Positions 1-64,000 of a stretch of 64,000 nucleotides of DNA are shown here, piece by piece. Within the stretch, counting starts at the first letter, position 1. Each line of letters opens with the position of its first letter. The translations under genes were made by a program, and so were the position numbers. The stretch comes from a virus, in IMG/VR virus record IMGVR_UViG_3300020583_000015, positions 1 through 64,000 of that record; one strand, given 5' to 3'. The notes below the pieces were generated by a model that had not been told where the DNA came from, ran no database searches, and worked only from the letters and a program-made list of their open reading frames with translations.

Positions 1-246
1 GCTCGAATCACAGAGTCCGACTTTGATCGGATGCTTTGGTCAGCGTTGGCAGCGATCCGAAAGATGGGCCTCAAAACAATGGCGGCGATTGATCTTGGGG
101 CATTCCAGTTTTTGGACTCTCGATCCAAAGACGACAGCTTGACTCGGATGTTGGAGTTGTTTGAGGACGAGGAGATTGGTCTGGAAATCTACGACTCCAA
201 CCCCACCGCTCCATTCCGAGAAACTATCGACCGACGTGGTCTTTGA
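1..246 (+). CDS. C-terminal end of unknown phage protein (partial)
   Basis: An open frame enters from the left edge and stops with TGA at 244-246. The visible 81 residues are soluble and acidic, with no motif I recognise. A TTG codon overlaps the stop and the next gene's ATG lies 6 nt beyond it, so the two are probably one operon. No function is proposed. Confidence 0.7.
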   Translation, partial: ARITESDFDRMLWSALAAIRKMGLKTMAAIDLGAFQFLDSRSKDDSLTRMLELFEDEEIGLEIYDSNPTAPFRETIDRRGL

Positions 247-251
247 CGTTT

Positions 252-1391
252 ATGGGAACATCAACAGCAGCACTTGCAAGAGTCGCAACAGGCACTGCAG
301 CACCACCAAGTAGCCTACCTCCGGACCTTCCGCCTAGCATCGCTAGGATTGACTACAGTCAGTATCGGGCGTGGATGAAGTGCCCTTGGTTTTGGTATGA
401 AAGATACGTCAATGGTGTTGAAAAGCTCCGCCCTAACGCAGGCTATCGTAATGACGCTCTTGCTCTTGGGAGTCTCGTTCATGCTGGGCTTGAAGGCTGG
501 GGAAATAGTCGTTCTGTTGGGATTCCTGAAACAACAGTAGCTGAGATTGGTCCCTCTCCAGAGACTCTTCAAGTCGCGTTGGGAATGGTGGCTGCATACG
601 CACGGAAGTTTCCGTCAGAAGAATTCCCGACGGAACTAACCGAGACGCCTGTGACGTTTCCGCTCCCAGTGTATGGAATTGAAGGCTTCGCGCTTATTGA
701 CAACTACTTTGAGGTGCGAACGCCAACTGTTATTGACGTTGGCTTGAGTGGTGAGCAGTTTGTTCTGGAACCAGGATGGTGGATACGTGAATACAAAACC
801 AAAGACGAAGCAAAACCCCGAGATACCTACGCCGCAGGGTGGGCCTGCAACATGCAAGCGAACTTTCAGCTATTGGGACTTCGCAATAGACTACCAGGTG
901 AGAAGGTTAATGGCCTTTTTGTGTGTGTGCTTGAGAAGCCCAGAGTATATATCCCTAAGCGAAAGTGCAAAGGATGCGGTGAAACAATTGAACTCAGTTT
1001 GTTCTACAGTACTGGCGAGGGGCACGCCTGTCCACTCTGCGGACACAAACAACTCGTGACGCCATACAAACCAAAGGCTTCCCGAGCTGAGCCCCAGATC
1101 TATCGCCTTAAGGTTCAGCGAACAGAAGACCAGCTTGCAACCGCAAAGCGCGAAATCACCCAAGTCGCGGAGGCGATGCAGGAGGCACGTCAAACAGGAT
1201 ACGGGTTAGATGGTGTTGACTCACCCCCTAGCCGTGAGATTTGTGTATGGGGGAATAGCGTGTGTGAGTTCTTCGATAACCATACCTACAATAGGCCAAC
1301 TGATGGGGATCCGTCTTTTGTAAAACGCGACACCCATGCCTACATGCGTCAAGAAAAGCTCATCCAAATCCTAACGGAGACAATTCAATGA
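252..1391 (+). CDS. PD-(D/E)XK nuclease (RecB/Cas4-like) with Zn ribbon
   Basis: This 379-residue protein fits the phage exonuclease/RecB-like PD-(D/E)XK superfamily. It opens with the YSQYRAWMKCPWFWYERYV helix and an ALGSLVHAGLEGW segment with His77. The core follows: Asp150, then Glu180-Tyr-Lys182 in WIREYKTKD, then Gln201 in the QANFQLLG helix. A four-cysteine ribbon (CKGC and CPLC, residues 239-263) is inserted near the C-terminus. It likely degrades DNA ends during recombination with the Sak4-like ATPase encoded downstream. A TTG at 243 overlaps the previous stop and is an alternative start; neither start has a clear ribosome binding site. Confidence 0.82.
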   Translation: MGTSTAALARVATGTAAPPSSLPPDLPPSIARIDYSQYRAWMKCPWFWYERYVNGVEKLRPNAGYRNDALALGSLVHAGLEGWGNSRSVGIPETTVAEIGPSPETLQVALGMVAAYARKFPSEEFPTELTETPVTFPLPVYGIEGFALIDNYFEVRTPTVIDVGLSGEQFVLEPGWWIREYKTKDEAKPRDTYAAGWACNMQANFQLLGLRNRLPGEKVNGLFVCVLEKPRVYIPKRKCKGCGETIELSLFYSTGEGHACPLCGHKQLVTPYKPKASRAEPQIYRLKVQRTEDQLATAKREITQVAEAMQEARQTGYGLDGVDSPPSREICVWGNSVCEFFDNHTYNRPTDGDPSFVKRDTHAYMRQEKLIQILTETIQ

Positions 1392-1555
1392 AAGTAATCA
1401 TAGTGTTACTTATTCTGGTACTTCTGTTGCAGGAAGCCCAGATCATCTGGCTCCACGACGATCTTGCTGATGTGATGTCAACTGTTCATGTGACAGTTCA
1501 AACCGTTCACCAGGTTGTTGACACGCTAGACGCTCTTATAAAGGCCACAAAATGA
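1388..1555 (+). CDS. 55-aa single-pass membrane protein
   Basis: This short frame starts with an ATGA overlap on the nuclease gene and ends with another ATGA overlap on the next gene, so it is translationally coupled on both sides. Residues 3-14 are a run of V, I and L, predicting an N-terminal membrane anchor. A helical, Thr/Val/His-rich tail follows. Function is unknown. Confidence 0.7.
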   Translation: MKVIIVLLILVLLLQEAQIIWLHDDLADVMSTVHVTVQTVHQVVDTLDALIKATK

Positions 1556-1761
1556 CCCCCAACCCCCACGGAGATTTCATCAAAATCAACATGGAAGAAA
1601 CCAAAATGAAAGCAGGCGAGTATTTTACAGCCCAAAACATGAAACAGATTAAGCACATCGCGGCTCATGGAAAGTTTGTGGCAGAGCTCCGCCAAGCGTT
1701 GTTAGCTGCAATTGAGCGGATTGAATATCTTGAGGATGTCCGGTACGAAGGAATTGACTAA
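1552..1761 (+). CDS. hypothetical 69-aa protein
   Basis: It starts by ATGA overlap with the membrane protein upstream. The C-terminal half is a predicted amphipathic helix rich in A, E, L and I (about residues 25-65), consistent with a small helical or coiled-coil protein. An internal ATG lies at residue 14. No family is recognised. Confidence 0.6.
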   Translation: MTPNPHGDFIKINMEETKMKAGEYFTAQNMKQIKHIAAHGKFVAELRQALLAAIERIEYLEDVRYEGID

Positions 1762-1765
1762 CGCT

Positions 1766-1933
1766 ATGATCAAAAAATACTGCACCACTTGCCACGAAGA
1801 AACGCTTCACAACCCCCTAAAGGATTCCGACAAAGCAGGCCACCGGTGTGTGAAGTGTGGCCAGCCCTGGCGTTATGGACGCAAACATTGGCGGCGCGAA
1901 GCGGGCAAGATAATGTTTGTTGCTGGCAACTAG
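1766..1933 (+). CDS. small Zn-ribbon protein
   Basis: This 55-residue protein starts MIKKYCTTCHEE and has a second knuckle CVKCG about 22 residues on. That makes a CxxC...CxxC zinc ribbon followed by a basic WRYGRKHWRRE tail that could touch nucleic acid. Six bases separate it from the previous stop. It belongs to the common class of phage zinc-ribbon microproteins; the target is unknown. Confidence 0.65.
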   Translation: MIKKYCTTCHEETLHNPLKDSDKAGHRCVKCGQPWRYGRKHWRREAGKIMFVAGN

Positions 1934-1960
1934 CACCCCTGTCTCCCTAGGGTGTTCGTA

Positions 1961-1990
1961 TTGACAACAAAAGGCTGGTTGTGCTATAGT
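1961..1990 (+). promoter_or_regulatory. sigma70-type promoter, extended -10
   Basis: TTGACA at 1961-1966 is a consensus -35 box. TATAGT at 1985-1990 is a near-consensus -10 box, 18 nt away, preceded by TGC, an extended -10. It lies in the only long gap of this part of the operon. Transcription should start near 1997 and drive the 2151 gene and those after it. A CCTAGGGTGT copy of the recurring element sits just upstream at 1946-1955. Confidence 0.8.
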
Positions 1991-2075
1991 GTTGATACTG
2001 CAGCACAAACAACATTCTCGAAGTTTGAGCGAAGTCGGCGGGAGTTTTCCTTCCTTTTTCTCTCGCCAACCAGAG

Positions 2076-2133
2076 CAGGACATAGCGGACGTGATCTGGC
2101 TCAGTGCAAAAGCCAGCACCGCCCTGTGTCCTG
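2076..2133 (+). promoter_or_regulatory. structured 5' leader hairpin
   Basis: CAGGACA at 2076-2082 pairs perfectly with TGTCCTG at 2127-2133. An inner TGGCT/AGCCA stem lies in the loop. The right arm ends 17 nt before the ATG at 2151, with AAAGGA in between. Downstream of the promoter, this is the 5' UTR of the next gene. The layout matches the leaders in the 53-63 kb region. Confidence 0.6.
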
Positions 2134-2150
2134 TTCATTCTAAAGGACTT

Positions 2151-2354
2151 ATGTCGATTGATAAAAACGGAATTTGGTTTCACCTGTCGGTAGCTGACGA
2201 CACTCAAGATTATGTGGGTTGGATTTGGCCTCATTGCCGAAAGGGTGATCGTCGGGCGAAGTGGTTCTCACTGAGTTTTGAGACGCGCTTCCACACCCTA
2301 AAAACTCTGCGTCAGACGTGGGAGTTGTATACAGCCTTTGGAGGCACAGTTTGA
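2151..2354 (+). CDS. hypothetical 67-aa protein
   Basis: The ATG at 2151 follows AAAGGA and a stem-loop leader, which favours it over an upstream TTG in the same frame. The protein is rich in aromatic residues (GWIWPHC, WFSLSFETRFH), and the WPHC region recalls one half of a zinc site. It ends GGTV; the codons for that tail double as the ribosome binding site of the next gene. No family is recognised. Confidence 0.6.
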   Translation: MSIDKNGIWFHLSVADDTQDYVGWIWPHCRKGDRRAKWFSLSFETRFHTLKTLRQTWELYTAFGGTV

Positions 2355-2542
2355 GCATTACACACGCAGATGGTTGGTATAGGTACACTTGTAAAGCCTG
2401 TGGAGAGTGTCTTGACAGTAAAACCTATAGCGATCTTACTGACCGCATGAAGTGGCATGACTGTAAAAGCTGGGAACACGCGGCTCGAACTAACACACTT
2501 CTTGAGCAGATTCTGGCGAAGCTAAGTGGAGGCACAGTTTGA
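2351..2542 (+). CDS. small Zn-binding protein, TTG start
   Basis: This 63-residue protein begins at a TTG overlapping the previous TGA (TTGA), with GGAGG 6 nt before. It has a C2H2-like pattern (YTCKACGEC, then H and C in MKWHDCKSW) and a helical C-terminus. It ends in the same GGTV and the same 16-base junction (2527-2542) as the gene before it, so it is coupled to the Sak4-like gene. Confidence 0.65.
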   Translation: MSITHADGWYRYTCKACGECLDSKTYSDLTDRMKWHDCKSWEHAARTNTLLEQILAKLSGGTV

Positions 2543-3381
2543 AAATCGGAGGTCTTGAAGTTCGTTCCACTCGCAATGTCATCAACCCTGACACGAAGCT
2601 ATGTAATCTTGTTTATGCGTACAACAAGTACGGTAAGACAACGCTAGCTGCTACGCTCAACGAAATGACCCTTCGTTACTACGGCAAGCCAACGCTTGTG
2701 GTGGCGTGTGAGGTCGCCGAGGGCGGCGGTACAATGTCTATCCAGGAGTTTGATGTGCCATATGTCACTCCACAATCGCTAAACGATCTTCAAGCCGTAA
2801 TTGCTGCACTTCCGAGTGACCAAACCTATGCAGGAGTCGTCCTTGACAACGCCACCGATGTTGTTGCCAGATTTGTTAAGCCGTATGCCCTCAAATTTCC
2901 GTACAGCAAGGGCACGCCAGCTGCTACGCGAGTTGCAGGAGTCCCAGAACAAGGCGACTATCAAACCATGGGCGAGAAAATGCGTGAAATCTTGGCAGGC
3001 TTCATCTGGCTCACAACCCTCCCCGATCCCAAGTTCCGCAAACATCTGGTAGTGACTGCCACCCTCAAGGACAAAACCGACCGTGACGGAAACCTCATCT
3101 GTATCCAGCCCGATTTGCCTGGAGCAATGGCTCAAACAGCCACTAGTATGTTTCAAACGGTTAGCTCTATTGATGTTAAGCAGCGGGTTGTTGAAGATCC
3201 TGCGAAACCAGGGGGTAAGCTGCGTGTTACTGAACGGGTGCTTGTTAGTAGTGCTGAGGGAACCGGGAAGCGAATTCTCGGAGACAGGACAAATGTATTC
3301 CCGACCGAAGCCCCGCTGAACTACTGCGAGATTTGGGAGAAGTGGTGGCTTCCACGGCTTAACGCAATCAAACCGTCCTGA
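2539..3381 (+). CDS. Sak4-like RecA-fold ATPase (AAA_24)
   Basis: This 280-residue protein resembles phage Sak4/AAA_24 nucleotide-binding proteins, which assist single-strand annealing recombination. Walker A is YNKYGKTTLA (residues 28-37), lacking the usual first glycine. Walker B is VVLDNA (100-105). The TTG start overlaps the previous stop and follows GGAGG. Neighbours include a PD-(D/E)XK nuclease and a DUF669-like gene, the usual company of this family. The exact annealing role is inferred. Confidence 0.75.
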   Translation: MKIGGLEVRSTRNVINPDTKLCNLVYAYNKYGKTTLAATLNEMTLRYYGKPTLVVACEVAEGGGTMSIQEFDVPYVTPQSLNDLQAVIAALPSDQTYAGVVLDNATDVVARFVKPYALKFPYSKGTPAATRVAGVPEQGDYQTMGEKMREILAGFIWLTTLPDPKFRKHLVVTATLKDKTDRDGNLICIQPDLPGAMAQTATSMFQTVSSIDVKQRVVEDPAKPGGKLRVTERVLVSSAEGTGKRILGDRTNVFPTEAPLNYCEIWEKWWLPRLNAIKPS

Positions 3382-3418
3382 TGAAGGCATCAAAACGAAC
3401 TGAGGTGAACTAAACAAT

Positions 3419-3835
3419 ATGGCATACGACAGCATGAGTAATGACGGAAGGCTTGACCCCCGTCATAAATCCAACAACACAGAAGAGTACAGCCGTCAAC
3501 AGGGCGGAGGTAATGCGAAACGAGGCAGCGGTGGCAGCGCCCAGTATGAGCCAAACTACCCGAGTGGTGGCTCAAATCAGGCTCCAGACGGAGGCGCAAG
3601 GCCTCACCCAACAGACCCTGTTATTAATCGCGATCCCTACCAACAGCTGACCGCGAAGTGTGACTACTGTGGCGGCACAACCACCAACACAACTCACATT
3701 TGTGACGACTGTGGTTCGCCGAAGGCAATTGTGCCAAAGCGTAACCAAGAAGGCTACGAGGCGGCGTCACTTGAGAACGCCAACAAAACACCGGGCTATG
3801 ACGCCCCAAAGGACAGCGGACGAAGAAATACCTAA
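3419..3835 (+). CDS. disordered protein with C-terminal Zn ribbon
   Basis: The 138 residues begin with about 75 that are rich in G, S, N, Q and P and likely disordered. A CDYCGG...CDDCG zinc ribbon follows (about 81-101), then a polar tail. The ATG at 3419 is 14 nt after a GAGGTGA ribosome site, and a second ATG at 3434 is possible. A flexible arm plus ribbon suggests a nucleic-acid or protein-binding adaptor. Function is unknown. Confidence 0.6.
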   Translation: MAYDSMSNDGRLDPRHKSNNTEEYSRQQGGGNAKRGSGGSAQYEPNYPSGGSNQAPDGGARPHPTDPVINRDPYQQLTAKCDYCGGTTTNTTHICDDCGSPKAIVPKRNQEGYEAASLENANKTPGYDAPKDSGRRNT

Positions 3836-3849
3836 ACGAACAAAAACAC

Positions 3850-4185
3850 ATGAACACTTTTAGCAAAACAATCCTTACCGTGGGGCTTGCGCTAGGCTGC
3901 GGAGCTTGCCAGTTCTTTGGCCAACCTAAGCCCACGACAAAACCAATCCCTGAAGTCACGATGTTGAAGTTTGAAAATGCAACACTGCGCTATCAGGCGC
4001 TTGCGCAACAAATCGGAGCCCTTCAGGCTGAAGTCAACAAATACCAAACCACCACATGTCAGGACCTGTTCAAGACCCCTGACTGTGATATCGACTGGGG
4101 CAAGAAGACTGCGACCTCCAAAGTCCCGGCTGCCCCAGCTAAACCAGCTCAGCCTGCTAAGGCTGTAGCTTCCCCCAAAAAGTAA
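3850..4185 (+). CDS. putative lipoprotein
   Basis: The 111-residue precursor has a lysine-containing n-region, a hydrophobic stretch TILTVGLALGCGAC and a lipobox ending at Cys20, so signal peptidase II processing is predicted. A short coiled coil (about 38-65) and a Pro/Ala/Lys-rich tail that could reach through peptidoglycan follow. It could act in superinfection exclusion or as an outer spanin, but it sits among recombination genes, not lysis genes. Confidence 0.65.
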   Translation: MNTFSKTILTVGLALGCGACQFFGQPKPTTKPIPEVTMLKFENATLRYQALAQQIGALQAEVNKYQTTTCQDLFKTPDCDIDWGKKTATSKVPAAPAKPAQPAKAVASPKK

Positions 4186-4206
4186 CTTAACCAACTCAGG
4201 AGATAA

Positions 4207-4734
4207 ATGACCGCATTCGCGACAACTAACGCTATGTCAATTGAAACAATCACCACGCCCCAAGAAGAGGGCTTCACATACGTAGACCTGAACGAGGTTG
4301 ATCCGTCCTTTAAGGCGATCCCTCAGGACTTCTACACGCTTCAGGTGTTGAAAGCCGAGCGTAAGGAGTTCAACTACAAAACCGACGGCAAGTCTCACAA
4401 GAAGGGTGACACGGGGGAGTATGTGAAGTTCAGCTTCCTTATCAAGAATCACCCAGAGTTTGCTGGACGGAGGCTTTGGGAGACGGGATTCTTTAGCAAG
4501 CAATTTTTGAGGGGCTTGCGTCTGTTGATGGACGCCACAGGAGTCAACCAGGTTCCTGGTGAGCACATCGACGAGTGGTTCAAGCAGCTCTCGACAGACC
4601 AACCGGACTTTCGTACTCAGGTGCTGGTTGTGCCTGATGTTGATTGGCAAGGTAACGCTCGGTCTGTAGAGAAAGATGGAGTCACCCCGAAGACCATCAA
4701 CAAAATCAACTGGAAGGAGATCATTCCAGTCTAA
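4207..4734 (+). CDS. DUF669-like phage protein (possible ssDNA-binding)
   Basis: This 175-residue protein resembles the DUF669 family found next to phage recombination ATPases. It has a beta-rich core (GFTYVDLNEVDPSFKAIPQD, then YVKFSFLIKNHPEFAGRRLWETGFF) and a helical segment around 100-125. AGGAG precedes the ATG by 6 nt. A single-strand binding or annealing role fits the context but cannot be shown from motifs. Confidence 0.6.
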   Translation: MTAFATTNAMSIETITTPQEEGFTYVDLNEVDPSFKAIPQDFYTLQVLKAERKEFNYKTDGKSHKKGDTGEYVKFSFLIKNHPEFAGRRLWETGFFSKQFLRGLRLLMDATGVNQVPGEHIDEWFKQLSTDQPDFRTQVLVVPDVDWQGNARSVEKDGVTPKTINKINWKEIIPV

Positions 4735-4749
4735 AGGAGGTGAATCCTT

Positions 4750-4830
4750 TTGAACGATCCGATTGTTGAAGATCCCTGTGAACCTTGTGGGGGTCTTTGG
4801 TTTGTGTTGTTGAGGTGTTTGCTACAGTAG
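4750..4830 (+). CDS. possible 26-aa peptide upstream of tRNA
   Basis: AAAGGAGGTGA, a full match to a bacterial anti-Shine-Dalgarno, stands 5 nt before a TTG at 4750 that opens a 26-codon frame with a CEPCGG motif. The frame runs into the first bases of the tRNA and stops at 4830. So strong a ribosome site with no larger gene suggests a leader peptide or a remnant. Confidence 0.3.
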   Translation: MNDPIVEDPCEPCGGLWFVLLRCLLQ

Positions 4831-4896
4831 CTCGAACGGTAGAGCAGCGCACTTGTAATGCGTTGGTTAAAGGTTCAAATCCTTTCTGTAGCTCCA
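4821..4896 (+). tRNA. tRNA-Thr (anticodon UGU)
   Basis: Full cloverleaf. The acceptor is GCTACAG with CTGTAGC, and the D stem is GCTC/GAGC. The anticodon stem is GCGCA/TGCGT, with loop CTTGTAA giving anticodon TGT. The T stem is AAAGG/CCTTT with loop TTCAAAT. The 3' end TCCA encodes CCA. It reads ACA, and probably ACG, threonine codons. Confidence 0.93.
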
Positions 4897-4933
4897 AAGC
4901 CTAGAGGCAAGGCCAGCTGGTGAATGCCTCCAA

Positions 4934-4952
4934 GGGCGGTGAAAAGCCGCCC
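4934..4952 (+). promoter_or_regulatory. GC-rich hairpin between tRNA and next gene
   Basis: GGGCGG (4934-4939) pairs perfectly with CCGCCC (4947-4952) around a 7-nt loop. ACAACTTTTT follows and then the ATG at 4963. It may be an intrinsic terminator for the tRNA transcript, or a leader hairpin of the next gene like those in the right arm. The T run starts 6 nt after the stem, so termination would be weak. Confidence 0.5.
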
Positions 4953-4962
4953 ACAACTTTTT

Positions 4963-5166
4963 ATGAAACCACTTGCTCAAGAAACAATACTCCACAACCG
5001 AATTCGTTGTTTGAAATGTAATCAAACAATCGAGTCAACTCACAGGCATGATTTTCGTTATTGTCGGTGCGGCTCGGTGGCAGTTGACGGGGGCAGGGAC
5101 TATCTGCGGCGGGTTGGGAACCTCGCTGATATTGAGGAGCTATCTGTATGCTCAAATGGCTGCTGA
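4963..5166 (+). CDS. DUF7695-like Zn protein
   Basis: This 67-residue protein matches a common small phage family with the pattern RCLKCNQTIESTHRHDFRYC followed by RCG and VDGGRDYLRR. Cysteines and histidines likely bind one zinc. The ATG at 4963 lies 10 nt after the hairpin; an in-frame ATG at 4924 would run through the hairpin and is less likely. It overlaps the next gene by 19 nt. The role of the family is unknown. Confidence 0.7.
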   Translation: MKPLAQETILHNRIRCLKCNQTIESTHRHDFRYCRCGSVAVDGGRDYLRRVGNLADIEELSVCSNGC

Positions 5167-5303
5167 TTGTGGTCTTGTTGGTGGGAGTAGGTGGTGTGCT
5201 TGGAGGCCTCGCTGAGCTACAGTTCGACGCCTACTCCCACCAACAAGACTGGTACATGGAGAGTGTGATGCAACAGAACGCACATAGGCAGGCTACCAAA
5301 TGA
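5148..5303 (+). CDS. 51-aa membrane protein
   Basis: The ATG lies inside the end of the upstream gene and the TGA overlaps the next ATG (ATGA). Residues 2-21 are hydrophobic, with a run of G and V, predicting one membrane helix; a polar Gln-rich tail follows. Its coding sequence contains a perfect 20-bp inverted repeat. Function is unknown. Confidence 0.65.
   Translation: MLKWLLIVVLLVGVGGVLGGLAELQFDAYSHQQDWYMESVMQQNAHRQATK
5172..5249. repeat. perfect 20-bp inverted repeat inside a gene
   Basis: Bases 5172-5191 are the exact reverse complement of 5230-5249, around a 38-nt loop, and G-U pairs could extend the stem at both ends. It lies wholly within the 51-aa membrane protein gene, so one DNA segment encodes both a strong RNA hairpin and two peptide segments. 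Confidence 0.9.
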
Positions 5304-5677
5304 GACTCACCTTCCCTAGCGGCATAACAGGCTACCCACACCAAGCAGCAGGAATGGTCGGAGAAGGATGGAGAGACCTCATTCTGAAGCTTATCGCGGA
5401 TCTTGATGCGCTTGGATGGGACGGCCACCTAAATCAGGTGAAGGAAAAATTCGGTGGGCTCCGCTTTTACATTGGTGGCGGCACCTCTGAGATCTTCGAC
5501 CGTATCTCCGAAGCCGAAGAGCAAAGCTACAGCATTTGTGAAATGTGTGGGAAGCCAGGTCAGCTTCAGTATAGCAACCATGGGGATGGGTATTGGATGA
5601 AAACCCTTTGCCAGACCTGTGGCATCATCGCAGAATACGGCCTAAAGGCCGAGAAAGAAGAGGAAGGTAGACTATGA
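5300..5677 (+). CDS. phage Zn-ribbon protein of VKEKFGGLRFY family
   Basis: The 125 residues contain VKEKFGGLRFYIGGG (about 47-61), an AEEQSYSICEMCGKPG knuckle and a second LCQTCG knuckle. This pattern recurs in uncharacterised proteins of phages and bacteria. The start overlaps the previous stop. The CxxC pairs likely hold zinc; no reaction is known. Confidence 0.6.
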   Translation: MRLTFPSGITGYPHQAAGMVGEGWRDLILKLIADLDALGWDGHLNQVKEKFGGLRFYIGGGTSEIFDRISEAEEQSYSICEMCGKPGQLQYSNHGDGYWMKTLCQTCGIIAEYGLKAEKEEEGRL

Positions 5678-6000
5678 AACGCGCACTTGCAACGCTCGCC
5701 CTTACAGCAGCATCACTGTGGGGACAAACGCAGACAGTCCCACAGCCCTCGACTGTTGGACCGCCTTCAAACCTAACCCAGACAACAGCCCGAGAGTGGG
5801 TTGATCTCTCAAAGATCACCTTCCTTCGCTTTAGCTGCTACACTGGAAGCGTTGCGTATGGTGGCAGTCTTGCTGTAGGTGGGGTGAATGTAGTTATGAC
5901 CCCTGACATGGAAGCCTTCCTTCGGAAGTGGTTTGGCATCAACCGCAATTTCGACTGCACAAACCCTGTTGACGACGGTGTGTCCACAATCAACCAGTGA
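5674..6000 (+). CDS. secreted 108-aa protein
   Basis: The N-terminus MKRALATLALTAASLWGQ is a Sec signal peptide with probable cleavage near WGQ|T. The mature part has two cysteines (FSCYTG and FDCTN) that could form a disulfide, a Gly/Val-rich beta segment and an amphipathic helix. It overlaps the polymerase start by GTGA. A periplasmic or outer-surface role is likely, for example altering the host envelope. Confidence 0.65.
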   Translation: MKRALATLALTAASLWGQTQTVPQPSTVGPPSNLTQTTAREWVDLSKITFLRFSCYTGSVAYGGSLAVGGVNVVMTPDMEAFLRKWFGINRNFDCTNPVDDGVSTINQ

Positions 6001-8693
6001 CAACTAAACCAGACTTTTGTAGGCTTTGCCCAATCAACACTGTCACTCAAGGCTACGTCCCCCTCAAGCTTGGGAACGGCCCGGCTGAGGGCGGTGAGTT
6101 GTGGATTGGCGAAGCCGCAGGTGGAGAGGAGATAGAGAAAGGTGAGCCTTTTGTTGGTGGCGCAGGCGGTTGGCTTAATAGTCTTGCTAGGGCTAGTCGG
6201 GTTAGCAGGAGCCGTGTTAATATTATCAATACTATTGGCTGTAGGCCACCTAAAAATGAGTATCCAACGTCTCCTCAGTTCCCGATTATCGCCCAAGCCG
6301 AAACAGGTCACACTGTTTCGCAGGCCGATGGATACGCGGCAGTAGCCTACTGCGCAAAACATCACCTATGGCCAGCAATCGCGAAGCTAAAGCCCAGCAA
6401 GATAATTGCGTTTGGGGATCAGGCGCTTCGGGCAGTCACTAACCGTCAAGGTGTGTTGACGTGGCGTGGCAGTCCGCTCCCCTTGCGGGGGCATGTGGCG
6501 GAAGGGCCGCGCGTAGTGCCGACCCTTCACCCCGCATACCTTATGCGGAACGCGGGGCTATTCAGTGTGGCAGCCCAGGACCTTCGGCGATCGTTACGGT
6601 TGCCTCCAGAAAACTACAACCTGTGGGGAGGGCCAAAAGATGTTGAAGAATTTCGACTTCAGTTCGCGGGACAACCCATTAGCTTTGATTTCGAGTGGGA
6701 TAGTTATGGTAATGTTAGCATTTGTGGACTTTCTGCTCGCACCGGTAGCGCTCTTGTTGTGGATTTTAATGAATGTAAAGGCGTTCTTAGAGGGTTGTTT
6801 GAGTGCGCTGTTGAGCTGATTGGCCATAACATCGTTGGGGCTGACACAAAGTTTTTTGAGAAGTGGGGGTGGGACGTTGGCGCGCGTTTGACTGACACCA
6901 TGCTCATCCAACACCTTGTGCAGCCTGACATGAAACATGACTTGGGGTTTGTCGCGTCAGTCTTCAGCACAAAGGTCTTTTGGAAAGGACGAGGAGAGGA
7001 AACAGAAGATGAACACACAGGAGAAATCCGAGCTACTGGCGCTCAATGGAAAACTTGGGACAGTCCTGACGCAATTCCGAGAGAGTTTGGAGGCTATGGA
7101 GGTTGTGCTTCAGCTGATGAAGCGTACCGTCTCTACAACGCAAGAGATACGGATGGGACTCTTCAGTGTGCTGTTCCCCTCAACATCACTCTCGACAAAT
7201 ACGCCCTGCGCTACACCTACGAAAACGTCAGTGTGCCAGCAGCCTTTATCTGTCGAGAGCTTGGCGACACAGGTCTCAGAATTGACAACCGACGAGTTGT
7301 TGACATTCGCAAAGATATTGAATCTGAGATTAGCCGCATTCAACAAACATTACCCGAAGGTCTAGCCCCTTATGACAAACCAATCAAGCGACTCGTTGAT
7401 GCTCCTCCAAACACTTTCAAGCCTAAGACAAAATACTGTAATGGAAACAAACGTCGCGGATTCGCGAAGCATCTCAAAACTCCGATTGTTTTTGCTGAGC
7501 CAGGTGTTGTGGCTTGTGTGGCTTGCGGTATGCCCGTTGAGTCCGGCGAGCTTCAACAGCTTAAGCGGATTAAGGTTGATTCAACTCTCACCATCGTTCC
7601 CTGGAATAGTGCTGATGCAACCAAGGCCTACGCAGCCAACGTTGGACTGGCCCCATATATTCATGGACGAACCGGACGCTCAACCGCCGACAAGAACGCC
7701 CGCAAGACCTGGGGTCGTAGCAATATAGAGTTTGCAGCGGTTGATGCACTGAAAAAGCTCAGCACACAAAGGAGTAGCTTTGCAAAACCGAAACTTGTGG
7801 AAGTCCCTCGGGTATATTTTAACCTTCTTGTTCATGGCACAAGTGAGGGAAGGTTGTCTAGTAGTGGTAGACGACGCGGGATCGATCCAAACATACAAAA
7901 TCAACCCAAATCAATTCGTAAAATATTCGTCCCTGATCGAGAAGATTTTGGATTCCTAGACTCCGACATCATCCAAGGCGAGAACATGATCACCGCATGG
8001 CTCGCGAAGGATTGGCCACGATGGGAACGCCTCAACACACCGGGGTATGATGAGCATGCAGACATGGCTTCGGCGTTCTTTAACTGCAACGTCTCGAAAG
8101 ACAATGAGTTTGCACATCTCCGAGCGCCAGGCAAGGTCATTAACCACGGTCGAAACTATGGCCTAGGAGTCAAGAAAACCCAAGAATACCTCGCTGTCCA
8201 GGGCTTCTTCTACAGCCTAGCTGATATCAAGGAGATGATTGAAATATGGAAAGGTCGCAACGCGCGTACCGCCTTGTGGCAACAAGAAACAATCGAAACA
8301 GCCGAACGCCAAAGTTACTTGGAGAATGCTTTTCGTCGGAGACGATGGTTCCAGGGACGAGATTTCGCTACAAAGGCTTTGGCGTTTTTACCTGCATCAA
8401 CCCTCGCAGACATTGTGCTGCGGTGTATGATCGGGCTTTATCCCGAGCGATTCAAGACGCAGATAGTAGCGCTTGGACTGGGTGTAACTGGACAGTTACC
8501 GCAAGGCTGGTTCTTGAACATCCAGGTCCACGACTCGCTAGTCGGGCAAGGCCCACACACGACTCGGTATGATGCAGCAGATATCTTTCGGATGGTAATG
8601 ACTCAGCCCTGGCGGGAGCTAGACAACTTCTGTCTTGGGGTTGAGCAGCAATACAGCAACGTCTCATGGGGGGACGTAAAGAAACTTACATGA
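5997..8693 (+). CDS. uracil-DNA glycosylase / 3'-5' exonuclease / family A DNA polymerase fusion
   Basis: The 898-residue replicase has three parts. Residues 1-205 match a family 4/5-type Fe-S uracil-DNA glycosylase: Cys8, Cys11, Cys82 and Cys119 for the cluster, GEAAGGEE at 38-45, HPAYLMRN at 178-185. Residues 225-400 are a 3'-5' exonuclease: Asp231/Glu233, Asn278/Asp283, Tyr380/Asp384. The polymerase has GRLSSS...PNIQNQP, motif A Asp657-x-x-Gln-x-Glu662, motif B Arg709/Lys713/His717/Tyr721 and motif C HDS (845-847). His717 is at the E. coli Phe762 position and Ser847 at the Glu883 position. A CVAC-containing insert lies near 481-510. The GTG start overlaps the previous stop. Confidence 0.92.
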   Translation: MTTKPDFCRLCPINTVTQGYVPLKLGNGPAEGGELWIGEAAGGEEIEKGEPFVGGAGGWLNSLARASRVSRSRVNIINTIGCRPPKNEYPTSPQFPIIAQAETGHTVSQADGYAAVAYCAKHHLWPAIAKLKPSKIIAFGDQALRAVTNRQGVLTWRGSPLPLRGHVAEGPRVVPTLHPAYLMRNAGLFSVAAQDLRRSLRLPPENYNLWGGPKDVEEFRLQFAGQPISFDFEWDSYGNVSICGLSARTGSALVVDFNECKGVLRGLFECAVELIGHNIVGADTKFFEKWGWDVGARLTDTMLIQHLVQPDMKHDLGFVASVFSTKVFWKGRGEETEDEHTGEIRATGAQWKTWDSPDAIPREFGGYGGCASADEAYRLYNARDTDGTLQCAVPLNITLDKYALRYTYENVSVPAAFICRELGDTGLRIDNRRVVDIRKDIESEISRIQQTLPEGLAPYDKPIKRLVDAPPNTFKPKTKYCNGNKRRGFAKHLKTPIVFAEPGVVACVACGMPVESGELQQLKRIKVDSTLTIVPWNSADATKAYAANVGLAPYIHGRTGRSTADKNARKTWGRSNIEFAAVDALKKLSTQRSSFAKPKLVEVPRVYFNLLVHGTSEGRLSSSGRRRGIDPNIQNQPKSIRKIFVPDREDFGFLDSDIIQGENMITAWLAKDWPRWERLNTPGYDEHADMASAFFNCNVSKDNEFAHLRAPGKVINHGRNYGLGVKKTQEYLAVQGFFYSLADIKEMIEIWKGRNARTALWQQETIETAERQSYLENAFRRRRWFQGRDFATKALAFLPASTLADIVLRCMIGLYPERFKTQIVALGLGVTGQLPQGWFLNIQVHDSLVGQGPHTTRYDAADIFRMVMTQPWRELDNFCLGVEQQYSNVSWGDVKKLT

Positions 8694-8920
8694 ACAAAAA
8701 CACTGCGGCTGACTATGGGCGACTCCTGCTGAATATTCTGGAGTTTTTTGATAATGGGGGCTTGCACCCCTCAATTGAGGTGGTGGTAGATAATGAGCTT
8801 GTGAGCGGATTCCTACCTCCTGAGTTAGAGGAGTGCGTTGAGGAAGCTTGGGAAGCGATGAGGGACTTTGACCCAGATGAAACAGAAGAAAGCGGATTCA
8901 GTATTATTGAAACTACCTGA
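8690..8920 (+). CDS. acidic hypothetical protein
   Basis: The ATG overlaps the polymerase stop (ATGA). The 76 residues are strongly acidic towards the end (EECVEEAWEAMRDFDPDETEE) and mostly helical. Coupling to the polymerase suggests a replication-linked product, but no family is recognised. Confidence 0.6.
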   Translation: MNKNTAADYGRLLLNILEFFDNGGLHPSIEVVVDNELVSGFLPPELEECVEEAWEAMRDFDPDETEESGFSIIETT

Positions 8921-9110
8921 AGGCAAGCTTCCAAAGTGTTACCGCCTCAATGGTTTTGATGGGTGGTGTTGTTGGCAACACTGCACGCCAATTGGGCGAG
9001 GTGAGTCAATTCACATTGTCGAGCGGCGGCAGTATTGTGAAGGGCATTGTCCGGTTTGTAGTCCAAGGAAAGTCCTTGAGCCTATCAAGAAAAAGCGTTC
9101 CAAACGATAG
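8877..9110 (+). CDS. Cys-rich Zn protein
   Basis: Two cysteine clusters, CYRLNGFDGWCCWQHC and YCEGHCPVC, sit in a 77-residue protein with a very basic C-terminus (IKKKRSKR). The ATG at 8877 overlaps the end of the previous gene, and its own end overlaps the start of the following ATPase. It is likely a small nucleic-acid-binding zinc protein. Confidence 0.55.
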   Translation: MKQKKADSVLLKLPEGKLPKCYRLNGFDGWCCWQHCTPIGRGESIHIVERRQYCEGHCPVCSPRKVLEPIKKKRSKR

Positions 9111-10044
9111 CATCCTACACACATGGCTAGATCAGTTTGCAATCACGGAAGTGCCCCTGAGCTACAGCATCCTAAGTGGGCTGTCGGTGATTGGCGGCTC
9201 ACTCCGAAGGCAGCTGTGGATCGATGATGAAGGTCTGCGGGTGTGGCCGAATTTGTCAGTGTTGCTTATCGGGCCTCCCGGAATTGGAAAAGACACCATC
9301 ATTGATGCAGCAACTGAAGTCATTGATCGAGTCCATGCGACCACCCTTATCGCAGGCAAAACAGTTGAGTACATTGAGGAACAACTGGTCAAGCTTGGGG
9401 ACCCAGCGGTGTGCTTTACAGGAGTTGGAGAGTTAGCAGCATTCCTTGGGCCTCAAGACTACCAAGCCGGAAAAATGCAGCGCCTCACGGACATCCTTTC
9501 GACTGGACGAAAGGTAGACGTCAGCACGAAAGGCGCTGGCCGCCAGATGATCCTCCACCCGACAATGACAATGATCGCGGGCAGCACCCTACCGTGGCTT
9601 CGGCACCTTCCAGAAGGCAGCATGACTGGGGGGTTTGTGCCGAGGTTTGTTGTTACACACGAAGACTATGGTAAGCGACATGTGGCGTGGGTAAAGTATG
9701 ATAACTCCCAAAGTGATCTTAAAGCGGCCAGAGCCGCCCGAGTCGCGTTTCCTGAGCTTGTGCGCGCTGCTGTTGCGCAATGGCATCGAGCCAGAGAAAT
9801 TGTTCCGACAGCTGATGCCAGAGATGCTTGGCGAAATTGGTACAGAAATCGGTTCGACTATTTTAGCCGCGACGTACAAGAGTACGCCAATCGTGCCAGG
9901 GGCCAAGCCCAAAAGCTTGCGATGTTATGTGCTGCTTCTCGAATGCATGGTTGGCTTGAACAGGAGGATTATGAATTCAGTGGGGCAGTGATGACGCATG
10001 TAGCATCAAGCATTGAAAAGATTCTCAAGGGAGCAAAACAGTAA
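9076..10044 (+). CDS. DUF3987-like helicase/primase-type ATPase
   Basis: The 322-residue P-loop protein has Walker A GPPGIGKDT at 66-74 and a C-terminal part with FVPRFVVTHED and a helical tail, resembling DUF3987 proteins found beside phage polymerases. The TTG at 9076 is chosen because AAGGAAAG stands just before it; the longer frame from 8950 would run through the previous gene. It probably unwinds DNA or loads replication proteins. The helicase call is inferred. Confidence 0.65.
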   Translation: MSLSRKSVPNDSILHTWLDQFAITEVPLSYSILSGLSVIGGSLRRQLWIDDEGLRVWPNLSVLLIGPPGIGKDTIIDAATEVIDRVHATTLIAGKTVEYIEEQLVKLGDPAVCFTGVGELAAFLGPQDYQAGKMQRLTDILSTGRKVDVSTKGAGRQMILHPTMTMIAGSTLPWLRHLPEGSMTGGFVPRFVVTHEDYGKRHVAWVKYDNSQSDLKAARAARVAFPELVRAAVAQWHRAREIVPTADARDAWRNWYRNRFDYFSRDVQEYANRARGQAQKLAMLCAASRMHGWLEQEDYEFSGAVMTHVASSIEKILKGAKQ

Positions 10045-10050
10045 ACGCCT

Positions 10051-10803
10051 ATGAAACATGTCCTAGTGTTGCCTGACATCCATTTCCCACATCATGACCA
10101 ACGAACCCTGAATGCAGTTGAGTCCTACATGGCCGACAACGAGTGGGATGAGGTTGTGTGGCTTGGAGATCTGATCGACTTTGACTATATTTCTTCTCAC
10201 GAGCGCGGTAATTTGCGTGGTCGCGTGGTTGCACAAAACGCCATCAGTCGTGATTACAACCTTGTCAATAGTGTGCTTGATAGGCACGCTAAGATTGTTG
10301 GTCCACATACAAAGCAAACAATAATCCAAGGGAACCATGACTTTCGAGTGGAGAGGTTCATTGACGAGAACCCCGCGCTTGAGGGGCTTGCGGAGGTTGA
10401 GAATGGCCTTCACCTCCGAGATCGGGGCATCCAATGGGTACAGGGTTGGTCAAAGGGTGAGATCTACAGGATTGGAAAAGCAGCCTTCGTCCACGGCCTG
10501 TACATCACCGAACACCACGCGAAGAAAATGGTGCAGGCGTTTGGAGAGAATGTGTTTTATGGCCACACCCATGATATTCAAACCTACAGCCAAACAAAAC
10601 GCGGAGACAACAACACCATCGTAGGCCAGAGCCTTGGATGTCTGTGTCGGTACGATCAAAAATACATGAAAGGCCGCCCTAGCGCTTGGCAGCAAGCCTT
10701 TGGCGAGTTCTACATCAAACCAAACGGCCACTTTAACTACTACGTGATTCGAATTGTCAATCACAGTTTCGTGGCCCCTGACGGAGAAGAATACGCCGGA
10801 TGA
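10051..10803 (+). CDS. calcineurin-like metallophosphoesterase
   Basis: All signature blocks of the two-metal phosphoesterase fold are present: DIHFPHHD (Asp9, His11), GDLID (Asp40), GNHD (94-97), a His in AFVHGL and GHTH (171-174). The 250-residue length is normal. The substrate could be DNA ends, a cyclic nucleotide or a phosphoprotein; placement between replication and nucleotide genes favours nucleic acid or nucleotides. Confidence 0.88.
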   Translation: MKHVLVLPDIHFPHHDQRTLNAVESYMADNEWDEVVWLGDLIDFDYISSHERGNLRGRVVAQNAISRDYNLVNSVLDRHAKIVGPHTKQTIIQGNHDFRVERFIDENPALEGLAEVENGLHLRDRGIQWVQGWSKGEIYRIGKAAFVHGLYITEHHAKKMVQAFGENVFYGHTHDIQTYSQTKRGDNNTIVGQSLGCLCRYDQKYMKGRPSAWQQAFGEFYIKPNGHFNYYVIRIVNHSFVAPDGEEYAG

Positions 10804-11255
10804 ACGACAAGCAGCATTTTGATTATATGTTTGTAAATGAAGCAACCCCAATAAGCCTTAGTGAAAGTAACACGCAACTACCTTACGGAACAACATATGT
10901 CCTTAAAAACAGCGGTAACAACGTCGAGACCTGCCCGAACGGTGCGGTTCGAGAGGTCAAAACCGATCGAGGCAGATTCGACCTTATCTCTCCATACATG
11001 GAAGATCGCCTTGCGAAGTGGTATGAAGCGGGCGCTAAAGTCTATGGGGATCGCAACTGGGAAAAAGGGATCCCGTTCAGTTCGCTACTTTGCAGCGCGA
11101 AACGGCATCTCAACCGAATTGCTAAAGGACTTCACGATGAGGATCACGAAGCGGCGACAGTATGGAACATAGCCGCGATGATTCACTTCCAGGAGCTTGG
11201 ACGGACTGACCTCAATGACCTCCCCAAATACAAAGCTGGTGCATTGCTCATATGA
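10800..11255 (+). CDS. dATP/dGTP diphosphohydrolase-like protein (DUF5664)
   Basis: The 151 residues carry the DUF5664 pattern: GRFDLI (58-63), a helix ending YGDRNWEKG (82-90), His103 in KRHL, and DEDHEAATVWN (113-123). These acidic residues and His match the all-alpha MazG-like metal site. Relatives remove pyrophosphate from purine dNTPs and include MazZ of Z-genome phages. No PurZ or DatZ is seen here, so general pool control is the safer reading. ATGA overlap with the phosphoesterase. Confidence 0.72.
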   Translation: MNDKQHFDYMFVNEATPISLSESNTQLPYGTTYVLKNSGNNVETCPNGAVREVKTDRGRFDLISPYMEDRLAKWYEAGAKVYGDRNWEKGIPFSSLLCSAKRHLNRIAKGLHDEDHEAATVWNIAAMIHFQELGRTDLNDLPKYKAGALLI

Positions 11256-11412
11256 GGGGTGTGGTGGCAGACGCCCACACTATGAGAGGCCGTATGAGCA
11301 ACGTGGGCGGAGGATCCTAAGTGTGGAGGCTTCGCAAGCCGGACCTTGGTATTGTTCAATCGAGTGTAGTGTGTATGACAAAGCCCAACAGAAGGAGAAA
11401 CAAAACGTATGA
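11215..11412 (+). CDS. small Cys-containing protein
   Basis: The 65 residues hold CSYEGCGG and WYCSIEC, a split zinc knuckle similar to small phage HNH-less zinc proteins. The ATG at 11215 lies within the end of the previous gene; the stop overlaps the next start. Function is unknown. Confidence 0.5.
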   Translation: MTSPNTKLVHCSYEGCGGRRPHYERPYEQRGRRILSVEASQAGPWYCSIECSVYDKAQQKEKQNV

Positions 11413-11699
11413 AAAAACTATTTATTGTTAGCGTTCTTTGCGCAGCGAGTTTTGTAGGAGGCGTTGCCTCCGCTCAAGCAGATGTGTTGCTTGTATTGAG
11501 GACCGCCAGCATCCAAGTCACTCAAACAATCACAACGCTTGTCAACCTGACGATGGCGTCTGGCACAATCGGCACAGCGGACCTCCAAACAAGCATCAAC
11601 TTGCTGAATGTCGTGAGTCAAGAGCTAACGCAAGCTGAACAGATTCTAGGTCAAATCCCACCGACGCCTTGCGACCCGTCTAGCCGTAACTGCCGGTAA
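11409..11699 (+). CDS. secreted helical protein
   Basis: MKKLFIVSVLCAASFVGGVASAQA is a textbook Sec signal peptide with AQA cleavage. The mature ~73 residues form a Thr/Leu-rich helical segment and end with a CDPSSRNC motif that may make a small disulfide loop. It is probably periplasmic; no family is recognised. Confidence 0.65.
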   Translation: MKKLFIVSVLCAASFVGGVASAQADVLLVLRTASIQVTQTITTLVNLTMASGTIGTADLQTSINLLNVVSQELTQAEQILGQIPPTPCDPSSRNCR

Positions 11700-11719
11700 C
11701 ATCCCCAAGGAGCCTGCCG

Positions 11720-12208
11720 TTGAGACGCATCTTTAGCTTCGACATTGATGGAGTGGTGGCAGACGTTGGTGAGCTAGCAATCATGGATCGCCAAGTTGGG
11801 AGCTATCGTTACGCGAAAGCTTTTGACAAACGCCTCCAGTGGTGGCTAGGGGAGATTGCTCACGAAGCTGATGTCTACTTCGTCAGTAGTCGAAGCTTCC
11901 AAGATGCGCTAAAGGAAACCAAGGAATGGCTCCACTTCAACGCAATCCACCTTGCGGATGTGGCGGGAGTGTTGTGTAATGTTTGTCCGTCTGACAAAGC
12001 CTCAGTTGTGAAGGCCCTCCATGCAACTTACCACTTTGACGATGATCGCCAGATTTGTGCTAGCATGCCTGCTGGTGTGGGCATCCACTGCTGGACAGAA
12101 GTGAAGAACTGGGAGGAGATCTACAAACGCTGTCACGCAACACCTCCACTCCACATCAGCTACGCGTGTCAGCAAGCGTCGTTGCCGTTTGTTAGTGTTG
12201 GGGCTTGA
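11720..12208 (+). CDS. HAD-like phosphatase/nucleotidase
   Basis: FSFDIDGVVADV places the HAD nucleophile Asp8 and acid Asp10 at the N-terminus, VYFVSSR supplies motif II Ser, and HFDDDRQ near residue 114 supplies the C-terminal Asp pair. The 162 residues fit phage 5'-deoxynucleotidase or polynucleotide phosphatase-like HADs. AAGGAG stands before the TTG start. It ends 17 nt inside the end of the convergent late operon. Confidence 0.72.
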   Translation: MRRIFSFDIDGVVADVGELAIMDRQVGSYRYAKAFDKRLQWWLGEIAHEADVYFVSSRSFQDALKETKEWLHFNAIHLADVAGVLCNVCPSDKASVVKALHATYHFDDDRQICASMPAGVGIHCWTEVKNWEEIYKRCHATPPLHISYACQQASLPFVSVGA

Positions 12209-13241
12209 GCTTTTCCATCACACCCTTTGAGATGTTTTGGAGGTCGTTGAAGAAGGTTCGAAGCTGGCCAGGCTGACGATAGCCAAGGCTTCGCGCAATA
12301 TCCCCAGGCGCCTCATCATTCACCAAGTAGCGAAGTGCGGGAGCGGTCATGCGTCCAGCTGGCGCAAAGCCCCTTCCAGATGGTTGCTCGCTAATGACTT
12401 GTTGGATTGCGTTATGGACAGCTTCAGGATGGATGCCGCCTGCGTTGAAGACTCGGGCAGGGGTGGCTTTAGTCAGGCCTAACTGCTGGGCCGCTTGTGA
12501 CGCATCCCGAAAGTCATGGTCATCAAAGCTTTGGTAAGCGTCTCGGAGATTCCGACGTGAGATTCCTTGAACAAGATTCTTCTGGGCAAGATTCCGGTGG
12601 AGTTCATCCAGACCGCTGCCGCCTCCAGGCTTCAGTGCTTGGACTGTGGCTAGAACTTGACGGGCATCAGTCGGCATAACAGTCTGGACTGGTTTAGCGC
12701 GTTCCGGCGCGATGCCTTTTGAGTATCCTTCGGACGGAGCCCCTGACTTGTCGCTCATCAGTGTGCCCCCTTCATCAAGGCTCACACCCTCGTGAGAAGC
12801 AATTTTCTTGGTTTGCTTCAAGATACCTTCCATATGGCGGCGAGCCACATTCGTGAGGTGTTCCTCAAGGTCAGCTCCCTGAAGGTGCGCTGGCACACCC
12901 TCACTCATATGTTGGAAGCCTTTCATCAAGCCTTCTTGAGAGAGGTCTTCTGCCATGCCAGGGTTCATACCGCGCGCAATCTTAGGAAGCTTTTCCATTA
13001 GCGAGCTGAGTAGGCTTTCGCTTTCTCCAGCACCTAACGCTCGCAGCGGTGTAGCACCTGTGACAGCCATCGCAGCAGGGGCTGCGCCCGCAGTCGGGTC
13101 ATTCATAAACCTCATCGCAAGGCGCTTTAGTGGGGAGGGATTTGAGTGGGACTCCTCATAGGTTGGGATCCGTCGAGGATTATCCTGTTGTGGCGGTGCC
13201 CAACTATCGCTAACTCCGAATGTGCTGTCTTCTTGAGCCAT
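12192..13241 (-). CDS. sigma-factor-like protein at end of late operon
   Basis: Residues about 75-150 resemble sigma region 2: a helix LLSSLMEKLPKIARG, then AEDLSQEGLMKGFQHM (compare DLVQEGL in sigma factors), then HLTNVARRHMEGILKQTKK. The C-terminus has DEAPGDIARSLGYRQPGQLR, shaped like a helix-turn-helix. The 349-residue protein is the last gene of the structural unit, after ejection-type proteins. It could be a phage sigma factor or an ejected regulator. The match is by eye and should be treated as tentative. Confidence 0.5.
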   Translation of the reverse strand: MAQEDSTFGVSDSWAPPQQDNPRRIPTYEESHSNPSPLKRLAMRFMNDPTAGAAPAAMAVTGATPLRALGAGESESLLSSLMEKLPKIARGMNPGMAEDLSQEGLMKGFQHMSEGVPAHLQGADLEEHLTNVARRHMEGILKQTKKIASHEGVSLDEGGTLMSDKSGAPSEGYSKGIAPERAKPVQTVMPTDARQVLATVQALKPGGGSGLDELHRNLAQKNLVQGISRRNLRDAYQSFDDHDFRDASQAAQQLGLTKATPARVFNAGGIHPEAVHNAIQQVISEQPSGRGFAPAGRMTAPALRYLVNDEAPGDIARSLGYRQPGQLRTFFNDLQNISKGVMEKLKPQH

Positions 13242-13243
13242 AA

Positions 13244-13540
13244 CTAACGCTTATCAGGCACAACCAGTGCATGAGGAAACGCATACCGAATGATAATATC
13301 TAACTTTGCGTCAATCTCTGAGTATTGCTTTTCTAGTGTCGCAGTTCGTTGGTCAAGAGTGTCAAGCCGATGATTGATGTTCATTGCCCACGCGCCAATC
13401 ACACTGAACGCTATGCCTGCACAAAGCGTCAGCAACCACCAAACAATCCTTTCGCTAGAGGCCGCGATTGACGCCCCGCCTTGTGGGGCTGGTGTTGGAT
13501 GCTGCGGTATGTCTGGCAATAGTGAGTTTGTTGGTATCAT
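13244..13540 (-). CDS. membrane protein with coiled coil
   Basis: The 98-residue protein has a Pro-rich N-terminus, one transmembrane helix (about 33-52, WWLLTLCAGIAFSVIGAWAM) and a coiled coil HRLDTLDQRTATLEKQYSEI. The shape resembles an inner spanin or a pinholin-like accessory, but no lysis gene adjoins it. It sits 3 nt before the sigma-like gene and 12 nt after the large ejection protein. Confidence 0.55.
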   Translation of the reverse strand: MIPTNSLLPDIPQHPTPAPQGGASIAASSERIVWWLLTLCAGIAFSVIGAWAMNINHRLDTLDQRTATLEKQYSEIDAKLDIIIRYAFPHALVVPDKR

Positions 13541-13552
13541 CTTGGGGCCGCT

Positions 13553-16500
13553 TTAAGGGGTGGTGGAGCTAGCAGACGAAGGTTGGCGTTTGTTGAACTC
13601 CCGTTCAAGAGTCTTCTTCAGGAACGGTAGCCGCTTTTCTATGTCCTCTTCGATTGAAGGAAGCGGGACTTGAATTTTCGCCACATTTCTAGCAACTTTT
13701 GCCACAGGGTCAAGGATTTTTGCGAGCATAAAATGCCGAGCCTCAGGGGTGAGGTTCGCATCCTGGAGCGTTTTCGCGATAGTATTGGCAACTGTTTCTC
13801 CGTTTGCTCCTTTCTTATTTACCAGTATACCAAAGTTACGGCGGATGGCTTCGTTAGCAGTCGCGTCGCGCGTTGAGGCTCCGATAAGTTGGTTGATGGA
13901 GGCTCCAGGGAGCTCTTCAATCAAGGATTGTAGGCGGCTCTTGCCAATCTCAGGAACACCAGTCACCAGGCGTTTAAGCGGTTTGTCTGTCGTGACTTCA
14001 GGCTTACCGTTGTAGGGGCTGTAACGGATTGGTTCAGCAGAAGGATTAGTGATGGTTCTAACGGGCCCAGTCAGCGGATCGTTCTTGATATCTCGGTGAT
14101 AGAGGACCTCAGGATGAGGGCTTACAAGTTGAGCCGTCCGCGAAGGTTGACTCACCGGCGTCCCTCCAACTGCCGCAGGCGGACCTGTCGGAACGTTTAA
14201 ACCATTCCCATAAACCGCCTGTACTTGTTGGACTGAGTGAAGAAAGGTGGCAATGTAGCCACCAACTCCTTTCTTCAACATGTTTTCAAACTTGTCTGGG
14301 TCGGAGGAATTTTCAGCACTCACTAGGTCCGCAAGCCCAGTAATAGGCACATCATTTCCAAGCTGCCTGATGCCCGCGACCATCCTCAGAAAGTCATTGA
14401 TTGGCATTCCATCAAAGCCCTGACCGGTGGTGTAGCGGTGCATGACTTCACCTAACCCCAGCCACGCTGCATACGGATGGTATCCACTCATGTCTCGAAT
14501 GCGGTCGTTACCGTCAGCGTCCTTATCGCCAGTGCGGATTTCCCACCATTTATTGCCAGCTAACGCGGGGTTCGCTCGGATGTTGTAGGCCATGTTAAGG
14601 TTGAAGAAACCCTCGACAGCTTTCCCCAGCTGCCTGTGGGCCATCTTGGTTTCAAGGCCGCCTTCAACTCCAGCATATAACTTGTCTCGAAAGTCCTTGT
14701 CAAAGAGATCAAAGAACAACGCGGGCGAACGCTCCATATTGTAGCGAAGCGCATTGACCATGAAGCGAGGGAACGGCACAGTCAGGGCTGTCGCGAACGG
14801 CACGTAGTTCTTCATTACAGTAATGATTTTTGCGACAGGGCTTTCACTTGGTAGGTAGCTAAAGGTTTGTTTAAGCGCGTGCTCTGTTGCCTCAGCAACA
14901 GCCATCTTTGAATTTTGAGGAAATTCTCCAGAAGAGGGATCAACCTCAGCCCTTAAATCATCAAGACTTTTTCCAATCCCCTTTAGATTTGCCTCAAGAC
15001 GTGTACGAAAACTCAGATGCCGGGCGAGAATTGTTTGGCTACTGTTGAGAATGTTGCCAAGCCCAATTAGGCCATCAAGTTTTTCGATGCCTGTTGAGTT
15101 TCTTTTTGGGTTAAGATTCTCAATAACATTCAAACGAGCGTCAAGAGCAAGCGGTCCAGCAACTCCATTTAGCATGTCTGTGTTAAGGGGAAGGTTTTTT
15201 TGAATTTCTTTAAACACCTCACGCCCAGCTGGACTAAGGGTGTCATACAGCCCATGACCAATCCCTGCAAGATCTCCAAAATATTCCCCAGCAGGCCTCC
15301 CATCGTTGTTGAGGTGGCCTGTGATTGACTCCGCAATCCCTGTGGCCGCTGCGTCAAAGATGTTCATTACTTGAACATTCCCGAGATGGCTGATGGTGTT
15401 ACGGACTGTGTTAGGGAGGGTCATCACCAGCGCTCCCAAACGTGTCCTCTCGACCAGTTTGTTTGATGCAAGCGAAGCCTTTTGCCAGAGGCCCATGTAG
15501 GGCGGGTCAGCTTTACTCACACGGCGTAGCGCCTGAAGCGAGCGTGCTGCTGCCGGATCTCCTGCATTTGCTTGATGAAGGAGTTCTGCTTCCATCAGAT
15601 CCTTTCCATGAGAAAGCGCGGCCTCGTATCGCCCAGCCTCAGTCGAAGACTCGCGAACTTCATTCGCTAATAGCTTTGAGGCTTCCTCAACTGTCACTCC
15701 ATGGCGCTCTGCGAGTTGGGTTGCGATGTTGCCAAGCTCCGGTAGCCCGCCTTGCTCAATCACTCGGGCAACAAGTTCATTTTGACGAATCCCACCCTCC
15801 TTTGCAGCACTTGTTAGTACATCATGAAGAATATTGCTTTGAGCAAGGCGGGCCTGAACCGCTGCAATCTGGGGGCTGCTTAGAAGTGTTCGCTGTCGGT
15901 TGGCTTCAGCTGTCTCAGGACTAATTGTTTGTTGAATCAGGTCGTGGGCTTCTTGGGTGATTCGGCCTGCAGCCACCCCTGGGGCAGGGGGCGGCTCACC
16001 TAGAGCCGTTGGCTCAACTGGGTTGATTGTTGGTGTGCCTTCGACGTTGCCGGTTACGCCAGCGTTGAATTCGTTGGTGGCCTTAAGGGAGTTTTGGGCC
16101 TGTCGGACTTCACCCATGCTGATTGTTTTGCGGACTGTGGCGTCAGAGGGCCCAAGTCCAGCGGGGTTTTCTTCTCCAAGAGCCGCATGAACCCCTAAGC
16201 CCCCAGGCACGCCAAGGCCCTTTGCGATTTGATCTGCAACACTTAGCTTGATTGGACCGGTGATGAGGCTTTGGCCTAGGTCTTCAGCGGTAGTAGGGCG
16301 ATAGGTTGTGTTTCCTTGTTCATCAACGCCGGTTTCAGTTCGACCTGTTAGGGCTTGAACAACTTCTTTCCCTGGTAACAAATCCATTCCAAGGGCTTTA
16401 GCTGCGCCTGTGAGACCTGCGTCCCACTTTTGTTCGGTTGTTGCGTTGGCGAGTGTTAGGCCTTTTTTCTTTAGCTCCGCATCAGCGCGAGCTTTGATTG

Positions 16501-16900
16501 CGTCAGGCGCACCGAATTCAGCTGCGTTTGCGATGCGCGAAGCTCGATAGGCAGCGTTCGGCAGATCAAAATAAGAGTTCGGATCCCCACGCTTGAACTC
16601 ATCTGTTGCCCCGGGAATTGGTACAGGACTCAACGCTTGCAGCACATTTAGTCCTGACTGGGTAACTCCACGAACACCGCCAGCGATTCCTTGTCCAACA
16701 CCCTTTAGAACTCCACCGGGGTTGGTTAGAGCTTGATAGATTGTGGACGCAGGTCCAGGAGCTTGGGGTTCGTTGTGTAGTGCCCCGCCTGTAGGTCCGT
16801 GTTCTTGATTGATTTGTTTCTTCAGCCACTGTAAGACAGGACTTTCCTCAGGGACTGGGCCGAGCCCGAAAAACTTTTCGAGGCTGAAGTCATCTGCCAT
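13553..16900 (-). CDS. large internal virion / ejection protein
   Basis: At 1115 residues it is the second longest late protein after the fibres and lies in the place of T7 gp16-like ejection proteins. It is mainly helical, with Gly/Ala-rich hydrophobic stretches, a long helix-rich middle and a charged C-terminus ending near KRLPFLKKTLEREFNKRQ. No peptidase or transglycosylase motif is obvious. It probably leaves the capsid with the DNA and spans the envelope. Confidence 0.6.
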   Translation of the reverse strand: MADDFSLEKFFGLGPVPEESPVLQWLKKQINQEHGPTGGALHNEPQAPGPASTIYQALTNPGGVLKGVGQGIAGGVRGVTQSGLNVLQALSPVPIPGATDEFKRGDPNSYFDLPNAAYRASRIANAAEFGAPDAIKARADAELKKKGLTLANATTEQKWDAGLTGAAKALGMDLLPGKEVVQALTGRTETGVDEQGNTTYRPTTAEDLGQSLITGPIKLSVADQIAKGLGVPGGLGVHAALGEENPAGLGPSDATVRKTISMGEVRQAQNSLKATNEFNAGVTGNVEGTPTINPVEPTALGEPPPAPGVAAGRITQEAHDLIQQTISPETAEANRQRTLLSSPQIAAVQARLAQSNILHDVLTSAAKEGGIRQNELVARVIEQGGLPELGNIATQLAERHGVTVEEASKLLANEVRESSTEAGRYEAALSHGKDLMEAELLHQANAGDPAAARSLQALRRVSKADPPYMGLWQKASLASNKLVERTRLGALVMTLPNTVRNTISHLGNVQVMNIFDAAATGIAESITGHLNNDGRPAGEYFGDLAGIGHGLYDTLSPAGREVFKEIQKNLPLNTDMLNGVAGPLALDARLNVIENLNPKRNSTGIEKLDGLIGLGNILNSSQTILARHLSFRTRLEANLKGIGKSLDDLRAEVDPSSGEFPQNSKMAVAEATEHALKQTFSYLPSESPVAKIITVMKNYVPFATALTVPFPRFMVNALRYNMERSPALFFDLFDKDFRDKLYAGVEGGLETKMAHRQLGKAVEGFFNLNMAYNIRANPALAGNKWWEIRTGDKDADGNDRIRDMSGYHPYAAWLGLGEVMHRYTTGQGFDGMPINDFLRMVAGIRQLGNDVPITGLADLVSAENSSDPDKFENMLKKGVGGYIATFLHSVQQVQAVYGNGLNVPTGPPAAVGGTPVSQPSRTAQLVSPHPEVLYHRDIKNDPLTGPVRTITNPSAEPIRYSPYNGKPEVTTDKPLKRLVTGVPEIGKSRLQSLIEELPGASINQLIGASTRDATANEAIRRNFGILVNKKGANGETVANTIAKTLQDANLTPEARHFMLAKILDPVAKVARNVAKIQVPLPSIEEDIEKRLPFLKKTLEREFNKRQPSSASSTTP

Positions 16901-16903
16901 AGC

Positions 16904-18007
16904 TTACCGGATTTGAGATGTTGGCGGAACTGGAGCTTGAGAAGGCGGAGGGTTCCCTGGGAGCATGCCTCCCCCAATCGCACCACCCAACCCGTTCGGA
17001 AAGAGTTGTTTCATTAGGTCGTTTTCCATTCCTTTCATCGGGTCTTCAGGTGCACTTACTGTTCCAATCATTTGGTGAGCACGCTCAGCAGCTAGACCTG
17101 CAATTGCAGGATGGGTACCAGGAGGGAGCTGAGTTGGGTCTGAAGCAATTCTTGTCACTTCACCATGAAGGAGCTGAGCCTTTGTGTGGTCGTCGAGCTT
17201 GTCCCAATCGGCGTGGTTGGCCTTTAGGTTGCCTTGGGCTTTCTGGAGAAGAGCTGGCGCAACTGTGGTGGCGTTGTAGTTAAGGCCAGTCATAGGGTTA
17301 GCAAGACCCTTTAGCTTGTATAGATTTGCTAACGCGTCATACCGAGCTTTGTGGAACTTATATTCTGGATCAGTAGGAGCAAGTTGGGTTTGAGCATGCG
17401 CCCATCCGTTTAGGATCTTCGCGGTCTCTTGGCTCTCGGTTAGATCTTTTGCAGGCGGAAGCCCAAGCTGATGTCGAGCTGTATCCTGAAGAAGCTCGTC
17501 TTTGTTGTCCTTTACCCACTGCTCGTTTCCGTGTTCTTTGAGGATGTTGGAGACTTTTTCCTGATAGTCGTTTTCAGTTTGCTTTCGGATGAGGCGAGCA
17601 GCGTTCTCGGCTCGTGCTTGCTGTTGTTCAGGAGGGATCGGAACAACCTTCTGGCCCCCAAATGCCACACCTTGAGGCTCTTCTCCAGGTCCTTGAAGCT
17701 GACCAATCATTCCAGGCATCCCAACTGTTGGTTGGTTTTCAGCAGGCCTCAACACACCCTGGCCAATCCCAAGCGCAGCAGCAGCCTCTTGTGCATGCTT
17801 AAATTGTTCTTGACGAAGCGCAAGCTCTGCGTCCGCGCGTGTTGATCGGCCTCTTTCGGCCTCCTCATTTGCGCGAATCTCCCGCTCCCGAAGGTTGGCA
17901 TTCTCGTGCTGCTGCGAAAGCTCAGCCCAAAAGTGTTTGTCTGCTTGACGGGCAGCGTGCTTAGCTTCAACTGCCCGACTGATGGTGTCAAAAAAGTTAA
18001 CTGGCAT
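16904..18007 (-). CDS. internal virion protein with coiled coil
   Basis: The start at 18007 (MPVNFFDTI) makes a TAATG overlap with the previous gene; a longer frame from 18055 would run through that gene. Residues 20-80 are a charged coiled coil (REREIRANEEAERGRSTRAD), followed by a Gly/Pro-rich linker and helices. The 367-residue size and place before the 1115-aa protein fit the middle ejection protein of podoviruses. Confidence 0.6.
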   Translation of the reverse strand: MPVNFFDTISRAVEAKHAARQADKHFWAELSQQHENANLREREIRANEEAERGRSTRADAELALRQEQFKHAQEAAAALGIGQGVLRPAENQPTVGMPGMIGQLQGPGEEPQGVAFGGQKVVPIPPEQQQARAENAARLIRKQTENDYQEKVSNILKEHGNEQWVKDNKDELLQDTARHQLGLPPAKDLTESQETAKILNGWAHAQTQLAPTDPEYKFHKARYDALANLYKLKGLANPMTGLNYNATTVAPALLQKAQGNLKANHADWDKLDDHTKAQLLHGEVTRIASDPTQLPPGTHPAIAGLAAERAHQMIGTVSAPEDPMKGMENDLMKQLFPNGLGGAIGGGMLPGNPPPSQAPVPPTSQIR

Positions 18008-18669
18008 TAGAGCATACTCAAGAATCCACCAGCAGCTCCAAGAAGACCTGCCCATGGAGATTGGCTTTGGTGGGTGGAACTGGTGTTGGTGCTGAAGTTT
18101 TGGCTGAATTGGTTGCCGACATTGGAGCCAGTTTGGAAAGTGGAGGTCGGTCCACGTCCAGCAAAATTAAGGCCCATAGTGAGCAGAGGATTGGTTAGGT
18201 TTGCTTGAGCTTGGCGTTCCTGAAACGGCAGCTGGCTGTAGAAGTTTGTGAGCTGAGCGTTGCGTTGGTTGCCGATGTCGGTTGCGCCAGCCGCATACGC
18301 GCCGCTATTGGAGATTCCACGCTTTGCAAGGTTGTTGTTAAGGCTGTTAATTGAGGAGTTCGCAAGGCCATTGACATTCGAAAGGAAGCTTGCTTTGGTG
18401 GCGTCAGTAAAAACCGGTTGGGTTGACTGTTGAAGCTGTTGAGTTAGGAACGGAAACAACCCATTCCGGAACTGCGTCAACAGCGGAGACTCATAGGTAG
18501 TACTGAATTGGTTGCTAAGGGCGTTAGAGGTGTTGGTAGAGGTACCGCTTGAAGTACCGCTTTGTTGAGTGTTAGTTGGGAAAGCTGACGCAGCAGCCCC
18601 AAGCGCTCCGCCGCCTCCGCCAAAGTAGTCTGGTTGGTAGCCTCCGTTAAGTGTATCCATCAACCCCAT
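18007..18669 (-). CDS. small internal virion protein
   Basis: The 220-residue protein is rich in Ser, Asn, Thr and Gly with few charges, and contains NLAKRGISNSGAYAAGATDIG and a C-terminal Gly/Ala-rich GLLGAAGGFLSML. Similar short proteins occur before the ejection proteins in many podovirus genomes. It overlaps the next gene by one base. Confidence 0.55.
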   Translation of the reverse strand: MGLMDTLNGGYQPDYFGGGGGALGAAASAFPTNTQQSGTSSGTSTNTSNALSNQFSTTYESPLLTQFRNGLFPFLTQQLQQSTQPVFTDATKASFLSNVNGLANSSINSLNNNLAKRGISNSGAYAAGATDIGNQRNAQLTNFYSQLPFQERQAQANLTNPLLTMGLNFAGRGPTSTFQTGSNVGNQFSQNFSTNTSSTHQSQSPWAGLLGAAGGFLSML

Positions 18670-18672
18670 AGG

Positions 18673-19251
18673 TTAGGTTTCCTTCGCAGGCCTAAGTAGG
18701 CCGTAGTGAACTACAGATTTTGGGACACCGCCCACCATCGCAGCGTTGTCGAATTGACCTTCTAGGCCCCATCCAAGCCGTCGGTACAGCTGACGGACTG
18801 GACTGTTTGTGACTAGTGTCATCCCACTCAACCTCAACAGTTCCGGACACATCTCAAAGATTTGGTTTGAAGCTGCCGCAACCGCCTGATCCATAAATCC
18901 TGCTTCCCAGATCTTCACATTGTTCGTGTTTTTTGTGTAACGTCCAAGCGCTCGTCGGTTGCAGGCGAAGTTAAGCTTTGCGTTCCACGGCCCGTCAGGT
19001 TGGACACTAACCATCCCGATGATTGGCATTTCGTGCTTAAAGCCCAGCACATTAGCTCTGTCAATGACTCCATAGGTGTACGCATAGGGAAGAAGCTCTT
19101 GGAAGTAGCGGGCATAATCCTCTGGGGTGTGACCTGTCAGGTCAGTTTCAACAAATGATTTGTGAGCCCGCATCCATCCACACAGGTGGTTAAGGGCGGT
19201 CATCGGAAACGGGCAAATTAAATCAACATCAACAGCGCTCAAGATATCCAC
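18673..19251 (-). CDS. GNAT-like acetyltransferase fold protein
   Basis: The C-terminal half, with TLVTNSPVRQLYRRLGWGLEGQF, resembles the end of a GNAT N-acetyltransferase domain; the N-terminal half has GMVSVQPDGPW strand segments. Such proteins occur in podovirus tail regions without a proven substrate. A GTG at 19251 is preferred over an in-frame GTG at 19305 because the latter lies inside the TAGGGTGTG element that may be a promoter. The start is uncertain. Confidence 0.55.
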   Translation of the reverse strand: MDILSAVDVDLICPFPMTALNHLCGWMRAHKSFVETDLTGHTPEDYARYFQELLPYAYTYGVIDRANVLGFKHEMPIIGMVSVQPDGPWNAKLNFACNRRALGRYTKNTNNVKIWEAGFMDQAVAAASNQIFEMCPELLRLSGMTLVTNSPVRQLYRRLGWGLEGQFDNAAMVGGVPKSVVHYGLLRPAKET

Positions 19252-19301
19252 GGTAAGCCAACCTAAGCAAAGTATTGCGTACAAACATTCTACCAGAAAC
19301 C

Positions 19302-19312
19302 ACACCCTAATG
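19302..19312 (-). promoter_or_regulatory. TAGGGTGTG element
   Basis: On the minus strand this reads CATTAGGGTGT, followed by GGTTTCTGGTAGAAT. It matches the copies near 50.5 kb, and over about 20 nt also the copy ahead of the scaffold gene at 32816. It lies in the short gap before the GNAT-like gene, pointing with transcription. Confidence 0.55.
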
Positions 19313-19332
19313 GGGCTTACGCAACGCCGCGT

Positions 19333-19998
19333 CTATGTGCCTGGAAGTTTCACAGCCAACAGCACACTGGTTGGGTTGATACCATTGCCGGTAACGTTCA
19401 TGCTGCACTTAGCGTACAGCTGAATTGTTGAGGTCCCAACAACCGTCCACACCCCACTTACAGTGTTTTCAAGAGAACTCACACCGACTGAAGTTTGTCC
19501 AAGCGACAGCGCAAATGGTCCGGCTTGGGTGACTGCTGTTGCGTTTGTGTAGAGTTGGATTGACACGAAGTTTGAGGGCTGAGCGGTTGTGAGTGCAAGA
19601 CTGATATCAGCCTCTGCAAACACAATCCAAGTCCCAGTTCCCAGCACCAGACTGTAGGAAGTAACCGGCGCGAAGCTAGTCGAAGTAACACTAAAAAAGC
19701 TACTGCTTGTTGCGCTGCTGATAGCTTGAGGTAGGATGGTGTTGGTTTGGGCAAAGAACGCAGCCCCACTCTTAACCTGACTCACAGCCTTATCGACATA
19801 TTGTTTGTTGACTGCATCAAGGGGTGAGACCGGTGCAGTCATGTTTACAACTCGGTGTTGGTTAATATCTAAGTCGTTGGCGAGGGTAGCTCCATTGATT
19901 TGGGAAGCCATCCGTCTCATTGCAACTGTCACCTGCTGACGGAGTTCGTCAATAGTTGCGACTGGCGGGATGGTTGGAGCGGTGACGTTGACTGACAA
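19333..19998 (-). CDS. tail fibre-like protein
   Basis: The motif DLDINQHRVVNMTAPVSPLD followed by AVNKQYVDKAV (about 43-73) is the common hinge of phage tail fibres. A Thr/Ser/Val-rich beta domain of about 140 residues follows, likely a trimeric tip. The TTG start has AAAGGA before it. At 221 residues it is short for a fibre and may attach to the large 1431-aa tail protein encoded just upstream. Confidence 0.65.
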   Translation of the reverse strand: MSVNVTAPTIPPVATIDELRQQVTVAMRRMASQINGATLANDLDINQHRVVNMTAPVSPLDAVNKQYVDKAVSQVKSGAAFFAQTNTILPQAISSATSSSFFSVTSTSFAPVTSYSLVLGTGTWIVFAEADISLALTTAQPSNFVSIQLYTNATAVTQAGPFALSLGQTSVGVSSLENTVSGVWTVVGTSTIQLYAKCSMNVTGNGINPTSVLLAVKLPGT

Positions 19999-20001
19999 AG
20001 G

Positions 20002-23000
20002 TTAATCCTTTTCGCTAATGAGCGGTTGCTTACCGTCAATCACACCGTCGGTGGTGACACGACTCAAGCCCTTCACACCTGTCCGGAGAGTGTCGATAGA
20101 GCTGCGCCAAATCTCAATTGGCACATTTGAGATGAGACGCTGACGGAAGAGGTAGCCCCTCATGCCTGGCGGGAACGGAATCCTGTCTCTCCACTCACGA
20201 AGTTGGCCAAAGATCAGGGTGTTGGTTGAAAGAGGATACCCATCTACATCCCAAATGCTGGTGACTGTAGCGGTTCCTTGATTGGGGTCAAGCTCAAGAT
20301 CAATTGACCAGAACCGGCCAATGTCAAGCTGGGATGCGCCACCGATCTTTTGGTAAAAGACCGCCCAGGTATTCTTGCCGAAGGGTTTAGGTAGTGTGTC
20401 GAAGGAAGTGTTGTAGTGCTTCAGCAGCGGTACTCCCGCGCCCACCGCTGTGTAGATTGTCGCAAGACGGTAGCCTTGTTGGATACGCATGGTTGTGTCA
20501 ACATCTAACCCAACCCGGTAGGACTGGCGGGTTGTGCCGGTAAAGGTTGCAACCGCAATTTGAACATCATTTGCGTACAAGACGCCTGTGCAAGTGCCAA
20601 GTGGGTTAAGTTCCGCAATCCAAGTCTTGAGGTAATGTTCAGAAGGAAAGATAAGCTTGTCCAGTTGCACCTGAGCAAGCCTATCTGGCTCTTGGTCACC
20701 TTCGAACCAAGTCTTGTAGTGTTTGAACTTACCGGTTCCGACACAATTGTAGGTGCCATACACAGTCCTTCCATACAAATCAATCGGAAGGCTGAATGCG
20801 TAACTCTGACGGTTGGAACCAGTGATTGTGTAGGTTGCAACCCCAACATTGTCAATGACTGCTGTCGCCAGAACAGTCGCTCCAAGCGGCGCGATCTCAC
20901 ACTCAAAATGATGCCAGAAGAACTCTTTCTCGCCGCTTCTATCGCTTACATAGTTTGAGAGCCGGTCGGGTTCGGGCCTGTAGGTGTACCACGTTCCGTA
21001 GTGTTTGAAGTATCCCGACTGGGCGTTGTAGACAACATACCCGACTCGTCCGAAGGTGTCATTTGGGAGTGCGAACGCATAGCTTTGGCGTCCACTGCCT
21101 GTGATGGTCGCTGTGCTAACCGCAACAGTATCCACAAAAGCCGTCGCGAGTACAACATTCCCAAAGCAATTGATGTCAACATCGAATGCGTCCCAAATCG
21201 CTTCATGACTAACGCTCCCCCACGCGTGTTGAGCGACTGTTCGGTCGCTTACAAAGTTTGTCCAACGATCAGGTTCGGGGCGGAGGTGCCACCAAGTTTT
21301 GTAGTGCTTAAAGGCGGTGCCGTTGTGGATGGCGTAGATGGTTCGAGCGTACTCCTCATTCGGGAGTGCGAAGCTGTATGACTGCCGTAAGCTGCCGGTG
21401 GAGGTGTAGGTTCCAACCGCAACGTTGTTGAGAAAGACTGTGGAGGTAAGTGTGCCATTTGGGTTGACGTCAATGTCCACCGCATCACAAATCTGTTCTT
21501 CTTGGGATTGGATGTCGGTTTTAAAGTAATTGACTCGTGGCGGTTCTGGGCGTGCGTCAAACGCAAAGTTCCAAGGCTTAAAGAATGTCGAGGGCGAAGC
21601 AGTCGACTGATAAATTATGTGGCTAACTCGCCCATAAGTCTCAGGAGGGTAAGCATTAACGAACACATGTCGGCCAGCTGTTGGGCCGCTGTAAGTAGTT
21701 GTGCCAAGCGCAACACCATCCACAAAAGCAGTTGCCAGCACATTTCCGCTGCCCAGGATTTGAAGGTCTGCATAAAACGCATCAAAAAGAAATTCCCCTG
21801 CCTGCTCCTTTACTTCATAGTCAGCTTTCCAATATTGGACGTGAGCTGGCTCAACAATCGCATCGAACTGCACCTGATAGATTGAAGCCTCAGCAGATGA
21901 GGTTCCACGGTTCCCAACAAACTGAAACTGAACGTTGTTTGCGACGGTTCCAAGAAACGCAGCCGGTGTCCAGGTTCGGACGCTAGACGTTAGCGTACCA
22001 AGAGTGATGGTTGAGGTGTTGTCGAGGATCGCAAGGGCGGTTCCGCCACTACCTTTGTATTCAATAAGTGCGTTCTCCAAAACCGCATCATTTGGAGAGG
22101 TCCATTGTCGGGTCGTGAAGTTCCACTGAATGTTGGAGCCGTTGTCGGTTGTGCCATGTTCGATCTGGACAATCCGTCCGTCGGTGGTGCCAGCCAGCAG
22201 TGTGTTCCCTACCCAATCCCAAAACAGCGAAGCAAAGCTAAAGCCGTAGGTGTAACTTTGTATTTGTTGGGTGCGGAAGTCCAGCACAAACAATGTGTTT
22301 GGGTAAGTGCTAGAGCCAGTCGGCACGCCAAAGTAAATCTTCTGATCGTTGTAGGCAGCACAACTCAGGTAGATGTTGCCAATGTTGATAGCTGGGATCC
22401 GATTGCCTTTGAGAGCAGCGGGATCTGTGCTGAGGTTTCCTCGCCACGCATCAGCCATCTTTTCCATAGCCCAGGTGATTGGAGTGTCGATTCCTTGGCC
22501 GGGATTATAGAGGCTGAGACCATTGTAGTTGACAAGGAAGATCCCATAGGGGGTCTTGATGATGCTATTGTGAGCAATCGAGCCTTGCCGACATCCAGTC
22601 CGCACAATCGAGAAGTCGCTGTTGGGGCCTTCAAAAATCGTCCCGACCATCTCATACACACTGTTGTCGTTGACGATGATCATGACCGGCATCCACACAA
22701 TTAACTTCTGGATGTTGTCACCGAAGTTGCTAATGGTAGCGAAGCTGTCAAATGGAAACAGATCTGGTTGGGCTGGTAGGCTCCACTGAAGAACATTCTG
22801 ACCGTTGCTGATGAAGATCCGATCGAAGTAAGCTTGGTCAGCAACAACGGAGTTGCCTGGGAAGTTTGCGCTGCTCAGTACATTGTTCTGAAGAATGAAG
22901 TTCTGACTCAGTGCACTGATGTCATCAAGCCCATCCACATACACATTTTGGGTAACAGTGTAGGTCGCTACCGCATAGGCATCCTGAAGGTATCCGCCCT

Positions 23001-24297
23001 GGCGATAGAGGATTTTGTGCGTGATGTCGTTCTTGGAACTGACGGTTGTGTTGGTATCGCTAACAATCATCGCACCGGCTTGAATCTGGAAGCGTGTGGA
23101 GGCAGGGCTCGGCGCACTCTCCCCAACTTTGTTTCCGTTTGAGTCAAGCTTCGCGTAGGTCTGCCAATAGGCGATCCCAACATTTGGATCGTGAAGTGGG
23201 TGAACTGTGTCACCACTAACGATCCAATTCGTTAGCTTAACTGTCACTGGCCCTGTAGCTTGGATCACCACCCTCGCTGCTTGAATGTTTGTCCAGTCAA
23301 CAGGAGCAGCCGCGATGTTGACAAGAAAGAAGTTTGGTTGTTGGGTGGCCCAGGTGTTAGCGCTGTTGCGGGCTCCGCTGAGGCCTGACGCGCCGTTGAT
23401 GGTTGAGGCAGCATCATTTAGCATCTGACGGCGGGTCTGCAAGTCAATGTTTGTGCTGGAGCCCGTCCCTATGCTGACTTGATTTGCGATGAGCTGAGAT
23501 GCGAGAGCAAAGCTCGTACCAAAATTTTCTGTGCTAGGTAGCTCCGTATGAAAATAGTTGGTATAGGAGTTGTCTCCAATGCTATAGTCACAACTGACGT
23601 TAGTAACAACATTGGGATTGTCAAAAGACAACTGCAAGCTGTAGATGCCGTATTGACCAATAGTGTTGAAACCGTTGGTGTTGAGATTTGTTTGGAGTAG
23701 GATGGCATCGAATTGGATGGCATTGGTGACAGCGTCGCTGGAGGCTGTTGCGGTTGTGGTGTTGGTTGCGCTGCCGTTAGTGAAGGAGCCTTCACTACAA
23801 GTCCAAGCGGTTGAGACTTTGATTGGAGGACGGGTGCTGACAGCTAGGGTTGGCGCTCCAGGCGGGGCGAGCTTCACCCAGTCAGTGGTTTGGGTGCCGT
23901 CGTCTTTGATGGCTCCGCCAACAGTGCCATTTGGTAGGTATGCGTATTGTCGGTAGCTACACATAAAGCCACCATTGACGCCACCTGTAGCGATAGCTGT
24001 CCACACGCCACCAGTTCCGGAGTAGACTTTTGTTGCGTTGTCAATCACATAGAATGGATTGCTATTGATTGAGAACTGCTGGTTGTAGTTGCGGTAGATG
24101 TCAGTGATGATGCTAGTAGTGTCAGTGCTGACAACGCTGAAGACAGTCCACCCTCGGCGAGCTTCAGCTGCTCCACGCTCCAGGGTGAAGTCGATGTTGG
24201 TGGCAGCTGCGACTTCGTTAGAGGCAACTAGGTGCGGGGAGGCCTGGGCGTTGACCCCTCCGCCAAAATCCATCTGAACTGTGCGAGAGATGGCCAC
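20002..24297 (-). CDS. large tail protein with five tandem beta repeats
   Basis: The 1431 residues start with FGGGVNAQASPHLVASNEV, typical of podovirus tail nozzle or hub proteins. A beta-propeller-like middle follows. The C-terminal third (coding about 20350-21850) holds five repeats of about 80-90 residues, each with LATAFVDxVAV, a GSxRQSYAFALP strand and a KHYxTW ending, often then RPEPDR. These look like stacked beta-sandwich domains suited to receptor binding. The GTG start overlaps the previous TAG. Confidence 0.68.
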   Translation of the reverse strand: MAISRTVQMDFGGGVNAQASPHLVASNEVAAATNIDFTLERGAAEARRGWTVFSVVSTDTTSIITDIYRNYNQQFSINSNPFYVIDNATKVYSGTGGVWTAIATGGVNGGFMCSYRQYAYLPNGTVGGAIKDDGTQTTDWVKLAPPGAPTLAVSTRPPIKVSTAWTCSEGSFTNGSATNTTTATASSDAVTNAIQFDAILLQTNLNTNGFNTIGQYGIYSLQLSFDNPNVVTNVSCDYSIGDNSYTNYFHTELPSTENFGTSFALASQLIANQVSIGTGSSTNIDLQTRRQMLNDAASTINGASGLSGARNSANTWATQQPNFFLVNIAAAPVDWTNIQAARVVIQATGPVTVKLTNWIVSGDTVHPLHDPNVGIAYWQTYAKLDSNGNKVGESAPSPASTRFQIQAGAMIVSDTNTTVSSKNDITHKILYRQGGYLQDAYAVATYTVTQNVYVDGLDDISALSQNFILQNNVLSSANFPGNSVVADQAYFDRIFISNGQNVLQWSLPAQPDLFPFDSFATISNFGDNIQKLIVWMPVMIIVNDNSVYEMVGTIFEGPNSDFSIVRTGCRQGSIAHNSIIKTPYGIFLVNYNGLSLYNPGQGIDTPITWAMEKMADAWRGNLSTDPAALKGNRIPAINIGNIYLSCAAYNDQKIYFGVPTGSSTYPNTLFVLDFRTQQIQSYTYGFSFASLFWDWVGNTLLAGTTDGRIVQIEHGTTDNGSNIQWNFTTRQWTSPNDAVLENALIEYKGSGGTALAILDNTSTITLGTLTSSVRTWTPAAFLGTVANNVQFQFVGNRGTSSAEASIYQVQFDAIVEPAHVQYWKADYEVKEQAGEFLFDAFYADLQILGSGNVLATAFVDGVALGTTTYSGPTAGRHVFVNAYPPETYGRVSHIIYQSTASPSTFFKPWNFAFDARPEPPRVNYFKTDIQSQEEQICDAVDIDVNPNGTLTSTVFLNNVAVGTYTSTGSLRQSYSFALPNEEYARTIYAIHNGTAFKHYKTWWHLRPEPDRWTNFVSDRTVAQHAWGSVSHEAIWDAFDVDINCFGNVVLATAFVDTVAVSTATITGSGRQSYAFALPNDTFGRVGYVVYNAQSGYFKHYGTWYTYRPEPDRLSNYVSDRSGEKEFFWHHFECEIAPLGATVLATAVIDNVGVATYTITGSNRQSYAFSLPIDLYGRTVYGTYNCVGTGKFKHYKTWFEGDQEPDRLAQVQLDKLIFPSEHYLKTWIAELNPLGTCTGVLYANDVQIAVATFTGTTRQSYRVGLDVDTTMRIQQGYRLATIYTAVGAGVPLLKHYNTSFDTLPKPFGKNTWAVFYQKIGGASQLDIGRFWSIDLELDPNQGTATVTSIWDVDGYPLSTNTLIFGQLREWRDRIPFPPGMRGYLFRQRLISNVPIEIWRSSIDTLRTGVKGLSRVTTDGVIDGKQPLISEKD

Positions 24298-25070
24298 TAT
24301 CGAAACCTCAATCCAGTCCTCACGTTCCCACCCTGTGCTCCAGTAAAGGTATCGCCAGGTCGCATGCGTCGGATGTTGTGAGATTGTTGGTTGCGAAGTC
24401 GCACTCGAAGTTCGTTGATGCTTTCTAAGGCCATTTTGTTTAGGGTGTCAGCAAGCTCAGGCAGGGTGTTCTCCAACAGTATGGCTGCGCTGTAGTACGC
24501 AAGCGCACGTTTATAGAGCCTTGCAGCTGCTGGCACATCTTGGAAGCTAGGACTAAACTCACAAGGCCATCCAATCCCTACCATCAAAAACCGATAGGTT
24601 GCATCTGGCGATGGGAACGGCCTGACATGCCCCACATCCCACAGCACCAGGTGCTTTGGGAAAGCCGGGAACTGTTCTTTCCAATCCCGAAGCCATTCTT
24701 CAAGTTGGGCGTGGGTTGTAAAGAAGTACCGATTGTATCCGAGGCTTACCCCATTCACAACGTTTGAAGGATTCGTTCCAAGATAGTACTGCGGAATCAT
24801 CAGGCTTGACGGAATGGGTGTGATATCCGCGCCTTGCGTCAGCGTCAGGGTTGCTGTGGTTGTAGCGAACTTTATCTCCCCAAACAAAAAGATCTGGGCC
24901 TCATTCATCGCGTCATACACTTGTTGGTCAGTCCAAAAGGTTCCGCCGGTTGGCTCATCAACAAGCGTCCGCACAAGCTGAAAGACTGTGAGGTTGCTGT
25001 TGGTAGTAACAACCGTTGGGCCTTGGTTAAAGCCCCCACGATTCCACCCAAACTGATTGAAGCCGCCCAT
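24297..25070 (-). CDS. tail adaptor (tail tubular protein A-like)
   Basis: The 257-residue protein has a Gly/Asn-rich start and helices FQLVRTLVDEP and WTDQQVYDAMNEAQ. These resemble head-tail adaptors such as T7 gp11 and the related 280-aa protein at 27333. AARLYKRALAYYSAAILLEN is a long C-terminal helix. It is placed between fibre and tail hub genes and likely forms the adaptor ring. Confidence 0.55.
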   Translation of the reverse strand: MGGFNQFGWNRGGFNQGPTVVTTNSNLTVFQLVRTLVDEPTGGTFWTDQQVYDAMNEAQIFLFGEIKFATTTATLTLTQGADITPIPSSLMIPQYYLGTNPSNVVNGVSLGYNRYFFTTHAQLEEWLRDWKEQFPAFPKHLVLWDVGHVRPFPSPDATYRFLMVGIGWPCEFSPSFQDVPAAARLYKRALAYYSAAILLENTLPELADTLNKMALESINELRVRLRNQQSHNIRRMRPGDTFTGAQGGNVRTGLRFR

Positions 25071-25079
25071 TGTCGAGGC

Positions 25080-27170
25080 CTACTTTAAGTAAAGCTTTCC
25101 GCCCAACACACGCCCCACTAACGGAACGTTTTGAGTGGAGGTGATTGTGTTACCGATTGTTGTGCCTGCGGTGAAGACCACAGCCCCATCGGTTGTGATG
25201 ATCTCTAGCCGTCGGCCTTCGTACAGGCCTGTGATTGTTCCGACACCTGTGGTGCCAGTCACCTTGAAAAGTGTGTAGCCTGGAGTAAGACTGATGCTTG
25301 AGGCACTCGCGACAGTCTGCGGCACATTGTCAGCACCGTTGTTGTTTTCAATTACCCCTGATGCTGGTGTTGCAGTGAAGTGAAACCCAGCAGTCGAATA
25401 GTTACCAAAGTTATTGCCAGTCACTGTCAGGTTTGGAATCGCTGCTGTGAATTCTATATCGTATGTTGGAGTTGCACCAAGACCTACATACCAGTTGTTG
25501 TTTGTAAAGGTCATGATGTTTCCAGCAGCGATCGTCATGCTTGCGATGCCGTTGGAGGTGTTAATGATGTTGTTGTTGGAGAACACCAGGCTTGTAGCTT
25601 GGCCGGTATCCCCAGCTCCGTCAAAAATCTTCGTGCTTCCAAGATTCACAAACCGACTGTTGGAGATCTGAAGACCCGCAACAGTCACCAGAAACCTAAA
25701 CACTGGGTTTGTGTTTGAGCCACTGTTAGAGATGCTGGAAGCGTCTATGTTGATGTTGGTAGGCAGGAGTGTGCCTCCAAACTTAAAGGCCGGGCCACCC
25801 GTCCAAGAATCAATCTGAAGATCCACCCAAGAAGTCAAATCAGAAAGACACCCTGTACAGCTCGGCACAGAATAAAGAATCTGGGCGCTAGTGACTGGTC
25901 CACCAATCAGCGTCCGGTTGAAGAACGCGCCGTTTGTGAAGCCAAGAAGAATTATTTCTCCGGGGGTGTAGCTAACAGTGTAGAGGCCTCCGGCTTGGGC
26001 GATGATGTAATTAAACAAATCACTTGTGCCTTGGAATCCAATAAGCGCAGCGTTGGCCGCGCCCTCCACGGAAATGTTATCCATGTAGATGGTGGAACAA
26101 TTGCCGAGGGTCGCCCCGTTAATGCAGCCGGTTGTGGCAGAAGTTGTGCCAAGGGTGTTGACTCCATTCCAGTTGTGACGAAGCCAGAGGTTTGTAAGAT
26201 AGACTGCAGACGACCCATACACTCCAATCGTGTCACCATTAGAGGGAAGCGTACTGTAGCCGTTTACTCGGTAAACGCCAAAGTCCTTTAGTGTGACGTT
26301 GTTTAGGCCGTTGATGGTAATTACATTACCGCTATTGAAGTCAGCCTGAATAAAGCTTACGCCCTCACCAAGCCCAAGAAGTGAACTGCTGCTGAATGGG
26401 ATTGTAAGGTTTGCTTTAGTATGAGTGATGCCTGCTGGCAATACACAAGACCCAAGCGTGCCTCCAGACTCAAGGCACTCAAAGATTCCACCTGATCCAC
26501 TAGTAAGTGTCCAACTTCCACTGTGGCTAAAGGTAGGAGTAAAGATGACTGTGCCAGTTCCGATTGAAGCACAAGTACCGCCTTGAATCAGCACCGCTTC
26601 GGCCGTCCCGACTCCATTCGATACATACAAATAATGCCCAGTATCGCTACCGTTGACGCCTGTTGGACAGGGGTTCATTGTGACTGTTGCTCCAACTCCG
26701 CCTGTCAGTGTGCCGCCTGGGGTTTGGGCGGGGAAGTTGTAGATCGAGGCTGTGAACGGGCTGGTTGTGAGGATGTTTGTTTCGATTGCTTTGATTTCAG
26801 CAGCAGCTTGATTGTGATAGCCTGCGACAATAAAGAAGTTGACAGCAGTTCCGTTAGAGTGAGAGGCAGCAGCCGTGCCATCAAAACCCCTTCCGTTAGG
26901 ACATATCCCAAACGAAGTAGAGGTCTTGGTGCATGCCAAAAGTATCTCACTATCAATACTAAGTGCAGTAGGAACTAAGATGCCTGCAGTCGTAACGACA
27001 TTGATTGTTGTGTCGCCGCCTGCTACCGACGCGCTAAGGTTTGTAATGACGTTGTTGGAGGCAACCATCAGGTCTGTATCGGTTGCGGCCCGTCCAGGAA
27101 ACACAGCGGTCTTGGGGTTCTGGGCAAATGCAGCCCCCACCAACATCAGCGCTAATAGTAGTTTTTTCAT
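25080..27170 (-). CDS. secreted fibre/spike-like protein with signal peptide
   Basis: The ATG at 27170 (after AAAGGAC) gives 696 residues starting MKKLLLALMLVGAAFAQ, a Sec signal peptide. Residues about 20-125 form a module (TDTDLMVASN, IDSEILLAC, CPNGRGFDGT, AAAEIKAIE) shared with the 1027-aa protein at 38463. The rest is rich in Gly, Ser, Thr, Asn and Ile with strand-turn periodicity (FSNNNIINTSNGI), suggesting a right-handed beta helix as in tailspikes. A short beta domain closes it. Confidence 0.65.
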   Translation of the reverse strand: MKKLLLALMLVGAAFAQNPKTAVFPGRAATDTDLMVASNNVITNLSASVAGGDTTINVVTTAGILVPTALSIDSEILLACTKTSTSFGICPNGRGFDGTAAASHSNGTAVNFFIVAGYHNQAAAEIKAIETNILTTSPFTASIYNFPAQTPGGTLTGGVGATVTMNPCPTGVNGSDTGHYLYVSNGVGTAEAVLIQGGTCASIGTGTVIFTPTFSHSGSWTLTSGSGGIFECLESGGTLGSCVLPAGITHTKANLTIPFSSSSLLGLGEGVSFIQADFNSGNVITINGLNNVTLKDFGVYRVNGYSTLPSNGDTIGVYGSSAVYLTNLWLRHNWNGVNTLGTTSATTGCINGATLGNCSTIYMDNISVEGAANAALIGFQGTSDLFNYIIAQAGGLYTVSYTPGEIILLGFTNGAFFNRTLIGGPVTSAQILYSVPSCTGCLSDLTSWVDLQIDSWTGGPAFKFGGTLLPTNINIDASSISNSGSNTNPVFRFLVTVAGLQISNSRFVNLGSTKIFDGAGDTGQATSLVFSNNNIINTSNGIASMTIAAGNIMTFTNNNWYVGLGATPTYDIEFTAAIPNLTVTGNNFGNYSTAGFHFTATPASGVIENNNGADNVPQTVASASSISLTPGYTLFKVTGTTGVGTITGLYEGRRLEIITTDGAVVFTAGTTIGNTITSTQNVPLVGRVLGGKLYLK

Positions 27171-27171
27171 C

Positions 27172-27336
27172 TTAGTCCTTTGCGAGCAACAGCCCAATCA
27201 ACGCAATCACCGCTAACACATTATCAGGGGAAGCAAAAAAGTGCGAGGGGTGTGTCGCCAGCAGCGTCAGCCCTGTGATACCAGCAATCGAAGTGACACG
27301 ATTCTTAAGGATTCGGTCGAGAATATTTTTGATCAT
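27172..27336 (-). CDS. 54-aa holin-like membrane protein
   Basis: The ATG overlaps the stop of the 280-aa adaptor (ATGA) and the TAA ends 2 nt before the next ATG. Two hydrophobic segments, about 16-27 (SIAGITGLTLLA) and 40-51 (VLAVIALIGLLL), flank a short turn with HPSHFFASPDN. The start MIKNILDRILKNR is basic. Size and layout fit a small class II holin, though the endolysin candidate is 20 kb away in the same unit. Confidence 0.6.
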   Translation of the reverse strand: MIKNILDRILKNRVTSIAGITGLTLLATHPSHFFASPDNVLAVIALIGLLLAKD

Positions 27337-28175
27337 GGGATTAGCGGGGTTTTTGGATTGAGGATGTTGCCTTCATAGTTGTTGCCGAATCCACCAAGGT
27401 TGACTGGCTTCAGATGGGGTGCCCGATCACTAAAGATGTTTGCCTTCAGCGCGTGGTAACGAATACACTGCGCAAGGAACTTTTGCTTTCGCTTCATTGC
27501 CTTCGCGATATCCTGGTTAGGACCAGCACGAAGATAAGCACGATAAGTGCAGTAGTTATTGACACTGTATTTTGTCCAGGCAGGCACAGCCATAAGGTCT
27601 GTGTCAGCAATCAGGTTTAGGACCTTCGGATATTCAAATACCGCTGTGCCAGTATTGATAGGAGGCGGATAGAGGCTACATCGGGTTGAATCATCCTGGT
27701 AGACAATCCGGGGCTCATACATATCAAAGACGCTACGCCACTGATGACGCAGAATGTCAAGCTCTTCAATGCTGCGTCCCACAAGCCTCCGACTGTAGGG
27801 TTGAGTTGGGCTACTCCAATACACCGCATCCAGCCTCATCATGTTTGGGTCGATTGCAGCTAACGCGATAGTTGATGTGCCTGAGCCGAGTGTGACTGTC
27901 GCTGTGCCCCACACAAACTCAAACCGCTCTTGAAGTTCATCTTGCCAGTCCTGGATGTAGTTGTTGAGTTCTGTGTCTGTCCACCAACGTCCGGTTGTGG
28001 TAGAGGTGGTGGTGACGTAGATGCCTGTGTCAAGCAACTCCCTCCGCACCATATTCCGAAGCGTCACAAGATTAAACGGATAGTTAACTGTTTGACATCC
28101 ACCAACACCACCGTCATCAAAAAGCGGTGCGTCAAAAACACTAGAATCAAAGATTCCTGTGGGTTGGGTGGACAT
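27333..28175 (-). CDS. head-tail connector/adaptor
   Basis: The 280-residue protein has the adaptor pattern NLVTLRNMVRRELLDTG, WWTDTELNNYIQDWQDELQERF, then beta strands and VYWSSPTQPY, and a C-terminal helix with AKAMKRKQKFLAQCIRYHALK. This resembles gp6/gp11-type adaptors. A free segment of 56 nt precedes it. Its partner at 24297 shares the same helical start and may be a paralogue. Confidence 0.6.
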   Translation of the reverse strand: MSTQPTGIFDSSVFDAPLFDDGGVGGCQTVNYPFNLVTLRNMVRRELLDTGIYVTTTSTTTGRWWTDTELNNYIQDWQDELQERFEFVWGTATVTLGSGTSTIALAAIDPNMMRLDAVYWSSPTQPYSRRLVGRSIEELDILRHQWRSVFDMYEPRIVYQDDSTRCSLYPPPINTGTAVFEYPKVLNLIADTDLMAVPAWTKYSVNNYCTYRAYLRAGPNQDIAKAMKRKQKFLAQCIRYHALKANIFSDRAPHLKPVNLGGFGNNYEGNILNPKTPLIP

Positions 28176-28230
28176 GGCTAGACAAATCCAATTATAACAA
28201 ACTTGGCTAGCGGGGCGGGCTTAGGACGGC

Positions 28231-29730
28231 TTAGATAAGTTGGGTTGAGAAATGTCGCCCCATGACTTCTTCAAGTCGGGTGATGAGACGTTCGCCTTGA
28301 ATTGCACCCATCGCACACCGGGGGCCGCTTGCAACTACAACTCCTTCGGGATTCAGGATCTGTGTACAAGGACAACTCTCAGGTGTGTAGTGGAGCTGAT
28401 GACACGGATAGCATGGCGCAAGCTCCACGTCAGGCGCAAGGCAATAGTCGTTTTTCCAGTTTGCGCAAAGATTCTGGTGGGTGCTGTGGCTTAGCAGCGG
28501 GATCTTTGGCGTGTCAAAACATCCCGCTGCGTTGATCACTACACTCTCCACCCCCACCACACACTGCACAAACTTCGTCAGCGCTAGAGTATGTCGTAGC
28601 GTTTGGGCCCCCGCCCGGGGAATGAGCTGGGGGTGTTGGAACTCCATGCAATTAGCTCGGGCGTCTCCGACGGTAATGATTCGGGCTTTGGGGTTTCGGT
28701 CAAGGAACTCTGTGACAACTGGTTGGAAGATCCCATAAACTTTATGGTAGCTACTACCATTGAGCGCCCAGAGGATGTTGTAAGAGCCTCCAAACTGCTT
28801 GAGAAAGTCTTTCGCGGCTCGCTCTTCTGCAGGGCTGAAATACAACTCTCCGCGCGATCCAACAACGTCTGAGTACCCTCCGAGTCGGAGAGTGAAATCA
28901 TAATAATTGTGGCTTCCGCATTGGGCGCGACGCCACTCGCTTGTGGTGTAGAACTCCCTACGGCCTTCGACTTTGAGAAGCGAGCCTTCGCAGCTTTCGC
29001 TGAGGTTGATGTATTTGTCATAGTGTGGTCTCCAAAAATCCCAGTACTCACTAAGATCGATGTTTGGGATTGCGTCCTTTTCCTGCAACAGGAGGTTATC
29101 TACAAACGGGTTGTACTCCACAACCGGAGCGCTGTAGTTGGTGATGTTGAGGGTGACGTGGTAGCCATCCTCGTGAAGCCTTCGAAGGAGTGGTGTGAGG
29201 ATAATCATATCCCCAAGCGCACCATATCGGCACACGCACGCGCGAGGGCGAACATCAGCTGAAGGTTTGACTTCTATGCCTTTGGGCCCGTTCTTCTTTT
29301 TGTAGACTTGAACAAAATATCCCTCCTCGTGTTCAAGCTCCAACACCTTACGCCAGCTGCCTTTTGTAGCGATTCGCTCTTGCATGGTGGTGGGTGTTAG
29401 GATCGAGTCAGTCTTTTGAAGACTAATCAGATAGCCTCCAACCTTCAGCTTACTGACCGCCTCCGCTAGGTAGCCTGAGGGGTTGTCCTGCAGAAACAGC
29501 CGGTCTCCTACAAACACATAGTCAAAATAATTCTGAGCAAACGCCGCTAGATCCGCTGCGCACACACTGATTTTTGGGTGGGGGGTGCTGTCTGCGTAAG
29601 CAGCAAACACATTGAGGGCTGTTGCGTTAGTGGGGAAGATCTCCTGGTTAGCGGTCGCTACTAGACCCTTTCCCCTCAAATAACAAACTGACGCGAAACG
29701 TGCCCATTTAGAGACATTTCCGAGCGCCAT
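28231..29730 (-). CDS. degenerate methyltransferase + GT9 heptosyltransferase-like fusion
   Basis: Residues 1-146 follow a class I methyltransferase: CYLRGKGL, FDYVFVGDRLFLQD and AVSKLKVGGYLISLQ. The SAM-binding glycine motif expected after RGKGL is replaced by VATANQ, so this half may be inactive. Residues 160-490 match GT9 (ADP-heptose:LPS heptosyltransferase): CRYGALGDMIILTPLLRRLH, YNPFVDNLL, VVGVESVVINAAGCFDTPKI. A Cys cluster (CYPCHQLH, CPCTQI) near 430-455 may bind zinc. ADP-heptose synthase genes lie upstream in the same unit. Confidence 0.75.
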   Translation of the reverse strand: MALGNVSKWARFASVCYLRGKGLVATANQEIFPTNATALNVFAAYADSTPHPKISVCAADLAAFAQNYFDYVFVGDRLFLQDNPSGYLAEAVSKLKVGGYLISLQKTDSILTPTTMQERIATKGSWRKVLELEHEEGYFVQVYKKKNGPKGIEVKPSADVRPRACVCRYGALGDMIILTPLLRRLHEDGYHVTLNITNYSAPVVEYNPFVDNLLLQEKDAIPNIDLSEYWDFWRPHYDKYINLSESCEGSLLKVEGRREFYTTSEWRRAQCGSHNYYDFTLRLGGYSDVVGSRGELYFSPAEERAAKDFLKQFGGSYNILWALNGSSYHKVYGIFQPVVTEFLDRNPKARIITVGDARANCMEFQHPQLIPRAGAQTLRHTLALTKFVQCVVGVESVVINAAGCFDTPKIPLLSHSTHQNLCANWKNDYCLAPDVELAPCYPCHQLHYTPESCPCTQILNPEGVVVASGPRCAMGAIQGERLITRLEEVMGRHFSTQLI

Positions 29731-29736
29731 TGAATG

Positions 29737-30192
29737 TTAACCGTTCTCTTCGAATGCCTCGTCAGCTGCGGTTTCGTAGTCACGTTTGATGGTGACATTA
29801 AAGTGTCCGCCTTCTTTGACACGCCGAGATTTGCCTGCGTGAGGTTTCATACAGGCGTCCAGGTGGTTTGAGTGGAATGGGAGTTGCTTGTCACAGATCT
29901 CACAGCGGAAGTCCACCGCCTCAAGACCCGCCTCTGCGAGCTGATCCCAAAGCTTCACAGGCTTATCGCTTCGCCGAAGGCTCAGCATAATTCCGCCTCC
30001 ACAAGCTGCAGCATGTCGCGCGATTGCTTCTGCGCTGAGCGTCAGCCTGGTGTGGCAGGACGGATCTACTTTGTGGTAGGGAGGGTAGGCCTGGCAAAGA
30101 ATCTCAGTCGGATAGAAATTCTTCAGTGCTTCCCATTTTGTTCGGCTCCGCTGGGGAGTCTGAGGTGTGTTGGTTTGAGTTGGTGCGGGCAT
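29737..30192 (-). CDS. hypothetical protein with possible Zn site
   Basis: The 151 residues include CEICDKQLPFHSNHLDAC (about 94-111), a plausible CCHC zinc site, and a basic segment HAGKSRRVKEGG. The N-terminus is polar and Pro-rich. It stands between a hairpin leader and the GT9 fusion, 6 nt apart. No family is recognised. Confidence 0.5.
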   Translation of the reverse strand: MPAPTQTNTPQTPQRSRTKWEALKNFYPTEILCQAYPPYHKVDPSCHTRLTLSAEAIARHAAACGGGIMLSLRRSDKPVKLWDQLAEAGLEAVDFRCEICDKQLPFHSNHLDACMKPHAGKSRRVKEGGHFNVTIKRDYETAADEAFEENG

Positions 30193-30217
30193 AATCGTCT
30201 AGAAAGCGTTTGTTACA

Positions 30218-30267
30218 CCACAGGGGGAGCTAGGAGAGGAGGTCAGGTGGGACTAACTCCCCTGTGG
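30218..30267 (-). promoter_or_regulatory. stem-loop in intergenic leader
   Basis: CTCCCCTGTGG (30257-30267) pairs with CCACAGGGGGAG (30218-30229), with one bulged G and a 27-nt loop. It fills the gap between the 57-aa secreted protein and the 151-aa gene. Reading leftwards its far arm ends 25 nt before the ATG at 30192, as in the plus-strand leaders. No T run follows, so it is not a classical terminator. Confidence 0.6.
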
Positions 30268-30298
30268 CAGATTGGCGCGACCCTAAGGCCGCAAACCT

Positions 30299-30472
30299 TT
30301 AACTACGACATCCTGTTGGCCAACAGCTTGGCGGCGCAGGAGGCCTTGGGGCAGGAGGAAGAGGTTGGGGTTCAGTCCAACATTCCGGAGGACAATACGG
30401 ATCAGGCGGCCACATTGGACCATCCGCAAAAGCCCCCGCTGCAAGCAGCCCTACCCACAACAACCGACGCAT
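30299..30472 (-). CDS. 57-aa secreted Cys/Pro-rich microprotein
   Basis: A clear Sec signal peptide MRRLLWVGLLAAGAFA is followed by about 41 residues with five Cys, many Pro and five Trp or Tyr (PPDPYCPPECW, CWPTGC). The start makes a TAATG overlap with the upstream decoration-like gene. A disulfide-linked extracellular peptide encoded among capsid genes is unusual. No family is recognised. Confidence 0.65.
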   Translation of the reverse strand: MRRLLWVGLLAAGAFADGPMWPPDPYCPPECWTEPQPLPPAPRPPAPPSCWPTGCRS

Positions 30473-30897
30473 TAGGTTGGCTGCTCCTGCTCTTCGAAGT
30501 AGATGTTGTAAGAACCAAATACTCCGTTAGCGCTGGACGTGCCAGTGCCAACCACGTTGACTGTCGGACCAGCGTTCGCGCTGAAAGTCGCGCTCGCAAG
30601 TGTCATTACACCTGTCAACACCTGCCCAGCAGTACAGCTGGCAAGCGCAACAGTAGCGAAGGTTGAAGTGCCATTCAGAAAGACAGCTGCAAGCGTTCCG
30701 TTAGTGGAGTTAGCCGCAACTGTACAAATCATCCTGACGTTGTTGATGACGGTCTTACGGAAGTACTGCGGAAGCTGACACACCGCGCTGGATGTGACAA
30801 CCGCTCCGTTAGAGCCGTAAGTGCCAGTTCCAAGATTCGTGCCAAAGGCGATCGCCTGGCAAGGCCGGTCGTAAAACTTTTGATCAGAATAAGCCAT
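30472..30897 (-). CDS. capsid decoration-like protein
   Basis: The 141 residues are Thr/Ala/Val/Gly-rich beta sequence (VAANSTNGTLAAVFLNGTSTFATVALA) with few charges. The gene follows the major capsid gene, where head decoration or stabilising proteins are usual. GAACAAAT with an upstream AAGGAG precedes the ATG. No close family is recognised, so the role is inferred from place and composition. Confidence 0.55.
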   Translation of the reverse strand: MAYSDQKFYDRPCQAIAFGTNLGTGTYGSNGAVVTSSAVCQLPQYFRKTVINNVRMICTVAANSTNGTLAAVFLNGTSTFATVALASCTAGQVLTGVMTLASATFSANAGPTVNVVGTGTSSANGVFGSYNIYFEEQEQPT

Positions 30898-30908
30898 ATT
30901 TGTTCTCC

Positions 30909-31856
30909 TTAGGCACTCGTCACGTACACGATGTGTTGCTCAGAGTCGACTGTGAAATTCCATACAATCTTGAACCCAAGCAACGCATACCATGCAATTC
31001 CAAGATCACGACCGTAGTCAAGGGAGACTTTGATTCGGATCTCCTCGGGCACGCTTACTGCCTCGTACACATTGTCAGAACCAAAGAACACGCCCTGACC
31101 ATAGCTGGAGGCATTACCGATGGTGTTGCTGAAGAAACCAGTCTCTTCAACAAACCTCGTGTGGTAGTAGGTCCCAAGCTCACCGTTGAAGATGTTGGGA
31201 GCAAACGTCACAGTGTATTTGCTGACGTCAACCCAACCCCCTGCAGCAGTGTCGCTGAACATTCCGCTTAAGAAGGTAACACTCCCTATGCAGGCGTAGG
31301 TGTTACCGATGCGCGGAACCAGCTTTTTCTTCATGAAGTCCACAATCTGACGGGTGTTGCTACCTGTCAGGTTGGACGTAGCAACCGCTGTCGCAGTGCC
31401 GTTGGTTGTGAAGATTGTGTTGCCAGACGCGCTCAGAACCGCCACAAACTCTGTGGCTGTGAAAGCCGTGCCAGCCGCTGACTCCAGCACTTTCACCTGG
31501 TCATCCTTCAGCTTACGTTCTGTGACAGGTTCAATCTCAAACTGTCCCAACGTCTGAAGTTTCCCAGTAAAAGGCACGCTGTTACCGTACTCTGTAATGG
31601 AGCCAGTCCCTTGGTTCGTTACAAAGTTGGTCTCAGGAATGGTGTTTGTTTCGACGAGGGTTCCACCCTGAGTCGCAACGTTACCAGCTTTATCAAACAG
31701 CCAAGTGTCGCCTCGGCCTTTACCAACAGCTTCTCGCACATCAAGAAACTGCCGGAAACGGAACTCTGGCTGAGCCACAAACCGGATCTTTTGGGAAAGA
31801 TACGGCGCGGTCCAGTTTCCGCCCAGAGTACTGATACTATATACTTGTCCAGGCAT
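30909..31856 (-). CDS. major capsid protein (N4 gp56-like)
   Basis: The 315 residues fit the N4 gp56 family of HK97-fold capsid proteins. They show TLVETNTIPE (66-75), YGNSVPFTGKL, a long helix to DDQVKVLESAAG and GSVTFLSGMFSD. The diagnostic NIFNGELGTYYHTRFVEETG lies at 221-240, with the final strands after it. A scaffold gene directly upstream and a decoration-like gene downstream support the call. Confidence 0.85.
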   Translation of the reverse strand: MPGQVYSISTLGGNWTAPYLSQKIRFVAQPEFRFRQFLDVREAVGKGRGDTWLFDKAGNVATQGGTLVETNTIPETNFVTNQGTGSITEYGNSVPFTGKLQTLGQFEIEPVTERKLKDDQVKVLESAAGTAFTATEFVAVLSASGNTIFTTNGTATAVATSNLTGSNTRQIVDFMKKKLVPRIGNTYACIGSVTFLSGMFSDTAAGGWVDVSKYTVTFAPNIFNGELGTYYHTRFVEETGFFSNTIGNASSYGQGVFFGSDNVYEAVSVPEEIRIKVSLDYGRDLGIAWYALLGFKIVWNFTVDSEQHIVYVTSA

Positions 31857-31880
31857 TGTTCGGTACCTTCGTTAGTGTCG

Positions 31881-32792
31881 TTAGGTTGCTGGAACAAACA
31901 TGCCATGCATCTTTTCCGCAGCCGTTTTACGCTTGGTAATATAGTCCATTGCGGACTCAAGCGGAGGGTTCTGCGGTGTGGATGTTCGATCGACATTCGG
32001 AGAGTTGGGTGTCATTGGTGTGGAACTCAACACTTCGGTTTTGATCGTCAGGCCTGCTTGCTTTCCAGCCGCACGAATAGACTGGACAATTTTTCGTGCA
32101 TCTTCAGTAGCTTCGTTGACGCTGGTTTTGTAGAACTTCACGTAATCGGAGGTGTTCTTGATTTTACCGCTGTCATGGGCTACTTGAATTTTTGCCGCAG
32201 CCTTTGAGGCAATAAGTTCTTCCAAAGGCAGAAGCTCAGCATTCTTGCTGCGAAGGTCGGCTACAAAGTCAGAAATTTCTCGCTCAACTCTCATGGACTC
32301 AACAGCCTCAGACCGCGCCTGACTAGAGGCACGTCGGGCTGCTTCATTGGCTTGAAGATCAAACGCTTCTTTGATCTTGCCTTCACGAATGAGGTTAAGC
32401 CATTGGGTCTCAACAGGATCTGTCGATCCCGGCAATTCAGGAGCCTTCGGAGGCTCAGTGAGCTTTGAGAGGAGCTCTGTCATCCTTCCAAGGGAGGCTT
32501 CCACAGAAGCCAAACGGTCCTCAGTCGGAGGTGTGGCGGAGGTTACAACAACATCGCCAGCAGGAGGTGCAGCAGGGTCCGCGTTCGCTGCGGCCTGATT
32601 ATCTGGCTGATCCTCGGTGGACGTTGGAGTCCCTCCATAAAGTTCCTGGTACTTAGCAGCAATCGCTGCACGGTCAGTCACCTGAGAGGGGTTGGCGTTG
32701 TTAGGAGGAGCAGTCTGGCCAGAATCGATCTGGGACGTGGGTGTTGCGGGCTGACCCGTAGTATCGGGGTTAACGATGGGAGATGTTGCCAT
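31881..32792 (-). CDS. scaffolding protein
   Basis: The 303 residues are disordered and Pro/Ala-rich for the first 85, then highly charged and helical (EAVESMRVEREISDFVADLR), ending with a short basic helix ITKRKTAAEKMHGMF. This is the classic composition of phage scaffolds, whose C-terminal basic helix binds coat protein. It lies immediately upstream of the capsid gene, and a TAGGGTGTG element precedes its start. Confidence 0.75.
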   Translation of the reverse strand: MATSPIVNPDTTGQPATPTSQIDSGQTAPPNNANPSQVTDRAAIAAKYQELYGGTPTSTEDQPDNQAAANADPAAPPAGDVVVTSATPPTEDRLASVEASLGRMTELLSKLTEPPKAPELPGSTDPVETQWLNLIREGKIKEAFDLQANEAARRASSQARSEAVESMRVEREISDFVADLRSKNAELLPLEELIASKAAAKIQVAHDSGKIKNTSDYVKFYKTSVNEATEDARKIVQSIRAAGKQAGLTIKTEVLSSTPMTPNSPNVDRTSTPQNPPLESAMDYITKRKTAAEKMHGMFVPAT

Positions 32793-32815
32793 AAAAGTAA
32801 GTACCTACAGAATAC

Positions 32816-32826
32816 CACACCCTAGG
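32816..32826 (-). promoter_or_regulatory. TAGGGTGTG element before scaffold/capsid genes
   Basis: On the minus strand it reads CCTAGGGTGTG, then GTATTCTGTAGGTAC. It sits 24 nt before the scaffold ATG and overlaps the end of the previous gene. It closely matches the element at 19302 beyond the core. It could be a late promoter or activator site for the two most abundant head proteins. Confidence 0.55.
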
Positions 32827-33142
32827 AGCCGGGTGCTGTTATATTTACGCCGAAAGACTTAAGAGCATCAAGGCTCCTGCCGCCCCTCCGAAGGATATCC
32901 TCCACCAACTCCACCACAAACGCCAAGCCATAAGCCCGGCCTGCGAGCTGAGCGACTGTCACAACCTGACCATGAGCGTCAGTTGGGGCGTTGCCAAGGG
33001 TCGCCTGAACAAGCTGGCCTTCAAAGGTAGCTTTCGCTTTGAGAAGTGCTGGCTTCAGGGTTTCTGTCCAAGCGATGTGGTCTAGCAGGTTCTGGAGATC
33101 TTCTGCCCTGGCGACGTTTTCTACTGCGGAGTTGACATTCAT
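32822..33142 (-). CDS. hypothetical head-region protein
   Basis: The 106 residues are helical (AEDLQNLLDHIAWTETLKPALLKAK), then GRAYGLAFVVELVEDILRRGG. It stands between the lyase-like secreted protein and the scaffold. It could be a small head completion or chaperone protein; no family is recognised. Confidence 0.55.
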   Translation of the reverse strand: MNVNSAVENVARAEDLQNLLDHIAWTETLKPALLKAKATFEGQLVQATLGNAPTDAHGQVVTVAQLAGRAYGLAFVVELVEDILRRGGRSLDALKSFGVNITAPGS

Positions 33143-33151
33143 AAGAGTGCG

Positions 33152-36100
33152 TTAGTTTGTGTCGGATTCAGCTACACTGTTAGCAAGCACATTACCGCTG
33201 GAGTCCTTGATGCGGTAGCTCCAGGGGGTGGTGCCGGTTGGGGTGTAGACGGTGATGGGGGCACAAGCCGGACTACAGGCGCTAGAGGCCATGAAGTTAG
33301 TGGCTGAGCCATATCGAAGCTCAAGCGTCGCAGCCGAAGGCGGGGTGTTAGCCCCGTTCCAGCCACTAATTGTTCGGGTTTTGAAGGTCCCACAGCTATT
33401 GGTGAAGGTGATGACATGTGGGTTTGGTTGAAGACCTCCCTCGTGATAGACTGTGTAGACGTTGGCGCTAGTCTTGATGATCGGTTGATCTGGACACCAA
33501 GTGCCAATAAGCCCACTCAGGTCGATTGTGCGGGTGGAGGGGGTCATGCCGCTGATAGTGGCAACGATTGTGGAGCTGCTGACTTGAGCCAACTCCCCTG
33601 GACCACCACTAAGTTTAAGGCCGTTGAAGGTCTGAGTTGAGCTGTCAAACACATCCAGCACAACCAACCCGCCACTTGTGGTGTAGGTGTAGAAGCTGCC
33701 GCCTGCCGCAGGCACACACTCAGTTGAGCTAACCGGACTGGTTGTTACGACCTGAACTCCACAAGCTGGGTTTGTGATGGTTCGGCTCGGAACGGAGCTC
33801 TTAAGATACGGCCCAAACACTGTAGTGAAGCTTCCGCTGTCGTTGACCTTCAGGATTGCCACGCGCTCTCGGAAACAAGGTATCACACTTCCGCTAGTGT
33901 AGGAACCGCTGAGTCCGCTAAAGTCTCCGTTGTTAGTTTTGAAAGTCACAACATTCCCGCTGACTGCGCTGACGCTAGGTCCAACATTCCCAACCCCGTT
34001 ACAGCTTGCATTGGAGTTGACATTCCCGCTTCCAACAAACCCGCTTGTTGAGGCTTGATCCCCGACAACGTAGTTGTGGGAGTTTGCAGCAAAGGTGATT
34101 TGGAGGTGGGTTGCGTCAGCAGCCACCGCGTTGGTGATGCCGCCTCCAGACTGGGTAAGGGTCTGCGCGGCTTTGTATTGGCTATCAGTAATAGAGTCTT
34201 CACACATATGACCCCACCCTGCCACCGCATATTGGGCTCCGCTTGTCCCACGAACAATCCAGATGTCACTGTTGATGCCGTTACCCGCGAGGTTCGGCAT
34301 GTTTTGGCCCTTCACGTTGAACGCCTGAATACCGCTTCCAAGACCTGTAGCAGTGCCCGCACTTGGAAACACGCTAGGAGGAGCTGCTGGACCTTCGCTT
34401 ACGCACTGGGTTGTGTGGGTTGCGTCAGTCACAGGGGTTACGTTCCCGCTAGGTGTGGTGACGCTTGTACTGTCATACAGCAGGTTGAATTGGATTGTTT
34501 TGCTTGCGCCAGCGTTTGTTCCGGAAGGAAAAGTGTCATACACACCAAACAGCGGGAACGCTGGGTTTCCGTTTGTTAGGACCACACACCTTTTCCAAAC
34601 GGTTGTGTCGGAGTTGGTGTAGGTTTGGCAACTGTAGGAGCTGTAAGTGAAGTTCAACACTTCTGTCTGGGCGGTTGCTCCAACAGCCGCGAAGTTTGTG
34701 GAAGAGCTGCCCCCGGCTGTCTGGACTGGGTCGTACATACTGGTTGGGGCTCCGTACCAAGGATACGAGGCGTTTTGGGTGTTGGAGGTGAATTCACTGC
34801 TGTAGATGAGGGCGCTGTGGCAAATCCGTCCTGGGCAATCAGGCTGATAGATATTGCTGCTGAGGTCCACAACCAGCGGAACATTGTGGAAGTAGCTAAC
34901 AAACGAACCTCGGTCAGCCTGCGCATGGTCGCTATAGAACTCCCCATTCAAAACCATGTACCAATTCTCGTGGGTTGAGTTCTGATTAAAGCGTCCTGCT
35001 GTATAGTAGCCTGGGGCGTTGTAGGTTGAGAGGGTTGGCATCCCAGGGTTTGTGAGGGTTGTGTCGATCGAGATGATTGGTGGCCCAAAGAAAGAATTGA
35101 AGTTCAGAAGCGTTGGGGTATTTTGATTGTACCAACTTCCCATGTCAGTATTAGTCCCGTAGAGACTTGCAAGGAACCCTGGTTGCTGAACAGCGGTGTA
35201 GGTGGCTTCGCCAATTGCAGGCAGCTTCCGGACATTCCCCCACCGTGGGTCAGGCGGAGCAATATAGTTTGAAAGGAAGTTGTAGTATAGCGGTAGCGTT
35301 GGGTAGCTACTGGAGTTGAATCCCGCAAGATTCTGATTCAGTGCAAGCAGATTCAGGAATGTTTGGTCGTTTGTGCCAAGGTAAGAAGCGCTTGAAGCGC
35401 CAGTCCCGGACCCGTTGATTGTTGCTTGCACAACCTGTTGGTTGGTAGTGAGGGCATTCGCGGTGTATTTACCGATGTAGGGATGGGACGGAAAGAACGT
35501 CGCGGCCTTCGAAACCAGACTGTTGTAACCGTTGGTCTGATTAAAGGTTCCGCCTTGATCCCCGCACACACAAACCCCGTTTGGAAACAGCGGTGTGAAG
35601 TTCGGATCAACAATCAACGATCCAATCCAGCCCGCGTAGTTTTTGAAGGAGGTCTTTTGGGTACCTGAAATGAAGGATGTTTGGAGCGCGTAAGCTGCGT
35701 TGGCGATGTGTTGACCAGCGAAGTTTAGCAGCTCAGACCCAAAGCAATTCCCGTCGTAGATACCGTCGTACTCGGCAATTCCAACTCCACAATCCTGGAC
35801 TTTTGGAATGAGGCTTGACAAAATCGCGTCAAGACATCCAGAAGCTTGACTTACAAAACAAGTCAGGATGTTTGCGCTGTAGCTGTCTCCGGTTAGGCTG
35901 ACTGTGCTGTCTACAATTGTTTTAAAGCCTGCAACATTGTTTTTGTAGTTGTTCGCGATTGTTGCAAGATGCGCGGTTGGGATATACGGGGACTGGAACC
36001 CTCCAGCCGGGTCTGGGAAGTTCAGCAGGTTCCAACTGTATTGTTCTGTAAGGCTAATGCCAGCAGTGTGGTTTTGTTCAAGACTCACTGCGTTGGCGGT

Positions 36101-38461
36101 TTGGGGGTTCGCAACTGTGATACCAGCCTTTGTGCCACTCCAGATCCCAAACTGACGATGGTTGTTTGGAGCAAAGGTTGGGATGTTCGCGGCACAATTC
36201 GCAATCACAGGAGCGGTGTTAGTTTGCTGATAGCATGGCATACTAACAAAATAAATCGCCGCACCCTGGGCACTTGTTGAAAATAGGTTGTTTGAGGTTT
36301 GCCACCCCATAACATCCGCCACGGCATTCAACTGGACTCCAGCTTTACCTGTGTACATTGCAACTGCTGGTGCCCCACTAGACGCAGATGCATTAAAAAG
36401 CTGTTGCCAATTCCCGCCTGTGTTGGAGGAATTCCAAACACTCAGCGGATCGCGGCTTCCGCCTCCGCACCCAGCGGTAACAATTGTCCCAGTGTAGCTG
36501 ATGGTTTCTGTGTAGGTTGTAAGGCGACTTTGGTTGTTAGAGGTATTTGGAATTATGTAGCTAGCGCTGTTGGCGTTGTAAGTGCCGCCTGTGGTGTTGG
36601 CGTTCACACTCAGTGTGTTGCTGTCAACCACTGTGTAGGAGAGTCCACTTGCGTTGAGGGCTGTGATTGCGCCTGTGCCTGTTGCACCGCTAACTGTGAG
36701 GGCTCCTCCAACACCATTCAAGCTGTGGTTTGGAGCTGTCACAAGCGTTGGGTTTCCGACTGTGACGGCTGTGATTGTTTGGGGTCCCCACACCCCACAC
36801 CCATTGTTTGGAAGCCCGTCAGTGCGGCGTTGGATGGTGTCAGGCGGCGAAGCTCCCCACGTCCCATACACATCCCACATATGCCCGATGTTCATTCCAC
36901 CATCATCGATGTCAACCAAAAAACTACTTTGGTTAGCATACATTGTGAAAGTCATGGTGTATTTGGCGGAAGTGGTGGCGACAGAACCAGCTAGGTTACT
37001 AATGCCAGACTTGGTGTATACAGGCCTGTTGAGGGTGTAGGTTGTTTGGATGGTAGTTTTGCCGGGGCCAAAATCTATATAAAACAACTGATAGTTTGTG
37101 GCCATCATCAACTTCACCGGCAGGCTGTTGCTGCCGTTCATGTTATCAAGTGCGCTACCAGAGGTTGAGCCGGAGGTCTCGCCCTGCCAAAGCCGACCAC
37201 CTGTCGCAACCCAATTACCGTTTGTAAGACGGAAGCCCTGAAACGCATCGACACTCAAGTCAGCGTTGATGATGGTGAGATTGGGGTTGTTGGTCGTGTT
37301 GTAGGTGTCGTTTGAAAGCCCGCTTTGACCGGTGACTGTGAAGGTGTTGGTTGTGACACTTGCGAGTGTGAAGACCCCACACGGTCCAAAGTTGCTATTT
37401 GCGTAGGAGGTCGCACAGCCACTGATGGAGATTGTATTGCCGCCACTCAGTCCATGCCCCGCAACTGTACAAACAATTGTTTGGGTTGGGGCACTACCAC
37501 TAATTACACAAGACGGATTGCCGTTTGAGGCATTGAAGGTTTTGGTGGGGTTGGTTTGTTGAGCAACTCGGATTGCCACAAGCCCGTTGTCGCAGGTTAT
37601 ATAAGACGCACTGGTTGTACAAACAATCGGATTGGTGAAGGTTGCAGTTGGGGTTGTGAGACTCTGGAGCGTGTGCGTCCAATCAAAGATAACTTTGTTG
37701 AGGGCGTTGTTGATATTGTCAAGACCAGTAATTGCCGAGCCCCCGACTGTCGCGGATATCTGAAACGTTCCTGCCCCAACATTCAGGTTTGTGACGTAGT
37801 AGTTTGTGTCGGCAGTCAGCTGCGAGGGGATTGTTCCCTCAAACTGAATCGGATCTCGGTTCGCTAGGTAGGTTGCGACAGTTGGAGCGGTAAAGACATT
37901 CGACGCGACTTGGAAGCCTGTGTAGGTGAGGCTTGGTAACGACACCGCACAATTGGTTGTGGTGAGGGCACTTCCACCGGGAGTCGCGCTAAACGACAGC
38001 GAAAGATATGGTGAGCCTCCGCTTGGCACCAGCGTGTAGTTCTTAACAAAGTAATCGTCTGTATCTGTTAGGCCGCAAGGCGCGCTACTGGATGGCACAC
38101 TGAGGCGTACAAGTTGGTTGACTGGAAAGCTATATTCGTAGCCTGGCCACTGGATACTTGTTGAGCTTGGGGTGATTGGAGTGCCAGCAGCCTGATAGGT
38201 TGTGTAGACAGTTGAGGCCGGAAGATGACAAGGAAACGCAATATAACCATTTCGAAGGAGCTGAAAGGGTTCCTGATCAACTCCGTTTGGCGCAAGCAGT
38301 GCTGTTGTAGAAAGCGTCAGCTTTGCGCCTGTGTAGGGAACTTCGCACATTTGGTTTGTGTGAAACACCCCTACCAACTCCTTCAACTCAAACGTCGCAA
38401 GAGTTGATTGGGCAAACGTCAGTGAAGTTAGGCCAAACAACAATCCTAGAAGTTTTTTCAT
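33152..38461 (-). CDS. giant secreted beta-rich protein with lyase-like core
   Basis: The ATG at 38461 gives 1769 residues beginning MKKLLGLLFGLTSLTFAQ, a Sec signal peptide. The first ~700 residues are Thr/Ser/Asn-rich beta domains. A helical middle (about 860-1050) leads to HENWYMVLNGEFYSDH then AQADRGSFVSYFHNVPLVVD (about 1165-1200). That resembles heparinase II/III-type lyases, where His/Asp residues precede a GSF strand. Beta sandwiches end it. It is likely a depolymerase fibre; the lyase call rests on motif resemblance only. Confidence 0.55.
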   Translation of the reverse strand: MKKLLGLLFGLTSLTFAQSTLATFELKELVGVFHTNQMCEVPYTGAKLTLSTTALLAPNGVDQEPFQLLRNGYIAFPCHLPASTVYTTYQAAGTPITPSSTSIQWPGYEYSFPVNQLVRLSVPSSSAPCGLTDTDDYFVKNYTLVPSGGSPYLSLSFSATPGGSALTTTNCAVSLPSLTYTGFQVASNVFTAPTVATYLANRDPIQFEGTIPSQLTADTNYYVTNLNVGAGTFQISATVGGSAITGLDNINNALNKVIFDWTHTLQSLTTPTATFTNPIVCTTSASYITCDNGLVAIRVAQQTNPTKTFNASNGNPSCVISGSAPTQTIVCTVAGHGLSGGNTISISGCATSYANSNFGPCGVFTLASVTTNTFTVTGQSGLSNDTYNTTNNPNLTIINADLSVDAFQGFRLTNGNWVATGGRLWQGETSGSTSGSALDNMNGSNSLPVKLMMATNYQLFYIDFGPGKTTIQTTYTLNRPVYTKSGISNLAGSVATTSAKYTMTFTMYANQSSFLVDIDDGGMNIGHMWDVYGTWGASPPDTIQRRTDGLPNNGCGVWGPQTITAVTVGNPTLVTAPNHSLNGVGGALTVSGATGTGAITALNASGLSYTVVDSNTLSVNANTTGGTYNANSASYIIPNTSNNQSRLTTYTETISYTGTIVTAGCGGGSRDPLSVWNSSNTGGNWQQLFNASASSGAPAVAMYTGKAGVQLNAVADVMGWQTSNNLFSTSAQGAAIYFVSMPCYQQTNTAPVIANCAANIPTFAPNNHRQFGIWSGTKAGITVANPQTANAVSLEQNHTAGISLTEQYSWNLLNFPDPAGGFQSPYIPTAHLATIANNYKNNVAGFKTIVDSTVSLTGDSYSANILTCFVSQASGCLDAILSSLIPKVQDCGVGIAEYDGIYDGNCFGSELLNFAGQHIANAAYALQTSFISGTQKTSFKNYAGWIGSLIVDPNFTPLFPNGVCVCGDQGGTFNQTNGYNSLVSKAATFFPSHPYIGKYTANALTTNQQVVQATINGSGTGASSASYLGTNDQTFLNLLALNQNLAGFNSSSYPTLPLYYNFLSNYIAPPDPRWGNVRKLPAIGEATYTAVQQPGFLASLYGTNTDMGSWYNQNTPTLLNFNSFFGPPIISIDTTLTNPGMPTLSTYNAPGYYTAGRFNQNSTHENWYMVLNGEFYSDHAQADRGSFVSYFHNVPLVVDLSSNIYQPDCPGRICHSALIYSSEFTSNTQNASYPWYGAPTSMYDPVQTAGGSSSTNFAAVGATAQTEVLNFTYSSYSCQTYTNSDTTVWKRCVVLTNGNPAFPLFGVYDTFPSGTNAGASKTIQFNLLYDSTSVTTPSGNVTPVTDATHTTQCVSEGPAAPPSVFPSAGTATGLGSGIQAFNVKGQNMPNLAGNGINSDIWIVRGTSGAQYAVAGWGHMCEDSITDSQYKAAQTLTQSGGGITNAVAADATHLQITFAANSHNYVVGDQASTSGFVGSGNVNSNASCNGVGNVGPSVSAVSGNVVTFKTNNGDFSGLSGSYTSGSVIPCFRERVAILKVNDSGSFTTVFGPYLKSSVPSRTITNPACGVQVVTTSPVSSTECVPAAGGSFYTYTTSGGLVVLDVFDSSTQTFNGLKLSGGPGELAQVSSSTIVATISGMTPSTRTIDLSGLIGTWCPDQPIIKTSANVYTVYHEGGLQPNPHVITFTNSCGTFKTRTISGWNGANTPPSAATLELRYGSATNFMASSACSPACAPITVYTPTGTTPWSYRIKDSSGNVLANSVAESDTN

Positions 38462-38462
38462 C

Positions 38463-41400
38463 TTAGAGCGCTTCAACCTTGATATGCAACTCATACACCA
38501 TTGTTGTACCGGTTGAACTGTAGCCAAAGGCGTATGTCACGCCAACCCCAGTCTTAGCATAAATCACCGCGCTTCCAGTGAGGGTAGCTTGGGTGGTGTT
38601 GGTGGTGTTGCCGGTCCCGACGGATAAGGCTGTTCCGGCTTGGTTGTCTTCAGGGAGCGTGAATGCAGTTTGAGCAACGCTATCAGTGCCGTCTGTGTAG
38701 GCTAGCACGAGGCCTGTTGTGCCCCCAAGAATTGAGCTTGTCCCCGCTGTTGTGACCTTCGCGTAGTAGCTAACTCGGTAGAGTTGGGTGGCGGCTGGAG
38801 TCCAAAGAGCAGTAGCGCTAATTGCTGCTGATTGAGTTGTGAGGTCGATTGAGGCAATCGAGCCAACAAGTTTGTTGGTAGTGGATAGAACTGGTGTGTA
38901 GCCGATTGTGTTGTTGATGTTGTATTTGATGCAAGCCAGTCCCGGTCCCGCAAGACAAGTCCCAGAGGTTGTGATGGCAGGGTGTGTGCCAGCAGCTGCA
39001 TCAAACCATCCAGCCACAGCATCAGTCAGCGCAGCAGGCCCCGCGCCTGTCAGAGACGGATTCCTGAAACGTATATAATCAAGCCGTGTAACTGTTTGGG
39101 CTGTTGCGGCATCCAAATGCGGAATCAAATCAAGCCCGCCAGCCATGCTATCAGCAACAGTCGCGGTGATAGTTTGTTTTGCCATCAGCGTCAATGCGGC
39201 GCTGCTAATAGCTGAAGGATTGTACCCACCTTTACAGTCTGCTCCAATACAAATAGACTGCATGCTGTTGGAGGTATTAGCTGGGGTTTCGCTAAAGAAC
39301 TGCAGTCCTGTATTACCGGATGAGTCTTGAATTGAGGTGCGGGCGTTAGAAGGCGTAGCACCTCCACTCGCGTCTCCCTGTAAAACTAGGTTTGTGTTGG
39401 ATTCAAGTCCTGCAAAGTTTGTGTTGTTTGCAGCATTCATAATAAAAACAGTATCACCGGAATTAACCCATGTAGCGCGGAAGACCTGATTTCCATTAGG
39501 CCCAATGAACTTAAATGGGGTAGCGTTGGAGCCCCACTTTCCGCAAAGCACATCTTGGCTATCGCCGCCAGTGTAGGAGCTAGTGCCGAAGTTGAACACA
39601 CAAGAAGTAGAATTAGATGGAGGAGTTGTCGAAAGAGCCAGAAGGCCAGCAGCTGGACTGCTAGAGTTGGCAAGTGCTTGGAAGGTTGTGCTATTTAGTC
39701 GGAGTTGAATTTCAGACCCTGAACCCGCAGGGCTCGCCCCACCCCCAATCGCTGCCCAGGTATTAGTGGCAGTACAACCTTTAAAGGATGTGCTAGTGGA
39801 GTTGAACTCAAACTGCCCGGCTGTACAGGTCCCAGGGTCGCTACTGTGGACTGGGGCAAGAAAATCTGCTGCGCTGAAGCTTTGGAGGCCGGTTGTCCAG
39901 GTGTTGGCGGCGTTTGTACAAACCCCATTCACAACATCAGTACACTGGATGTTGCCAAAGGCCGCAGCCCCACTCACCCACGCAAGGTACTGGCCGTTAG
40001 TGTGGGTGCTTATTGAGGAGGTCGCAAAGTTACTACCCGCCAACAGTATATCCCCTGAGGTTGCAGCACTACCGCTAATCCCATAGTAGGGCTTTATCCA
40101 CTGGCTACTGTTGTTGCGCATTGCGATTGTGTAGTCAGATTGATCGCACGCAAGATCCCCAACACCAAGGTTCACAGTGAAGAGTGTTGAGCACACAAGC
40201 CGAAGTCCGGCCTGACCTGTGACCGCCCCACCCGCCACAGACCACTTCCCAAGGATTGTTTGGTTCCCGCTCAGGACTGCTGTGTAGGTTGAGTCAACTG
40301 TAAAGTTAGTGCCGCTGAGGGTGATGCCGTTTGAGGCGGTGTAGGAGGTTGCGTTTGAGGCAAGACTCAGGCCATTTGAGGCTGGGGTGATTGTAATACC
40401 GCTGCCCGCCACCAATGGCGCTGTCGCAAGATAGTTTGTGCCGTCACTCCACACCTGCGCCCATTGGTATTGCTGGAGGGTGATGTTGGAGGTGCCACCG
40501 TTGATGGTTAGGGTGTTGCGCGCAATCGTCAGCGCGGAAGCATTGAGGTTGAGGATTGTTGCGCACCAAGGAGCTGCAGGCGCAGGCGCTGGGAGCGTGG
40601 CAGTTAGGCTTGCACCATTCTCAGTAACAAGCTTGTTGTTGTCTCCACTCACAAGCGGATAGCTACTGGTTTGGGCATTCACGCCACCTCCCGCACATCC
40701 AATTGACCCGGTACTACCAAGATTCACAGTCACGCCATTGTAGGTGAGGCTTGGGTTGGCGAGGTTTGCGTTTGGAATGCCAGTCGGCAGATCCCCAGGC
40801 TGAATCGCATCATACCCAGGGGCAGCGGTTGAGCCGCTGTTGTTACCCCAATACTTGTGGGCTCCTACTGTCGCAAGACTTATTGTGACTGTGCCACTGC
40901 TATTGATGTTGTTGATGAGGGTTCCATCACCACTGAAGGTTGTGACGCCAGACCCGCTACCTGACGGAACTGCCCACGCGCCATCAGCCCTCAGAAAGTT
41001 CGCTGTACCGCCACCAGAGCCAGGAACCGTGCCTTGGAGGGTGTTTGTAAAGAGGCTAACTTTTGTGCCAGCTAACGATGTGATCCAGGTCGGGTTTGCA
41101 TAGGAGCCAGTTGGTAAAATGATGTTTGCGCCATTCACACCAAGGAACTGCTCAATCGCCTCAATCTCTAGCGATCTGGTGTTTACATACCAAGCGATGA
41201 TGTTGGATCGCACGCTAGCGCCGTTGTTGTGGTTGGAGGCGGAGGTGCCCCCAAACCCACGTCCAGACGCACAAACCACAAACTGTGTGCCACTTGCGTT
41301 ACTACAAAGCTGCACATGCTCATTGTCAATTGTAACGACTGTTGGGAACGCAACAAAACTTGAAGTCGAAGCAACATTCACAACCAGGTCACTGATGCCC

Positions 41401-41546
41401 ATGTTGCTAGTCAGGGTTGTTGCGGCTTGGTCAGACGCCTTTAGCAGCTGGCTGTCTGTAACAATCGCGCTTGGGAATTGCGCGGTTTGAGCCAGTAGCG
41501 CGGATGTTGCTACCGCAAAAACAAAAAGCTTTCTTATAAGGTTCAT
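38463..41546 (-). CDS. secreted fibre protein with signal peptide
   Basis: The 1027 residues begin MNLIRKLFVFAVATSALLAQ, a Sec signal peptide, then the same ~110-residue module as the 696-aa fibre (VTDSQLLKAS, TIDNEHVQLC, CASGRGFGGT, SLEIEAIEQFLG). Long Ser/Thr/Gly/Asn-rich beta regions follow, typical of trimeric fibres, with a C-terminal beta domain that may be the tip. ATGA overlap with the portal gene couples its expression to head genes. Confidence 0.65.
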   Translation of the reverse strand: MNLIRKLFVFAVATSALLAQTAQFPSAIVTDSQLLKASDQAATTLTSNMGISDLVVNVASTSSFVAFPTVVTIDNEHVQLCSNASGTQFVVCASGRGFGGTSASNHNNGASVRSNIIAWYVNTRSLEIEAIEQFLGVNGANIILPTGSYANPTWITSLAGTKVSLFTNTLQGTVPGSGGGTANFLRADGAWAVPSGSGSGVTTFSGDGTLINNINSSGTVTISLATVGAHKYWGNNSGSTAAPGYDAIQPGDLPTGIPNANLANPSLTYNGVTVNLGSTGSIGCAGGGVNAQTSSYPLVSGDNNKLVTENGASLTATLPAPAPAAPWCATILNLNASALTIARNTLTINGGTSNITLQQYQWAQVWSDGTNYLATAPLVAGSGITITPASNGLSLASNATSYTASNGITLSGTNFTVDSTYTAVLSGNQTILGKWSVAGGAVTGQAGLRLVCSTLFTVNLGVGDLACDQSDYTIAMRNNSSQWIKPYYGISGSAATSGDILLAGSNFATSSISTHTNGQYLAWVSGAAAFGNIQCTDVVNGVCTNAANTWTTGLQSFSAADFLAPVHSSDPGTCTAGQFEFNSTSTSFKGCTATNTWAAIGGGASPAGSGSEIQLRLNSTTFQALANSSSPAAGLLALSTTPPSNSTSCVFNFGTSSYTGGDSQDVLCGKWGSNATPFKFIGPNGNQVFRATWVNSGDTVFIMNAANNTNFAGLESNTNLVLQGDASGGATPSNARTSIQDSSGNTGLQFFSETPANTSNSMQSICIGADCKGGYNPSAISSAALTLMAKQTITATVADSMAGGLDLIPHLDAATAQTVTRLDYIRFRNPSLTGAGPAALTDAVAGWFDAAAGTHPAITTSGTCLAGPGLACIKYNINNTIGYTPVLSTTNKLVGSIASIDLTTQSAAISATALWTPAATQLYRVSYYAKVTTAGTSSILGGTTGLVLAYTDGTDSVAQTAFTLPEDNQAGTALSVGTGNTTNTTQATLTGSAVIYAKTGVGVTYAFGYSSTGTTMVYELHIKVEAL

Positions 41547-43909
41547 GATTGTCCTTGCGGCACAGCTTGCAAAGCCTGACCCTGTTGGTCGAGGTTTTGT
41601 TGGTTGTGTTGGCGATCGATAATGTCCATTGCGTTTTGGTGATGGTCCTGGGCAACTTGGTGGGTGTGTTGGGCAGCTGCGAGTTGTTGTTGTTGGTTCT
41701 GTTGAGCTGCGGCTTGGGCAGTATCATTTTGTTGCTTTTGGACGTTGTGAGCCATCTCCGCCAGCTGCGGGATCATCCGCAACATCTCTGGCGTGAGCGT
41801 CGCTGCTTCCTGCGCAGCTTTGTTAGCAGCAACCGTTGCGGGATCAGCGATAATTTTTTCAATATCGTGGAGGGCCGGACGGAAGCTCTCAAGGATGCGT
41901 CGTAGGAGTTCATCTTGGTTGAGGTACGGAAGCCATGCTTCAGGGTTCTGGCCGATGATGTTCATCAGCTGCACAAGGTTTTGGAGGATCTCAGCTTTTT
42001 GGATTTGCTGGGTGATGCCAGTCACTTTGATCTCATAGTTGCCGACAATCAGCTCAGTCAACTCTTCCTTTGACATGCCCGCAATCACACCCGCGTCTAC
42101 CCCCAATATTGACGCAACGCGGGGATCATTGGCAGTATCAATAAACTGAAGTATAAGATCAGTAGCGAGATCAACAATAGGCAGCAGTGCTTCTTGTTCG
42201 ATAGTTGTGGCCATCGCGCCAAAAAAGGAGTTTTGGTTTTCAGCTTTTTGGTTGATTTCTGTTGCGCTTTGGACACCCCGGAACCTTGGGATGCCTTGCT
42301 GGATTTCACTTACAAACGCTCCCTCTTGGTGCGCTCGATCCAACTCAGCACTAACTTGTACCGCCCCAGTCGAAATGTCTTGAAACTCAATGGGGTTAAT
42401 CCCGGGCTGTCCCATGTAAGCGTTATTCCGACGGAACATTTTCCCGGGCGACATGCCTGTTTCAAAATCTTCAGGATTCTCATAAGCGTTCATGTTTACT
42501 TCAAACAGCGGCATCAACCGGAACATCAGCGTGTCGACGCTCAGGTTAGCGATGCGCGAGAGGCCTTTATTGATCTCACGCACCATTTCAATAATGCCCA
42601 CACCATCAACCCGAAAAGGGAGAATCAGCGGGCTAAAAGCCACATACGGAGGCTTTCGCGTCCACATAGGGTTGGAGTTGTTGATGAGGATTACATTGTC
42701 GTTTGCGATGATGACGTGCCCAAAACGAGTCAGCTCCTGGTCTTCGATGATGATTGGGCCATAATACTCAGTAATCTTCACCACACCTGTGTTAACATCA
42801 GGGCCATTGTAGGTTTGAGTACGCTCACTCCACCGTAGCATACTCTGGCGTGTCCACTCATCAAGCTGCATAGGTTTGATTTGGCGGACTTTCTCGACCC
42901 CATCATCCCCAAACACCCCATCCTCCGCCATGTGCATTAGTTCCCACTTAGGAACTTCAATCTCTTCAAGCGTGCCTGTCCACTGATTAAAGCGGCTTCC
43001 AGGCAGCCAGTAGAAGTTGTAAGGGTCTACAGGCCGAATAAACAGCTGGCCCTCAAGGACTTCCTCCGACACAATTTGTTTTTTCATGTACACTTGGGCT
43101 GGGATTGCTCCACCCGGTTGAGGTGGGCCACCCAATACCCCAAGTGCTTCGTTCGGCAATTGCGTAGGATACAACGACGCATCCTGTCGCTGGAGTTGGC
43201 GAGGAAGTTGACCAACCGGCAAAGGACTACCAATAGAGGGAGGGGCTTCACGAGGAATCCCCCCCGCAACATCAGCCTGGCTGATGCCCTGAGACACACT
43301 TCTAGGATCTGCAAAGTTAGGCGGCTGGATTGAACCAAGACCTCCCGCCATAGGCGGCTGGCCCGGCATCTGATACGGAACATTCTCAACGCGAACCCGC
43401 TTCCGAGGGACGAGCCCCCACCATTCTTTCCACACCCCCACCCCAATCATGAAGCCACATTCAAGGCCCTCCCCAAACCACCGGGTGTACTTCGCGCGCT
43501 CAAGAAAGACTTTCGTTAAGGCTGTCATGCGCTCCGCGCGTTGGATCTCTACCAGGTCGTTGGGGTTGTAGGCCTCATGTTGCCAGGCGTTCTTTGTGGT
43601 TGTGAGGAGGCGTTGGATAACGTTTGTGGCTTGCTTAACGCTGCTGAAAGCCTTCGGAACAATGATCTTGCTTTGCCAATCTTCTTTCGAGCTCCAATCC
43701 TCCAGCCCCCGATACAGCTGCCAACATTCATTCCAGATGTTTTGTTTATCAAGCCTGGCGTTCCGCAACATATAACGCCAGTTCTGGATGTACTTTATGA
43801 TTTGGCCATCGTAAGGTTTTCGTCCATCAGGCAACCGAGGCTCTGCAGCATCCTTCGGGTCCGGTGGGACCATTTCAATCGGAATACTGTCTCGGTAACT
43901 TTCAGGCAT
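41543..43909 (-). CDS. portal protein
   Basis: The 788 residues carry features of large podovirus portals: an N-terminal KYIQNWRYMLRNARLDKQNIWNEC helix, KEDWQSKIIVPKAFSSVKQA, FGEGLECGFMIGVGVWK, and a later segment with ARTVNKGLSR-like helices and PRFRGVQSATEINQKAE (QSATE is a portal hallmark). The last ~70 residues are a Gln/His-rich tail that may enter the barrel. The gene lies directly after the terminase nuclease gene. Confidence 0.83.
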   Translation of the reverse strand: MPESYRDSIPIEMVPPDPKDAAEPRLPDGRKPYDGQIIKYIQNWRYMLRNARLDKQNIWNECWQLYRGLEDWSSKEDWQSKIIVPKAFSSVKQATNVIQRLLTTTKNAWQHEAYNPNDLVEIQRAERMTALTKVFLERAKYTRWFGEGLECGFMIGVGVWKEWWGLVPRKRVRVENVPYQMPGQPPMAGGLGSIQPPNFADPRSVSQGISQADVAGGIPREAPPSIGSPLPVGQLPRQLQRQDASLYPTQLPNEALGVLGGPPQPGGAIPAQVYMKKQIVSEEVLEGQLFIRPVDPYNFYWLPGSRFNQWTGTLEEIEVPKWELMHMAEDGVFGDDGVEKVRQIKPMQLDEWTRQSMLRWSERTQTYNGPDVNTGVVKITEYYGPIIIEDQELTRFGHVIIANDNVILINNSNPMWTRKPPYVAFSPLILPFRVDGVGIIEMVREINKGLSRIANLSVDTLMFRLMPLFEVNMNAYENPEDFETGMSPGKMFRRNNAYMGQPGINPIEFQDISTGAVQVSAELDRAHQEGAFVSEIQQGIPRFRGVQSATEINQKAENQNSFFGAMATTIEQEALLPIVDLATDLILQFIDTANDPRVASILGVDAGVIAGMSKEELTELIVGNYEIKVTGITQQIQKAEILQNLVQLMNIIGQNPEAWLPYLNQDELLRRILESFRPALHDIEKIIADPATVAANKAAQEAATLTPEMLRMIPQLAEMAHNVQKQQNDTAQAAAQQNQQQQLAAAQHTHQVAQDHHQNAMDIIDRQHNQQNLDQQGQALQAVPQGQS

Positions 43910-43925
43910 TAGGTGTCCTTAGACG

Positions 43926-44801
43926 TTAGTTCATCCAGCGTTCGTACATTTTTGGCAACAACAGTTTTGTGTTGGTAGGCATGGGATTACTGTTCATAAA
44001 GTACTTACAATCATCCAGCGCGTGGTTGTTTTTACTAACAATCTCCTCACTATATTTGTTAACTGTCGCCTGCTGACGCTCACTGATTGAACCAAACACT
44101 GCCCCCTCAAACTCTCGAATCATATTCGGACAGCAATCATAAATCCTAAAAGTAGGATCACCAGGATTCCGCCAGTGATCCCGCATGATACCCAGCCAAG
44201 CTGTTTCGTCAATGTTCCCGGGAATGAGTTTGTAGATGCCCTCTGCCTCAAACAAGCTTCCAACCGTGACGACACCCAGTTTGGTTTGTTGGGTCTTATT
44301 GCGCAGCATTGTAGGATCAGCAGCAATGTAACGAAGCCGGTCGTAATAAGGACAACTTCGTAGGGTTGCGCAGAACTCCACAATGTTCTTACAAGGCTCA
44401 TACAGTTCCCACACAGCATACGTCACTCCATCAAGGATAGTGTAAACATGGAAACTAGAAGGATTCCGAGCACCATAATCGAGCCCGCCCCAGCAAACGG
44501 CGCTGTCAGGCACATCAGGCAAAGGGCTGCCCACGACAATTTCATTCCTGTGGGTTGCGATTTCCGGAAAAACTTTCTCACCAAAAAGCGCGGTGTATTC
44601 AATTTCATATTCTTTGGCCCACTCAGCCCCGCTCAAGCCTGACTTTGCTTCCTCTCGCCACTCAGGACTGCGCTTCGCAGGGTCGGCAAAGTAGAAGAGC
44701 GTCACGACCACGAAACCGTTTTTTCGGTTTCGTCGAATCCGCAGCCCTTCAGACTCGTGAAGGATCTCAGGCGTCAGACTTAAGGTTGTTGGGGATGCCA
44801 T
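43926..44801 (-). CDS. terminase large subunit, separate nuclease domain
   Basis: The 291 residues match only the RNase H-like nuclease half of TerL. The opening (FYFADPAKRSPEW, AKEYEIEYTALFGEKVF) is the linker normally just after the ATPase. Catalytic acids are Asp108 (GLDYG), Asp162 (AADPT) and Asp263/264 (ALDDCK). No Walker motifs are present; the ATPase half is at 48025-48885, with eight genes between. It cuts concatemers during packaging, probably in complex with the ATPase. It overlaps the methyltransferase gene by 22 nt. Confidence 0.82.
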   Translation of the reverse strand: MASPTTLSLTPEILHESEGLRIRRNRKNGFVVVTLFYFADPAKRSPEWREEAKSGLSGAEWAKEYEIEYTALFGEKVFPEIATHRNEIVVGSPLPDVPDSAVCWGGLDYGARNPSSFHVYTILDGVTYAVWELYEPCKNIVEFCATLRSCPYYDRLRYIAADPTMLRNKTQQTKLGVVTVGSLFEAEGIYKLIPGNIDETAWLGIMRDHWRNPGDPTFRIYDCCPNMIREFEGAVFGSISERQQATVNKYSEEIVSKNNHALDDCKYFMNSNPMPTNTKLLLPKMYERWMN

Positions 44802-45325
44802 ACAAACAGTTTGTCAGCTCTTACAAGTGTTAGTTGAGGTTGCGTTAGCAACCATTCGTCAGTCGCTTTCGTAGCTCCTTCCACATTCCCATAGTCATCC
44901 AACACAACTTTCGCCCCATCAACGGCAAATCTCGGCAGCGCTCCCAACACCTGTCGATACGATTCGTATAAGTCGCAATCAACATAGACCAATGCCACAG
45001 GATCAGAAAAATACGAAAGCGTCTCGACAAATCTTCCCCTCACTGGAACAATATTCGGGAAGCCTTCAAATAGGTCTTCAACTCTTTTGTGCGGGATGAA
45101 TTTACCGGGTGGGTTCTGGAAGTCCAGCGCTTCCTGATAGTCCAGTGGCGGTATGCCTTCGTATGTGTCGAATGCCCAAACAACCCGGTTTGGACAAAGC
45201 GCTGCGAGCTGGCGTGTACTACCACCGTTGTATACACCAAACTCAGCAACATTCCCATCGGGCAGACCTTCGTTAACGAGACGCTCAAAGAGCTGTTGGT
45301 GGTCGTTAACAGGCCCGAGACTCAT
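44780..45325 (-). CDS. TylF-like (macrocin) O-methyltransferase
   Basis: The 181 residues have the SAM-binding motif EFGVYNGGSTRQLAALCP (28-45), then WAFDTYEGIPP, VYVDCDLYESYRQVL and a metal-type LDDYGN. These are the blocks of TylF/macrocin O-methyltransferases, which methylate sugars. It lies between the terminase halves, in the same unit as heptose genes, so a sugar substrate is plausible. Confidence 0.75.
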   Translation of the reverse strand: MSLGPVNDHQQLFERLVNEGLPDGNVAEFGVYNGGSTRQLAALCPNRVVWAFDTYEGIPPLDYQEALDFQNPPGKFIPHKRVEDLFEGFPNIVPVRGRFVETLSYFSDPVALVYVDCDLYESYRQVLGALPRFAVDGAKVVLDDYGNVEGATKATDEWLLTQPQLTLVRADKLFVWHPQQP

Positions 45326-45327
45326 AC

Positions 45328-45567
45328 CTAGGCAGCCGCCGGAGGAGGGCTGAGCACCGCGATTTCAGCAGCAACAGCTGTCTGCAGCGCTTGAAAAGCT
45401 GCCAACGCAGACGCTTGCGAGGCGGTCTGAGCGGATTGATCTGCAGCGATTGTCGCCTGAAGCGAAGCAAGCTTTCCTTGGTCGGAAGCAGTTTGGGTTT
45501 GGGCGTTTGTCAGGCTTGTCAGAGCATTCTCTGCAGCCGTTGCGAGATCCGAGATGTTTTGGGCCAT
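45328..45567 (-). CDS. small Ala/Gln-rich helical protein
   Basis: The ATG at 45567 gives 79 residues, almost all predicted helix (ALTSLTNAQTQTASDQGKLA, then AALAAFQALQTAVAAEIA), ending in SPPPAAA. Composition suggests a coiled-coil bundle, perhaps a virion spacer. The longer upstream reading frame is rejected because it covers the 40-aa gene. Confidence 0.55.
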   Translation of the reverse strand: MAQNISDLATAAENALTSLTNAQTQTASDQGKLASLQATIAADQSAQTASQASALAAFQALQTAVAAEIAVLSPPPAAA

Positions 45568-45569
45568 GG

Positions 45570-45692
45570 TTAGGTTTTGTCCTTTTTGGGTGTTACAACA
45601 CCCTTTCCGATGAACTGCTGTCGAGTCACATCTGTTCCCCGAGGAACCACAAACGTGGTGGTAGTGCGGACAACTTTTGTAGGTTTCTTCAT
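45570..45692 (-). CDS. 40-aa basic peptide
   Basis: A short frame fits exactly between its neighbours, starting MKKPTKVVRTTTTFVVPRG and ending in a Lys-rich tail. It has 2 nt spacing on both sides, like other genes of the unit, so it is probably translated. No family is recognised. Confidence 0.5.
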   Translation of the reverse strand: MKKPTKVVRTTTTFVVPRGTDVTRQQFIGKGVVTPKKDKT

Positions 45693-45694
45693 AA

Positions 45695-46129
45695 CTACTT
45701 TGCTCCGGCTCCTTCAATCAATTCAAGACAAATGTTATCTGCAGCATCGTATTGGCCGTTTCGCGCATTACGTTGCCAAACACCAGCCAACACCCCAGCA
45801 GGAATGCTAACTCCATTTGGCCATACTAAACTAAAATACGGCGGTAGTGTGCCTGTAGAGGGTTGATCAGGCCCACCCACACCAGGATAAGCGCTTGTTA
45901 TAATTCGTCCAAGCGGATCATACTTCGCCTGAATATGCTGAACTGTCTCAAGTGTTGGGAAGTTTGTAATATCAATCGCCTGCTGCATCTCGCCTGTGGC
46001 GGTTGGCTCAACCACAAATTGCTGAGGCGCAAACGTCGGAGTCCAAGGGGCGTTCTTCTGGGGCGGCATCGCGGGCTCAAACAACGCCCACATCCAATCA
46101 GGCATTCCGCCAGGGTTCGGGAGGCTCAT
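45695..46129 (-). CDS. hypothetical late protein
   Basis: The 144 residues are Pro/Trp-rich at the start (PDWMWALFEPAMPP), with a middle TLETVQHIQAKYDPLGRI and a C-terminal AGVWQRNARNGQYDAADNIC. It lies in the string of small late genes between the terminase halves. No family is recognised. Confidence 0.55.
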   Translation of the reverse strand: MSLPNPGGMPDWMWALFEPAMPPQKNAPWTPTFAPQQFVVEPTATGEMQQAIDITNFPTLETVQHIQAKYDPLGRIITSAYPGVGGPDQPSTGTLPPYFSLVWPNGVSIPAGVLAGVWQRNARNGQYDAADNICLELIEGAGAK

Positions 46130-46134
46130 TTTCG

Positions 46135-46380
46135 TTAGGTTCCTTTCGGCGGCGTAGACGCCGTTTGAAGTGGATCAATATGCAGCTTGTCATTTAACTT
46201 CTTGATGATCGCGTTGAATGGGGCTGTGAGTTCCAGAAAGTTAGCAATGACCGCTTGCTTTTCAGCGTCAGTCGCTGCTGTGTTAAGGGTGTTGATGACT
46301 TGAGCAATCGACGCAATTGCGTTGCTGACTGCTGTGATGGTTGTGGAGACTGGATCTCCGATGGTTATTCCAAGTGCCAT
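46135..46380 (-). CDS. small helical late protein
   Basis: The ATG at 46380 gives 81 residues: DPVSTTITAVSNAIASIAQV, then NTLNTAATDAEKQAVIANFL. An uncharged amphipathic helix is followed by a helical segment with a Pro/Thr tail. It could associate with membranes or form a bundle. The longer frame overlaps the NlpC-like gene and is rejected. Confidence 0.5.
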   Translation of the reverse strand: MALGITIGDPVSTTITAVSNAIASIAQVINTLNTAATDAEKQAVIANFLELTAPFNAIIKKLNDKLHIDPLQTASTPPKGT

Positions 46381-46384
46381 AGTG

Positions 46385-47002
46385 TTAAGTAGTGACGTTG
46401 ACAGAACCCCAATGATCGAGACTTGATAGGGGCCTACCGCAAATTTGAATTGGCGGCTGGTAGATATTGAATCTGGAAGCATCCTCAGGAGAGGTTTCGG
46501 CAGCATCCACGCCCAAACTAACCACCCCAGCCGCTTTGTTGAGGAGTGTTGCCAATTCAGAACAATACTCATCGTTGGTTTGTTCATGATTCATGAAATC
46601 TTCGCCCACAATCGGCAACTTGACAAGTGGTTCGAAGATCATCCGGAGCATCTGGCGATAGTCGTAGGGTTTGCCAAGGAGGGTCTCGGCGAGTGCGTGC
46701 CAAGCGTCCCAATTCCCACGGGCTCGAACCTCAGGCTTCAATAATGCCACCACACACAAACCCCCTCCAACAACATGGTCCTGAACTCTCCCTACAAGAT
46801 CTGATAGTTGTACTCCTGTAAAGGTCCCTGTTTCTGTGGACTCAATCAGCTGCATAGTGCTGTAGACTGAGGCCATGTGGCTAAAGTTACTGCGTGTAAC
46901 GGTTCTGATTGCCCAACTAAGGAAGCCACCAGAGGTAAAAAACATCGCATCCCCGATCTGGAGATGTGGCAAAACATCAGCAAGGGTTGCCTGAGTGATC
47001 AT
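46385..47002 (-). CDS. permuted NlpC/P60 (YiiX-like) cysteine hydrolase
   Basis: The 205 residues have QIGDAMFFTSGGFLSWAIR, then SNFSHMASV with the probable catalytic His42, IES with Glu54, and YCSEL with Cys147. This permuted order (His first, Cys last) is that of YiiX/YebB-like papain-fold hydrolases. It may cut peptidoglycan peptides during entry or lysis, or act on lipid amides. The lysozyme-like gene adjoins it. Confidence 0.7.
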   Translation of the reverse strand: MITQATLADVLPHLQIGDAMFFTSGGFLSWAIRTVTRSNFSHMASVYSTMQLIESTETGTFTGVQLSDLVGRVQDHVVGGGLCVVALLKPEVRARGNWDAWHALAETLLGKPYDYRQMLRMIFEPLVKLPIVGEDFMNHEQTNDEYCSELATLLNKAAGVVSLGVDAAETSPEDASRFNIYQPPIQICGRPLSSLDHWGSVNVTT

Positions 47003-47022
47003 TCGATACCCACTATTGTAGC

Positions 47023-47523
47023 TTAGATGGTGACGTTTGCGCTGATATAGTTGGCAAGATGGAGCCAGTCAGGGCAAGGCAGGCCCGGCTTTGGGGCTTT
47101 TTTCCAAGGCTCCCGAACCCCTGCTACTTCACTAACCAAATCAATAAGAGGAGTATAGGGGTCAATACCAAGGTTACCAGCAACATTGTTACAATACCGA
47201 AGCGGATCATTGTCTGCGTCTCCCACTGGACAATAGATGTTGATTGTTTCGTAGAGGTTCAGGCCTCGTTTGATCTTTGCATCCAGATCATTCTCTAGTG
47301 CCGCCCAACCAATAAGCCAAGAAGGAAACCGACAATAAGGGCCGTCCTTAATGCCCTGCACGAACCTCGTGGGAGCCCACTCCAAATCTCCCGGATTGTT
47401 ATCTCGCTGAGGTCTATTGAGGCCATGAATTGTGCTGTTAAACCACCCTTCCTGTTCCGCAAACGCCAGTGCAAGCCCTACCCGACTAATTTTCTGTGGT
47501 GTGTTGTTTGACAATTCGATCAA
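47023..47523 (-). CDS. lysozyme/transglycosylase-like endolysin
   Basis: The 166 residues show AFAEQEGWF with a candidate catalytic Glu near 23-25, then RDNNPGDLEW, CRFPSWLIGWAALENDL, a YETI helix and DADNDPLRYCNNVA. This NNPG...RF...G..AL pattern recurs in phage lysozyme-like muralytic proteins. No signal peptide is present, so a holin is needed. Its start overlaps the heptose nucleotidyltransferase gene by 38 nt. Confidence 0.68.
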   Translation of the reverse strand: MIELSNNTPQKISRVGLALAFAEQEGWFNSTIHGLNRPQRDNNPGDLEWAPTRFVQGIKDGPYCRFPSWLIGWAALENDLDAKIKRGLNLYETINIYCPVGDADNDPLRYCNNVAGNLGIDPYTPLIDLVSEVAGVREPWKKAPKPGLPCPDWLHLANYISANVTI

Positions 47524-48001
47524 TTACCTCCGAGGTGTGAAGACCACTCCGCACAAACATCTTGGGGATTGACGGAAAGCGTGTTGGTTTGTCCCGGTAT
47601 TCAATCCCTTGGACCCTGAGGTCAGGCTTCAACGCAGCAATCAACCGTCGAAACTCACTGTCAGTGTCTACCTCCACTAAATAGTCAATCGGCGTATAGC
47701 CTAGTGCTGTCGCGCGCTCTACAAATGTCATTATCGGACGGGAGGGGCCTTTGGTGCGCTTAAGTTTTGCGTCACTATCAAGCGCACACACAAGGCTAGT
47801 GGCGTGATCCCTAGCAGCACTAATGAGACGTAGGTGAGAGACTGTAAGAAGATCAAATCCACCGTTGATAAGCACAACAGGCCGAGGAAGCTCAAGTTTC
47901 GCCAAACCAGGAATCCGTAACCACGGCATCTCATCGCTCTCACCAGAGCGGTTCCGGGCAAGAAAATAATGTTCAATTCTTTTTGCAGCCTGTCGTCCCA
48001 T
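47486..48001 (-). CDS. HldE C-domain-like heptose-phosphate nucleotidyltransferase
   Basis: The 171 residues match domain II of ADP-heptose synthase, which joins ATP and heptose 1-phosphate. Key blocks are INGGFDLLTVSHLRLI (the T/HxGH-type site, with Ser for Gly), RTKGPSRPIMTFVERATALG (the KGPSRP block of HldE) and IAALKPDLRVQGIEYRD. An extra N-terminal ~35 residues are basic. The kinase half is a separate gene at 49418. Confidence 0.8.
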   Translation of the reverse strand: MGRQAAKRIEHYFLARNRSGESDEMPWLRIPGLAKLELPRPVVLINGGFDLLTVSHLRLISAARDHATSLVCALDSDAKLKRTKGPSRPIMTFVERATALGYTPIDYLVEVDTDSEFRRLIAALKPDLRVQGIEYRDKPTRFPSIPKMFVRSGLHTSEVIDRIVKQHTTEN

Positions 48002-48024
48002 AGCGTTAGCGTTCGTTGTGTGCG

Positions 48025-48885
48025 TTAGTTTTGGGCTTCGTCTGTAAGATCCGCTGTCGCGAGGTAGAACCAGCTTGGGTTCGCGGAGCTGACTGCCGTA
48101 AACCTACCCCCAGCCTGAATAGCAGGTTTAATAGCTCTGAAAGCAGCACCCGCCTCCATTTGGAAAGCTGCTTCGTCCTGGAACACTCCCGACGGATGGT
48201 ACTGTCTAATTTGGTCTGGACCTTGCGGGAAACCAAGAATTTCGGAATTAAGAGATGGAAGGAGTAGCTGTCCTGCTCGTCCCACTCCAGCTCCGAAGAC
48301 GGCCTTATGGACATCTCGAAGAAACTTCGGTTGATTTTTGTAAATGAAATTTGCACGTTTCACCAACTCTTGGGTTTTCATGCCATCTTCAGATTGAAAA
48401 ATGTTTTGGCGACCTTCATGAAAAAGCGTGTCCCAGGTGTACATCGCAACAGTCAGCCAGGTTGCCATCATATCGCGACTCTTCTCGATGAAGACGAATT
48501 GCTCGCTGAGCCAAGTGTCAATAATAGGTGGCATGTAAGGCATAACTGTGAAGCTCCTAACGGTGGAGAGTTCTGTGAAGTAGGCTGCAATCTCCTGGAA
48601 TCCCTTCACATGAACCCCATGACGGGCTTCAAGATGGTCACTGCGTTTGTTGAAGTGGTATGTTGCGTTGTCTTTGCACAACAAACACACATGCAGTGGG
48701 TGAGGATCTTGGGTGTAGACGTAGGTCATCCACGGGTGGCGGCTGGTGTCAAGCCAATAGAGCATGTCTCGGCTACACTTTTGCCACTCTTGCTCACCAA
48801 TCCGCTTCAACAGTGACGCTCGTTGTTTGCCTGGAAGCGTGCCGATCTTCGCGAGCAGCTCTTTTGTGAGGAGAATTTCACTCAT
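48025..48885 (-). CDS. terminase large subunit, separate ATPase domain
   Basis: The 286 residues hold only the packaging ATPase half of TerL. A Walker A-like EKSRDMMATW is at 134-143 (no classical GK), FQSEDGMKT follows, Walker B VFQDEAAF at 234-241 and coupling motif SSANPSWF at 266-273. The ORF ends 13 residues after that, exactly where the nuclease domain should start. A CLLC...H...H cluster near 67-89 may bind zinc. The nuclease domain is at 43926-44801. Confidence 0.8.
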   Translation of the reverse strand: MSEILLTKELLAKIGTLPGKQRASLLKRIGEQEWQKCSRDMLYWLDTSRHPWMTYVYTQDPHPLHVCLLCKDNATYHFNKRSDHLEARHGVHVKGFQEIAAYFTELSTVRSFTVMPYMPPIIDTWLSEQFVFIEKSRDMMATWLTVAMYTWDTLFHEGRQNIFQSEDGMKTQELVKRANFIYKNQPKFLRDVHKAVFGAGVGRAGQLLLPSLNSEILGFPQGPDQIRQYHPSGVFQDEAAFQMEAGAAFRAIKPAIQAGGRFTAVSSANPSWFYLATADLTDEAQN

Positions 48886-49087
48886 CTTCGTTAGGGGAAG
48901 TTGGAGGCCAGGCAGGGGGCGGGGGTTCAGGGGTTATAAACCAATCTGCTAGGAGCGCTCGAATCGATTGTCCAATTGCTTCAAGACCCTCCCCAACCAT
49001 CTGAAGTGGCAGCCCCACCAACGCAAGCGGCAGCACCAACAGAAACACCGCTACATTGTAGGTGAAGTTCGGAAACGGCCTTGTCAT
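48878..49087 (-). CDS. 69-aa membrane protein
   Basis: One long hydrophobic helix (VAVFLLVLPLALVGLPLQM) is followed by an amphipathic helix and a Pro-rich acidic tail. ATGA overlap with the cupin and an 8-nt overlap with the terminase ATPase gene couple its translation. It could be a holin or antiholin partner of the endolysin downstream. Confidence 0.55.
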   Translation of the reverse strand: MTRPFPNFTYNVAVFLLVLPLALVGLPLQMVGEGLEAIGQSIRALLADWFITPEPPPPAWPPTSPNEDE

Positions 49088-49461
49088 AGTTTTTTACTGT
49101 CCTCAATCCTCACTACATCAAGATCATCGTGGGGTGTTGAAGTCTCAACAATTGTTGCCCACTCTTCAAACGGATTACTAAAACGGTGTGCCCACCCAGG
49201 CAGAATCTCCACACTATGAGGCAGGTCCTCATGAAGTGCGTATTCATTTGGAGGAAAAGTCGTGATGTCATTTGAGGCCCACAATTCAAGAATCACCGCG
49301 CCTTTGATAACGCTAAAGGTCTCCCGCTTCAACGGGTGGTAGTGGATGCTACAGGCATAGCCTGGCCGAATCCGCAGGAGCTTCCCACAATACTGCTCAT
49401 TGTTCGCAAGCCACTCTTCAAATCCCCATAGTTTTGTCACAATTTTGTTTTCTAAAGGCAT
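49084..49461 (-). CDS. cupin (sugar isomerase/mannose-6-P isomerase II-like)
   Basis: AAGGAG precedes the ATG at 49461, giving 125 residues. The cupin core is clear: GYACSIHYHPLKRETFSVIKG (motif 1, two His and a Glu), then LPHSVEILPGWAHRFSN (motif 2 His). WGFEEW near the start is shared with mannose-6-phosphate isomerase-type cupins. Lying between the heptose kinase and nucleotidyltransferase, it may isomerise or epimerise a sugar phosphate. It overlaps the kinase end by 44 nt. Confidence 0.72.
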   Translation of the reverse strand: MPLENKIVTKLWGFEEWLANNEQYCGKLLRIRPGYACSIHYHPLKRETFSVIKGAVILELWASNDITTFPPNEYALHEDLPHSVEILPGWAHRFSNPFEEWATIVETSTPHDDLDVVRIEDSKKL

Positions 49462-50221
49462 CTTGGATCTCCTTGTCTGAAACAGTTGAGGTGTAGGGTT
49501 TTTGGACTGCGACTGCTGCAGCAACATTCGCGTACCACAGTGCGTGTTGGACGGTGTAACCCCTTTCGATTGTTGCATATGCGAACGCTGCAATCACCGT
49601 GTCGCCAGCTCCATTCACACTTCGCACAAACTCCGCCCGAGCTGGAAGCTTGCTGAACTCAAGCGCCCCTTTCCCAAAGTAACAAAGGCCCTCGGCTCCT
49701 TGCTTTAGCACCACATTCTTTTGAGCCTGATACGCCCCAAGGTGTTGATTATATTCAGTTTGGTTGGGAAAGTAGGTGGCGGAAGCCCAAAAATCCCAGG
49801 GACTGCGTTTGGTATCAATAAAACTGATTCCAGCAGGGATGTCCGCCATCACCGATATCGCAGCTCGGTCAATTGAGCCTTTGTTGTAGTCAGCCACCAC
49901 CAGCGCATCCGCCTGCTCCAACGCTACATTAAGCTCAATTAAATCAACAGGTTCACACCAGTCATGCTCATCCCATCGGGCGACTTGGGTGTCTCCGACC
50001 ATCAACCTGTTTTTTGTGGGCTGCCCTTGCCCAAACACCTCAATCACTGTCGCGCCCAGTGCGCGAAGGTTCGCCGCGACGTTTGCAGCCCCTCCAGGGC
50101 ACACCAGGCCTGAACTGACCTTCACTACCGGGATTGGGGCCTCAGCGCTAAGGCGGTCAGCGCTACCACACCAATAGCGATCCTGGAGCGCATCCCCCAC
50201 CACCACAAAAGTTTTACTCAT
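49418..50221 (-). CDS. HldE N-domain-like heptose-7-phosphate kinase (PfkB)
   Basis: AGGAG stands before the ATG at 50221. The 267-residue PfkB kinase has GDALQDRYWCG, RLSAEAPIPVVKV (nearly the RISPEAPVPVVKV signature of HldE domain I), PGGAANVAANLRALGA, VVADYNKG (the DYGKG block) and NGAGDTVIAAFA with the catalytic Asp. It is about 50 residues shorter than host HldE domain I. It likely makes heptose 1,7-bisphosphate. Confidence 0.82.
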   Translation of the reverse strand: MSKTFVVVGDALQDRYWCGSADRLSAEAPIPVVKVSSGLVCPGGAANVAANLRALGATVIEVFGQGQPTKNRLMVGDTQVARWDEHDWCEPVDLIELNVALEQADALVVADYNKGSIDRAAISVMADIPAGISFIDTKRSPWDFWASATYFPNQTEYNQHLGAYQAQKNVVLKQGAEGLCYFGKGALEFSKLPARAEFVRSVNGAGDTVIAAFAYATIERGYTVQHALWYANVAAAVAVQKPYTSTVSDKEIQDAFRKQNCDKTMGI

Positions 50222-50379
50222 TTTAGTCTCCTTCCTGGGAACCAAGGTCCTCGCGGGTAAAGTTTACATCTATCGCACCGGTAGGGAGCGGCTTCGCCTC
50301 GCTTAAGCGCGTAGCGGCAACCACAATCCCGGCACTGCCGGAGGCGTTCGACTGGTTCAGACACGTCAGCTTTCGTCAT
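50218..50379 (-). CDS. 53-aa Zn-ribbon protein
   Basis: CRDCGCRY and YRCDRCK form a zinc ribbon in a basic protein ending PGRRLK. Its ATG at 50379 lies inside a 20-codon frame (50366-50428) starting MCVDCQDWL that may be a leader. The stop overlaps the kinase start. It is the first clear gene after the repeat-rich control region. Confidence 0.55.
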   Translation of the reverse strand: MTKADVSEPVERLRQCRDCGCRYALKRGEAAPYRCDRCKLYPRGPWFPGRRLK

Positions 50380-50485
50380 ATGGCTCCCAACCCAGTTGAT
50401 CAAGCCAATCTTGGCAATCAACACACATACTCTGATCTGGCTAGTCTGGTATAAACCTCAACCCACAATCGCTACAAATTCGTGA

Positions 50486-50634
50486 ATCACACCCTAATGA
50501 ATTTTGGGGCATCAAAACCCCTTATCACACCCTAATGAAACGTTGATTCCCTAGGGTGTAAACCGACTTTTTCGCAATCACACCCTAATAAACCCCTTTT
50601 ACACCCTAATGAAAGCACCCTCCTAGGGGGTAGG
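50486..50634 (-). promoter_or_regulatory. cluster of TAGGGTGTG repeats (late control region)
   Basis: Four direct copies on the minus strand read TTCATTAGGGTGTGAT or close variants, at about 50486-50500, 50524-50540, 50577-50592 and 50599-50614. An inverted CCTAGGGTGT lies at 50550-50559 and an imperfect palindrome around CCTAGG at 50617-50634. The cluster fills the gap before the heptose/terminase genes. It probably binds a regulator or a phage-specific RNA polymerase form that switches on the late unit. Confidence 0.65.
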
Positions 50635-50883
50635 TTTTTGGGCTTTTTCAGGTGCGTGTCGGAGGAGGGCCTTCGGCCCCCTCCTCACACGCTTACCTGA
50701 AGTTAAAAGCGCCTTACCGCTAGAAACCGCTACCACAACCCCAGTGACGAAATCCAAACAGTTATCACACCAAGGAAAGTCCTGGTCGTCGGCCTCCCCC
50801 CAACCGGGCTTTGACGCCAGCTGACGGCGGCAATTCTCACAAACCAGACGTTCGTCAGGCTTACAAACTGGCCAGTAGGTCAT
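50623..50883 (-). CDS. 86-aa Cys-rich protein with basic tail
   Basis: Residues 1-45 hold CENCRRQLAS and WCDNCLDF, one zinc ribbon. The C-terminal half is strongly basic (TSGKRVRRGPKALLRHAPEK). DNA or RNA binding is likely. The 3' end of the gene encodes the GC hairpin. ATGA-type overlap with the 48-aa gene upstream. Confidence 0.55.
   Translation of the reverse strand: MTYWPVCKPDERLVCENCRRQLASKPGWGEADDQDFPWCDNCLDFVTGVVVAVSSGKALLTSGKRVRRGPKALLRHAPEKAQKPTP
50654..50692 (-). promoter_or_regulatory. strong GC hairpin at gene end
   Basis: GCGTGT at 50654-50659 pairs with ACACGC at 50687-50692, and the GGAGGAGGGCC / GGCCCCCTCCTC arms continue the stem with slight mismatches around a TTCG-centred loop. 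It lies in the last codons of the 86-aa gene, just before the repeat cluster. No T run follows. It may slow or process transcripts entering the late region. Confidence 0.55.
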
Positions 50884-51029
50884 CCGTTGTGTTTGAAGTA
50901 CTCCACCTGACGCAGCCGTTTTGCAGCCGCTTCTTTAGTTTTGTAAGGGCCGCCGAGGTTCTTTCGCTTACCGTCAGAACCCTTGCTTTCGGAAACCACA
51001 TGGTAGCCTCCGGCTCTTTTCACGATCAT
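50880..51029 (-). CDS. small basic protein with AP2-like strand pattern
   Basis: AAGGAG is 7 nt before the ATG at 51029. The 49 residues (GGYHVVSESKGSDGKRKNLGG, then PYKTKEAAAKRLRQVEYF) show a three-strand plus helix layout like AP2/integrase N-terminal-type DNA-binding domains and small phage proteins of that kind. It may bind DNA. A perfect 12-nt palindrome lies just upstream. Confidence 0.6.
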   Translation of the reverse strand: MIVKRAGGYHVVSESKGSDGKRKNLGGPYKTKEAAAKRLRQVEYFKHNG

Positions 51030-51046
51030 AGTCTTTCTCCTTATAT

Positions 51047-51058
51047 ACTTACGTAAGT
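51047..51058. promoter_or_regulatory. palindrome ACTTACGTAAGT
   Basis: This perfect 12-base palindrome sits 18 nt upstream of the small DNA-binding-like gene. Its core CTTACGTAAG recurs at 55789-55798 in the right arm. Two copies, both in intergenic DNA, suggest a dimeric repressor operator. Confidence 0.4.
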
Positions 51059-51073
51059 TTACAAACACCCACG

Positions 51074-51379
51074 TCAGCTCAACTTTGGTGCCTCAATCGC
51101 CTCAGGCTCACCCCAGCTAATTGGAGCGTGCCTATCGCTCCAACTCAACACTTTCTTCCCCTCATACCGAATGTGCAGCGGCTGAAGGTGGCCAGACTCA
51201 GCCTTCACCTCCACCTCATCCCACTCATTCGAAAGGACTTCGAGGCCAATGACACGCTCCAGATACGGATTCACACCCGCGCTTTTTAGCTCCCCATCCA
51301 GCGGCAGCGCTCCATCACTGTAGTGAGTCAACAGCTTTAGCAGACTGTTTGCATCAAACACCACTAAACGCTTTGCCAC
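51074..51379 (-). CDS. hypothetical 101-aa protein
   Basis: The start MAKRLVVFDANSLLKLL is a beta strand and helix, and the rest is acidic beta sequence (EVLSNEWDEVEVKAESGHL). Middle-region small gene; no family is recognised. It lies between the palindrome and the next small gene at 1 nt spacing. Confidence 0.55.
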   Translation of the reverse strand: MAKRLVVFDANSLLKLLTHYSDGALPLDGELKSAGVNPYLERVIGLEVLSNEWDEVEVKAESGHLQPLHIRYEGKKVLSWSDRHAPISWGEPEAIEAPKLS

Positions 51380-51380
51380 C

Positions 51381-51671
51381 TTACTGCACCGGCCCAGTTG
51401 GGTTGAAATTTGCCAGCAGATCCTTTAGGTCAGGCTTTGGTTCTTGCGCCAGCCTTTGTGCAAGCTCCACAGCCACCTTTTCAGCCGGTGCCCCACTCAA
51501 CACAATCACCGCAAGCTTCTCCCGCTGCTCACCAATCGCCACATCCGCGATCTGATAGGCAACGCCTCCGCCTGACTCCAGGACTGTGACAATCATCCCC
51601 ACCACAGTCTCTCCAAACTTCTCCAGCCCTACTCGTTCAGGTGCGTTAGGCACCTCCACCACTTCACTCAT
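51381..51671 (-). CDS. hypothetical 96-aa protein
   Basis: The ATG at 51671 overlaps the end of the previous gene by 8 nt. The protein has VGMIVTVLESGGGVAYQIAD strands and a helix with EKVAVELAQRLAQ. It may be a small alpha/beta structural or regulatory protein. No family is recognised. Confidence 0.5.
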   Translation of the reverse strand: MSEVVEVPNAPERVGLEKFGETVVGMIVTVLESGGGVAYQIADVAIGEQREKLAVIVLSGAPAEKVAVELAQRLAQEPKPDLKDLLANFNPTGPVQ

Positions 51672-51906
51672 TTGAAGGCCCTCCCAGGCCATACACACGT
51701 CTCAAGTCAAAATTCACCATCAGCGGATCAAGGCCAGGCTTGATGGAGTCTGACTGTATCACCAACGCAAACTTCCCCTGTTCACTTGGCTTAACCATCA
51801 ATCCAGTCACAATCGCGTCAGTCGGAATGTACTCCTCAGTGAGGTAGTCCTTGAAAATCTCCAACACCGTCATCGCGGTCGTTATGACCATTCGAGGCTT
51901 TTGCAT
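51664..51906 (-). CDS. hypothetical 80-aa protein
   Basis: The ATG at 51906 overlaps the stop of the 29-aa peptide region by a few bases. Helix TAMTVLEIFKDYLTEEYIP is followed by strands VTGLMVKPSEQGKFALVIQS. No recognised family. A longer start at 51924 would run over the micro-ORF. Confidence 0.5.
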   Translation of the reverse strand: MQKPRMVITTAMTVLEIFKDYLTEEYIPTDAIVTGLMVKPSEQGKFALVIQSDSIKPGLDPLMVNFDLRRVYGLGGPSNE

Positions 51907-51907
51907 C

Positions 51908-51997
51908 CTACCGTATCCATCCAATCACAATGTTGATGAAGTTTCCTAAAAAGAATAAACTCCCAAACAACAAAAACGCGTCTTGTAAGTGTCCCAT
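51908..51997 (-). CDS. 29-aa membrane micro-peptide
   Basis: GAGAGGAG stands 9 nt before an ATG that opens 29 codons: MGHLQDAFLLFGSLFFLGNF plus INIVIGWIR. Almost the whole peptide is one hydrophobic helix with a basic end. It fills the gap between two genes exactly. Its good ribosome site favours real expression. Confidence 0.5.
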   Translation of the reverse strand: MGHLQDAFLLFGSLFFLGNFINIVIGWIR

Positions 51998-51999
51998 CG

Positions 52000-52362
52000 T
52001 TATTTTTCTCCTCTCTTAAGCTTTATGAACGCCACAGCCAGCGCCTCCACAGTCTGCTCCATCTGGGTGTCAGGTAGCTTCAGCGTGTCAATCGCGTCAT
52101 TCCACGGCCAAAGATGGATATGGAGCATCTCATGCACAAGGGTCCCTTCAATATCGCGGTTGATTTCATCCACAGTGTGGAGGTCTAGTGGCGCGAGAAT
52201 CTTGATTGTCGCCTGACGTAGGTTCTGGATTGTGCTGCATTCCCCGCAACATCCCTCCCCAAGGTCGTTGGCCCGAGCAAAGCGGGTGCTGATTCGCCAA
52301 TCCTTAAGCTGGAGTCGGCTTTGCCACTCTCGGCTGAGTTTTGTTAGCTCTCGTGAAGTCAC
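52000..52362 (-). CDS. HExxH metallopeptidase-like protein
   Basis: HEMLH (His77, Glu78, His81) is a zinc-protease motif, with a possible third ligand in EQTVEALA (Glu102 or Glu106). The 120 residues resemble small SprT/minigluzincin-like proteins. CCGEC near 38-42 may add a metal site. The GTG start overlaps the previous TGA (GTGA). The substrate is unknown; host protein cleavage early in infection is one option. Confidence 0.65.
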   Translation of the reverse strand: MTSRELTKLSREWQSRLQLKDWRISTRFARANDLGEGCCGECSTIQNLRQATIKILAPLDLHTVDEINRDIEGTLVHEMLHIHLWPWNDAIDTLKLPDTQMEQTVEALAVAFIKLKRGEK

Positions 52363-52469
52363 TCAAGCACGTCCTTTACAAACTTCGCAATCAACAGCGA
52401 CACAAAAATCGCGCCTATTGACCCCACAAAACACGCCATCATAACTGAAAAGAACTCATCAGGGCTCAT
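52359..52469 (-). CDS. 36-aa membrane micro-peptide
   Basis: The ATG overlaps the stop of the Zn protein (ATGA) and the TGA overlaps the GTG of the metallopeptidase. The helix VMMACFVGSIGAIFVSLLIA spans a membrane, with a basic/acidic FVKDVLE end. Double coupling supports expression. Confidence 0.55.
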   Translation of the reverse strand: MSPDEFFSVMMACFVGSIGAIFVSLLIAKFVKDVLE

Positions 52470-52867
52470 TTGACCTCCTTTGGCGGCACACCTGTCGCCA
52501 GCGTCTTCATCCGAATTGCGTGCTCAATCGCGGGATCCTGGGAGTTTGCCTCAGCCTGACAATAATGCTCTCGCTTCATCGTCACCTGAAGCACTTCTGC
52601 GAAATTCATCTGACCCAAACACTGCGCACTGATGCCTCCCCCCTTCATCACATGGTCAGCGCGGAGCACTAGCTGTGCTGTGGGCTCATTACAGATTGGG
52701 CAATTCTCCATCAGCCCCACCAGCACCGGAGCCTTGCAGCCTGGACATTCCCCAAGTGCGAGCGTTGCTTGCCACTGATGACCATTCAAGCAAGCGTTGT
52801 AGGTACACGGCTGTATGCGGCGGGTCTGCGGCCACTCAAGTGAAGCTTCTTTAATGTCATCTGGCAT
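52466..52867 (-). CDS. multi-Zn-finger protein, first gene of leftward unit
   Basis: The 133 residues hold CTYNACLNGH, CPGCKAP and CPICNEP, giving two or three zinc sites, and a helical C-terminus. A sigma70-type promoter lies 50 nt upstream, so this is the first product of the leftward unit. It may be a transcription or host-takeover factor, but no family is recognised. Confidence 0.6.
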   Translation of the reverse strand: MPDDIKEASLEWPQTRRIQPCTYNACLNGHQWQATLALGECPGCKAPVLVGLMENCPICNEPTAQLVLRADHVMKGGGISAQCLGQMNFAEVLQVTMKREHYCQAEANSQDPAIEHAIRMKTLATGVPPKEVK

Positions 52868-52916
52868 GATTATTTTGAATTAATTTGGTTTTGGTAGGCT
52901 TCTGACTTCACTCATC

Positions 52917-52945
52917 ATTGTACCACAAAGTTCTTTAAGAATCAA
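52917..52945 (-). promoter_or_regulatory. sigma70-type promoter for the leftward unit
   Basis: On the minus strand, TTGATT (52945-52940) and TACAAT (52922-52917) are separated by 17 nt. Transcription would start near 52910 and read into the gene at 52867. It lies in an AT-rich stretch between the divergent gene blocks. It differs in type from the TAGGGTGTG elements further in. Confidence 0.7.
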
Positions 52946-53095
52946 CAACCTAAGTCAAATGAAGTACTTCATTTAGCAAAGGGCTCTACGCAATTAATTT
53001 GTAGTTATTTCGAATTAAATTTCGGTAGTAACGATGAGTTTTATAAAAAATTTTTTCTATAATTCGTTTTTTAAGTCCTTTAGATACAGCTAGAT
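52946..53095. other. AT-rich divergent intergenic region
   Basis: About 150 bases much richer in A/T than the rest hold several GAATTAAWTT-like strings and runs such as AAAAAATTTTTT. A TATAAT at 53058-53063 lacks a good -35. It could be an unwinding element of an origin or a bent upstream promoter region. No RNA gene or strong ORF is supported. Confidence 0.4.
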
Positions 53096-53426
53096 AGCGC
53101 CCACACTGGGCATGGGCCATGGCTGCAACAAAGTGACCCGTCCACGTCAACAAACGCATACCTAGACAGACTAGGCATAAGAGGGCTAAGTCCTTTGCTA
53201 TCAACCACATACAAGCCCTCACCACGCGAAGCATGCCCTAGCCTTCAACCAACCATCGCCTACGCCCACGGCCCACGCGCGGATAAATACGATGGCGTTC
53301 ACACCAGCAAACCGCGGCTAACTGCCGTCGAATCAATCGTTTGGCCCGACGGCCCAAATCGGCGCGGCCGATGCAAATGCCGGGCAAAACCAGCCCGACG
53401 AAAGGCAGACGGGACATGAGAAGCGC
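53096..53426 (+). other. hairpin-rich noncoding region
   Basis: Perfect short stems follow one another: GCCCA/TGGGC near 53100, CCTAG/CTAGG near 53161, GAGGGCT (53181-53187) with AGCCCTC (53214-53220), and ATCGGC-GCG-GCCGAT near 53360. A minus-strand frame across 52986-53234 has no ribosome site and is not called. The region is probably transcribed as a long folded 5' UTR, or is an origin. Confidence 0.4.
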
Positions 53427-53489
53427 AACAGACTGTGGTGGTAATAGCTCTACGGGAGTTCGACCACAGCCTGTTAGGCTTATCAGCCT
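53427..53489 (+). promoter_or_regulatory. structured leader 1
   Basis: AACAGACTGTGGT (53427-53439) pairs with ACCACAGCCTGTT (53463-53475) with one mismatch, enclosing a TAATAGCTCT...GGGAG element. An AGGCTTATCAGCCT hairpin follows at 53476-53489. AAAAGGGAG and the ATG at 53507 come next, 17 nt after the last stem. Confidence 0.65.
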
Positions 53490-53506
53490 GAAAAGGGAGA
53501 AACAAC

Positions 53507-53818
53507 ATGGCACTCGATAACGCGAAGATTGACAGTAAGCTCTTTGGGGCAGACGATAGCGCTGCGCCAGAGAAAAACCCGAAGATTGGGGCAACAGCAC
53601 GGTTTGAGGACAACGGCAATGACGTGGTCTTTACCATCAGCGCGAAGATGCCCAGAAAGCAGTTCCTGGAGCATCTCCGTGAGACGAAGACTGGCAACAT
53701 CGGCTTTGAAGTCGTGATAACTGACCCATTCGCAGTCAGCTTCAAGCGGCCTGACGGCACAACCGCCAAGCGTGTCGGTCAGCCCAACTGGCGGGGACTG
53801 TGGGTGACGATCAAGTAG
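53507..53818 (+). CDS. hypothetical 103-aa protein
   Basis: AAAAGGGAG precedes the ATG. The middle is regular beta/alpha (ARFEDNGNDVVFTISAKMPR, then KQFLEHLRETKTGNIGFEVV), ending VGQPNWRGLWVTIK. First gene of the rightward accessory block, behind a folded leader. No family is recognised. Confidence 0.6.
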   Translation: MALDNAKIDSKLFGADDSAAPEKNPKIGATARFEDNGNDVVFTISAKMPRKQFLEHLRETKTGNIGFEVVITDPFAVSFKRPDGTTAKRVGQPNWRGLWVTIK

Positions 53819-53831
53819 CAAGCCAACACCT

Positions 53832-53891
53832 GACGGCATGAGCCGTCCCTCGAATACCACACTCCACACAGCAAGCCTCCTGTGGAGTGTG
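53832..53891 (+). promoter_or_regulatory. structured leader 2
   Basis: GACGGC-ATGA-GCCGTC (53832-53847) is followed by CACACTCCACA (53858-53868) paired perfectly with TGTGGAGTGTG (53881-53891) over a 12-nt loop. TTGGAGG and the ATG at 53911 follow within 19 nt. No T run is present, so it is not an ordinary terminator. Confidence 0.65.
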
Positions 53892-53910
53892 CAGTTGGAG
53901 GTAACACAGC

Positions 53911-54093
53911 ATGACCAACGGCAAGTTCAACAAAGCGGGACTCATTCGTGAGTTCTTTGGGCTTAGCGGTACCGAAGCCATCGCCCAAATCAAGGCCCTA
54001 CCAGAGCCTGACAGATTACAGCTTGGGTCTGCCATCGCTCGGGAGAAGGGCTTGAATCCAGCGGATTTGGATTTTGAGCTCTGCGCTTACTGA
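53911..54093 (+). CDS. hypothetical 60-aa helical protein
   Basis: GGAGG lies 9 nt before the ATG. The sequence (KAGLIREFFGLSGTEAIAQI, then KALPEPDRLQLGSAIAREKG) is all helical and resembles small phage proteins with a winged or SAP-like look, though no family is certain. Confidence 0.6.
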   Translation: MTNGKFNKAGLIREFFGLSGTEAIAQIKALPEPDRLQLGSAIAREKGLNPADLDFELCAY

Positions 54094-54102
54094 ACAGCGC
54101 GC

Positions 54103-54201
54103 TTCGGGGACTCGCTGTACCCCGAACAACAGCCCTAAGCGTTATTAGCTCTTGCAGCCAATGTGGGAGCTAGGCTAGTTAAATCCTAGCGGGCTGTTGT
54201 T
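54103..54201 (+). promoter_or_regulatory. structured leader 3 (nested)
   Basis: TTCGGGG (54103-54109) pairs with CCCCGAA (54120-54126). AACAACAGCCC (54125-54135) pairs perfectly with GGGCTGTTGTT (54191-54201), enclosing AGCTC/GAGCT and GCTAG/CTAGC hairpins: a multi-branch fold. The two main stems share two bases and so may compete. GGAGG starts at the very next base, 54202. Confidence 0.7.
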
Positions 54202-54772
54202 GGAGGTACAGCTTACGAAGACAATCCGAGACATCTCGCAGCTAGAGGCAGCACTCGCCCAAGCTGACAGCATCGTGCGAATCAATCGTGACGAAACGGC
54301 TCGACTAGGCCGTAACCCACGGTTCAACACCACCGTGACGCAAGGCCGTCACATCGCGAAGGTCAAGGGGCATGGTGGGGGCGGAAGCTTTACTCACCGT
54401 CAACGCCAACCGGTGCGAGTCCCACAGGGGTTTTGGAGCAAGTGTCCCACCACGCCCACGCTAGCTGACAGCGGCACGACAGTGCTTGACGATTTGACAG
54501 GGCTAAGGCCTTCAAGCGGCAGCAATCGGGTTTGGTGTGTGATGATTGAGGCTGACGGACATCGGTATGTGGCCTACACCGAAGAATCGCGAAGCGCTTG
54601 TGAAGGCATTGCGGATTGGCTCTGGAGGGTCTACGATCAATCCGTTAACAACCCATGGGGACGAAGCCTAGCACCAGCCTACAAACTCGCCCTAGAGTCT
54701 GCGAAGTTCAACACCGACGTAATGGGCCTGGAGCGAGCAACACACGACTTTGGGGCACGGCAGCTTACCTGA
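54197..54772 (+). CDS. hypothetical protein with unclear start
   Basis: The 191-residue frame has a basic Gly-rich part (KVKGHGGGGSFTHRQRQPVRV) and a C-terminal part with VWCVMIEADGHRYVAYTEES and a helix. The TTG at 54197 lies inside the leader stem, before GGAGG at 54202. Seven to ten bases after GGAGG, where a start should be, there is only CTTACG. Either TTG is used without a good site, or ACG, or a mutated ATG. Confidence 0.55.
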   Translation: MLEVQLTKTIRDISQLEAALAQADSIVRINRDETARLGRNPRFNTTVTQGRHIAKVKGHGGGGSFTHRQRQPVRVPQGFWSKCPTTPTLADSGTTVLDDLTGLRPSSGSNRVWCVMIEADGHRYVAYTEESRSACEGIADWLWRVYDQSVNNPWGRSLAPAYKLALESAKFNTDVMGLERATHDFGARQLT

Positions 54773-54889
54773 AGGGACGCCTTCAGCCCTGTCTGCTGAG
54801 CCTATAAAGTCCACTCTTACCGTTGGCTTAGGGAGAGTGGGCCTCAAATCAAGCCCATGGCCGTCGAATCCTAGGTCGCTGTGGGCTTG
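54769..54889 (+). promoter_or_regulatory. structured leader 4
   Basis: Three perfect stems in a row: CTGAAGG-GACG-CCTTCAG (54769-54786, including the stop codon of the previous gene), CCACTCT/AGAGTGG (54811-54817 with 54834-54840) and CAAGCCCA/TGGGCTTG (54850-54857 with 54882-54889). GGAGG at 54893 and ATG at 54908 follow, 18 nt after the last stem. Confidence 0.65.
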
Positions 54890-54907
54890 TTTGGAGGTAT
54901 GACCCGT

Positions 54908-55090
54908 ATGTACGAAGACTTTGACAGTGCTTACGAAACGATGGTAGCGTATCTGGCTATCATGAACGCGCATGAAGATGAACGCTATGTGCAAAACCCC
55001 CAAGAGTGTGCTATTGACGAATATCGCCAAGAGCCACACGACCACGAAATCGCCGCTTGGGAAGGTGAGGGTGGCGCATGCAACAGCTAA
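54908..55090 (+). CDS. acidic 60-aa protein
   Basis: The ATG at 54908 is 10 nt after GGAGG; the ATG at 54899 is too close to it. The protein (MYEDFDSAYETMVAYLAIMN) is acidic and helical with a C-terminal EGEGGACNS. Its end overlaps the next start. No family is recognised. Confidence 0.55.
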   Translation: MYEDFDSAYETMVAYLAIMNAHEDERYVQNPQECAIDEYRQEPHDHEIAAWEGEGGACNS

Positions 55091-55179
55091 CCCCTGCAAG
55101 CTTTAGCCTTGTTGGGTATTGGATTGGGCTGATGTTTGTGGCCCTGACGATTTATCACGCGCGTTATCCACGCGCTTAA
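55078..55179 (+). CDS. 33-aa membrane micro-peptide
   Basis: The ATG overlaps the end of the acidic gene. The peptide has a hydrophobic helix FSLVGYWIGLMFVALTIY and a basic end HARYPRA. It is coupled and short, like the four-gene cassette downstream. Confidence 0.5.
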   Translation: MQQLTPASFSLVGYWIGLMFVALTIYHARYPRA

Positions 55180-55320
55180 AGAGCTCCTTTGTGAGGGACG
55201 ATCGCACCTGATAGCGATGCTCCGAGCTTTCTCCACTCAATATCACGGATATCATTACCGACACAGGTTTGCCGTATGAGTGTGAGTGGGGAAGGCTAGG
55301 CGCAAGGCGCAAAGCGCCAA
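55180..55320 (+). promoter_or_regulatory. structured leader 5
   Basis: Nested AGCTC/GAGCT (55182-55186 with 55224-55228) and ATCGC/GCGAT (55201-55205 with 55214-55218), then GGCGC-AAA-GCGCC (55306-55318). The ATG at 55330 follows 11 nt later. Stems are shorter than in the other leaders. Confidence 0.45.
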
Positions 55321-55329
55321 ACAACGCTT

Positions 55330-55467
55330 ATGACTACAATACGAATCTTCATAGGTTTGTTCGTGATTGGAGGACTGGTGATGTTTTTGCTGGCCCTCCA
55401 CAACAACGATCCAATCGCAGCAATCGCCTGGGTTTTGTGGGCGAAGTTTTGGAATGAGGCGGTATGA
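55330..55467 (+). CDS. 45-aa membrane micro-protein (cassette 1/4)
   Basis: MTTIRIFIGLFVIGGLVMFL opens a peptide with one long hydrophobic helix and a second amphipathic half (AAIAWVLWAKFW). The stop overlaps the next start (ATGA). First of four coupled micro-ORFs. Confidence 0.6.
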   Translation: MTTIRIFIGLFVIGGLVMFLLALHNNDPIAAIAWVLWAKFWNEAV

Positions 55468-55553
55468 CACCGCCAGAAGTCTTTGTACTGGGGTTTTGTG
55501 TTGGGTGGATGGTTCGTTTCGCCCAGAACATCCTGAGGTGGTTAGGAAAATGA
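55464..55553 (+). CDS. 29-aa membrane micro-peptide (cassette 2/4)
   Basis: MTPPEVFVLGFCVGWMVRFA opens the peptide. It shares length, MTxxE start and FCVG core with the next peptide, so the two look like a tandem duplication. ATGA overlaps on both sides. Confidence 0.6.
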   Translation: MTPPEVFVLGFCVGWMVRFAQNILRWLGK

Positions 55554-55639
55554 CTCTTACCGAGTTGTGCTTGTTAGTGTTTTGTGTCGGTTACATTATA
55601 ACCGATATGATATTACGCATTCGGGATAAATCGGAATGA
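55550..55639 (+). CDS. 29-aa membrane micro-peptide (cassette 3/4)
   Basis: MTLTELCLLVFCVGYIITDM opens the peptide. It aligns without gaps to the preceding 29-aa peptide (M, T, E, L, FCVG conserved), with a charged end RIRDKSE. ATGA overlaps on both sides. Confidence 0.6.
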   Translation: MTLTELCLLVFCVGYIITDMILRIRDKSE

Positions 55640-55776
55640 GCATTCACAAACTCCTCTGTAGGTGGGGCCTGCACTTCCCCCAACGCATTCGTAGCGGCAT
55701 CGCAGGAGATCAGTTTTTGATCCGACGTGACTACAAGCTTTGTGTGGTGTGTCGGAAGTTTTACTTTTGGTATTGA
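55636..55776 (+). CDS. 46-aa basic Cys protein (cassette 4/4)
   Basis: The ATG overlaps the previous stop. The peptide is basic (LCRWGLHFPQRIRSG) with a CVVCRKFYFWY knuckle, and a CxxC pair that could bind zinc. It is not a membrane protein and closes the coupled cassette. Confidence 0.55.
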   Translation: MSIHKLLCRWGLHFPQRIRSGIAGDQFLIRRDYKLCVVCRKFYFWY

Positions 55777-55787
55777 CGCTTACGTCG

Positions 55788-55882
55788 GCTTACGTAAGCT
55801 ACAGCCTGTTTTTGTCCAATGCCCAAGCCTTGCCTCCCGGTAAGCCATAATAGACTGCCGGGAGGCGTTTTCCCCGAACAGG
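55788..55882 (+). promoter_or_regulatory. palindrome and structured leader 6
   Basis: GCTTACGTAAGC (55788-55799) is a perfect palindrome sharing its core with 51047. Then CCTGTT (55805-55810) pairs with AACAGG (55877-55882) around an inner GCCTCCCGG/CCGGGAGGC stem (55832-55840 with 55858-55866). AACAGGAG contains the ribosome site, so the outer stem would hide it until opened. ATG at 55891. Confidence 0.65.
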
Positions 55883-55890
55883 AGCAAACG

Positions 55891-56367
55891 ATGGCTCATG
55901 GATTTTTAGTAAAAACTTCAGCATTTACATACCCAGACGGGTATAAAGCCCCAGCTTACGAAAGGTTCAAGCACCTTAAGTCTGAGCCTGACTTTGGCGA
56001 TGACTGGGGTCAACGTGAAGCGATGGCTGACCAAACCGCATCCATCGACTACGGATGTGATTTTCGCGACGGACAGTGCAAAGCCCAACGCTCCACCAAA
56101 GCTCAACAGGATATAGAAAGCTGGTGCTGTGGTCCGATGGGATGTTGCATTAGGTGTGCGTCTGCTGTTGGCTATCTTGACGCACTTCCAGCATACGCGT
56201 TAAAGGCTGTAGCAAGGCTATGGAGTACCAAAACAGGTTTCTGGCGCAAATCCAAAGGCTGTGTATTGCCGCGTAAATGGCGTTCACACACGTGCCTTGG
56301 CTTCACCTGTAGCGTGATTCCCCGCAAGCCAGTTCAAGACAAACTAGTTCAGATTGGGGTATTGTGA
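55891..56367 (+). CDS. Cys-rich protein with GCxLPxxxRSxTCL motif
   Basis: AGGAG is 6 nt before the ATG. The 158 residues hold CCGPMGCCIRC and, near the end, GCVLPRKWRSHTCLGFTC, a pattern shared with uncharacterised Cys-rich proteins of bacteria and phages. At least ten cysteines suggest zinc or Fe-S binding. The stop overlaps the next start by one base. Confidence 0.6.
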   Translation: MAHGFLVKTSAFTYPDGYKAPAYERFKHLKSEPDFGDDWGQREAMADQTASIDYGCDFRDGQCKAQRSTKAQQDIESWCCGPMGCCIRCASAVGYLDALPAYALKAVARLWSTKTGFWRKSKGCVLPRKWRSHTCLGFTCSVIPRKPVQDKLVQIGVL

Positions 56368-56537
56368 TGCTAAAGCGTTGGTGGGCAAGGCGTAAACTAC
56401 GTCAGCTTGGTTGGTGTCTGATTCACAACATCAAAATGAACGATTGGGGGTGTTGTGACAAATGCGATGAAGCTGTTTGGAGAGCCGCTGCCGCAAAACG
56501 CCAACACGACATCGACAAATATCGGACTTGGTTATGA
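56367..56537 (+). CDS. 56-aa Zn-type protein
   Basis: TGATG links it to the previous gene and ATGA to the next. The sequence has a basic start (RWWARRKLRQLGW) and a C/H cluster (CLIHN, WGCCDKCDEAVW). This frame, not the overlapping one from 56455, is supported by coupling at both ends. Confidence 0.6.
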   Translation: MLKRWWARRKLRQLGWCLIHNIKMNDWGCCDKCDEAVWRAAAAKRQHDIDKYRTWL

Positions 56538-56635
56538 CGTCACCAATGTTTGCCTGTCCAATTTGTTTTGGAGTCATCAGCCTCGTAACGTTAGCGCTAA
56601 AGTGGCTTCACACACGCTTAAGGAGATTCTTATGA
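56534..56635 (+). CDS. 33-aa membrane micro-peptide
   Basis: ATGA overlap on both sides. CPICFGVISLVTLALKWLH is a membrane helix with a CPIC pair, then a basic tail LRRF. AAGGAG for the next gene lies in its last codons. Confidence 0.55.
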   Translation: MTSPMFACPICFGVISLVTLALKWLHTRLRRFL

Positions 56636-56799
56636 GTTCTCACGACAGACCCAAACCTCACAAACGCGTTAACCGAAGTGCTCGCCTAAAGCGTCCTAAC
56701 CGGCGCTGCCCGACCTGCACCAACGCAGTCAGCACCCCACATGAAGAGTGGTGTAACTATTGGAAACAGCTCCAAACGGAAATGAGGGGCTTAAAATGA
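56632..56799 (+). CDS. 55-aa basic Zn-type protein
   Basis: AAGGAG and an ATGA overlap support the ATG at 56632. A very basic N-terminus (KPHKRVNRSARLKRPNRR) is followed by CPTCTNAVSTPHEEWC, a CCHC zinc site. Nucleic-acid binding is likely. Confidence 0.6.
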   Translation: MSSHDRPKPHKRVNRSARLKRPNRRCPTCTNAVSTPHEEWCNYWKQLQTEMRGLK

Positions 56800-56993
56800 C
56801 TCGCGACTACCTGATTGCCGCAATTGACCAAAATCTCACTCGCCGCTACAAAATGGTAGGGCGTGTGAATGCTGCTGAGCGCAAAGTGTGGCTCACAGAA
56901 TACAAGCAGCTCCAAGCCCAACTAAAAGCTGCTTCAACACCAACGCAAAACCTGATTGATGAAACACTGGAGGCTTCAAATGAAGCGCACTAA
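56796..56993 (+). CDS. 65-aa coiled-coil protein
   Basis: ATGA overlap with the previous gene. The sequence (RYKMVGRVNAAERKVWLTEY, then KQLQAQLKAA) is a continuous charged helix, likely a coiled coil. No family is recognised. Confidence 0.55.
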   Translation: MTRDYLIAAIDQNLTRRYKMVGRVNAAERKVWLTEYKQLQAQLKAASTPTQNLIDETLEASNEAH

Positions 56994-57061
56994 CGCTAAC
57001 AATCCTAGCTAACAATTGACGACGGCCCGGCAACATCGAGACTCTTTTGTGTTTTGCCTAC

Positions 57062-57109
57062 CGCACTTACTCCAACGGCTGCCAACATTGGTGCACTGTG
57101 GTGAGTGCG
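57062..57109 (+). promoter_or_regulatory. structured leader 7
   Basis: CGCACTTAC (57062-57070) pairs with GTGAGTGCG (57101-57109) through nine pairs including one G-U. GGGGAG follows, and the ATG at 57130 is 20 nt after the stem. This fits the spacing of the other leaders. Confidence 0.5.
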
Positions 57110-57129
57110 TGAGGGGAGAGCACAAACAA

Positions 57130-57279
57130 ATGAAAGTCTACATTGTTGTGTCTGACGGTAGACCAGCTCCAGGAGTGAACGTCGAGGCTGTGTTTATCAA
57201 CAAAGAAACAGCTCAAGCCTGGATTGATTGGCATACTTTCGCAGGGACCGTTACAATTCAAGAATGGAGGCTTCAGTGA
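57130..57279 (+). CDS. 49-aa hypothetical protein
   Basis: The sequence (YIVVSDGRPAPGVNVEAVF, then helix KETAQAWIDWHTF, then VTIQEWRLQ) shows a beta-alpha-beta layout as in small phage proteins that pair strand and helix. Codons near the end encode GGAGG for the next gene, whose GTG overlaps the stop. Confidence 0.55.
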   Translation: MKVYIVVSDGRPAPGVNVEAVFINKETAQAWIDWHTFAGTVTIQEWRLQ

Positions 57280-57521
57280 CCATCTCAGTCGCTAACCAAC
57301 GTGCGCTAGAGACACTGCTCGCAACTACCCCAACAGAAATTGTGTTGAGTGAAATTGCAGCGCACTGTCGCTCACTGGCCAAAACCGAACGGGAGTTGTG
57401 GGACAACACATCGCGCGCCACAGCTTACGAAAACACTGCGGAGTGGTTGCAAGCTTCGACTCGGTTGTTACCAACCTACAACTGCAAGCGGGATGTTGAG
57501 TGTGATTCGTTGGGAGGCTAA
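57276..57521 (+). CDS. 81-aa helical protein
   Basis: GGAGG and a GTGA overlap fix the GTG start. Helices ALETLLATTPTEIVLSEIAA and RELWDNTSRATAYENTAEWL make up the body, with a CKRDVEC end. No family is recognised. Confidence 0.55.
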   Translation: MTISVANQRALETLLATTPTEIVLSEIAAHCRSLAKTERELWDNTSRATAYENTAEWLQASTRLLPTYNCKRDVECDSLGG

Positions 57522-57525
57522 CGGT

Positions 57526-57735
57526 ATGTTCTTTGATTTTATTGCTGACCTCATTGACGATCACTTCATTGCAACCATTGTTGTGATTGTCGTGCTGTTT
57601 GGGAGTGGTGTGTGGTGGTATGAAAGCGCCCATCCCTGCCTGAAGTACAGCCCAACCAAAACTTTGCAGTACATGCAACAGGTAGGAAATGTAATAATTC
57701 CTGTTTACGGACATGATTGTCTTGAAAGGAAATAA
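57526..57735 (+). CDS. 69-aa membrane protein
   Basis: GGGAGG is 9 nt before the ATG at 57526. One membrane helix (FIATIVVIVVLFGSGVWWY) follows an acidic start (FIADLIDDH), with a C-terminal ~40-residue soluble part containing two Cys. It is probably an inner-membrane protein. Confidence 0.6.
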   Translation: MFFDFIADLIDDHFIATIVVIVVLFGSGVWWYESAHPCLKYSPTKTLQYMQQVGNVIIPVYGHDCLERK

Positions 57736-57738
57736 GCT

Positions 57739-57930
57739 ATGTACAACATCGAATACTTCGAGCCATCCGACGACAAATGGCATCATCTTGGGACGCCCCT
57801 TACAAACAAATCCGACATCGGGCGTAGCCTCGCCAACTACGCGGTTTGGATGCCAACAGAAACCTTCCGGGTGATGACTCCACGCTTCACCGCGCCAATT
57901 ATGAGCGTTCAGCCCAAGGCGGCACTGTAA
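57739..57930 (+). CDS. 63-aa hypothetical protein
   Basis: GAAAGGAAA precedes the ATG. The small protein (YNIEYFEPSDDKWHHLGTPL) has strand-helix-strand character similar to other short right-arm proteins. No family is recognised. Confidence 0.55.
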   Translation: MYNIEYFEPSDDKWHHLGTPLTNKSDIGRSLANYAVWMPTETFRVMTPRFTAPIMSVQPKAAL

Positions 57931-57931
57931 G

Positions 57932-58108
57932 ATGTACGTGATACTTTCACGAAACAACAGAAATCATGGGTACTTGATTGGAAAGTTTGTGTTTGAGAGT
58001 CGGGCTGACGCATTCAAGTGGCGCGCGGCCCACCACTTTCAAGCAAGAGCAATCATCAAGCGGCTGAAGGTCTTTAGGGATCTTTCGAAGGTAGCCACCG
58101 TCAGTTGA
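57932..58108 (+). CDS. 58-aa basic protein
   Basis: It starts 1 nt after the previous stop. The sequence (MYVILSRNNRNHGYLIGKFV, then FESRADAFKWRAAHH and IIKRLKVF) has the strand-then-helix pattern of its two neighbours and a strongly basic charge. It may be a divergent duplicate of the 57739 gene. Confidence 0.55.
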   Translation: MYVILSRNNRNHGYLIGKFVFESRADAFKWRAAHHFQARAIIKRLKVFRDLSKVATVS

Positions 58109-58113
58109 GATTT

Positions 58114-58242
58114 GTGCTTTGTAAGCCCTCGTTCAAAACCAACACCCACCCCAACATGCCGCCATCAACAACACGCTAAGCGTGCGTATGGTGCTGTTGC
58201 CCAACTTTAGATGTTGCAAGTGAGTGGGGGCTTACAAAACAC
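58114..58242 (+). promoter_or_regulatory. structured leader 8 (129-nt nested RNA fold)
   Basis: GTGCTTTGTAAGCCC (58114-58128) pairs with GGGCTTACAAAACAC (58228-58242), 14 of 15 bases. Inside, CAACAT (58152-58157) pairs with ATGTTG (58211-58216), CAACA (58166-58170) with TGTTG (58195-58199) and CACGC with GCGTG (58172-58176 with 58180-58184). These nest without conflict. GGAG and the ATG at 58263 follow. Confidence 0.72.
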
Positions 58243-58262
58243 AAACAAAAACGGAGACTTAC

Positions 58263-58646
58263 ATGAACACACCTATTATCGAGCCCTGGAGACCTACAGC
58301 TATCTCAGTTACTGAGGTGTATGGAGAGAACTTTCATCCGCCCTCAGGTTATGAACTAACTGGAGAATTCCGCCCAGCTGCGGGCATGGAGTTGTGGTTG
58401 GATCAAGACACCGGCACACAAGTAAACAACTGGGCTACACACGGACCCCGTTTGATTCTCCGCAAAATCCAACCTCGGAAACGAGTGTTTATGGAACATT
58501 CTCGGTTCAAGGTGGGCGAAGCGGTGGCGGGGCCGTGTTACTACAGCTTTGATTATTCAGACAACAAAGCTATATACTTTAACTCGTTTGGGTTGATGCA
58601 CCCTAATCATAATGGGGTTCGTTGGACACTCCAAGAGGAGGAATAA
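58263..58646 (+). CDS. hypothetical 127-aa protein
   Basis: GGAG is 6 nt before the ATG at 58263. The protein is mostly beta (SGYELTGEFRPAAGMELWLD, GPRLILRKIQPRKRVFMEHS), resembling small phage proteins of unknown role. It is separated from the amidoligase genes by three small genes. Confidence 0.55.
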   Translation: MNTPIIEPWRPTAISVTEVYGENFHPPSGYELTGEFRPAAGMELWLDQDTGTQVNNWATHGPRLILRKIQPRKRVFMEHSRFKVGEAVAGPCYYSFDYSDNKAIYFNSFGLMHPNHNGVRWTLQEEE

Positions 58647-58650
58647 CACC

Positions 58651-58764
58651 GTGCTTTCTCCTCATGACGAACATGTGATGTTGGCGCTGTTTCTGAGCGC
58701 GATTCTCGCCACAATTGCCGCGTGTATGTGGATGTTGAAGCTATTGAGAGTGCTGCCATTATGA
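58651..58764 (+). CDS. 37-aa membrane micro-peptide
   Basis: AGGAGG is 7 nt before the GTG, a strong site. Almost all of the peptide is hydrophobic (VMLALFLSAILATIAACMWM). The stop overlaps the next ATG (ATGA). Confidence 0.55.
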   Translation: MLSPHDEHVMLALFLSAILATIAACMWMLKLLRVLPL

Positions 58765-58910
58765 AACGCCTTGCGAAGCTCACACCACTTGAGCACCGAA
58801 TCTACACCCATGTGGTTGAGGCGTTTGTCCGAAGCGCGCAAGAGCCTCCGAAGACTCAACGTCACCTGGCGAAAGCAGCCCGAAAGATCGCGAAGATTGT
58901 TGGAGACTGA
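58761..58910 (+). CDS. 49-aa basic helical protein
   Basis: ATGA overlap with the membrane peptide. The sequence (LAKLTPLEHRIYTHVVEAFV, RHLAKAARKIAKIVG) has two amphipathic basic helices, like a small DNA-binding domain (compare LTPLEHRIY of response regulator-like helices). Tentative. Confidence 0.5.
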   Translation: MKRLAKLTPLEHRIYTHVVEAFVRSAQEPPKTQRHLAKAARKIAKIVGD

Positions 58911-58915
58911 CGATC

Positions 58916-59323
58916 ATGTACAAATGCAGCCTTTGTCAAGCAGATGTAACAGCCAGAGAAAAAGAATGCTACACAACCCTTACTGGGGATGTTGTTTGTA
59001 ACTGTGGAGAGGTGTTGTGGAAAGTTTGGACGCTAGGGAAAGGCGGTTGTGTTCGAGGATTCGCCTCGAACAAAGCGATCTATATCGAAACCGACCCAGC
59101 ACGAATTGCTGCAGACGCCTGGCGCGCTGCCCAAGAGGTTGCTAAGAGGAAAGCCGAAGAGCTTTTCAGACAAAAACTCACTTCCCAACCCCAACACACC
59201 CAAGACATCTACGAAAAACTTGAGGCAATGTTGTGGGAACTTAACATCGCGGAAGGCTCCCACATCGACACGGACATCCTGTTAAGGGTTGCGATTGACA
59301 TCGCTACTCTTGGCGAAGGCTAA
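58916..59323 (+). CDS. Zn-ribbon protein with helical C-terminus
   Basis: CSLCQADV and CNCGEVLW form a zinc ribbon in the first 35 residues of 135; a long helix (AADAWRAAQEVAKRKAEELF) and a C-terminal helical pair follow. It is adjacent to and upstream of the first amidoligase. Confidence 0.55.
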   Translation: MYKCSLCQADVTAREKECYTTLTGDVVCNCGEVLWKVWTLGKGGCVRGFASNKAIYIETDPARIAADAWRAAQEVAKRKAEELFRQKLTSQPQHTQDIYEKLEAMLWELNIAEGSHIDTDILLRVAIDIATLGEG

Positions 59324-59328
59324 CAATC

Positions 59329-60612
59329 ATGCAAATCACCACTTTCAAAGAACTTCAGGCGTTGCCGCCAAACACGCTGGTTAACTCACCGATTTGTGGG
59401 AATATTCTGATTGAGTCCCCAGCTCACGCTTTTAAAGACGGCACTAACATTCGCCTGTCTGGTTATCCTGAACAATCTGTTGGGCGAAGAGGGTATGTGG
59501 TTACTCTCAGTAAAACCTACCCATTTGAGGTAATTCAAGACCCAAAACGGACAGAAAAAATCCTGGCAATCATCTCAAAACTCGGCAGCACCAACCATCT
59601 GCCAAGATCCAGTGAATTCACCTCCTACTACAGCGGTTGTGATCCTGAGATTTTTGTGACTGACGCCGCTGGCGAAGTGATCCCCGCGTGGACATTTTTG
59701 CCGTCGAAGGACAAAAAGGCCTTCAGCAGTGCGTTTTGGGACGGCTTCCAAGCGGAGTTCACACCCCCTCCAAACAGTTGTGTGTCGTTTCTTACAGACA
59801 GCGTTCGACAGGGGTTGGTAGTGGTGTTGAATGCGGCTACCAAAACTAACGCCGGTGCGAAGCTCACACCTGCCCCTTGCCTTCCAGTGTCAAGGGAACT
59901 CCTTGCGACTGGCGCAGACGAACACATCCAATTTGGCTGTAATCCCTCCTTCAACGCCTACGATAGTTGTGGGGTTGGGGTTGAGGGGCGGGATCTGGCT
60001 TGGCGGTTTGCAGGGTCACACAAACATTTCGGCCTGAAAGGCCTAGGTCTCACTCAAGAAACCGCAATACCAATTGTCAAGACCCTTGATAAAATCTATG
60101 GAGTGACGACAGTCAGCTTGTTTGGGGATCTTGACAGCCCCATCCGAAGGCTCTACTACGGACGCGCTGGTGAGTATCGGCTTCCATCCCATGGCCTGGA
60201 GTATCGAACTATTAGCAGCATTGATCTTTGTCATCCAGCGATCTACCACCTGAGTTGGGATCTAGCGCGGATGGCACTTCATCTCTACCTTCATGGGTTG
60301 CAAGACCAATGGAGCTGTTCTGACGACGAAGCCCAGGACATCATCAACAACTGTGATACAGACGGCTCCAGAAAGGTGTTGCAGCGTAACAAACCAATGC
60401 TGATGGACTTGCTCAACAACATCTACAACAACGGCTACAGCGGTGGAGACAAGTCTCTCAAAGCCTACAACACCATCACAAACAGCCTGAAGGCTTTTGT
60501 GGCTGATCCGTTTGATGTCGCTAATAACTGGCATCTTGCAGGTGGTTGGACAAGCCACACTAACAACAACGCTTATGACTTTGCACACGCCCCGGCGGAG
60601 GTGGTGTGGTAG
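59329..60612 (+). CDS. phiEco32-type amidoligase (COOH-NH2 ligase type 2)
   Basis: The 427 residues match the phage COOH-NH2 ligase family of the glutamine-synthetase fold. After an N-terminal ~95-residue beta domain come YYSGCDPEIFVTDAAGEVIP (Asp105, Glu107), QAEFTPPPN (Glu143), FAGSHKHFGL (228-237) and GEYRLPSHGLEYRT (281-294), which supply metal and ATP ligands. Such enzymes link carboxyl and amino groups to modify peptides or proteins. Two more amidoligase-family genes follow. No GAT-II or ATP-grasp partner is visible. Confidence 0.82.
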   Translation: MQITTFKELQALPPNTLVNSPICGNILIESPAHAFKDGTNIRLSGYPEQSVGRRGYVVTLSKTYPFEVIQDPKRTEKILAIISKLGSTNHLPRSSEFTSYYSGCDPEIFVTDAAGEVIPAWTFLPSKDKKAFSSAFWDGFQAEFTPPPNSCVSFLTDSVRQGLVVVLNAATKTNAGAKLTPAPCLPVSRELLATGADEHIQFGCNPSFNAYDSCGVGVEGRDLAWRFAGSHKHFGLKGLGLTQETAIPIVKTLDKIYGVTTVSLFGDLDSPIRRLYYGRAGEYRLPSHGLEYRTISSIDLCHPAIYHLSWDLARMALHLYLHGLQDQWSCSDDEAQDIINNCDTDGSRKVLQRNKPMLMDLLNNIYNNGYSGGDKSLKAYNTITNSLKAFVADPFDVANNWHLAGGWTSHTNNNAYDFAHAPAEVVW

Positions 60613-60742
60613 CGGTTTTGAAGGCCGGTGCGGTCCAGTCGGGTTTTCTGTTAAACCTGGTGGGCCTGGTGTGTATCACAACGGCAGCCACTGGGCAATT
60701 TTCTTTTGGTACAACCCGGAAGTTGAGGAGATGTTTTGTTGA
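60575..60742 (+). CDS. possible 55-aa protein overlapping amidoligase end
   Basis: An open frame continues from inside the amidoligase to 60742 with the sequence FEGRCGPVGFSVKPGG, then YHNGSHWAIFFWYNPEV. Composition is protein-like, but there is no good ribosome site and it overlaps its neighbour by 38 nt. Confidence 0.3.
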   Translation: MTLHTPRRRWCGSGFEGRCGPVGFSVKPGGPGVYHNGSHWAIFFWYNPEVEEMFC

Positions 60743-60751
60743 GGTAAAGTA

Positions 60752-61564
60752 ATGCACATTCAACAACATAGTTTTGATGTCACAAAAGTGTTGGCTTTCC
60801 TTGGAAAAGGAGAGCTGAAGCTTGGAGTGGAGTTGGAGGTTGAGACCTCCCGGGACAAAGCTCTTGCTGCCAAAAGCGTGCTTGAGGCGCTCAACCCTAG
60901 CGATAGCCCGTTTGTTTGTTTGAAGGCAGACGGCTCGCTCCAAAATGGCTTCGAGATTGTCACCGCCCCAGCGACACTTCTAGTTCACAAACGGCGATGG
61001 CAGCCGTTTTTCGCGGGAGTTGAGGCTTCGACGTTGGATGTCGGCTCTACCACTCGCTGTGGATTGCATGTACACTTCGGTCGGAACATCCTTACCAAAA
61101 CTCAACTCATCAAATACGTCAACTTCATCAACGAGCCAGCACGTAAAAAGTTCATGGTAGCGGTTGCTGGACGGGAGTCTGTTACTTTTGCGGTGTTGGC
61201 AAAGAAAGCCCCCGAGGCGATTGGACATCTTTGTAAGGATGGTGGGTGTCAGATGGTGCCTGATTGGGCAGGTTCGTCCAGTAAACACTGTAGACTCCAA
61301 CGGCTTAACCAACGCTATGAGGCGGTGAACCTCACCAACCCCAAAACAATCGAAACGCGGCTGTTTGCCTCAACCACAAACAAAGAAGCCTTCTTTAGCA
61401 GGCTTGAGTTTGTGGTAGCGCTCATTCGGCAGTGTCAGCTTGCAGGCGACGCTGACATCAGTCAGGCTGCGTTTTGTGAGTATGTGGCGGCACGCAAGGC
61501 ATACCCGAATTTGTTGACATTCTTGCAGGAGAAGGACTATATCAAATGTGGCTCGAAACCCTAA
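60752..61564 (+). CDS. second amidoligase (Amidoligase_2-like)
   Basis: The 270 residues show the Amidoligase_2 order: LKLGVELEVE (22-31), LKADGSLQNGFEIVTAP (57-73), TRCGLHVHFGRN (101-112), QRYEAVNLTNPKTIETRLF (187-205). These supply the acidic and His ligands of the glutamine-synthetase-like site. It is a distinct subfamily from the upstream enzyme. GAGGTAAAG precedes the ATG. Confidence 0.8.
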   Translation: MHIQQHSFDVTKVLAFLGKGELKLGVELEVETSRDKALAAKSVLEALNPSDSPFVCLKADGSLQNGFEIVTAPATLLVHKRRWQPFFAGVEASTLDVGSTTRCGLHVHFGRNILTKTQLIKYVNFINEPARKKFMVAVAGRESVTFAVLAKKAPEAIGHLCKDGGCQMVPDWAGSSSKHCRLQRLNQRYEAVNLTNPKTIETRLFASTTNKEAFFSRLEFVVALIRQCQLAGDADISQAAFCEYVAARKAYPNLLTFLQEKDYIKCGSKP

Positions 61565-61746
61565 TTGTAGAGCTTCAAAAAATTGAGCAAAAATACGGCA
61601 ACATTCCTACGACAGTTGTTATGAACCCAAACCACGATCGCACTTGGTTTGAGTTAGAGTCAGTGGGATATGAGCCCCGGCTCAAACCCTGCACTAATTC
61701 CCATGCAATGATTGTGATTGGGGCAAATAAAAACTATTTTGCTTAA
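61546..61746 (+). CDS. 66-aa hypothetical protein
   Basis: The ATG lies in the end of the amidoligase gene. The sequence LETLIVELQKIEQKYGNIPT, then TVVMN, is a helix-strand pattern typical of small phage proteins of the form LIxxLxxIxxxYGNIPV. Function is unknown. Confidence 0.6.
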   Translation: MWLETLIVELQKIEQKYGNIPTTVVMNPNHDRTWFELESVGYEPRLKPCTNSHAMIVIGANKNYFA

Positions 61747-61753
61747 ACGACCT

Positions 61754-61953
61754 TGCTCAAACTCAAATAAACCCGGCCCCTTATAGCGCAGTGGATGAGC
61801 ACTCAATCAATGACCAATTGCTCTTGAGTTGCCACACAATTGCCGGCTACATTCAGAACGCTCACCTCTGTGATGCGACTGTGCCTGAGTGTCATGATGG
61901 GTTGGAAAAGCGGCGGGAAAGCACAGAGACTTGACTCTGCCTGAGTTTGAGCA
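61754..61953 (+). promoter_or_regulatory. structured leader 9 (200-nt closed domain)
   Basis: TGCTCAAACTCA (61754-61765) pairs perfectly with TGAGTTTGAGCA (61942-61953). Inside are CCGGC/GCCGG, CTCAA/TTGAG and CAGAG/CTCTG stems and a tRNA-like string (TATAGCGCAGTGGATGAGC) without a T arm. AAAAGGAG and the ATG at 61981 follow, 27 nt after the closing stem. Confidence 0.7.
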
Positions 61954-61980
61954 TCCACCTCAAAAGGAGAACTAAACAGT

Positions 61981-62577
61981 ATGATTAAATACGGATTTGA
62001 AGGAGAGTTTTTTGTTGCCTCTCTTGCTGATGGAGTTCTTCAGCCAATTTCGGCTGATATTCCCCACGACAGCTGTGGGTATCTTGCTGAGGCCCGAGGT
62101 GTGCCAGATAGTGATCCTCTTGTAGCAAGTTATCTTTACAAAGCAGCAGTCGCGAAGCTCGAAGCGGTTGTTGCGAAGAAGAATCTGAAGCTGATTCAAG
62201 AGGCTATTGCTCCGGTTCCTGCTGACACACTCCGAGCCGCGAGACGGCTGTTTGGGAAGGGTCCAACAAAATACAATAACATCTATGGGCTCGACTACAA
62301 GCCCTCAGACAGAACCCGGCGAGCTGGACTGCATATCCACATCAGCGACGAAACAGTATTCAGATACGAAAAGAACAAGGAATTCAAGTACACAAACCAG
62401 CTTGATTTTCCTCCAATCATTCAGGCTTTTGACAAGGCCTTTAAGGAAGAAATTAAGTCTACTAAGCGTTTGCCGGGGTTTTACGAAATGAAGCCTTATG
62501 GATTTGAGTATCGATCCCTTCCGGCGACAGCATCGTTGGAAAAGATTGTAGAGGTTCTTAGCAAATTGGGCCTCTAA
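61981..62577 (+). CDS. third amidoligase-family protein (short)
   Basis: The 198 residues keep the amidoligase order in reduced form: YGFEGEFF (4-11), CGYLAEARG, RRAGLHIHIS and YGFEYRSLPA. It lacks most of the linking segments of the other two and may be a minimal enzyme or a binding subunit. It is expressed behind the 200-nt folded leader. Confidence 0.72.
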   Translation: MIKYGFEGEFFVASLADGVLQPISADIPHDSCGYLAEARGVPDSDPLVASYLYKAAVAKLEAVVAKKNLKLIQEAIAPVPADTLRAARRLFGKGPTKYNNIYGLDYKPSDRTRRAGLHIHISDETVFRYEKNKEFKYTNQLDFPPIIQAFDKAFKEEIKSTKRLPGFYEMKPYGFEYRSLPATASLEKIVEVLSKLGL

Positions 62578-62583
62578 CCGACC

Positions 62584-62846
62584 TTAACCCAAAGCCTACC
62601 AATTTCAACCAGAGTGTTGACTTTGTTAAGCCTGACCGCTCCGTGGAGATGTCATCACACAACATACGCACATCAGTAGTGGCGATAGGCGGGAGTGTGG
62701 TGCCTAGACGCAAGGGCATAGAGATGTGCGCCTTGGAATGTTGTTCTGTCCTTGACTAGATAAGACGGTCAAAGCCGGGGCCTTCGTGCTCCGTGGACCC
62801 TCCCTAAGACAAGGCTTCTCTCGTATGTTAGGCGGCTTTGGGTTAA
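62584..62846 (+). ncRNA. 263-nt structured RNA or leader 10
   Basis: TTAACCCAAAGCC (62584-62596) pairs perfectly over 13 bp with GGCTTTGGGTTAA (62834-62846). Inner stems include CGCACATC/GATGTGCG and TAGGC/GCCTA. No ORF of note lies inside. The ATG at 62873 follows 26 nt later, so it is either a long 5' UTR domain or a separate small RNA. Confidence 0.6.
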
Positions 62847-62872
62847 ACAAAACTGACTTTGGAGTGTGATTT

Positions 62873-63214
62873 ATGCCTGTTGAAAAAAACGGTAACAGTT
62901 GGTATTGGCATCTTGACGGAAACTTCATGACCATCCCAACGCATCTACTCAAGACTATTGAGCCAACCTCTGTGTGGCAAGAGGTAAAAGCCCGGATGCT
63001 TGGGGACAACAAAAACTGCTATCACTGCCTTCGGCCTGGCACAGAAAGCATCACTCAAAAAGTCTACCTTGATCGTGCCTATCGAACCGTCACTATGGTG
63101 GGGTGTCGAAGGTGCCAAAGAGTGTCTGCGAGAATCGCTAAAACAGCCTCATCCCCTGCGGTTGTGTTAATGACAACAGAGATAACAGTTCCTGCTGTTG
63201 AAGGTGGTTTATGA
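62873..63214 (+). CDS. 113-aa Zn-type protein
   Basis: CYHCLRPG and GCRRCQRV form a zinc ribbon after an N-terminal beta stretch (SWYWHLDGNFMTIPTHLL). The ATG at 62873 lies 26 nt after the large stem; GGAGTGTG is a possible ribosome site. Overlaps the next gene by 4 nt. Confidence 0.55.
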   Translation: MPVEKNGNSWYWHLDGNFMTIPTHLLKTIEPTSVWQEVKARMLGDNKNCYHCLRPGTESITQKVYLDRAYRTVTMVGCRRCQRVSARIAKTASSPAVVLMTTEITVPAVEGGL

Positions 63215-63888
63215 AATTCTACAAACTGAAACATGACATTGACGGGAACCGCCTAAAGAGCCCGCCGATGGACGTGGTGTTTTTTACTCTCACCGAGCCT
63301 GAACGCCAGGAGCTGATGTGGTTTGGAGAATACACCAACCTTGTTGGGCAGGGAGTAGGAGTGAGGCTTCGAAAACACCAACACTTCTACCGTCAACTCG
63401 GCAACCACCAAGGTTACTACGGCCCAATGCCCCCAACATACGATCACTTCGGCCAGAATGAAGTGTTTATTTCGTTTTTGAAGGCTCCTTTGGAGCCGGG
63501 GCTTAGTCTGTATGCAATAAACACAACCCTTATTGCCGCCTTGGGAGAGCAAGTGATTTCGCCAGAGGTCTACGTCAGTCAGGTGTTGGGTCGCCTCAAG
63601 CCAGCACCATACCAAGGAAAGGTGTTCAAGGATTTTTGGAAGAACTTGTCTTTTGCGGCTATTAACATTCCAGGGTTGTATTCCCTAACGCTTGGACCAA
63701 CGACTATGGATGTCCTTCGCGTGGTCCACACACACCCCTCCATCAAAATGCTGCTGGTTGTTCCGCCTGACTTAGAACAATTCTTCGCTGAATCTTCAGC
63801 ACTCTTAAGCAAACTTTCAAACGGGAGTCGCCCTTCAGAACTAAAGCTGTTTTTGAGGAAACTCCCTCAAGGTCTGGTGAACGCATGA
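63211..63888 (+). CDS. hypothetical 225-aa protein
   Basis: ATGA overlap on both sides. The protein has alternating strands and helices (ELMWFGEYTNLVGQGVGVRL, INIPGLYSLTLGPTTMDVLR) and a C-terminal Ser/Leu-rich helix. No family is recognised. Its neighbours suggest a role with the amidoligases, but this is only context. Confidence 0.55.
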   Translation: MKFYKLKHDIDGNRLKSPPMDVVFFTLTEPERQELMWFGEYTNLVGQGVGVRLRKHQHFYRQLGNHQGYYGPMPPTYDHFGQNEVFISFLKAPLEPGLSLYAINTTLIAALGEQVISPEVYVSQVLGRLKPAPYQGKVFKDFWKNLSFAAINIPGLYSLTLGPTTMDVLRVVHTHPSIKMLLVVPPDLEQFFAESSALLSKLSNGSRPSELKLFLRKLPQGLVNA

Positions 63889-64000
63889 GTAAAACCAAAC
63901 TCAAAAAACGTCACGAATGCGAATACTGCAGTGAACGAGTCGGTAGGCAAACTTTCCACACCGGCCCAGTCGTTAGCTGCAGTAGTTGTGGCAGGTGCAA
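63885..64000 (+). CDS. Zn-ribbon protein (partial, runs off window)
   Basis: ATGA overlap with the previous gene. The visible 38 residues hold CEYCSERV and CSSCGRC, two zinc knuckles, after a basic start (KTKLKKRH). The frame is open to the window edge. Confidence 0.6.
   Translation, partial: MSKTKLKKRHECEYCSERVGRQTFHTGPVVSCSSCGRC

Follow-up and report, generated by a model that had tools for sequence, protein, structure and literature searches.

Secretion leaders and paired cysteines suggest that fibres of several soil-type phages are finished outside the inner compartment of the cell

The virion operon and its genes

The window, i.e. the whole stretch of 64,000 nucleotides that was analysed, makes up most of a 69,667-base IMG/VR virus record. 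Its virion operon lies on the minus strand and runs from the portal gene through f3, f2, a gene for a 106-aa protein, the probable scaffold and the major head protein to a group of small genes, a sugar-enzyme-like gene, a connector-like gene, f1, the phrog_399 structural protein and the 1431-aa protein (Table 1; f1, f2 and f3 denote three large proteins that begin with a leader). A sequence-only reading of this DNA had placed the three among head and tail genes, and the portal, the head protein and the structural protein are indeed found around them, i.e. f1-f3 are members of the virion operon. The stop codon of the portal gene overlaps the ATG of f3 (ATGA), and the ATG of f2 is found one base past the stop of f3, so both the genes and the operon are those of a phage.

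Table 1. Features of the virion operon and of the leader-bearing proteins in the window
Feature	Position	Strand	Remark
f1, 696-aa leader-bearing fibre/tailspike	25080..27170	-	mature length homologous to leaderless phage fibres
f1 Sec leader, MKKLLLALMLVGAAFA, predicted cut before Q	27123..27170	-	reading and home-made rule
f1 N-terminal fibre domain (phrog_7578-like), hairpin cysteines C80 and C90	26772..27110	-	
f2, 1769-aa leader-bearing protein, 34 cysteines past the leader	33152..38461	-	no known family
f2 Sec leader, MKKLLGLLFGLTSLTFA, predicted cut before Q	38411..38461	-	reading and home-made rule
f3, 1027-aa leader-bearing fibre	38463..41546	-	ATG overlaps portal stop
f3 Sec leader, MNLIRKLFVFAVATSALLA, predicted cut before Q	41490..41546	-	reading and home-made rule
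f3 N-terminal fibre domain, hairpin cysteines C81 and C92	41133..41486	-	AlphaFold2 model: paired strands, in register
Portal protein, immediately upstream of f3	41543..43909	-	phrog_332, phrog_1216
Scaffolding protein (probable)	31881..32792	-	position and composition only; no PHROG match
Major head protein	30909..31856	-	phrog_1357, E 2.3e-19
Connector-like protein, upstream of f1	27333..28175	-	position only
Structural protein, downstream of f1	24297..25070	-	phrog_399, E 0.0011
1431-aa leaderless protein, probably tail	20002..24297	-	function by position; cysteine-poor control, 0.70%
Short leaderless tail fibre	19333..19998	-	tail-fibre PHROGs, best E 4.7e-4

Pfam gave no match with E values up to 1 for any of the three leader-bearing proteins, and neither a muralytic or lysin domain nor a catalytic family was recognised in them. 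They had been called fibre-like; the description holds for f1 and f3, which match tail-fibre families, but not in the same sense for f2. In Pfam, in PHROGs, among PDB sequences and in the fetched loci f2 gave nothing beyond chance level, and only its size, composition and position liken it to a fibre. Searches with the connector-like protein gave no above-chance family match and no hit among the fetched loci, and the 1431-aa protein has no family match in Pfam or PHROGs.

A few other genes should be mentioned. A 54-aa ORF at about 27174-27338 (minus strand) ends just ahead of f1; it has one or two hydrophobic segments and is possibly holin-like. The 499-aa protein at 28231-29730 (minus strand), within the virion operon, has a weak N-terminal methyltransferase match below the Pfam cut-off, and its remainder has, by reading only, the look of a GT9-type glycosyltransferase. 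The terminase large subunit appears to be divided into two parts, an ATPase and a nuclease (48025-48885 and 43926-44801, minus strand); both match terminase PHROGs, and a distance of about 3.2 kb that contains several genes separates them. Genes of sugar-nucleotide type adjoin the terminase (49418-50245, 47486-48001, 49084-49593 and 44780-45325, minus strand), with Pfam matches to a PfkB kinase, a cytidylyltransferase-like protein, a polysaccharide-synthesis C-terminal domain or cupin, and a TylF-like methyltransferase. By reading alone, the combination of a kinase with a cytidylyltransferase recalls heptose activation of the HldE type.

Leaders of the three large proteins

Signal peptides had been noted to begin at 27170, 38461 and 41546 and to end in AFAQ, TFAQ and LLAQ, and this is borne out: ATG starts and leaders are found there, with the predicted sites AFA-Q, TFA-Q and LLA-Q. 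By reading and by a home-made rule, each leader has a short basic n-region, a hydrophobic core and a small-x-small site followed by glutamine. There is no RR pair in any of the three, i.e. no twin-arginine (Tat) signal was found, and presumably they resemble the leaders of Acidobacteriota. The listed ORFs of f1 and f2 open further upstream, at TTG codons (27197 and 38527, respectively); the ATGs are the better starts.

The cut-off of the leader rule (3.5) was chosen after the scores of f1-f3 (4.9, 4.0 and 3.5) had been seen. With this cut-off the rule flags 3 of the 24 genes in the window that encode 250 aa or more, namely f1, f2 and f3, and none of the 250 shadow ORFs of the window (14 of 2952 in other loci). 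Among large genes, none of 102 was flagged in seven other phage genomes and none of 70 in the loci of leaderless relatives, as compared to 39 of 165 in the loci of leader-bearing relatives. Five further signal or lipoprotein leaders had also been claimed for the window; reading together with the rule recovered three small candidates rather than five. These leader-like proteins lie outside the virion operon (3850-4185, 5674-6000 and 11409-11699, plus strand) and the first one has a lipobox-like LGCGAC.

A shared N-terminal domain with and without leader

Directly behind their leaders, f1 and f3 share a domain (39% identical, phrog_7578). The relatives show this domain in two forms, either at the very start of a protein without a leader or immediately after a leader. 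Leaderless starts read M[AS]TPT[AP]VFP or MPNPNTAVFP (e.g. MATPTPVFP...), and the junction in the leader form reads ...AQ-(NPN)-TAxFP (e.g. ...AQ-TAVFP...). The leader ends where the leaderless homologues begin, and cleavage would therefore restore an ordinary N-terminus. In the 20 members that were scanned, the domain matches phrog_7578 (19 members), a virion structural PHROG (11 members) and a tail protein PHROG (10 members), and three tail-fibre PHROGs match it in 8, 6 and 2 members, respectively; homology to tail-fibre families is thus found for f1 and f3.

The similarity of f1 to leaderless fibres is not confined to this domain, as its mature residues 5-680 align with residues 5-679 of the leaderless fibre of locus L073 (31.7% identity over 707 columns, E 1.6e-67). 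This fibre and the leader-bearing fibre of L059 both have a phrog_12985 gene on one side and a phrog_578 head-closure gene on the other; L073 has one gene more in this interval. The leader form of L122, which itself matches a tail-fibre PHROG, adjoins tail-fibre/tip-like and tape-measure genes. The neighbours of f1 in the window gave no hit in the related loci, so the slot equivalence of f1 itself is positional.

A tblastn search of 50,697 named phage records gave one record for f3, two for the domain of L067 (short, E 0.01), and none for the second domain of L002 described below or for the leaderless L073 fibre, hence neither the leader form nor the leaderless form is well represented among named phages. 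A single Streptomyces stretch in the bacterial genome collection matches the pattern of the first domain (pattern match only). In L018, L022 and L023, leaderless proteins starting with MKA[AT]PNL[ND]FT are found directly upstream of leader-bearing ones (1750-4008, 3125-5524 and 5755-7989, respectively). These are possible leaderless fibres; the one in L023 has no PHROG match.

A second family of leader-bearing proteins was noticed in L001 and L002, the relatives of f3 that were found first, each of which has large leader proteins with a domain that begins STTVSGTITD after the leader. A scan for this domain gave 36 viral loci; in the bacterial genome collection there were 76 pattern-matching stretches, none of which was confirmed. 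The domain is preceded by a leader in 51 of 51 copies by reading and in 49 of 49 by the rule (one duplicate locus dropped), and in all 32 non-redundant copies, which come from 24 contigs. A small residue plus glutamine is present at the junction in each of the 49.

Cysteine pairing tied to the leader

In the first domain, a pair of cysteines located before GRGF (the hairpin pair) is present in 12 of 12 leader forms vs 0 of 19 leaderless forms when sequences are kept below 97% identity, the 40 domain instances being reduced to 31 by removal of near-copies. A wider scan covered at least 108 new loci, read as sets of 70 and 38. For the old loci and the set of 70, the domain had to be covered and the RGxxG[TS] motif present; at least 101 instances were kept, at least 93 after near-copies were removed. 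Among the matches listed, old and new loci taken together, the pair occurs in 12 of 13 leader forms, in none of 60 N-terminal leaderless forms and in none of 20 internal copies (Fisher 7e-13 for leader vs N-terminal leaderless forms among these matches, kinship uncorrected). L186, among the remaining 38 loci, has a further leader form with the pair. Paired cysteines, i.e. the signature of an oxidised compartment, are thus found in the leader forms with one exception, L122 (3-659, minus strand), where leader and domain are present without the hairpin pair and the partial sequence has two close cysteines further on. At the positions aligned with the ten cysteines of f1, six leaderless homologues have no cysteine and, conversely, the cysteines in NCLVSID and VTCANAH/VNCANAH of several leaderless forms are absent from f1.

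The AlphaFold2 model of the f3 domain, built on a 20-sequence alignment (pLDDT >90 in this region), predicts strands at 57-66 and 69-77 that carry the hairpin cysteines at 62 and 73; from these positions the two cysteines are in register in the model, opposite each other on paired strands. Phage virion proteins rank first among the structural matches of the N-terminal domain (Z 8.6-10.7 in the top five rows), followed by many unrelated matches at Z about 7, and Foldseek gave no match to the domain at E <=0.001. The single-sequence AlphaFold2 model of the whole f1 is poor (mean pLDDT 35), so the idea that f1 contains a beta-helix comes from the sequence pattern only.

Cysteine totals were also compared. 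Among first-domain proteins the total is even in 12 of 12 leader forms vs 12 of 19 leaderless ones. When both leader families and f2 are included and proteins with at least two cysteines are counted, it is even in 38 of 42 leader proteins vs 92 of 150 others (at least 250 aa; Fisher 1.5e-4), and at <40% identity in 26 of 29 vs 50 of 91. The median cysteine content is 2.07% in leader proteins vs 0.75% in the others. The leaderless proteins of the largest set also lean towards even totals (p 0.0034), thus parity alone is weak. The 38 of 42 vs 92 of 150 comparison is the cleaner count; a relaxed rule missed the true leaders L001 8797, L002 8714 and L028 5913. It also took in some false leaders, namely the MASAVLRLF starts in L015, L018, L020 and L022, a similar one in L023, and L004 10142. 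Within the window, f1, f2 and f3 have 10, 34 and 16 cysteines, respectively, as compared to 2 in the portal, 1 in the head protein and none in the scaffold or in a 1115-aa protein; cysteine-rich leaderless proteins exist as well, e.g. the 499-aa protein with 16.

In a domain tree calculated with the cysteines masked, the leader state changes three times (2-3 times in bootstraps). These are too few pairs for a test of independence, and a small number of shared events could explain the association. The link between leader and cysteines is thus supported by several lines of evidence but not by many independent gains.

Proposed route of the leader-bearing fibres

The sequence-only reading had left two options, namely that the proteins are exported to act outside before lysis or that the leader serves some other purpose. 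In homologous fibres, leader and paired cysteines occur together, which makes it very probable, as judged from the sequences, that f1-f3 are truly exported and fold oxidatively; no evidence was found for a job other than export. We propose that f1-f3 are tail fibres or tailspikes, an assignment that for f2 comes from position and size only. They would pass through Sec, be cleaved by signal peptidase I directly ahead of the glutamine, and fold with disulfides outside the cytoplasm, in the periplasm. The finished fibres would retain the N-terminal domain as a virion anchor and would attach via this domain once lysis mixes cytoplasm and periplasm, so that virions would be completed at or after lysis. 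A normal virion fibre that takes the Sec route and is put on the virion at lysis fits better than both of the earlier options. We lean slightly towards the whole chain, i.e. Sec export, disulfides outside the cytoplasm and joining to the virion at lysis, of which we infer the attachment step. The broader picture, in which unfinished particles fill in the cytoplasm and disulfide-locked fibres stay in the periplasm or at the cell surface until lysis unites them to complete the infectious particle, and in which such fibres arose when a Sec leader was added to an ordinary fibre anchor domain, paired cysteines being gained and unpaired ones lost, is in our judgement evenly balanced. Taken together, the data suggest that the fibres of several soil-type phages, with their secretion tag and paired cysteines, are finished outside the inner compartment of the cell.

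The short leaderless fibre in the window means that the virion may do without the exported fibres, and a possible leaderless fibre gene is found just before the leader gene in L018, L022 and L023. One may thus speculate that the virion uses another, leaderless fibre and that f1-f3 are exported yet never join it, acting free or on the cell surface while the infection proceeds. The evidence for export and disulfides is equally compatible with such a role, and a bacterial glycan enzyme of tailspike fold that is exported by Tat is known, WceF (PMC7949094). However, the leader forms keep the N-terminal domain that is common to leaderless fibres and tail-fibre PHROGs, they occupy the same gene neighbourhood as leaderless fibres, and f1-f3 have no recognised catalytic family; we therefore consider free action rather doubtful. 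The same tentative standing applies to its conceivable examples, i.e. stripping of host polysaccharide for the spread of progeny, or covering or destroying receptors against superinfection and re-adsorption.

Proposed attachment of a cleaved fibre also has to be weighed against a leader that is no export signal at all, an uncleaved hydrophobic N-terminus that would serve assembly by anchoring the fibre to a membrane or the particle. Cleavage of the leader is predicted, and uncleaved signal-anchor segments are used by SAR endolysins (PMC6116005), but the small residue plus glutamine at all 49 second-domain junctions, the end of the leader where leaderless homologues start, and a cysteine pattern of the disulfide type make this anchor improbable. 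That the leaders are artefacts, i.e. hydrophobic starts that arose by chance, misplaced gene starts, genes of the host or an assembly error in the contig, is more improbable still. Although the window belongs to a metagenomic contig and some ORFs have alternative upstream starts, the start of f3 overlaps the portal gene, chance rates are low, dozens of contigs are involved, and the second domain has no confirmed copy in the bacterial genome collection.

If the proposed route via Sec and attachment at lysis is true, a two-compartment assembly route exists in a widespread set of uncultured phages, with receptor-binding proteins stabilised by disulfides and a possible control point at lysis. A leader together with an even cysteine count could then serve as a marker for such fibres in metagenomes, where proteins like f1-f3 have few or no family matches.

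Comparison with known systems

The virions of tailed phages are thought to assemble wholly in the cytoplasm. Tailspikes of the P22 type are made and folded there and have no leader, and they can be added to finished particles in vitro as the last step. No description of Sec-exported virion fibres was found in the literature searched, most subscription papers being outside its reach.

One similar case is a 1253-aa late protein of GenBank phage MW202444 (ctLpZ231), which like f1-f3 has a Sec-type leader, is very large and is encoded downstream of tail genes. It differs in that it is annotated as hypothetical, matches f3 over about 40 residues only, and is cysteine-poor (4 in 1253 aa), which counts against exported disulfide fibres. 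Exported endolysins are known, e.g. Lys44 of Oenococcus phage fOg44 and the SAR endolysins (PMC6116005); these are, like f1-f3, late phage proteins on the Sec route of the host, but they are lysis enzymes, whereas f1-f3 resemble fibres and show no recognised lysin domain. WceF of Pantoea stewartii (PMC7949094) shares with f1-f3 the combination of a tailspike-like protein and an export signal; it is, however, the product of a bacterial gene and carries a Tat signal, while f1-f3 are encoded in a phage virion operon and their leaders lack twin arginines. The closest relatives are the leaderless phrog_7578 fibres of L073, L069, L080, L052 and L078. They have the same N-terminal domain and f1 is similar to them over most or all of its mature length, but they differ in being without the leader, the hairpin pair, or cysteines at the ten positions of f1.

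Follow-up and report, generated by a model that had tools for sequence, protein, structure and literature searches.

Phage small proteins have reportedly been treated as a class by Fremin et al. in 2022. The four ORFs considered here, p1–p4, resemble the phage small proteins covered by a review (PMC11323111) in being shorter than 100 aa, poorly annotated and situated in a probable early or accessory region; they differ from the described families in having no detectable homology and in being linked as a string. Among co-oriented prokaryotic genes, an overlap of 4 nt is one of the most frequent spacings; genes joined in this way are coupled by termination–reinitiation and are over-represented among those for heteromeric complexes (PMC10666635, PMC6728339). 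The ATGA-overlap gene pairs described there share with p1–p4 the 4-nt overlap, the co-orientation and an internal Shine–Dalgarno (SD) site at some junctions; here, in contrast, four consecutive ORFs of <50 codons are joined, two of them are paralogous, and the coupling is putative.

YohP, a bacterial protein of 27 aa with a single TM segment, is known to insert in the membrane (PMC7549839). p2 and p3 are likened to YohP by their similar length and by having one hydrophobic segment; they differ in being phage-encoded, tandemly duplicated and furnished with a charged amphipathic tail.

A string of four overlapping ORFs

The window, i.e. the whole stretch of DNA analyzed, covers 64,000 of the 69,667 bases of the virus record. 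Structural genes occupy its minus strand from ∼12 to 53 kb, while the plus strand carries replication and accessory genes on both sides of the structural block. The string of four ORFs lies just within the plus-strand block that begins near 53.4 kb; judging by this position, the region is probably early. Resemblance to named phages is remote: the match of the DNA polymerase has ∼25% identity, and the portal matched one record with 22% identity. Capsid identity to uncultivated relatives from IMG/VR is mostly 61–75%, and gene order is common to the phage and these relatives over most of the genome. Scans of IMG/VR with the neighboring 158-aa and 191-aa proteins found no close relatives of the p1–p4 region, and a search for near DNA matches to the region among phage records came back empty. 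When bacterial and archaeal genomes were scanned for the capsid, a single distant match came up, in a contig of a Thioglobus MAG, unusable as an indication of the host.

Several other elements of the window were recorded as well. A COOH-NH2 ligase gene (PF14395, 59329–60612), present in several relatives, adjoins an amidoligase gene (PF12224, 60752–61564). A perfect 20-nt inverted repeat with a 38-nt spacer is located at 5172–5249, and ACACCCTAATGAA-like motifs are repeated, in direct and inverted orientation, in a short minus-strand intergenic stretch (50480–50620). On the same strand, a 36-aa hydrophobic ORF (52359–52469) has 4-nt overlaps with its upstream neighbor and with the downstream gene; the latter (52000–52362) codes for an HExxH protein with a weak SprT-like match.

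A sequence-only reading of the window had described a cassette of genes of 45, 29, 29 and 46 codons with ATGA at every junction. All four ORFs are present (Table 1), and the three ATGA junctions were confirmed in the sequence; a 4-nt stop/start overlap joins each consecutive co-oriented pair from p1 to p4. As a stand-alone cassette of four the description did not hold, since p0 precedes the string, sharing 13 nt with the end of the ORF upstream of it, and p4 is followed by the 158-aa gene and then by a second string with four [AG]TGA junctions. Products of the second string have about 56, 33, 55 and 65 aa; CxxC is present in its first three ORFs, and the 33-mer combines CPIC with a TM segment.

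Table 1. Coordinates of the micro-ORFs and of the leader element
Feature	Position	Strand	Description
p0	55078–55179	+	33-aa ORF, one hydrophobic segment; good SD (duplex −8.0)
Leader hairpin before p1	55218–55304	+	Long; arms 55218–55239 / 55283–55304; 150-nt leader
p1	55330–55467	+	45-aa ORF; predicted two-helix hairpin, strong first TM segment
p2	55464–55553	+	29 aa; FVLGFCVGW core (GxxxG), amphipathic basic tail; ATGA link to p1
p3	55550–55639	+	29-aa p2 paralogue; LLVFCVGY core, charged tail; ATGA link to p2; good SD
p4	55636–55776	+	46 aa, basic, non-hydrophobic; C-x4-H ... C-x2-C; ATGA link to p3
Second coupled string	56364–56993	+	Starts 56364/56367, 56534, 56632, 56796

Could such a chain arise by chance? 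When the 5.9-kb segment 53401–59330 was dinucleotide-shuffled 3,000 times, six of the products contained a chain with three or more ATGA junctions and no ORF shorter than 25 codons. The same segment has seven ATGA junctions against a shuffled mean of 1.5, a number reached in none of the 3000 shuffles. On the scale of the whole plus strand, 28% of shuffles contained a chain of three [AG]TGA junctions; thus, the chain alone is weak genome-wide evidence, and the similarity of p2 and p3 is the stronger fact.

For each of p1–p4 the annotated frame has the top coding score of the three forward frames, weakly for p2 and p3, whose codon scores are low (0.1 and −5.7 nats, respectively). SD strength, to be read against a random median of −2.4 and a 5% tail of −6.8 kcal/mol for the duplex, is good at p3 and at ATG 55381 of p1, moderate at p2 and weak at p4. 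Searches of Pfam, NCBIfam and PHROGs gave no significant family match for any of p1–p4, and Rfam gave nothing within 53000–59400. We consider the segment, with moderate confidence, to be a genuine protein-coding micro-operon, in the plus-strand accessory and probably early region of this uncultivated phage, that acts at the host membrane.

The peptides and the leader of the string

The proposal that peptides 2 and 3 are tandem duplicates was borne out. Their similarity has a z of 9.9 against shuffles; none of 1000 gapped and none of 20000 ungapped shuffled comparisons was as good, and the pattern MTxxE, then FCVG and a charged end, fits both 29-mers. The resemblance starts exactly at the first Met (ATG) of both, and identical residues are often encoded by differing codons (position matches, 12/16/8 of 29): T by ACA/ACT, E by GAA/GAG, L by CTG/TTA, V by GTT/GTC, G by GGG/GGT and R by AGG/CGG. 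Similarity from the first Met together with synonymous codon changes indicates an old duplication kept at the protein level.

The assignment to membrane peptides stood in part. Hydropathy gives p1 a strong TM segment and p3 a borderline one; the case is weaker for p2, in which a basic tail of strong amphipathicity (moment 0.87) comes after a short hydrophobic stretch (a marginal TM segment), and it fails for p4, which has no TM segment.

The start of p1 can be placed at either of two codons. ATG 55330 sits after two hairpins and is without an SD site (−0.1 kcal/mol); the in-frame ATG 55381 has GGAGG 7 nt upstream (duplex −9.3 kcal/mol). As this SD site serves ATG 55381 only, p1 may be 28 aa long rather than 45, and the short form may read MFLLALHNNDPIAAIAWVLWAKFWNEAV. 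The AlphaFold2 model of p1 is a hairpin; speaking for the long form, its first 24 residues are a confident helix in the structure prediction. A candidate homology of p1 to TM ORFs of relatives G003 and G010 (z 2.5 and 2.1) was rejected as generic hydrophobicity.

The region of the long leader hairpin has a folding MFE of −61.3 (z −4.4), and a second hairpin, GGCGC-AAA-GCGCC, stands between it and ATG 55330, directly 5′ of the latter. A 7-codon ORF (MSVSGEG, 55278–55301) within the hairpin 5′ of p1 is a possible leader peptide.

Long hairpins were also seen in the leaders of three successive plus-strand ORFs, at 53848–53901, 54114–54212 and 54842–54897 (folding z −4.7, −5.1 and −1.4, respectively). 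In all three the stem is closed by GGAGG pairing with CCTC or CCCC, which would sequester the SD; possibly, these elements are riboregulators or RNase processing sites. The 191-aa ORF (54197–54772) has no ATG or GTG just past its SD; near the GGAGG there is only TTG 54197, inside the hairpin, or ACG 54215. G001 has a perfect 22-nt inverted repeat (L020, 9476–9626) after its homologue of the 60-aa gene, in a relative position matching that of the 22-nt repeat at 54114–54212 of the window, with no gene start directly after it.

The Cys/His residues of p4 are C8, H13, C36 and C39. Its AlphaFold2 model, made with no alignment, has pLDDT 58, and Pfam gave no match. Matches of p4 in phage records all had E of at least 1; the only one spanning most of p4, located inside SadLad gp9 (a 118-codon gene, E 8), was rejected as chance. 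The match of p4 to a 41-mer of G001 was likewise dropped, being no better than shuffles.

Counterparts in related phages

Excess of [AG]TGA junctions was also found in accessory regions of several relatives, for example 20 versus 4.9, 20 versus 5.3, 19 versus 7.4 and 16 versus 5.3. Small genes are duplicated there too, in tandem or locally: G005 has two coiled-coil-like ORFs, G019 has four paralogues, G009 and G021 have pairs, and in G001 the 158-aa gene is present twice. A micro-protein with the motif E(F/Y)LFCPxHGV recurs in accessory regions of G003, G005, G009 and G017, with [AG]TGA coupling in G003, G009 and G017.

Two relatives have micro-ORFs comparable to p1–p4. In G001, the homologues of the two flanking genes (60 aa and 158 aa) enclose, in the same place as here, a 27-aa membrane peptide and, after it, a 41-aa peptide containing C-x2-C and a Cys/His pair. 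G003 has a 24-aa hydrophobic peptide with a strong SD, then ATGA-linked 38-aa TM and CxxC ORFs; no shared flanking genes were seen around these micro-ORFs. The same flanking gene pair is thus found in one relative and the ATGA linkage in another.

Among 14,890 ORFs, the best match of p3 outside its own genome is the G003 peptide (E 1.2), whose own best foreign match is p2 (E about 1). With a profile of p2 and p3 as query the G003 peptide ranked seventh (E 2.2), and the G001 27-mer was outside the best eight. A profile of all four sequences (p2, p3 and the G001 and G003 peptides) produced impressive E-values but was circular, and these were gone under leave-one-out, where the G001 and G003 peptides were not recovered significantly. 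Searches by tblastn with p2 and with the G001 27-mer were both empty. The G001 27-mer matches positions 1–23 of phrog_17204 (a 49-position PHROG of unknown function) with E 3.8e-4; p2 and p3 have no match to this family. We take homology of p2/p3 to the G001 and G003 peptides to be suggestive; that of p1 and p4 to peptides of relatives is not established.

The sequence-only reading had pointed to related phages as the place to look for the same string of overlaps. What recurs is membrane plus Cys/His micro-ORFs in accessory regions; homology at the profile level was not significant. As similar strings recur in relatives, p1–p4 look like real, fairly ordinary accessory phage genes. In its arrangement, the string is an extreme but still normal case of how accessory genes are packed in phages.

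Possible roles and alternatives

What follows for p1–p4 is inferred throughout, from translation and coupling through membrane insertion and zinc binding to complex formation and function. Ribosomes would load at p1, with ATG 55381 a likelier entry point than 55330, as well as at internal SD sites, which vary in strength; p2, p3 and p4 would be translated by termination–reinitiation at the ATGA overlaps, giving roughly matched amounts. SD support falling from the second ATG of p1 and from p3 to p2 and p4 suggests that ribosomes load mainly at one site and reinitiate along the string. p1 would form a short helical hairpin in the host inner membrane; p2 and p3 would be held in this membrane by short hydrophobic segments, with charged cytoplasmic tails, and the two could associate mutually. 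p4 would be a basic, zinc-knuckle-like (Cys/His) cytosolic partner. Most likely, the set would alter a host membrane process early in infection, in host takeover or exclusion; no other guess is as economical as such an early role at the host membrane. The roles put forward by the sequence-only reading, a pore, a block to superinfection or an altered host membrane, are guesses as well.

Exclusion of other phages is plausible as a special case of this role. Taken as a specific claim, namely that p1–p3 in the inner membrane keep a second phage genome from entering, p4 being accessory, it is unlikely: small membrane proteins in a probable early arm agree with it, and turnover and duplication of small genes across the relatives' regions fit phage–phage conflict, but the argument is indirect, and Pfam, NCBIfam and PHROGs revealed no resemblance to known exclusion proteins. 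One could also speculate that p1–p4 belong to a recurring, fast-evolving module of the lineage, in which ATGA-coupled membrane and Cys/His micropeptides, made in matched amounts, form a heteromeric membrane complex reprogramming the host envelope early; we think this quite doubtful.

Other frames of the same segment are open and ATGA-linked, so that the chain could instead consist of a 62-codon ORF starting with TTG (55269–55457), a 61-codon ORF (55454–55639), of which p3 is also the C-terminus, and p4. The coding score of the 62-codon ORF is positive; still, SD sites are absent or poor (0.4 at TTG 55269 and −2.8 at ATG 55454), the alternative peptides have no convincing match in relatives, and the similarity between p2 and p3 begins precisely at their own ATGs, which makes this arrangement very unlikely.

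A lysis cassette, with p1 as a holin-like protein and p2/p3 as its regulators, is still less probable. A holin would be expected as a TM hairpin beside an endolysin; p1 is indeed predicted to be a short hydrophobic helical hairpin, but the only endolysin-like gene (47023–47523, weak PHROGs matches) is ∼8 kb away, on the opposite strand and among structural genes, which disfavors lysis. No endolysin or spanin gene was recognized adjoining p1–p4. That the ORFs are largely fortuitous and the region a structured, non-coding leader is equally improbable: the block has strong hairpins around it and chains this long occur in some whole-strand shuffles, but the p2/p3 paralogy with synonymous codon changes, the SD sites and the excess of ATGA junctions all speak against it.

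Returning to a coding micro-operon that acts at the host membrane, the string, if translated, shows how much of an early phage region can be made up of proteins of <50 residues, and that such proteins duplicate in tandem as larger genes do. It offers a compact system in which translational coupling, and the effects of membrane micropeptides on the host, could be studied. The comparison with relatives suggests that turnover of accessory micro-ORFs is so fast that synteny and junction structure outweigh sequence homology as a signal.

Follow-up and report, generated by a model that had tools for sequence, protein, structure and literature searches.

The three amidoligase-family genes at 59329-62577 (P1, P2 and P3) form part, with a probability of about 0.75, of a divergent and expanded version of the peptide-ligase cassette of phages phiEco32, LUZ24 and RIO-1. 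The window, the whole stretch of 64,000 bases, covers positions 1 to 64000 of a virus record that is 69667 bases long, and the bases past 64000 were analysed as well. Downstream of the three genes lie a fourth amidoligase, a class-II glutamine amidotransferase (GAT-II) and an ATP-grasp ligase, so that the partners usual in a phiEco32/LUZ24/RIO-1 cassette are present. An initial annotation had found no GAT-II or ATP-grasp gene up to 64000, which is true of the window, but both are located at 65.4-68.3 kb of the record and were missed because the window ends just before them. A cassette without these two partners is ruled out by the record beyond 64000, where both occur within 6 kb.

Composition of the cluster and its place in the genome

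The ORFs of P1, P2 and P3 were found exactly where they had been annotated, each on the + strand with a plausible ribosome-binding site, and family profiles accept all three. Their description as mutually divergent relatives of the phiEco32 amidoligases was borne out, but the total is four. The genes of the cluster are listed below.

58916..59323, + strand: 135-aa ORF with a Cys-rich N-terminus, 5 bases upstream of P1
59329..60612, + strand: P1, COOH-NH2 ligase of phiEco32-like type 2 (PF14395), 427 aa
60752..61564, + strand: P2, Amidoligase_2 of the Marvin/MEP402 two-gene type, 270 aa
61546..61746, + strand: 66-aa ORF, overlapping the end of P2
61981..62577, + strand: P3, minimal COOH-NH2 ligase-like protein, 198 aa
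62873..63214, + strand: 113-aa ORF between P3 and the fourth amidoligase
63211..63888, + strand: 225-aa ORF with a 4-base overlap with each neighbour
63885-65393, + strand: fourth amidoligase, Amidoligase_2 (PF12224), 502 aa; the window holds 63885..64000
65412-66332, + strand: GAT-II (PF13522, phrog_4736), 306 aa
66420-66761, + strand: 113-aa ORF with an orthologue in the relative G003
67055-67579, + strand: 174-aa ORF with an orthologue in G003
67581-68273, + strand: ATP-grasp ligase (phrog_2599, 1.5e-28), 230 aa
68631-69137: HNH endonuclease, after the ATP-grasp gene

COOH-NH2 ligase, Amidoligase_2, GAT-II and ATP-grasp genes are found together in this one cluster, with two of each amidoligase kind and one of each partner spread over about 9 kb of a single strand, and the catalytic motifs are kept in all four amidoligases. 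The 502-aa amidoligase matches PF12224 at 68.9 bits (8e-19) and carries a Cys-rich, zinc-ribbon-like segment at its N-terminus, ahead of an Amidoligase_2 domain of LUZ24 type. The GAT-II begins M-C-G and is recognized by PF13522 (3.7e-7) and phrog_4736 (8e-19). The 4-base overlaps of 63211-63888 and 63885-65393 are consistent with one transcript, and the 225-aa ORF is possibly coupled in translation to the fourth amidoligase. In the gaps between the cassette genes, no Rfam match to a riboswitch or other RNA was obtained, and promoter and terminator scans performed no better than on shuffles. Searches of the record for a gamma-glutamyl cyclotransferase (GGCT) by profile, and for a class-I amidotransferase or gamma-glutamyl hydrolase by PF00117 and a profile of our own, found nothing.

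The record begins with 145 bases that are repeated, with a single mismatch, at its end. Because of this terminal repeat at both record ends the genome is probably closed, though its database class is linear, and the cassette would therefore lead into the replication genes. A run of + strand genes extends from about 54 kb, takes in the cassette and continues past the join into the genes at 0.2-11 kb for an exonuclease, a Sak4-like annealase, DNA polymerase, primase and metallophosphoesterase (the replication block is given as 0.2-12 kb), so placing the cassette on the early strand beside the replication genes. The virion genes for portal, major head protein and terminase occupy the - strand at 12-49 kb. 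The portal gave one weak match among 50,697 phage records and the DNA polymerase nine weak matches among phage records; this is a bacterial virus of a poorly sampled group.

This position, together with nucleotide-pool enzymes encoded by the phage (a PF18909 protein at 10800-11255 and an NT5C-like protein at 11720-12208), might suggest that the cluster belongs to a pathway of DNA-base hypermodification. However, no adenylosuccinate synthetase/PurZ was found, no thymidylate or hydroxymethyl transferase was seen among the ORFs scanned, and the cassette is carried by many unrelated phages, which makes such a role very improbable.

Four amidoligases of separate origin

P1 is recognized by PF14395 at 33.6 bits against a cut-off of 25 and by phrog_3815 'COOH.NH2 ligase' at 4e-25. 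It has about 100 extra residues at the N-terminus and the motifs GCDPE, GSHKH and LEYR. Orthologues 33-36% identical were found in the relatives G001 (L004), G002 (L016) and G003 (L029), and a tree of COOH-NH2 ligases grouped P1 with those of G001 and G002 (support 89/96). In tblastn searches 279 phage records matched P1 and 299 matched the ATP-grasp ligase, with near-identical host spectra.

The initial annotation had named profile searches and alignment of the catalytic residues as checks on P2 and P3. P2 was accepted by Pfam with a marginal score (22.6 bits to PF12224 against a cut-off of 22, a margin below 1 bit), and its score was 147.7 bits with a profile built from the Marvin/LittleLaf, MEP402, ctgrD200 and My-WqHQDG amidoligases. 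The catalytic residues align in both proteins; in the alignment of P2, GVELE, CGLHVH and E-x-R are all kept. No P2 counterpart was found in the three nearest relatives, and an exact peptide-pattern search for P2 relatives returned none.

P3 is about 70 residues shorter than is normal for COOH-NH2 ligases. It has no match in Pfam, falling below the 25-bit cut-off of PF14395, and reaches only 0.004 with phrog_3815. When every six-frame ORF of the record was compared with a profile of phage COOH-NH2 ligases, only P1 (1e-98) and P3 (7e-5) matched, and hhalign scored P3 against the family at 7e-7, whereas controls including non-family proteins of the window gave 0.047 or worse. The P3 alignment keeps G5-x-E7-x-E9, A-E37, G116-L-H118-x-H120 and E176-Y-R178, and the motifs G-x-[DE]-x-E, [AL]-E, G-x-H-x-[HT] and E-Y-R are kept in P1, P3 and the P3 orthologue. 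An exact peptide-pattern search with the whole of P3 gave no relatives, but a scan with a motif-centred P3 fragment did give some, including that orthologue, at L029:7668-8327 of IMGVR_UViG_3300024279_000008 (G003) and 39% identical overall. Because of the profile, hhalign, motif and orthologue evidence, P3 is called COOH-NH2 ligase-like despite the Pfam miss, and a chance match or fragment is rejected by the six-frame search, the hhalign controls and the orthologue in G003. Two further candidates from a second scan with P3 (L040 and L041) are long virion-type proteins that share little beyond KPYGFEYR and were discarded. AF2 models of P3, built from a six-sequence alignment and from P3 alone, reached pLDDT 38 and 34 and were unusable, and a PDB search with the COOH-NH2 family profile found no sequence relative.

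The short length of P3, its score under the Pfam threshold and the bare passage of P2 could also be read as decay, in which P3, and perhaps P2 too, would be eroding fragments or pseudo-enzymes without activity, leaving P1, one amidoligase, GAT-II and ATP-grasp as the ordinary working set. P3 and its orthologue in G003, however, are 81% identical in the motif blocks and 26% identical elsewhere (Fisher p = 2e-11), which is what an active site under selection would be expected to show. This pattern speaks for a maintained active site over a decaying fragment; P2 keeps all its motifs, and both genes have good ribosome-binding sites. Decay is improbable on this evidence.

By sequence, the four amidoligases represent distinct lineages: a canonical COOH-NH2 ligase, a minimal COOH-NH2 ligase, a zinc-ribbon Amidoligase_2 of LUZ24 type and an Amidoligase_2 of Marvin/MEP402 type. 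That they are recent duplicates of one another is rejected by the Amidoligase_2 tree, in which P2 falls inside the Marvin/MEP402 clade (99/98, starred support) and the 502-aa protein outside it. None of 200 bootstrap trees of the COOH-NH2 ligases made P1 and P3 sisters, but P3 sits on a long branch and its placement is unsafe. Based on these separate clades the set is therefore seen as a mosaic and not as the result of recent tandem duplication.

Comparison with relatives and known cassettes

The closest relative found is G003 (65.8 kb; L029, L036, L037), whose DNA polymerase is 47% identical. It carries P3, P1, the zinc-ribbon amidoligase, GAT-II, the 113-aa and 174-aa ORFs and ATP-grasp in an identical or almost identical order; it differs in having a GGCT, in lacking a P2 counterpart and in placing P3 upstream of P1. 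G001 (L004, L024) encodes three COOH-NH2 ligases, GAT-II, GNAT and ATP-grasp, while G002 (L016) encodes two COOH-NH2 ligases, GGACT, GAT-II and ATP-grasp; GGCT was found in G002 and G003. Two to four amidoligases, varying from one relative to another, are a trait of the group, and the constant core of its cassettes is a P1-type ligase, GAT-II and ATP-grasp.

The phage peptide-ligase or peptidoglycan modification cassette was reportedly described by Iyer 2009 and Hardies 2013. It is known from phiEco32, LUZ24/tf/UFV-P2, RIO-1/PSA-HP1, PA11, CW02, phiM6 and Zobellviridae (PMC5498523). Like the phiEco32/LUZ24/RIO-1 cassette, the present one combines, on a single strand and next to replication genes, a COOH-NH2 ligase, Amidoligase_2, GAT-II and ATP-grasp, with, as is often the case, an HNH gene inside or adjoining the cluster. 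The cassettes of UFV-P2, Zobellviridae and phiM6 lie directly upstream of primase/polymerase, as here, and that of cr108_1 among or beside replication genes. The present cassette, however, has four amidoligases, whereas each complete known cassette examined (phiEco32, cr108_1, UFV-P2, Lbo-JY46 and three Zobellviridae) has two, a single PF14395 gene and a single PF12224 gene. Furthermore, it has several phage-specific small genes, and its components share only about 25-35% identity with their counterparts in cultured phages. Many known cassettes carry GGCT and a class-I GAT, neither of which was found here; GGCT is not annotated in all of them either, nor was a class-I GAT found among the UFV-P2 cluster proteins.

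A second point of comparison is the two-gene module of mycobacteriophage Marvin/LittleLaf and of the Methylophilales phages MEP401/402, whose amidoligase belongs to the same clade as P2 at about 30% identity. There the amidoligase adjoins its own GAT-II with no PF14395 ligase, whereas P2 is embedded in a complete ATP-grasp cassette that has one GAT-II. P2, being of a different amidoligase clade, may work apart from the other cassette enzymes.

Proposed function and target

A GAT-II frees ammonia or a glutamyl group from glutamine by its N-terminal Cys (the Cys2 nucleophile), and COOH-NH2 ligases, amidoligases and ATP-grasp enzymes form amide bonds via acyl-phosphates. By analogy with these families, the GAT-II here would release ammonia from glutamine or pass on a glutaminyl or glutamyl group, while the amidoligases and the ATP-grasp ligase would use ATP to turn carboxylates into acyl-phosphates and couple these to amines. 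Each ligase in turn would make a different amide or isopeptide bond, with P2 and P3 as extra amidoligases adding or changing linkages, and the product, a modified small peptide or peptide conjugate, would be built early in infection. The GGCTs of the sister cassettes would fit gamma-glutamyl linkages. The stepwise modification of a peptide suggested by the initial annotation is plausible and agrees with the published cassette hypothesis, but its suggestion of a host or virion protein as the target found no specific support, the published authors favouring the host cell wall.

Host peptidoglycan or cell wall as the target of the cassette, with superinfection exclusion as the benefit, has been put forward as a hypothesis (PMC5498523, PMC6256558, PMC10580990). 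The literature searched yielded no assayed enzyme of any such phage cassette and no experiment on its target. We tentatively favour the peptide part of the host envelope as the target, at somewhat less than even odds, with the changed surface acting against superinfection; this choice of target is taken solely from the published hypothesis.

Alternatively, the cassette could tag a host or phage protein by a RimK-like addition of glutamate or peptide to ribosomal or translation proteins rather than to the envelope. The ATP-grasp ligase matches the family 'ribosomal protein S6 glutaminyl transferase' best, and alpha-L-glutamate ligases are among its weak PDB neighbours, but the family label is a PHROG name, merely an annotation, and the PDB matches lie at E = 0.03-0.09. 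Phage R2K ATP-grasp enzymes are predicted to modify host proteins (PMC4431377), and a macromolecule could be bound by the zinc-ribbon-like segments that GAT-II and the fourth amidoligase carry. No recognisable target gene is present in the cluster, however, and the GGCTs of the sister cassettes point instead to small gamma-glutamyl compounds or isopeptides, so protein tagging is judged rather unlikely, at about one chance in four.

Slightly less likely still, the product would be a small free compound, namely an unusual gamma-glutamyl peptide or amide, serving as metabolite, signal or inhibitor. Pairs of a Marvin amidoligase and GAT-II have been proposed for secondary metabolites (PMC10580990), and P2 is of the same clade; the GNAT acyltransferase in G001 (L004) could cap a small peptide. 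Against this, no exporter, resistance or carrier-protein gene was seen among the cluster ORFs scanned.

One speculative and rather unlikely extension is a line of five ligases, four amidoligases and the ATP-grasp enzyme, in which the phiEco32-type cassette, a Marvin-type amidoligase and a stand-alone P3 have merged. If true, its product would be a peptide conjugate that is longer or branched, or else a linkage that no known cassette makes.

In conclusion, the kind of cassette is already known, and what appears new and unusual from the sequences is the set of four amidoligases, one of Marvin type and one minimal. Such cassettes occur in hundreds of sequenced phages, and the literature searched reports no product or target for them. 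A group with two to four amidoligases in varied combinations separates the core parts of the cassette from the exchangeable ones, and the 198-aa P3 offers a compact form of the enzyme for in vitro work.

Genome ends and gene blocks

The record ends in a direct terminal repeat of 145 bases with one mismatch, in which positions 1-145 of the window recur at 69523-69667 of the record, and the closest relative found, G003 (IMGVR_UViG_3300024279_000008), likewise carries a terminal repeat, of 127 bases and exact. Despite its classification as linear, the record probably represents a closed genome. The following features were found in the window:

4821-4896, a single tRNA-Thr (tgt) gene amid the replication genes
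10800-11255, dATP/dGTP diphosphohydrolase N-domain protein (PF18909, 1e-13), downstream of the replication genes
11720-12208, weak match to NT5C 5'-nucleotidase, downstream of the replication genes
12192-38527, - strand, several very long ORFs (1115, 1431 and 1791 aa)

No PurZ-type adenylosuccinate synthetase was found in the record. Two of the three long ORFs were scanned, those of 1115 and 1431 aa, and neither had a PHROG match; the long - strand ORFs probably belong to an unsampled, podovirus-like group of phages and code for its virion, tail or ejection proteins. The junction between the - and + strand gene blocks (50250-54200) holds short ORFs only, and GC skew is strongly negative within it (-0.24 at 50-52 kb).

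Additional ligase genes in other phages

In the related genome G001, a third COOH-NH2 ligase (PF14395, 59 bits; locus L024, 9440-11075, - strand) adjoins a sigma-70-like gene about 3 kb beyond the ATP-grasp gene. Another relative, G002, encodes an RNA ligase (PF09414, 3e-15) and a metallophosphoesterase close to the start of its record (locus L025, 2584-3528). A viral contig of 140 kb has, at its end (L039, 2-634), a minimal ligase resembling P3, the 198-aa COOH-NH2 ligase-like protein; this contig is a third phage with the short P3-type form.

Cysteine-rich termini of two cassette enzymes

Zinc-ribbon-like Cys-rich segments were found at the N-terminus of the fourth amidoligase and at the C-terminus of the class-II glutamine amidotransferase, GAT-II (record 63885-66332), and both enzymes of G003 (locus L029, 13498-15826) bear such segments at the same termini. 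The segments on the two enzymes may possibly serve as a common docking device.
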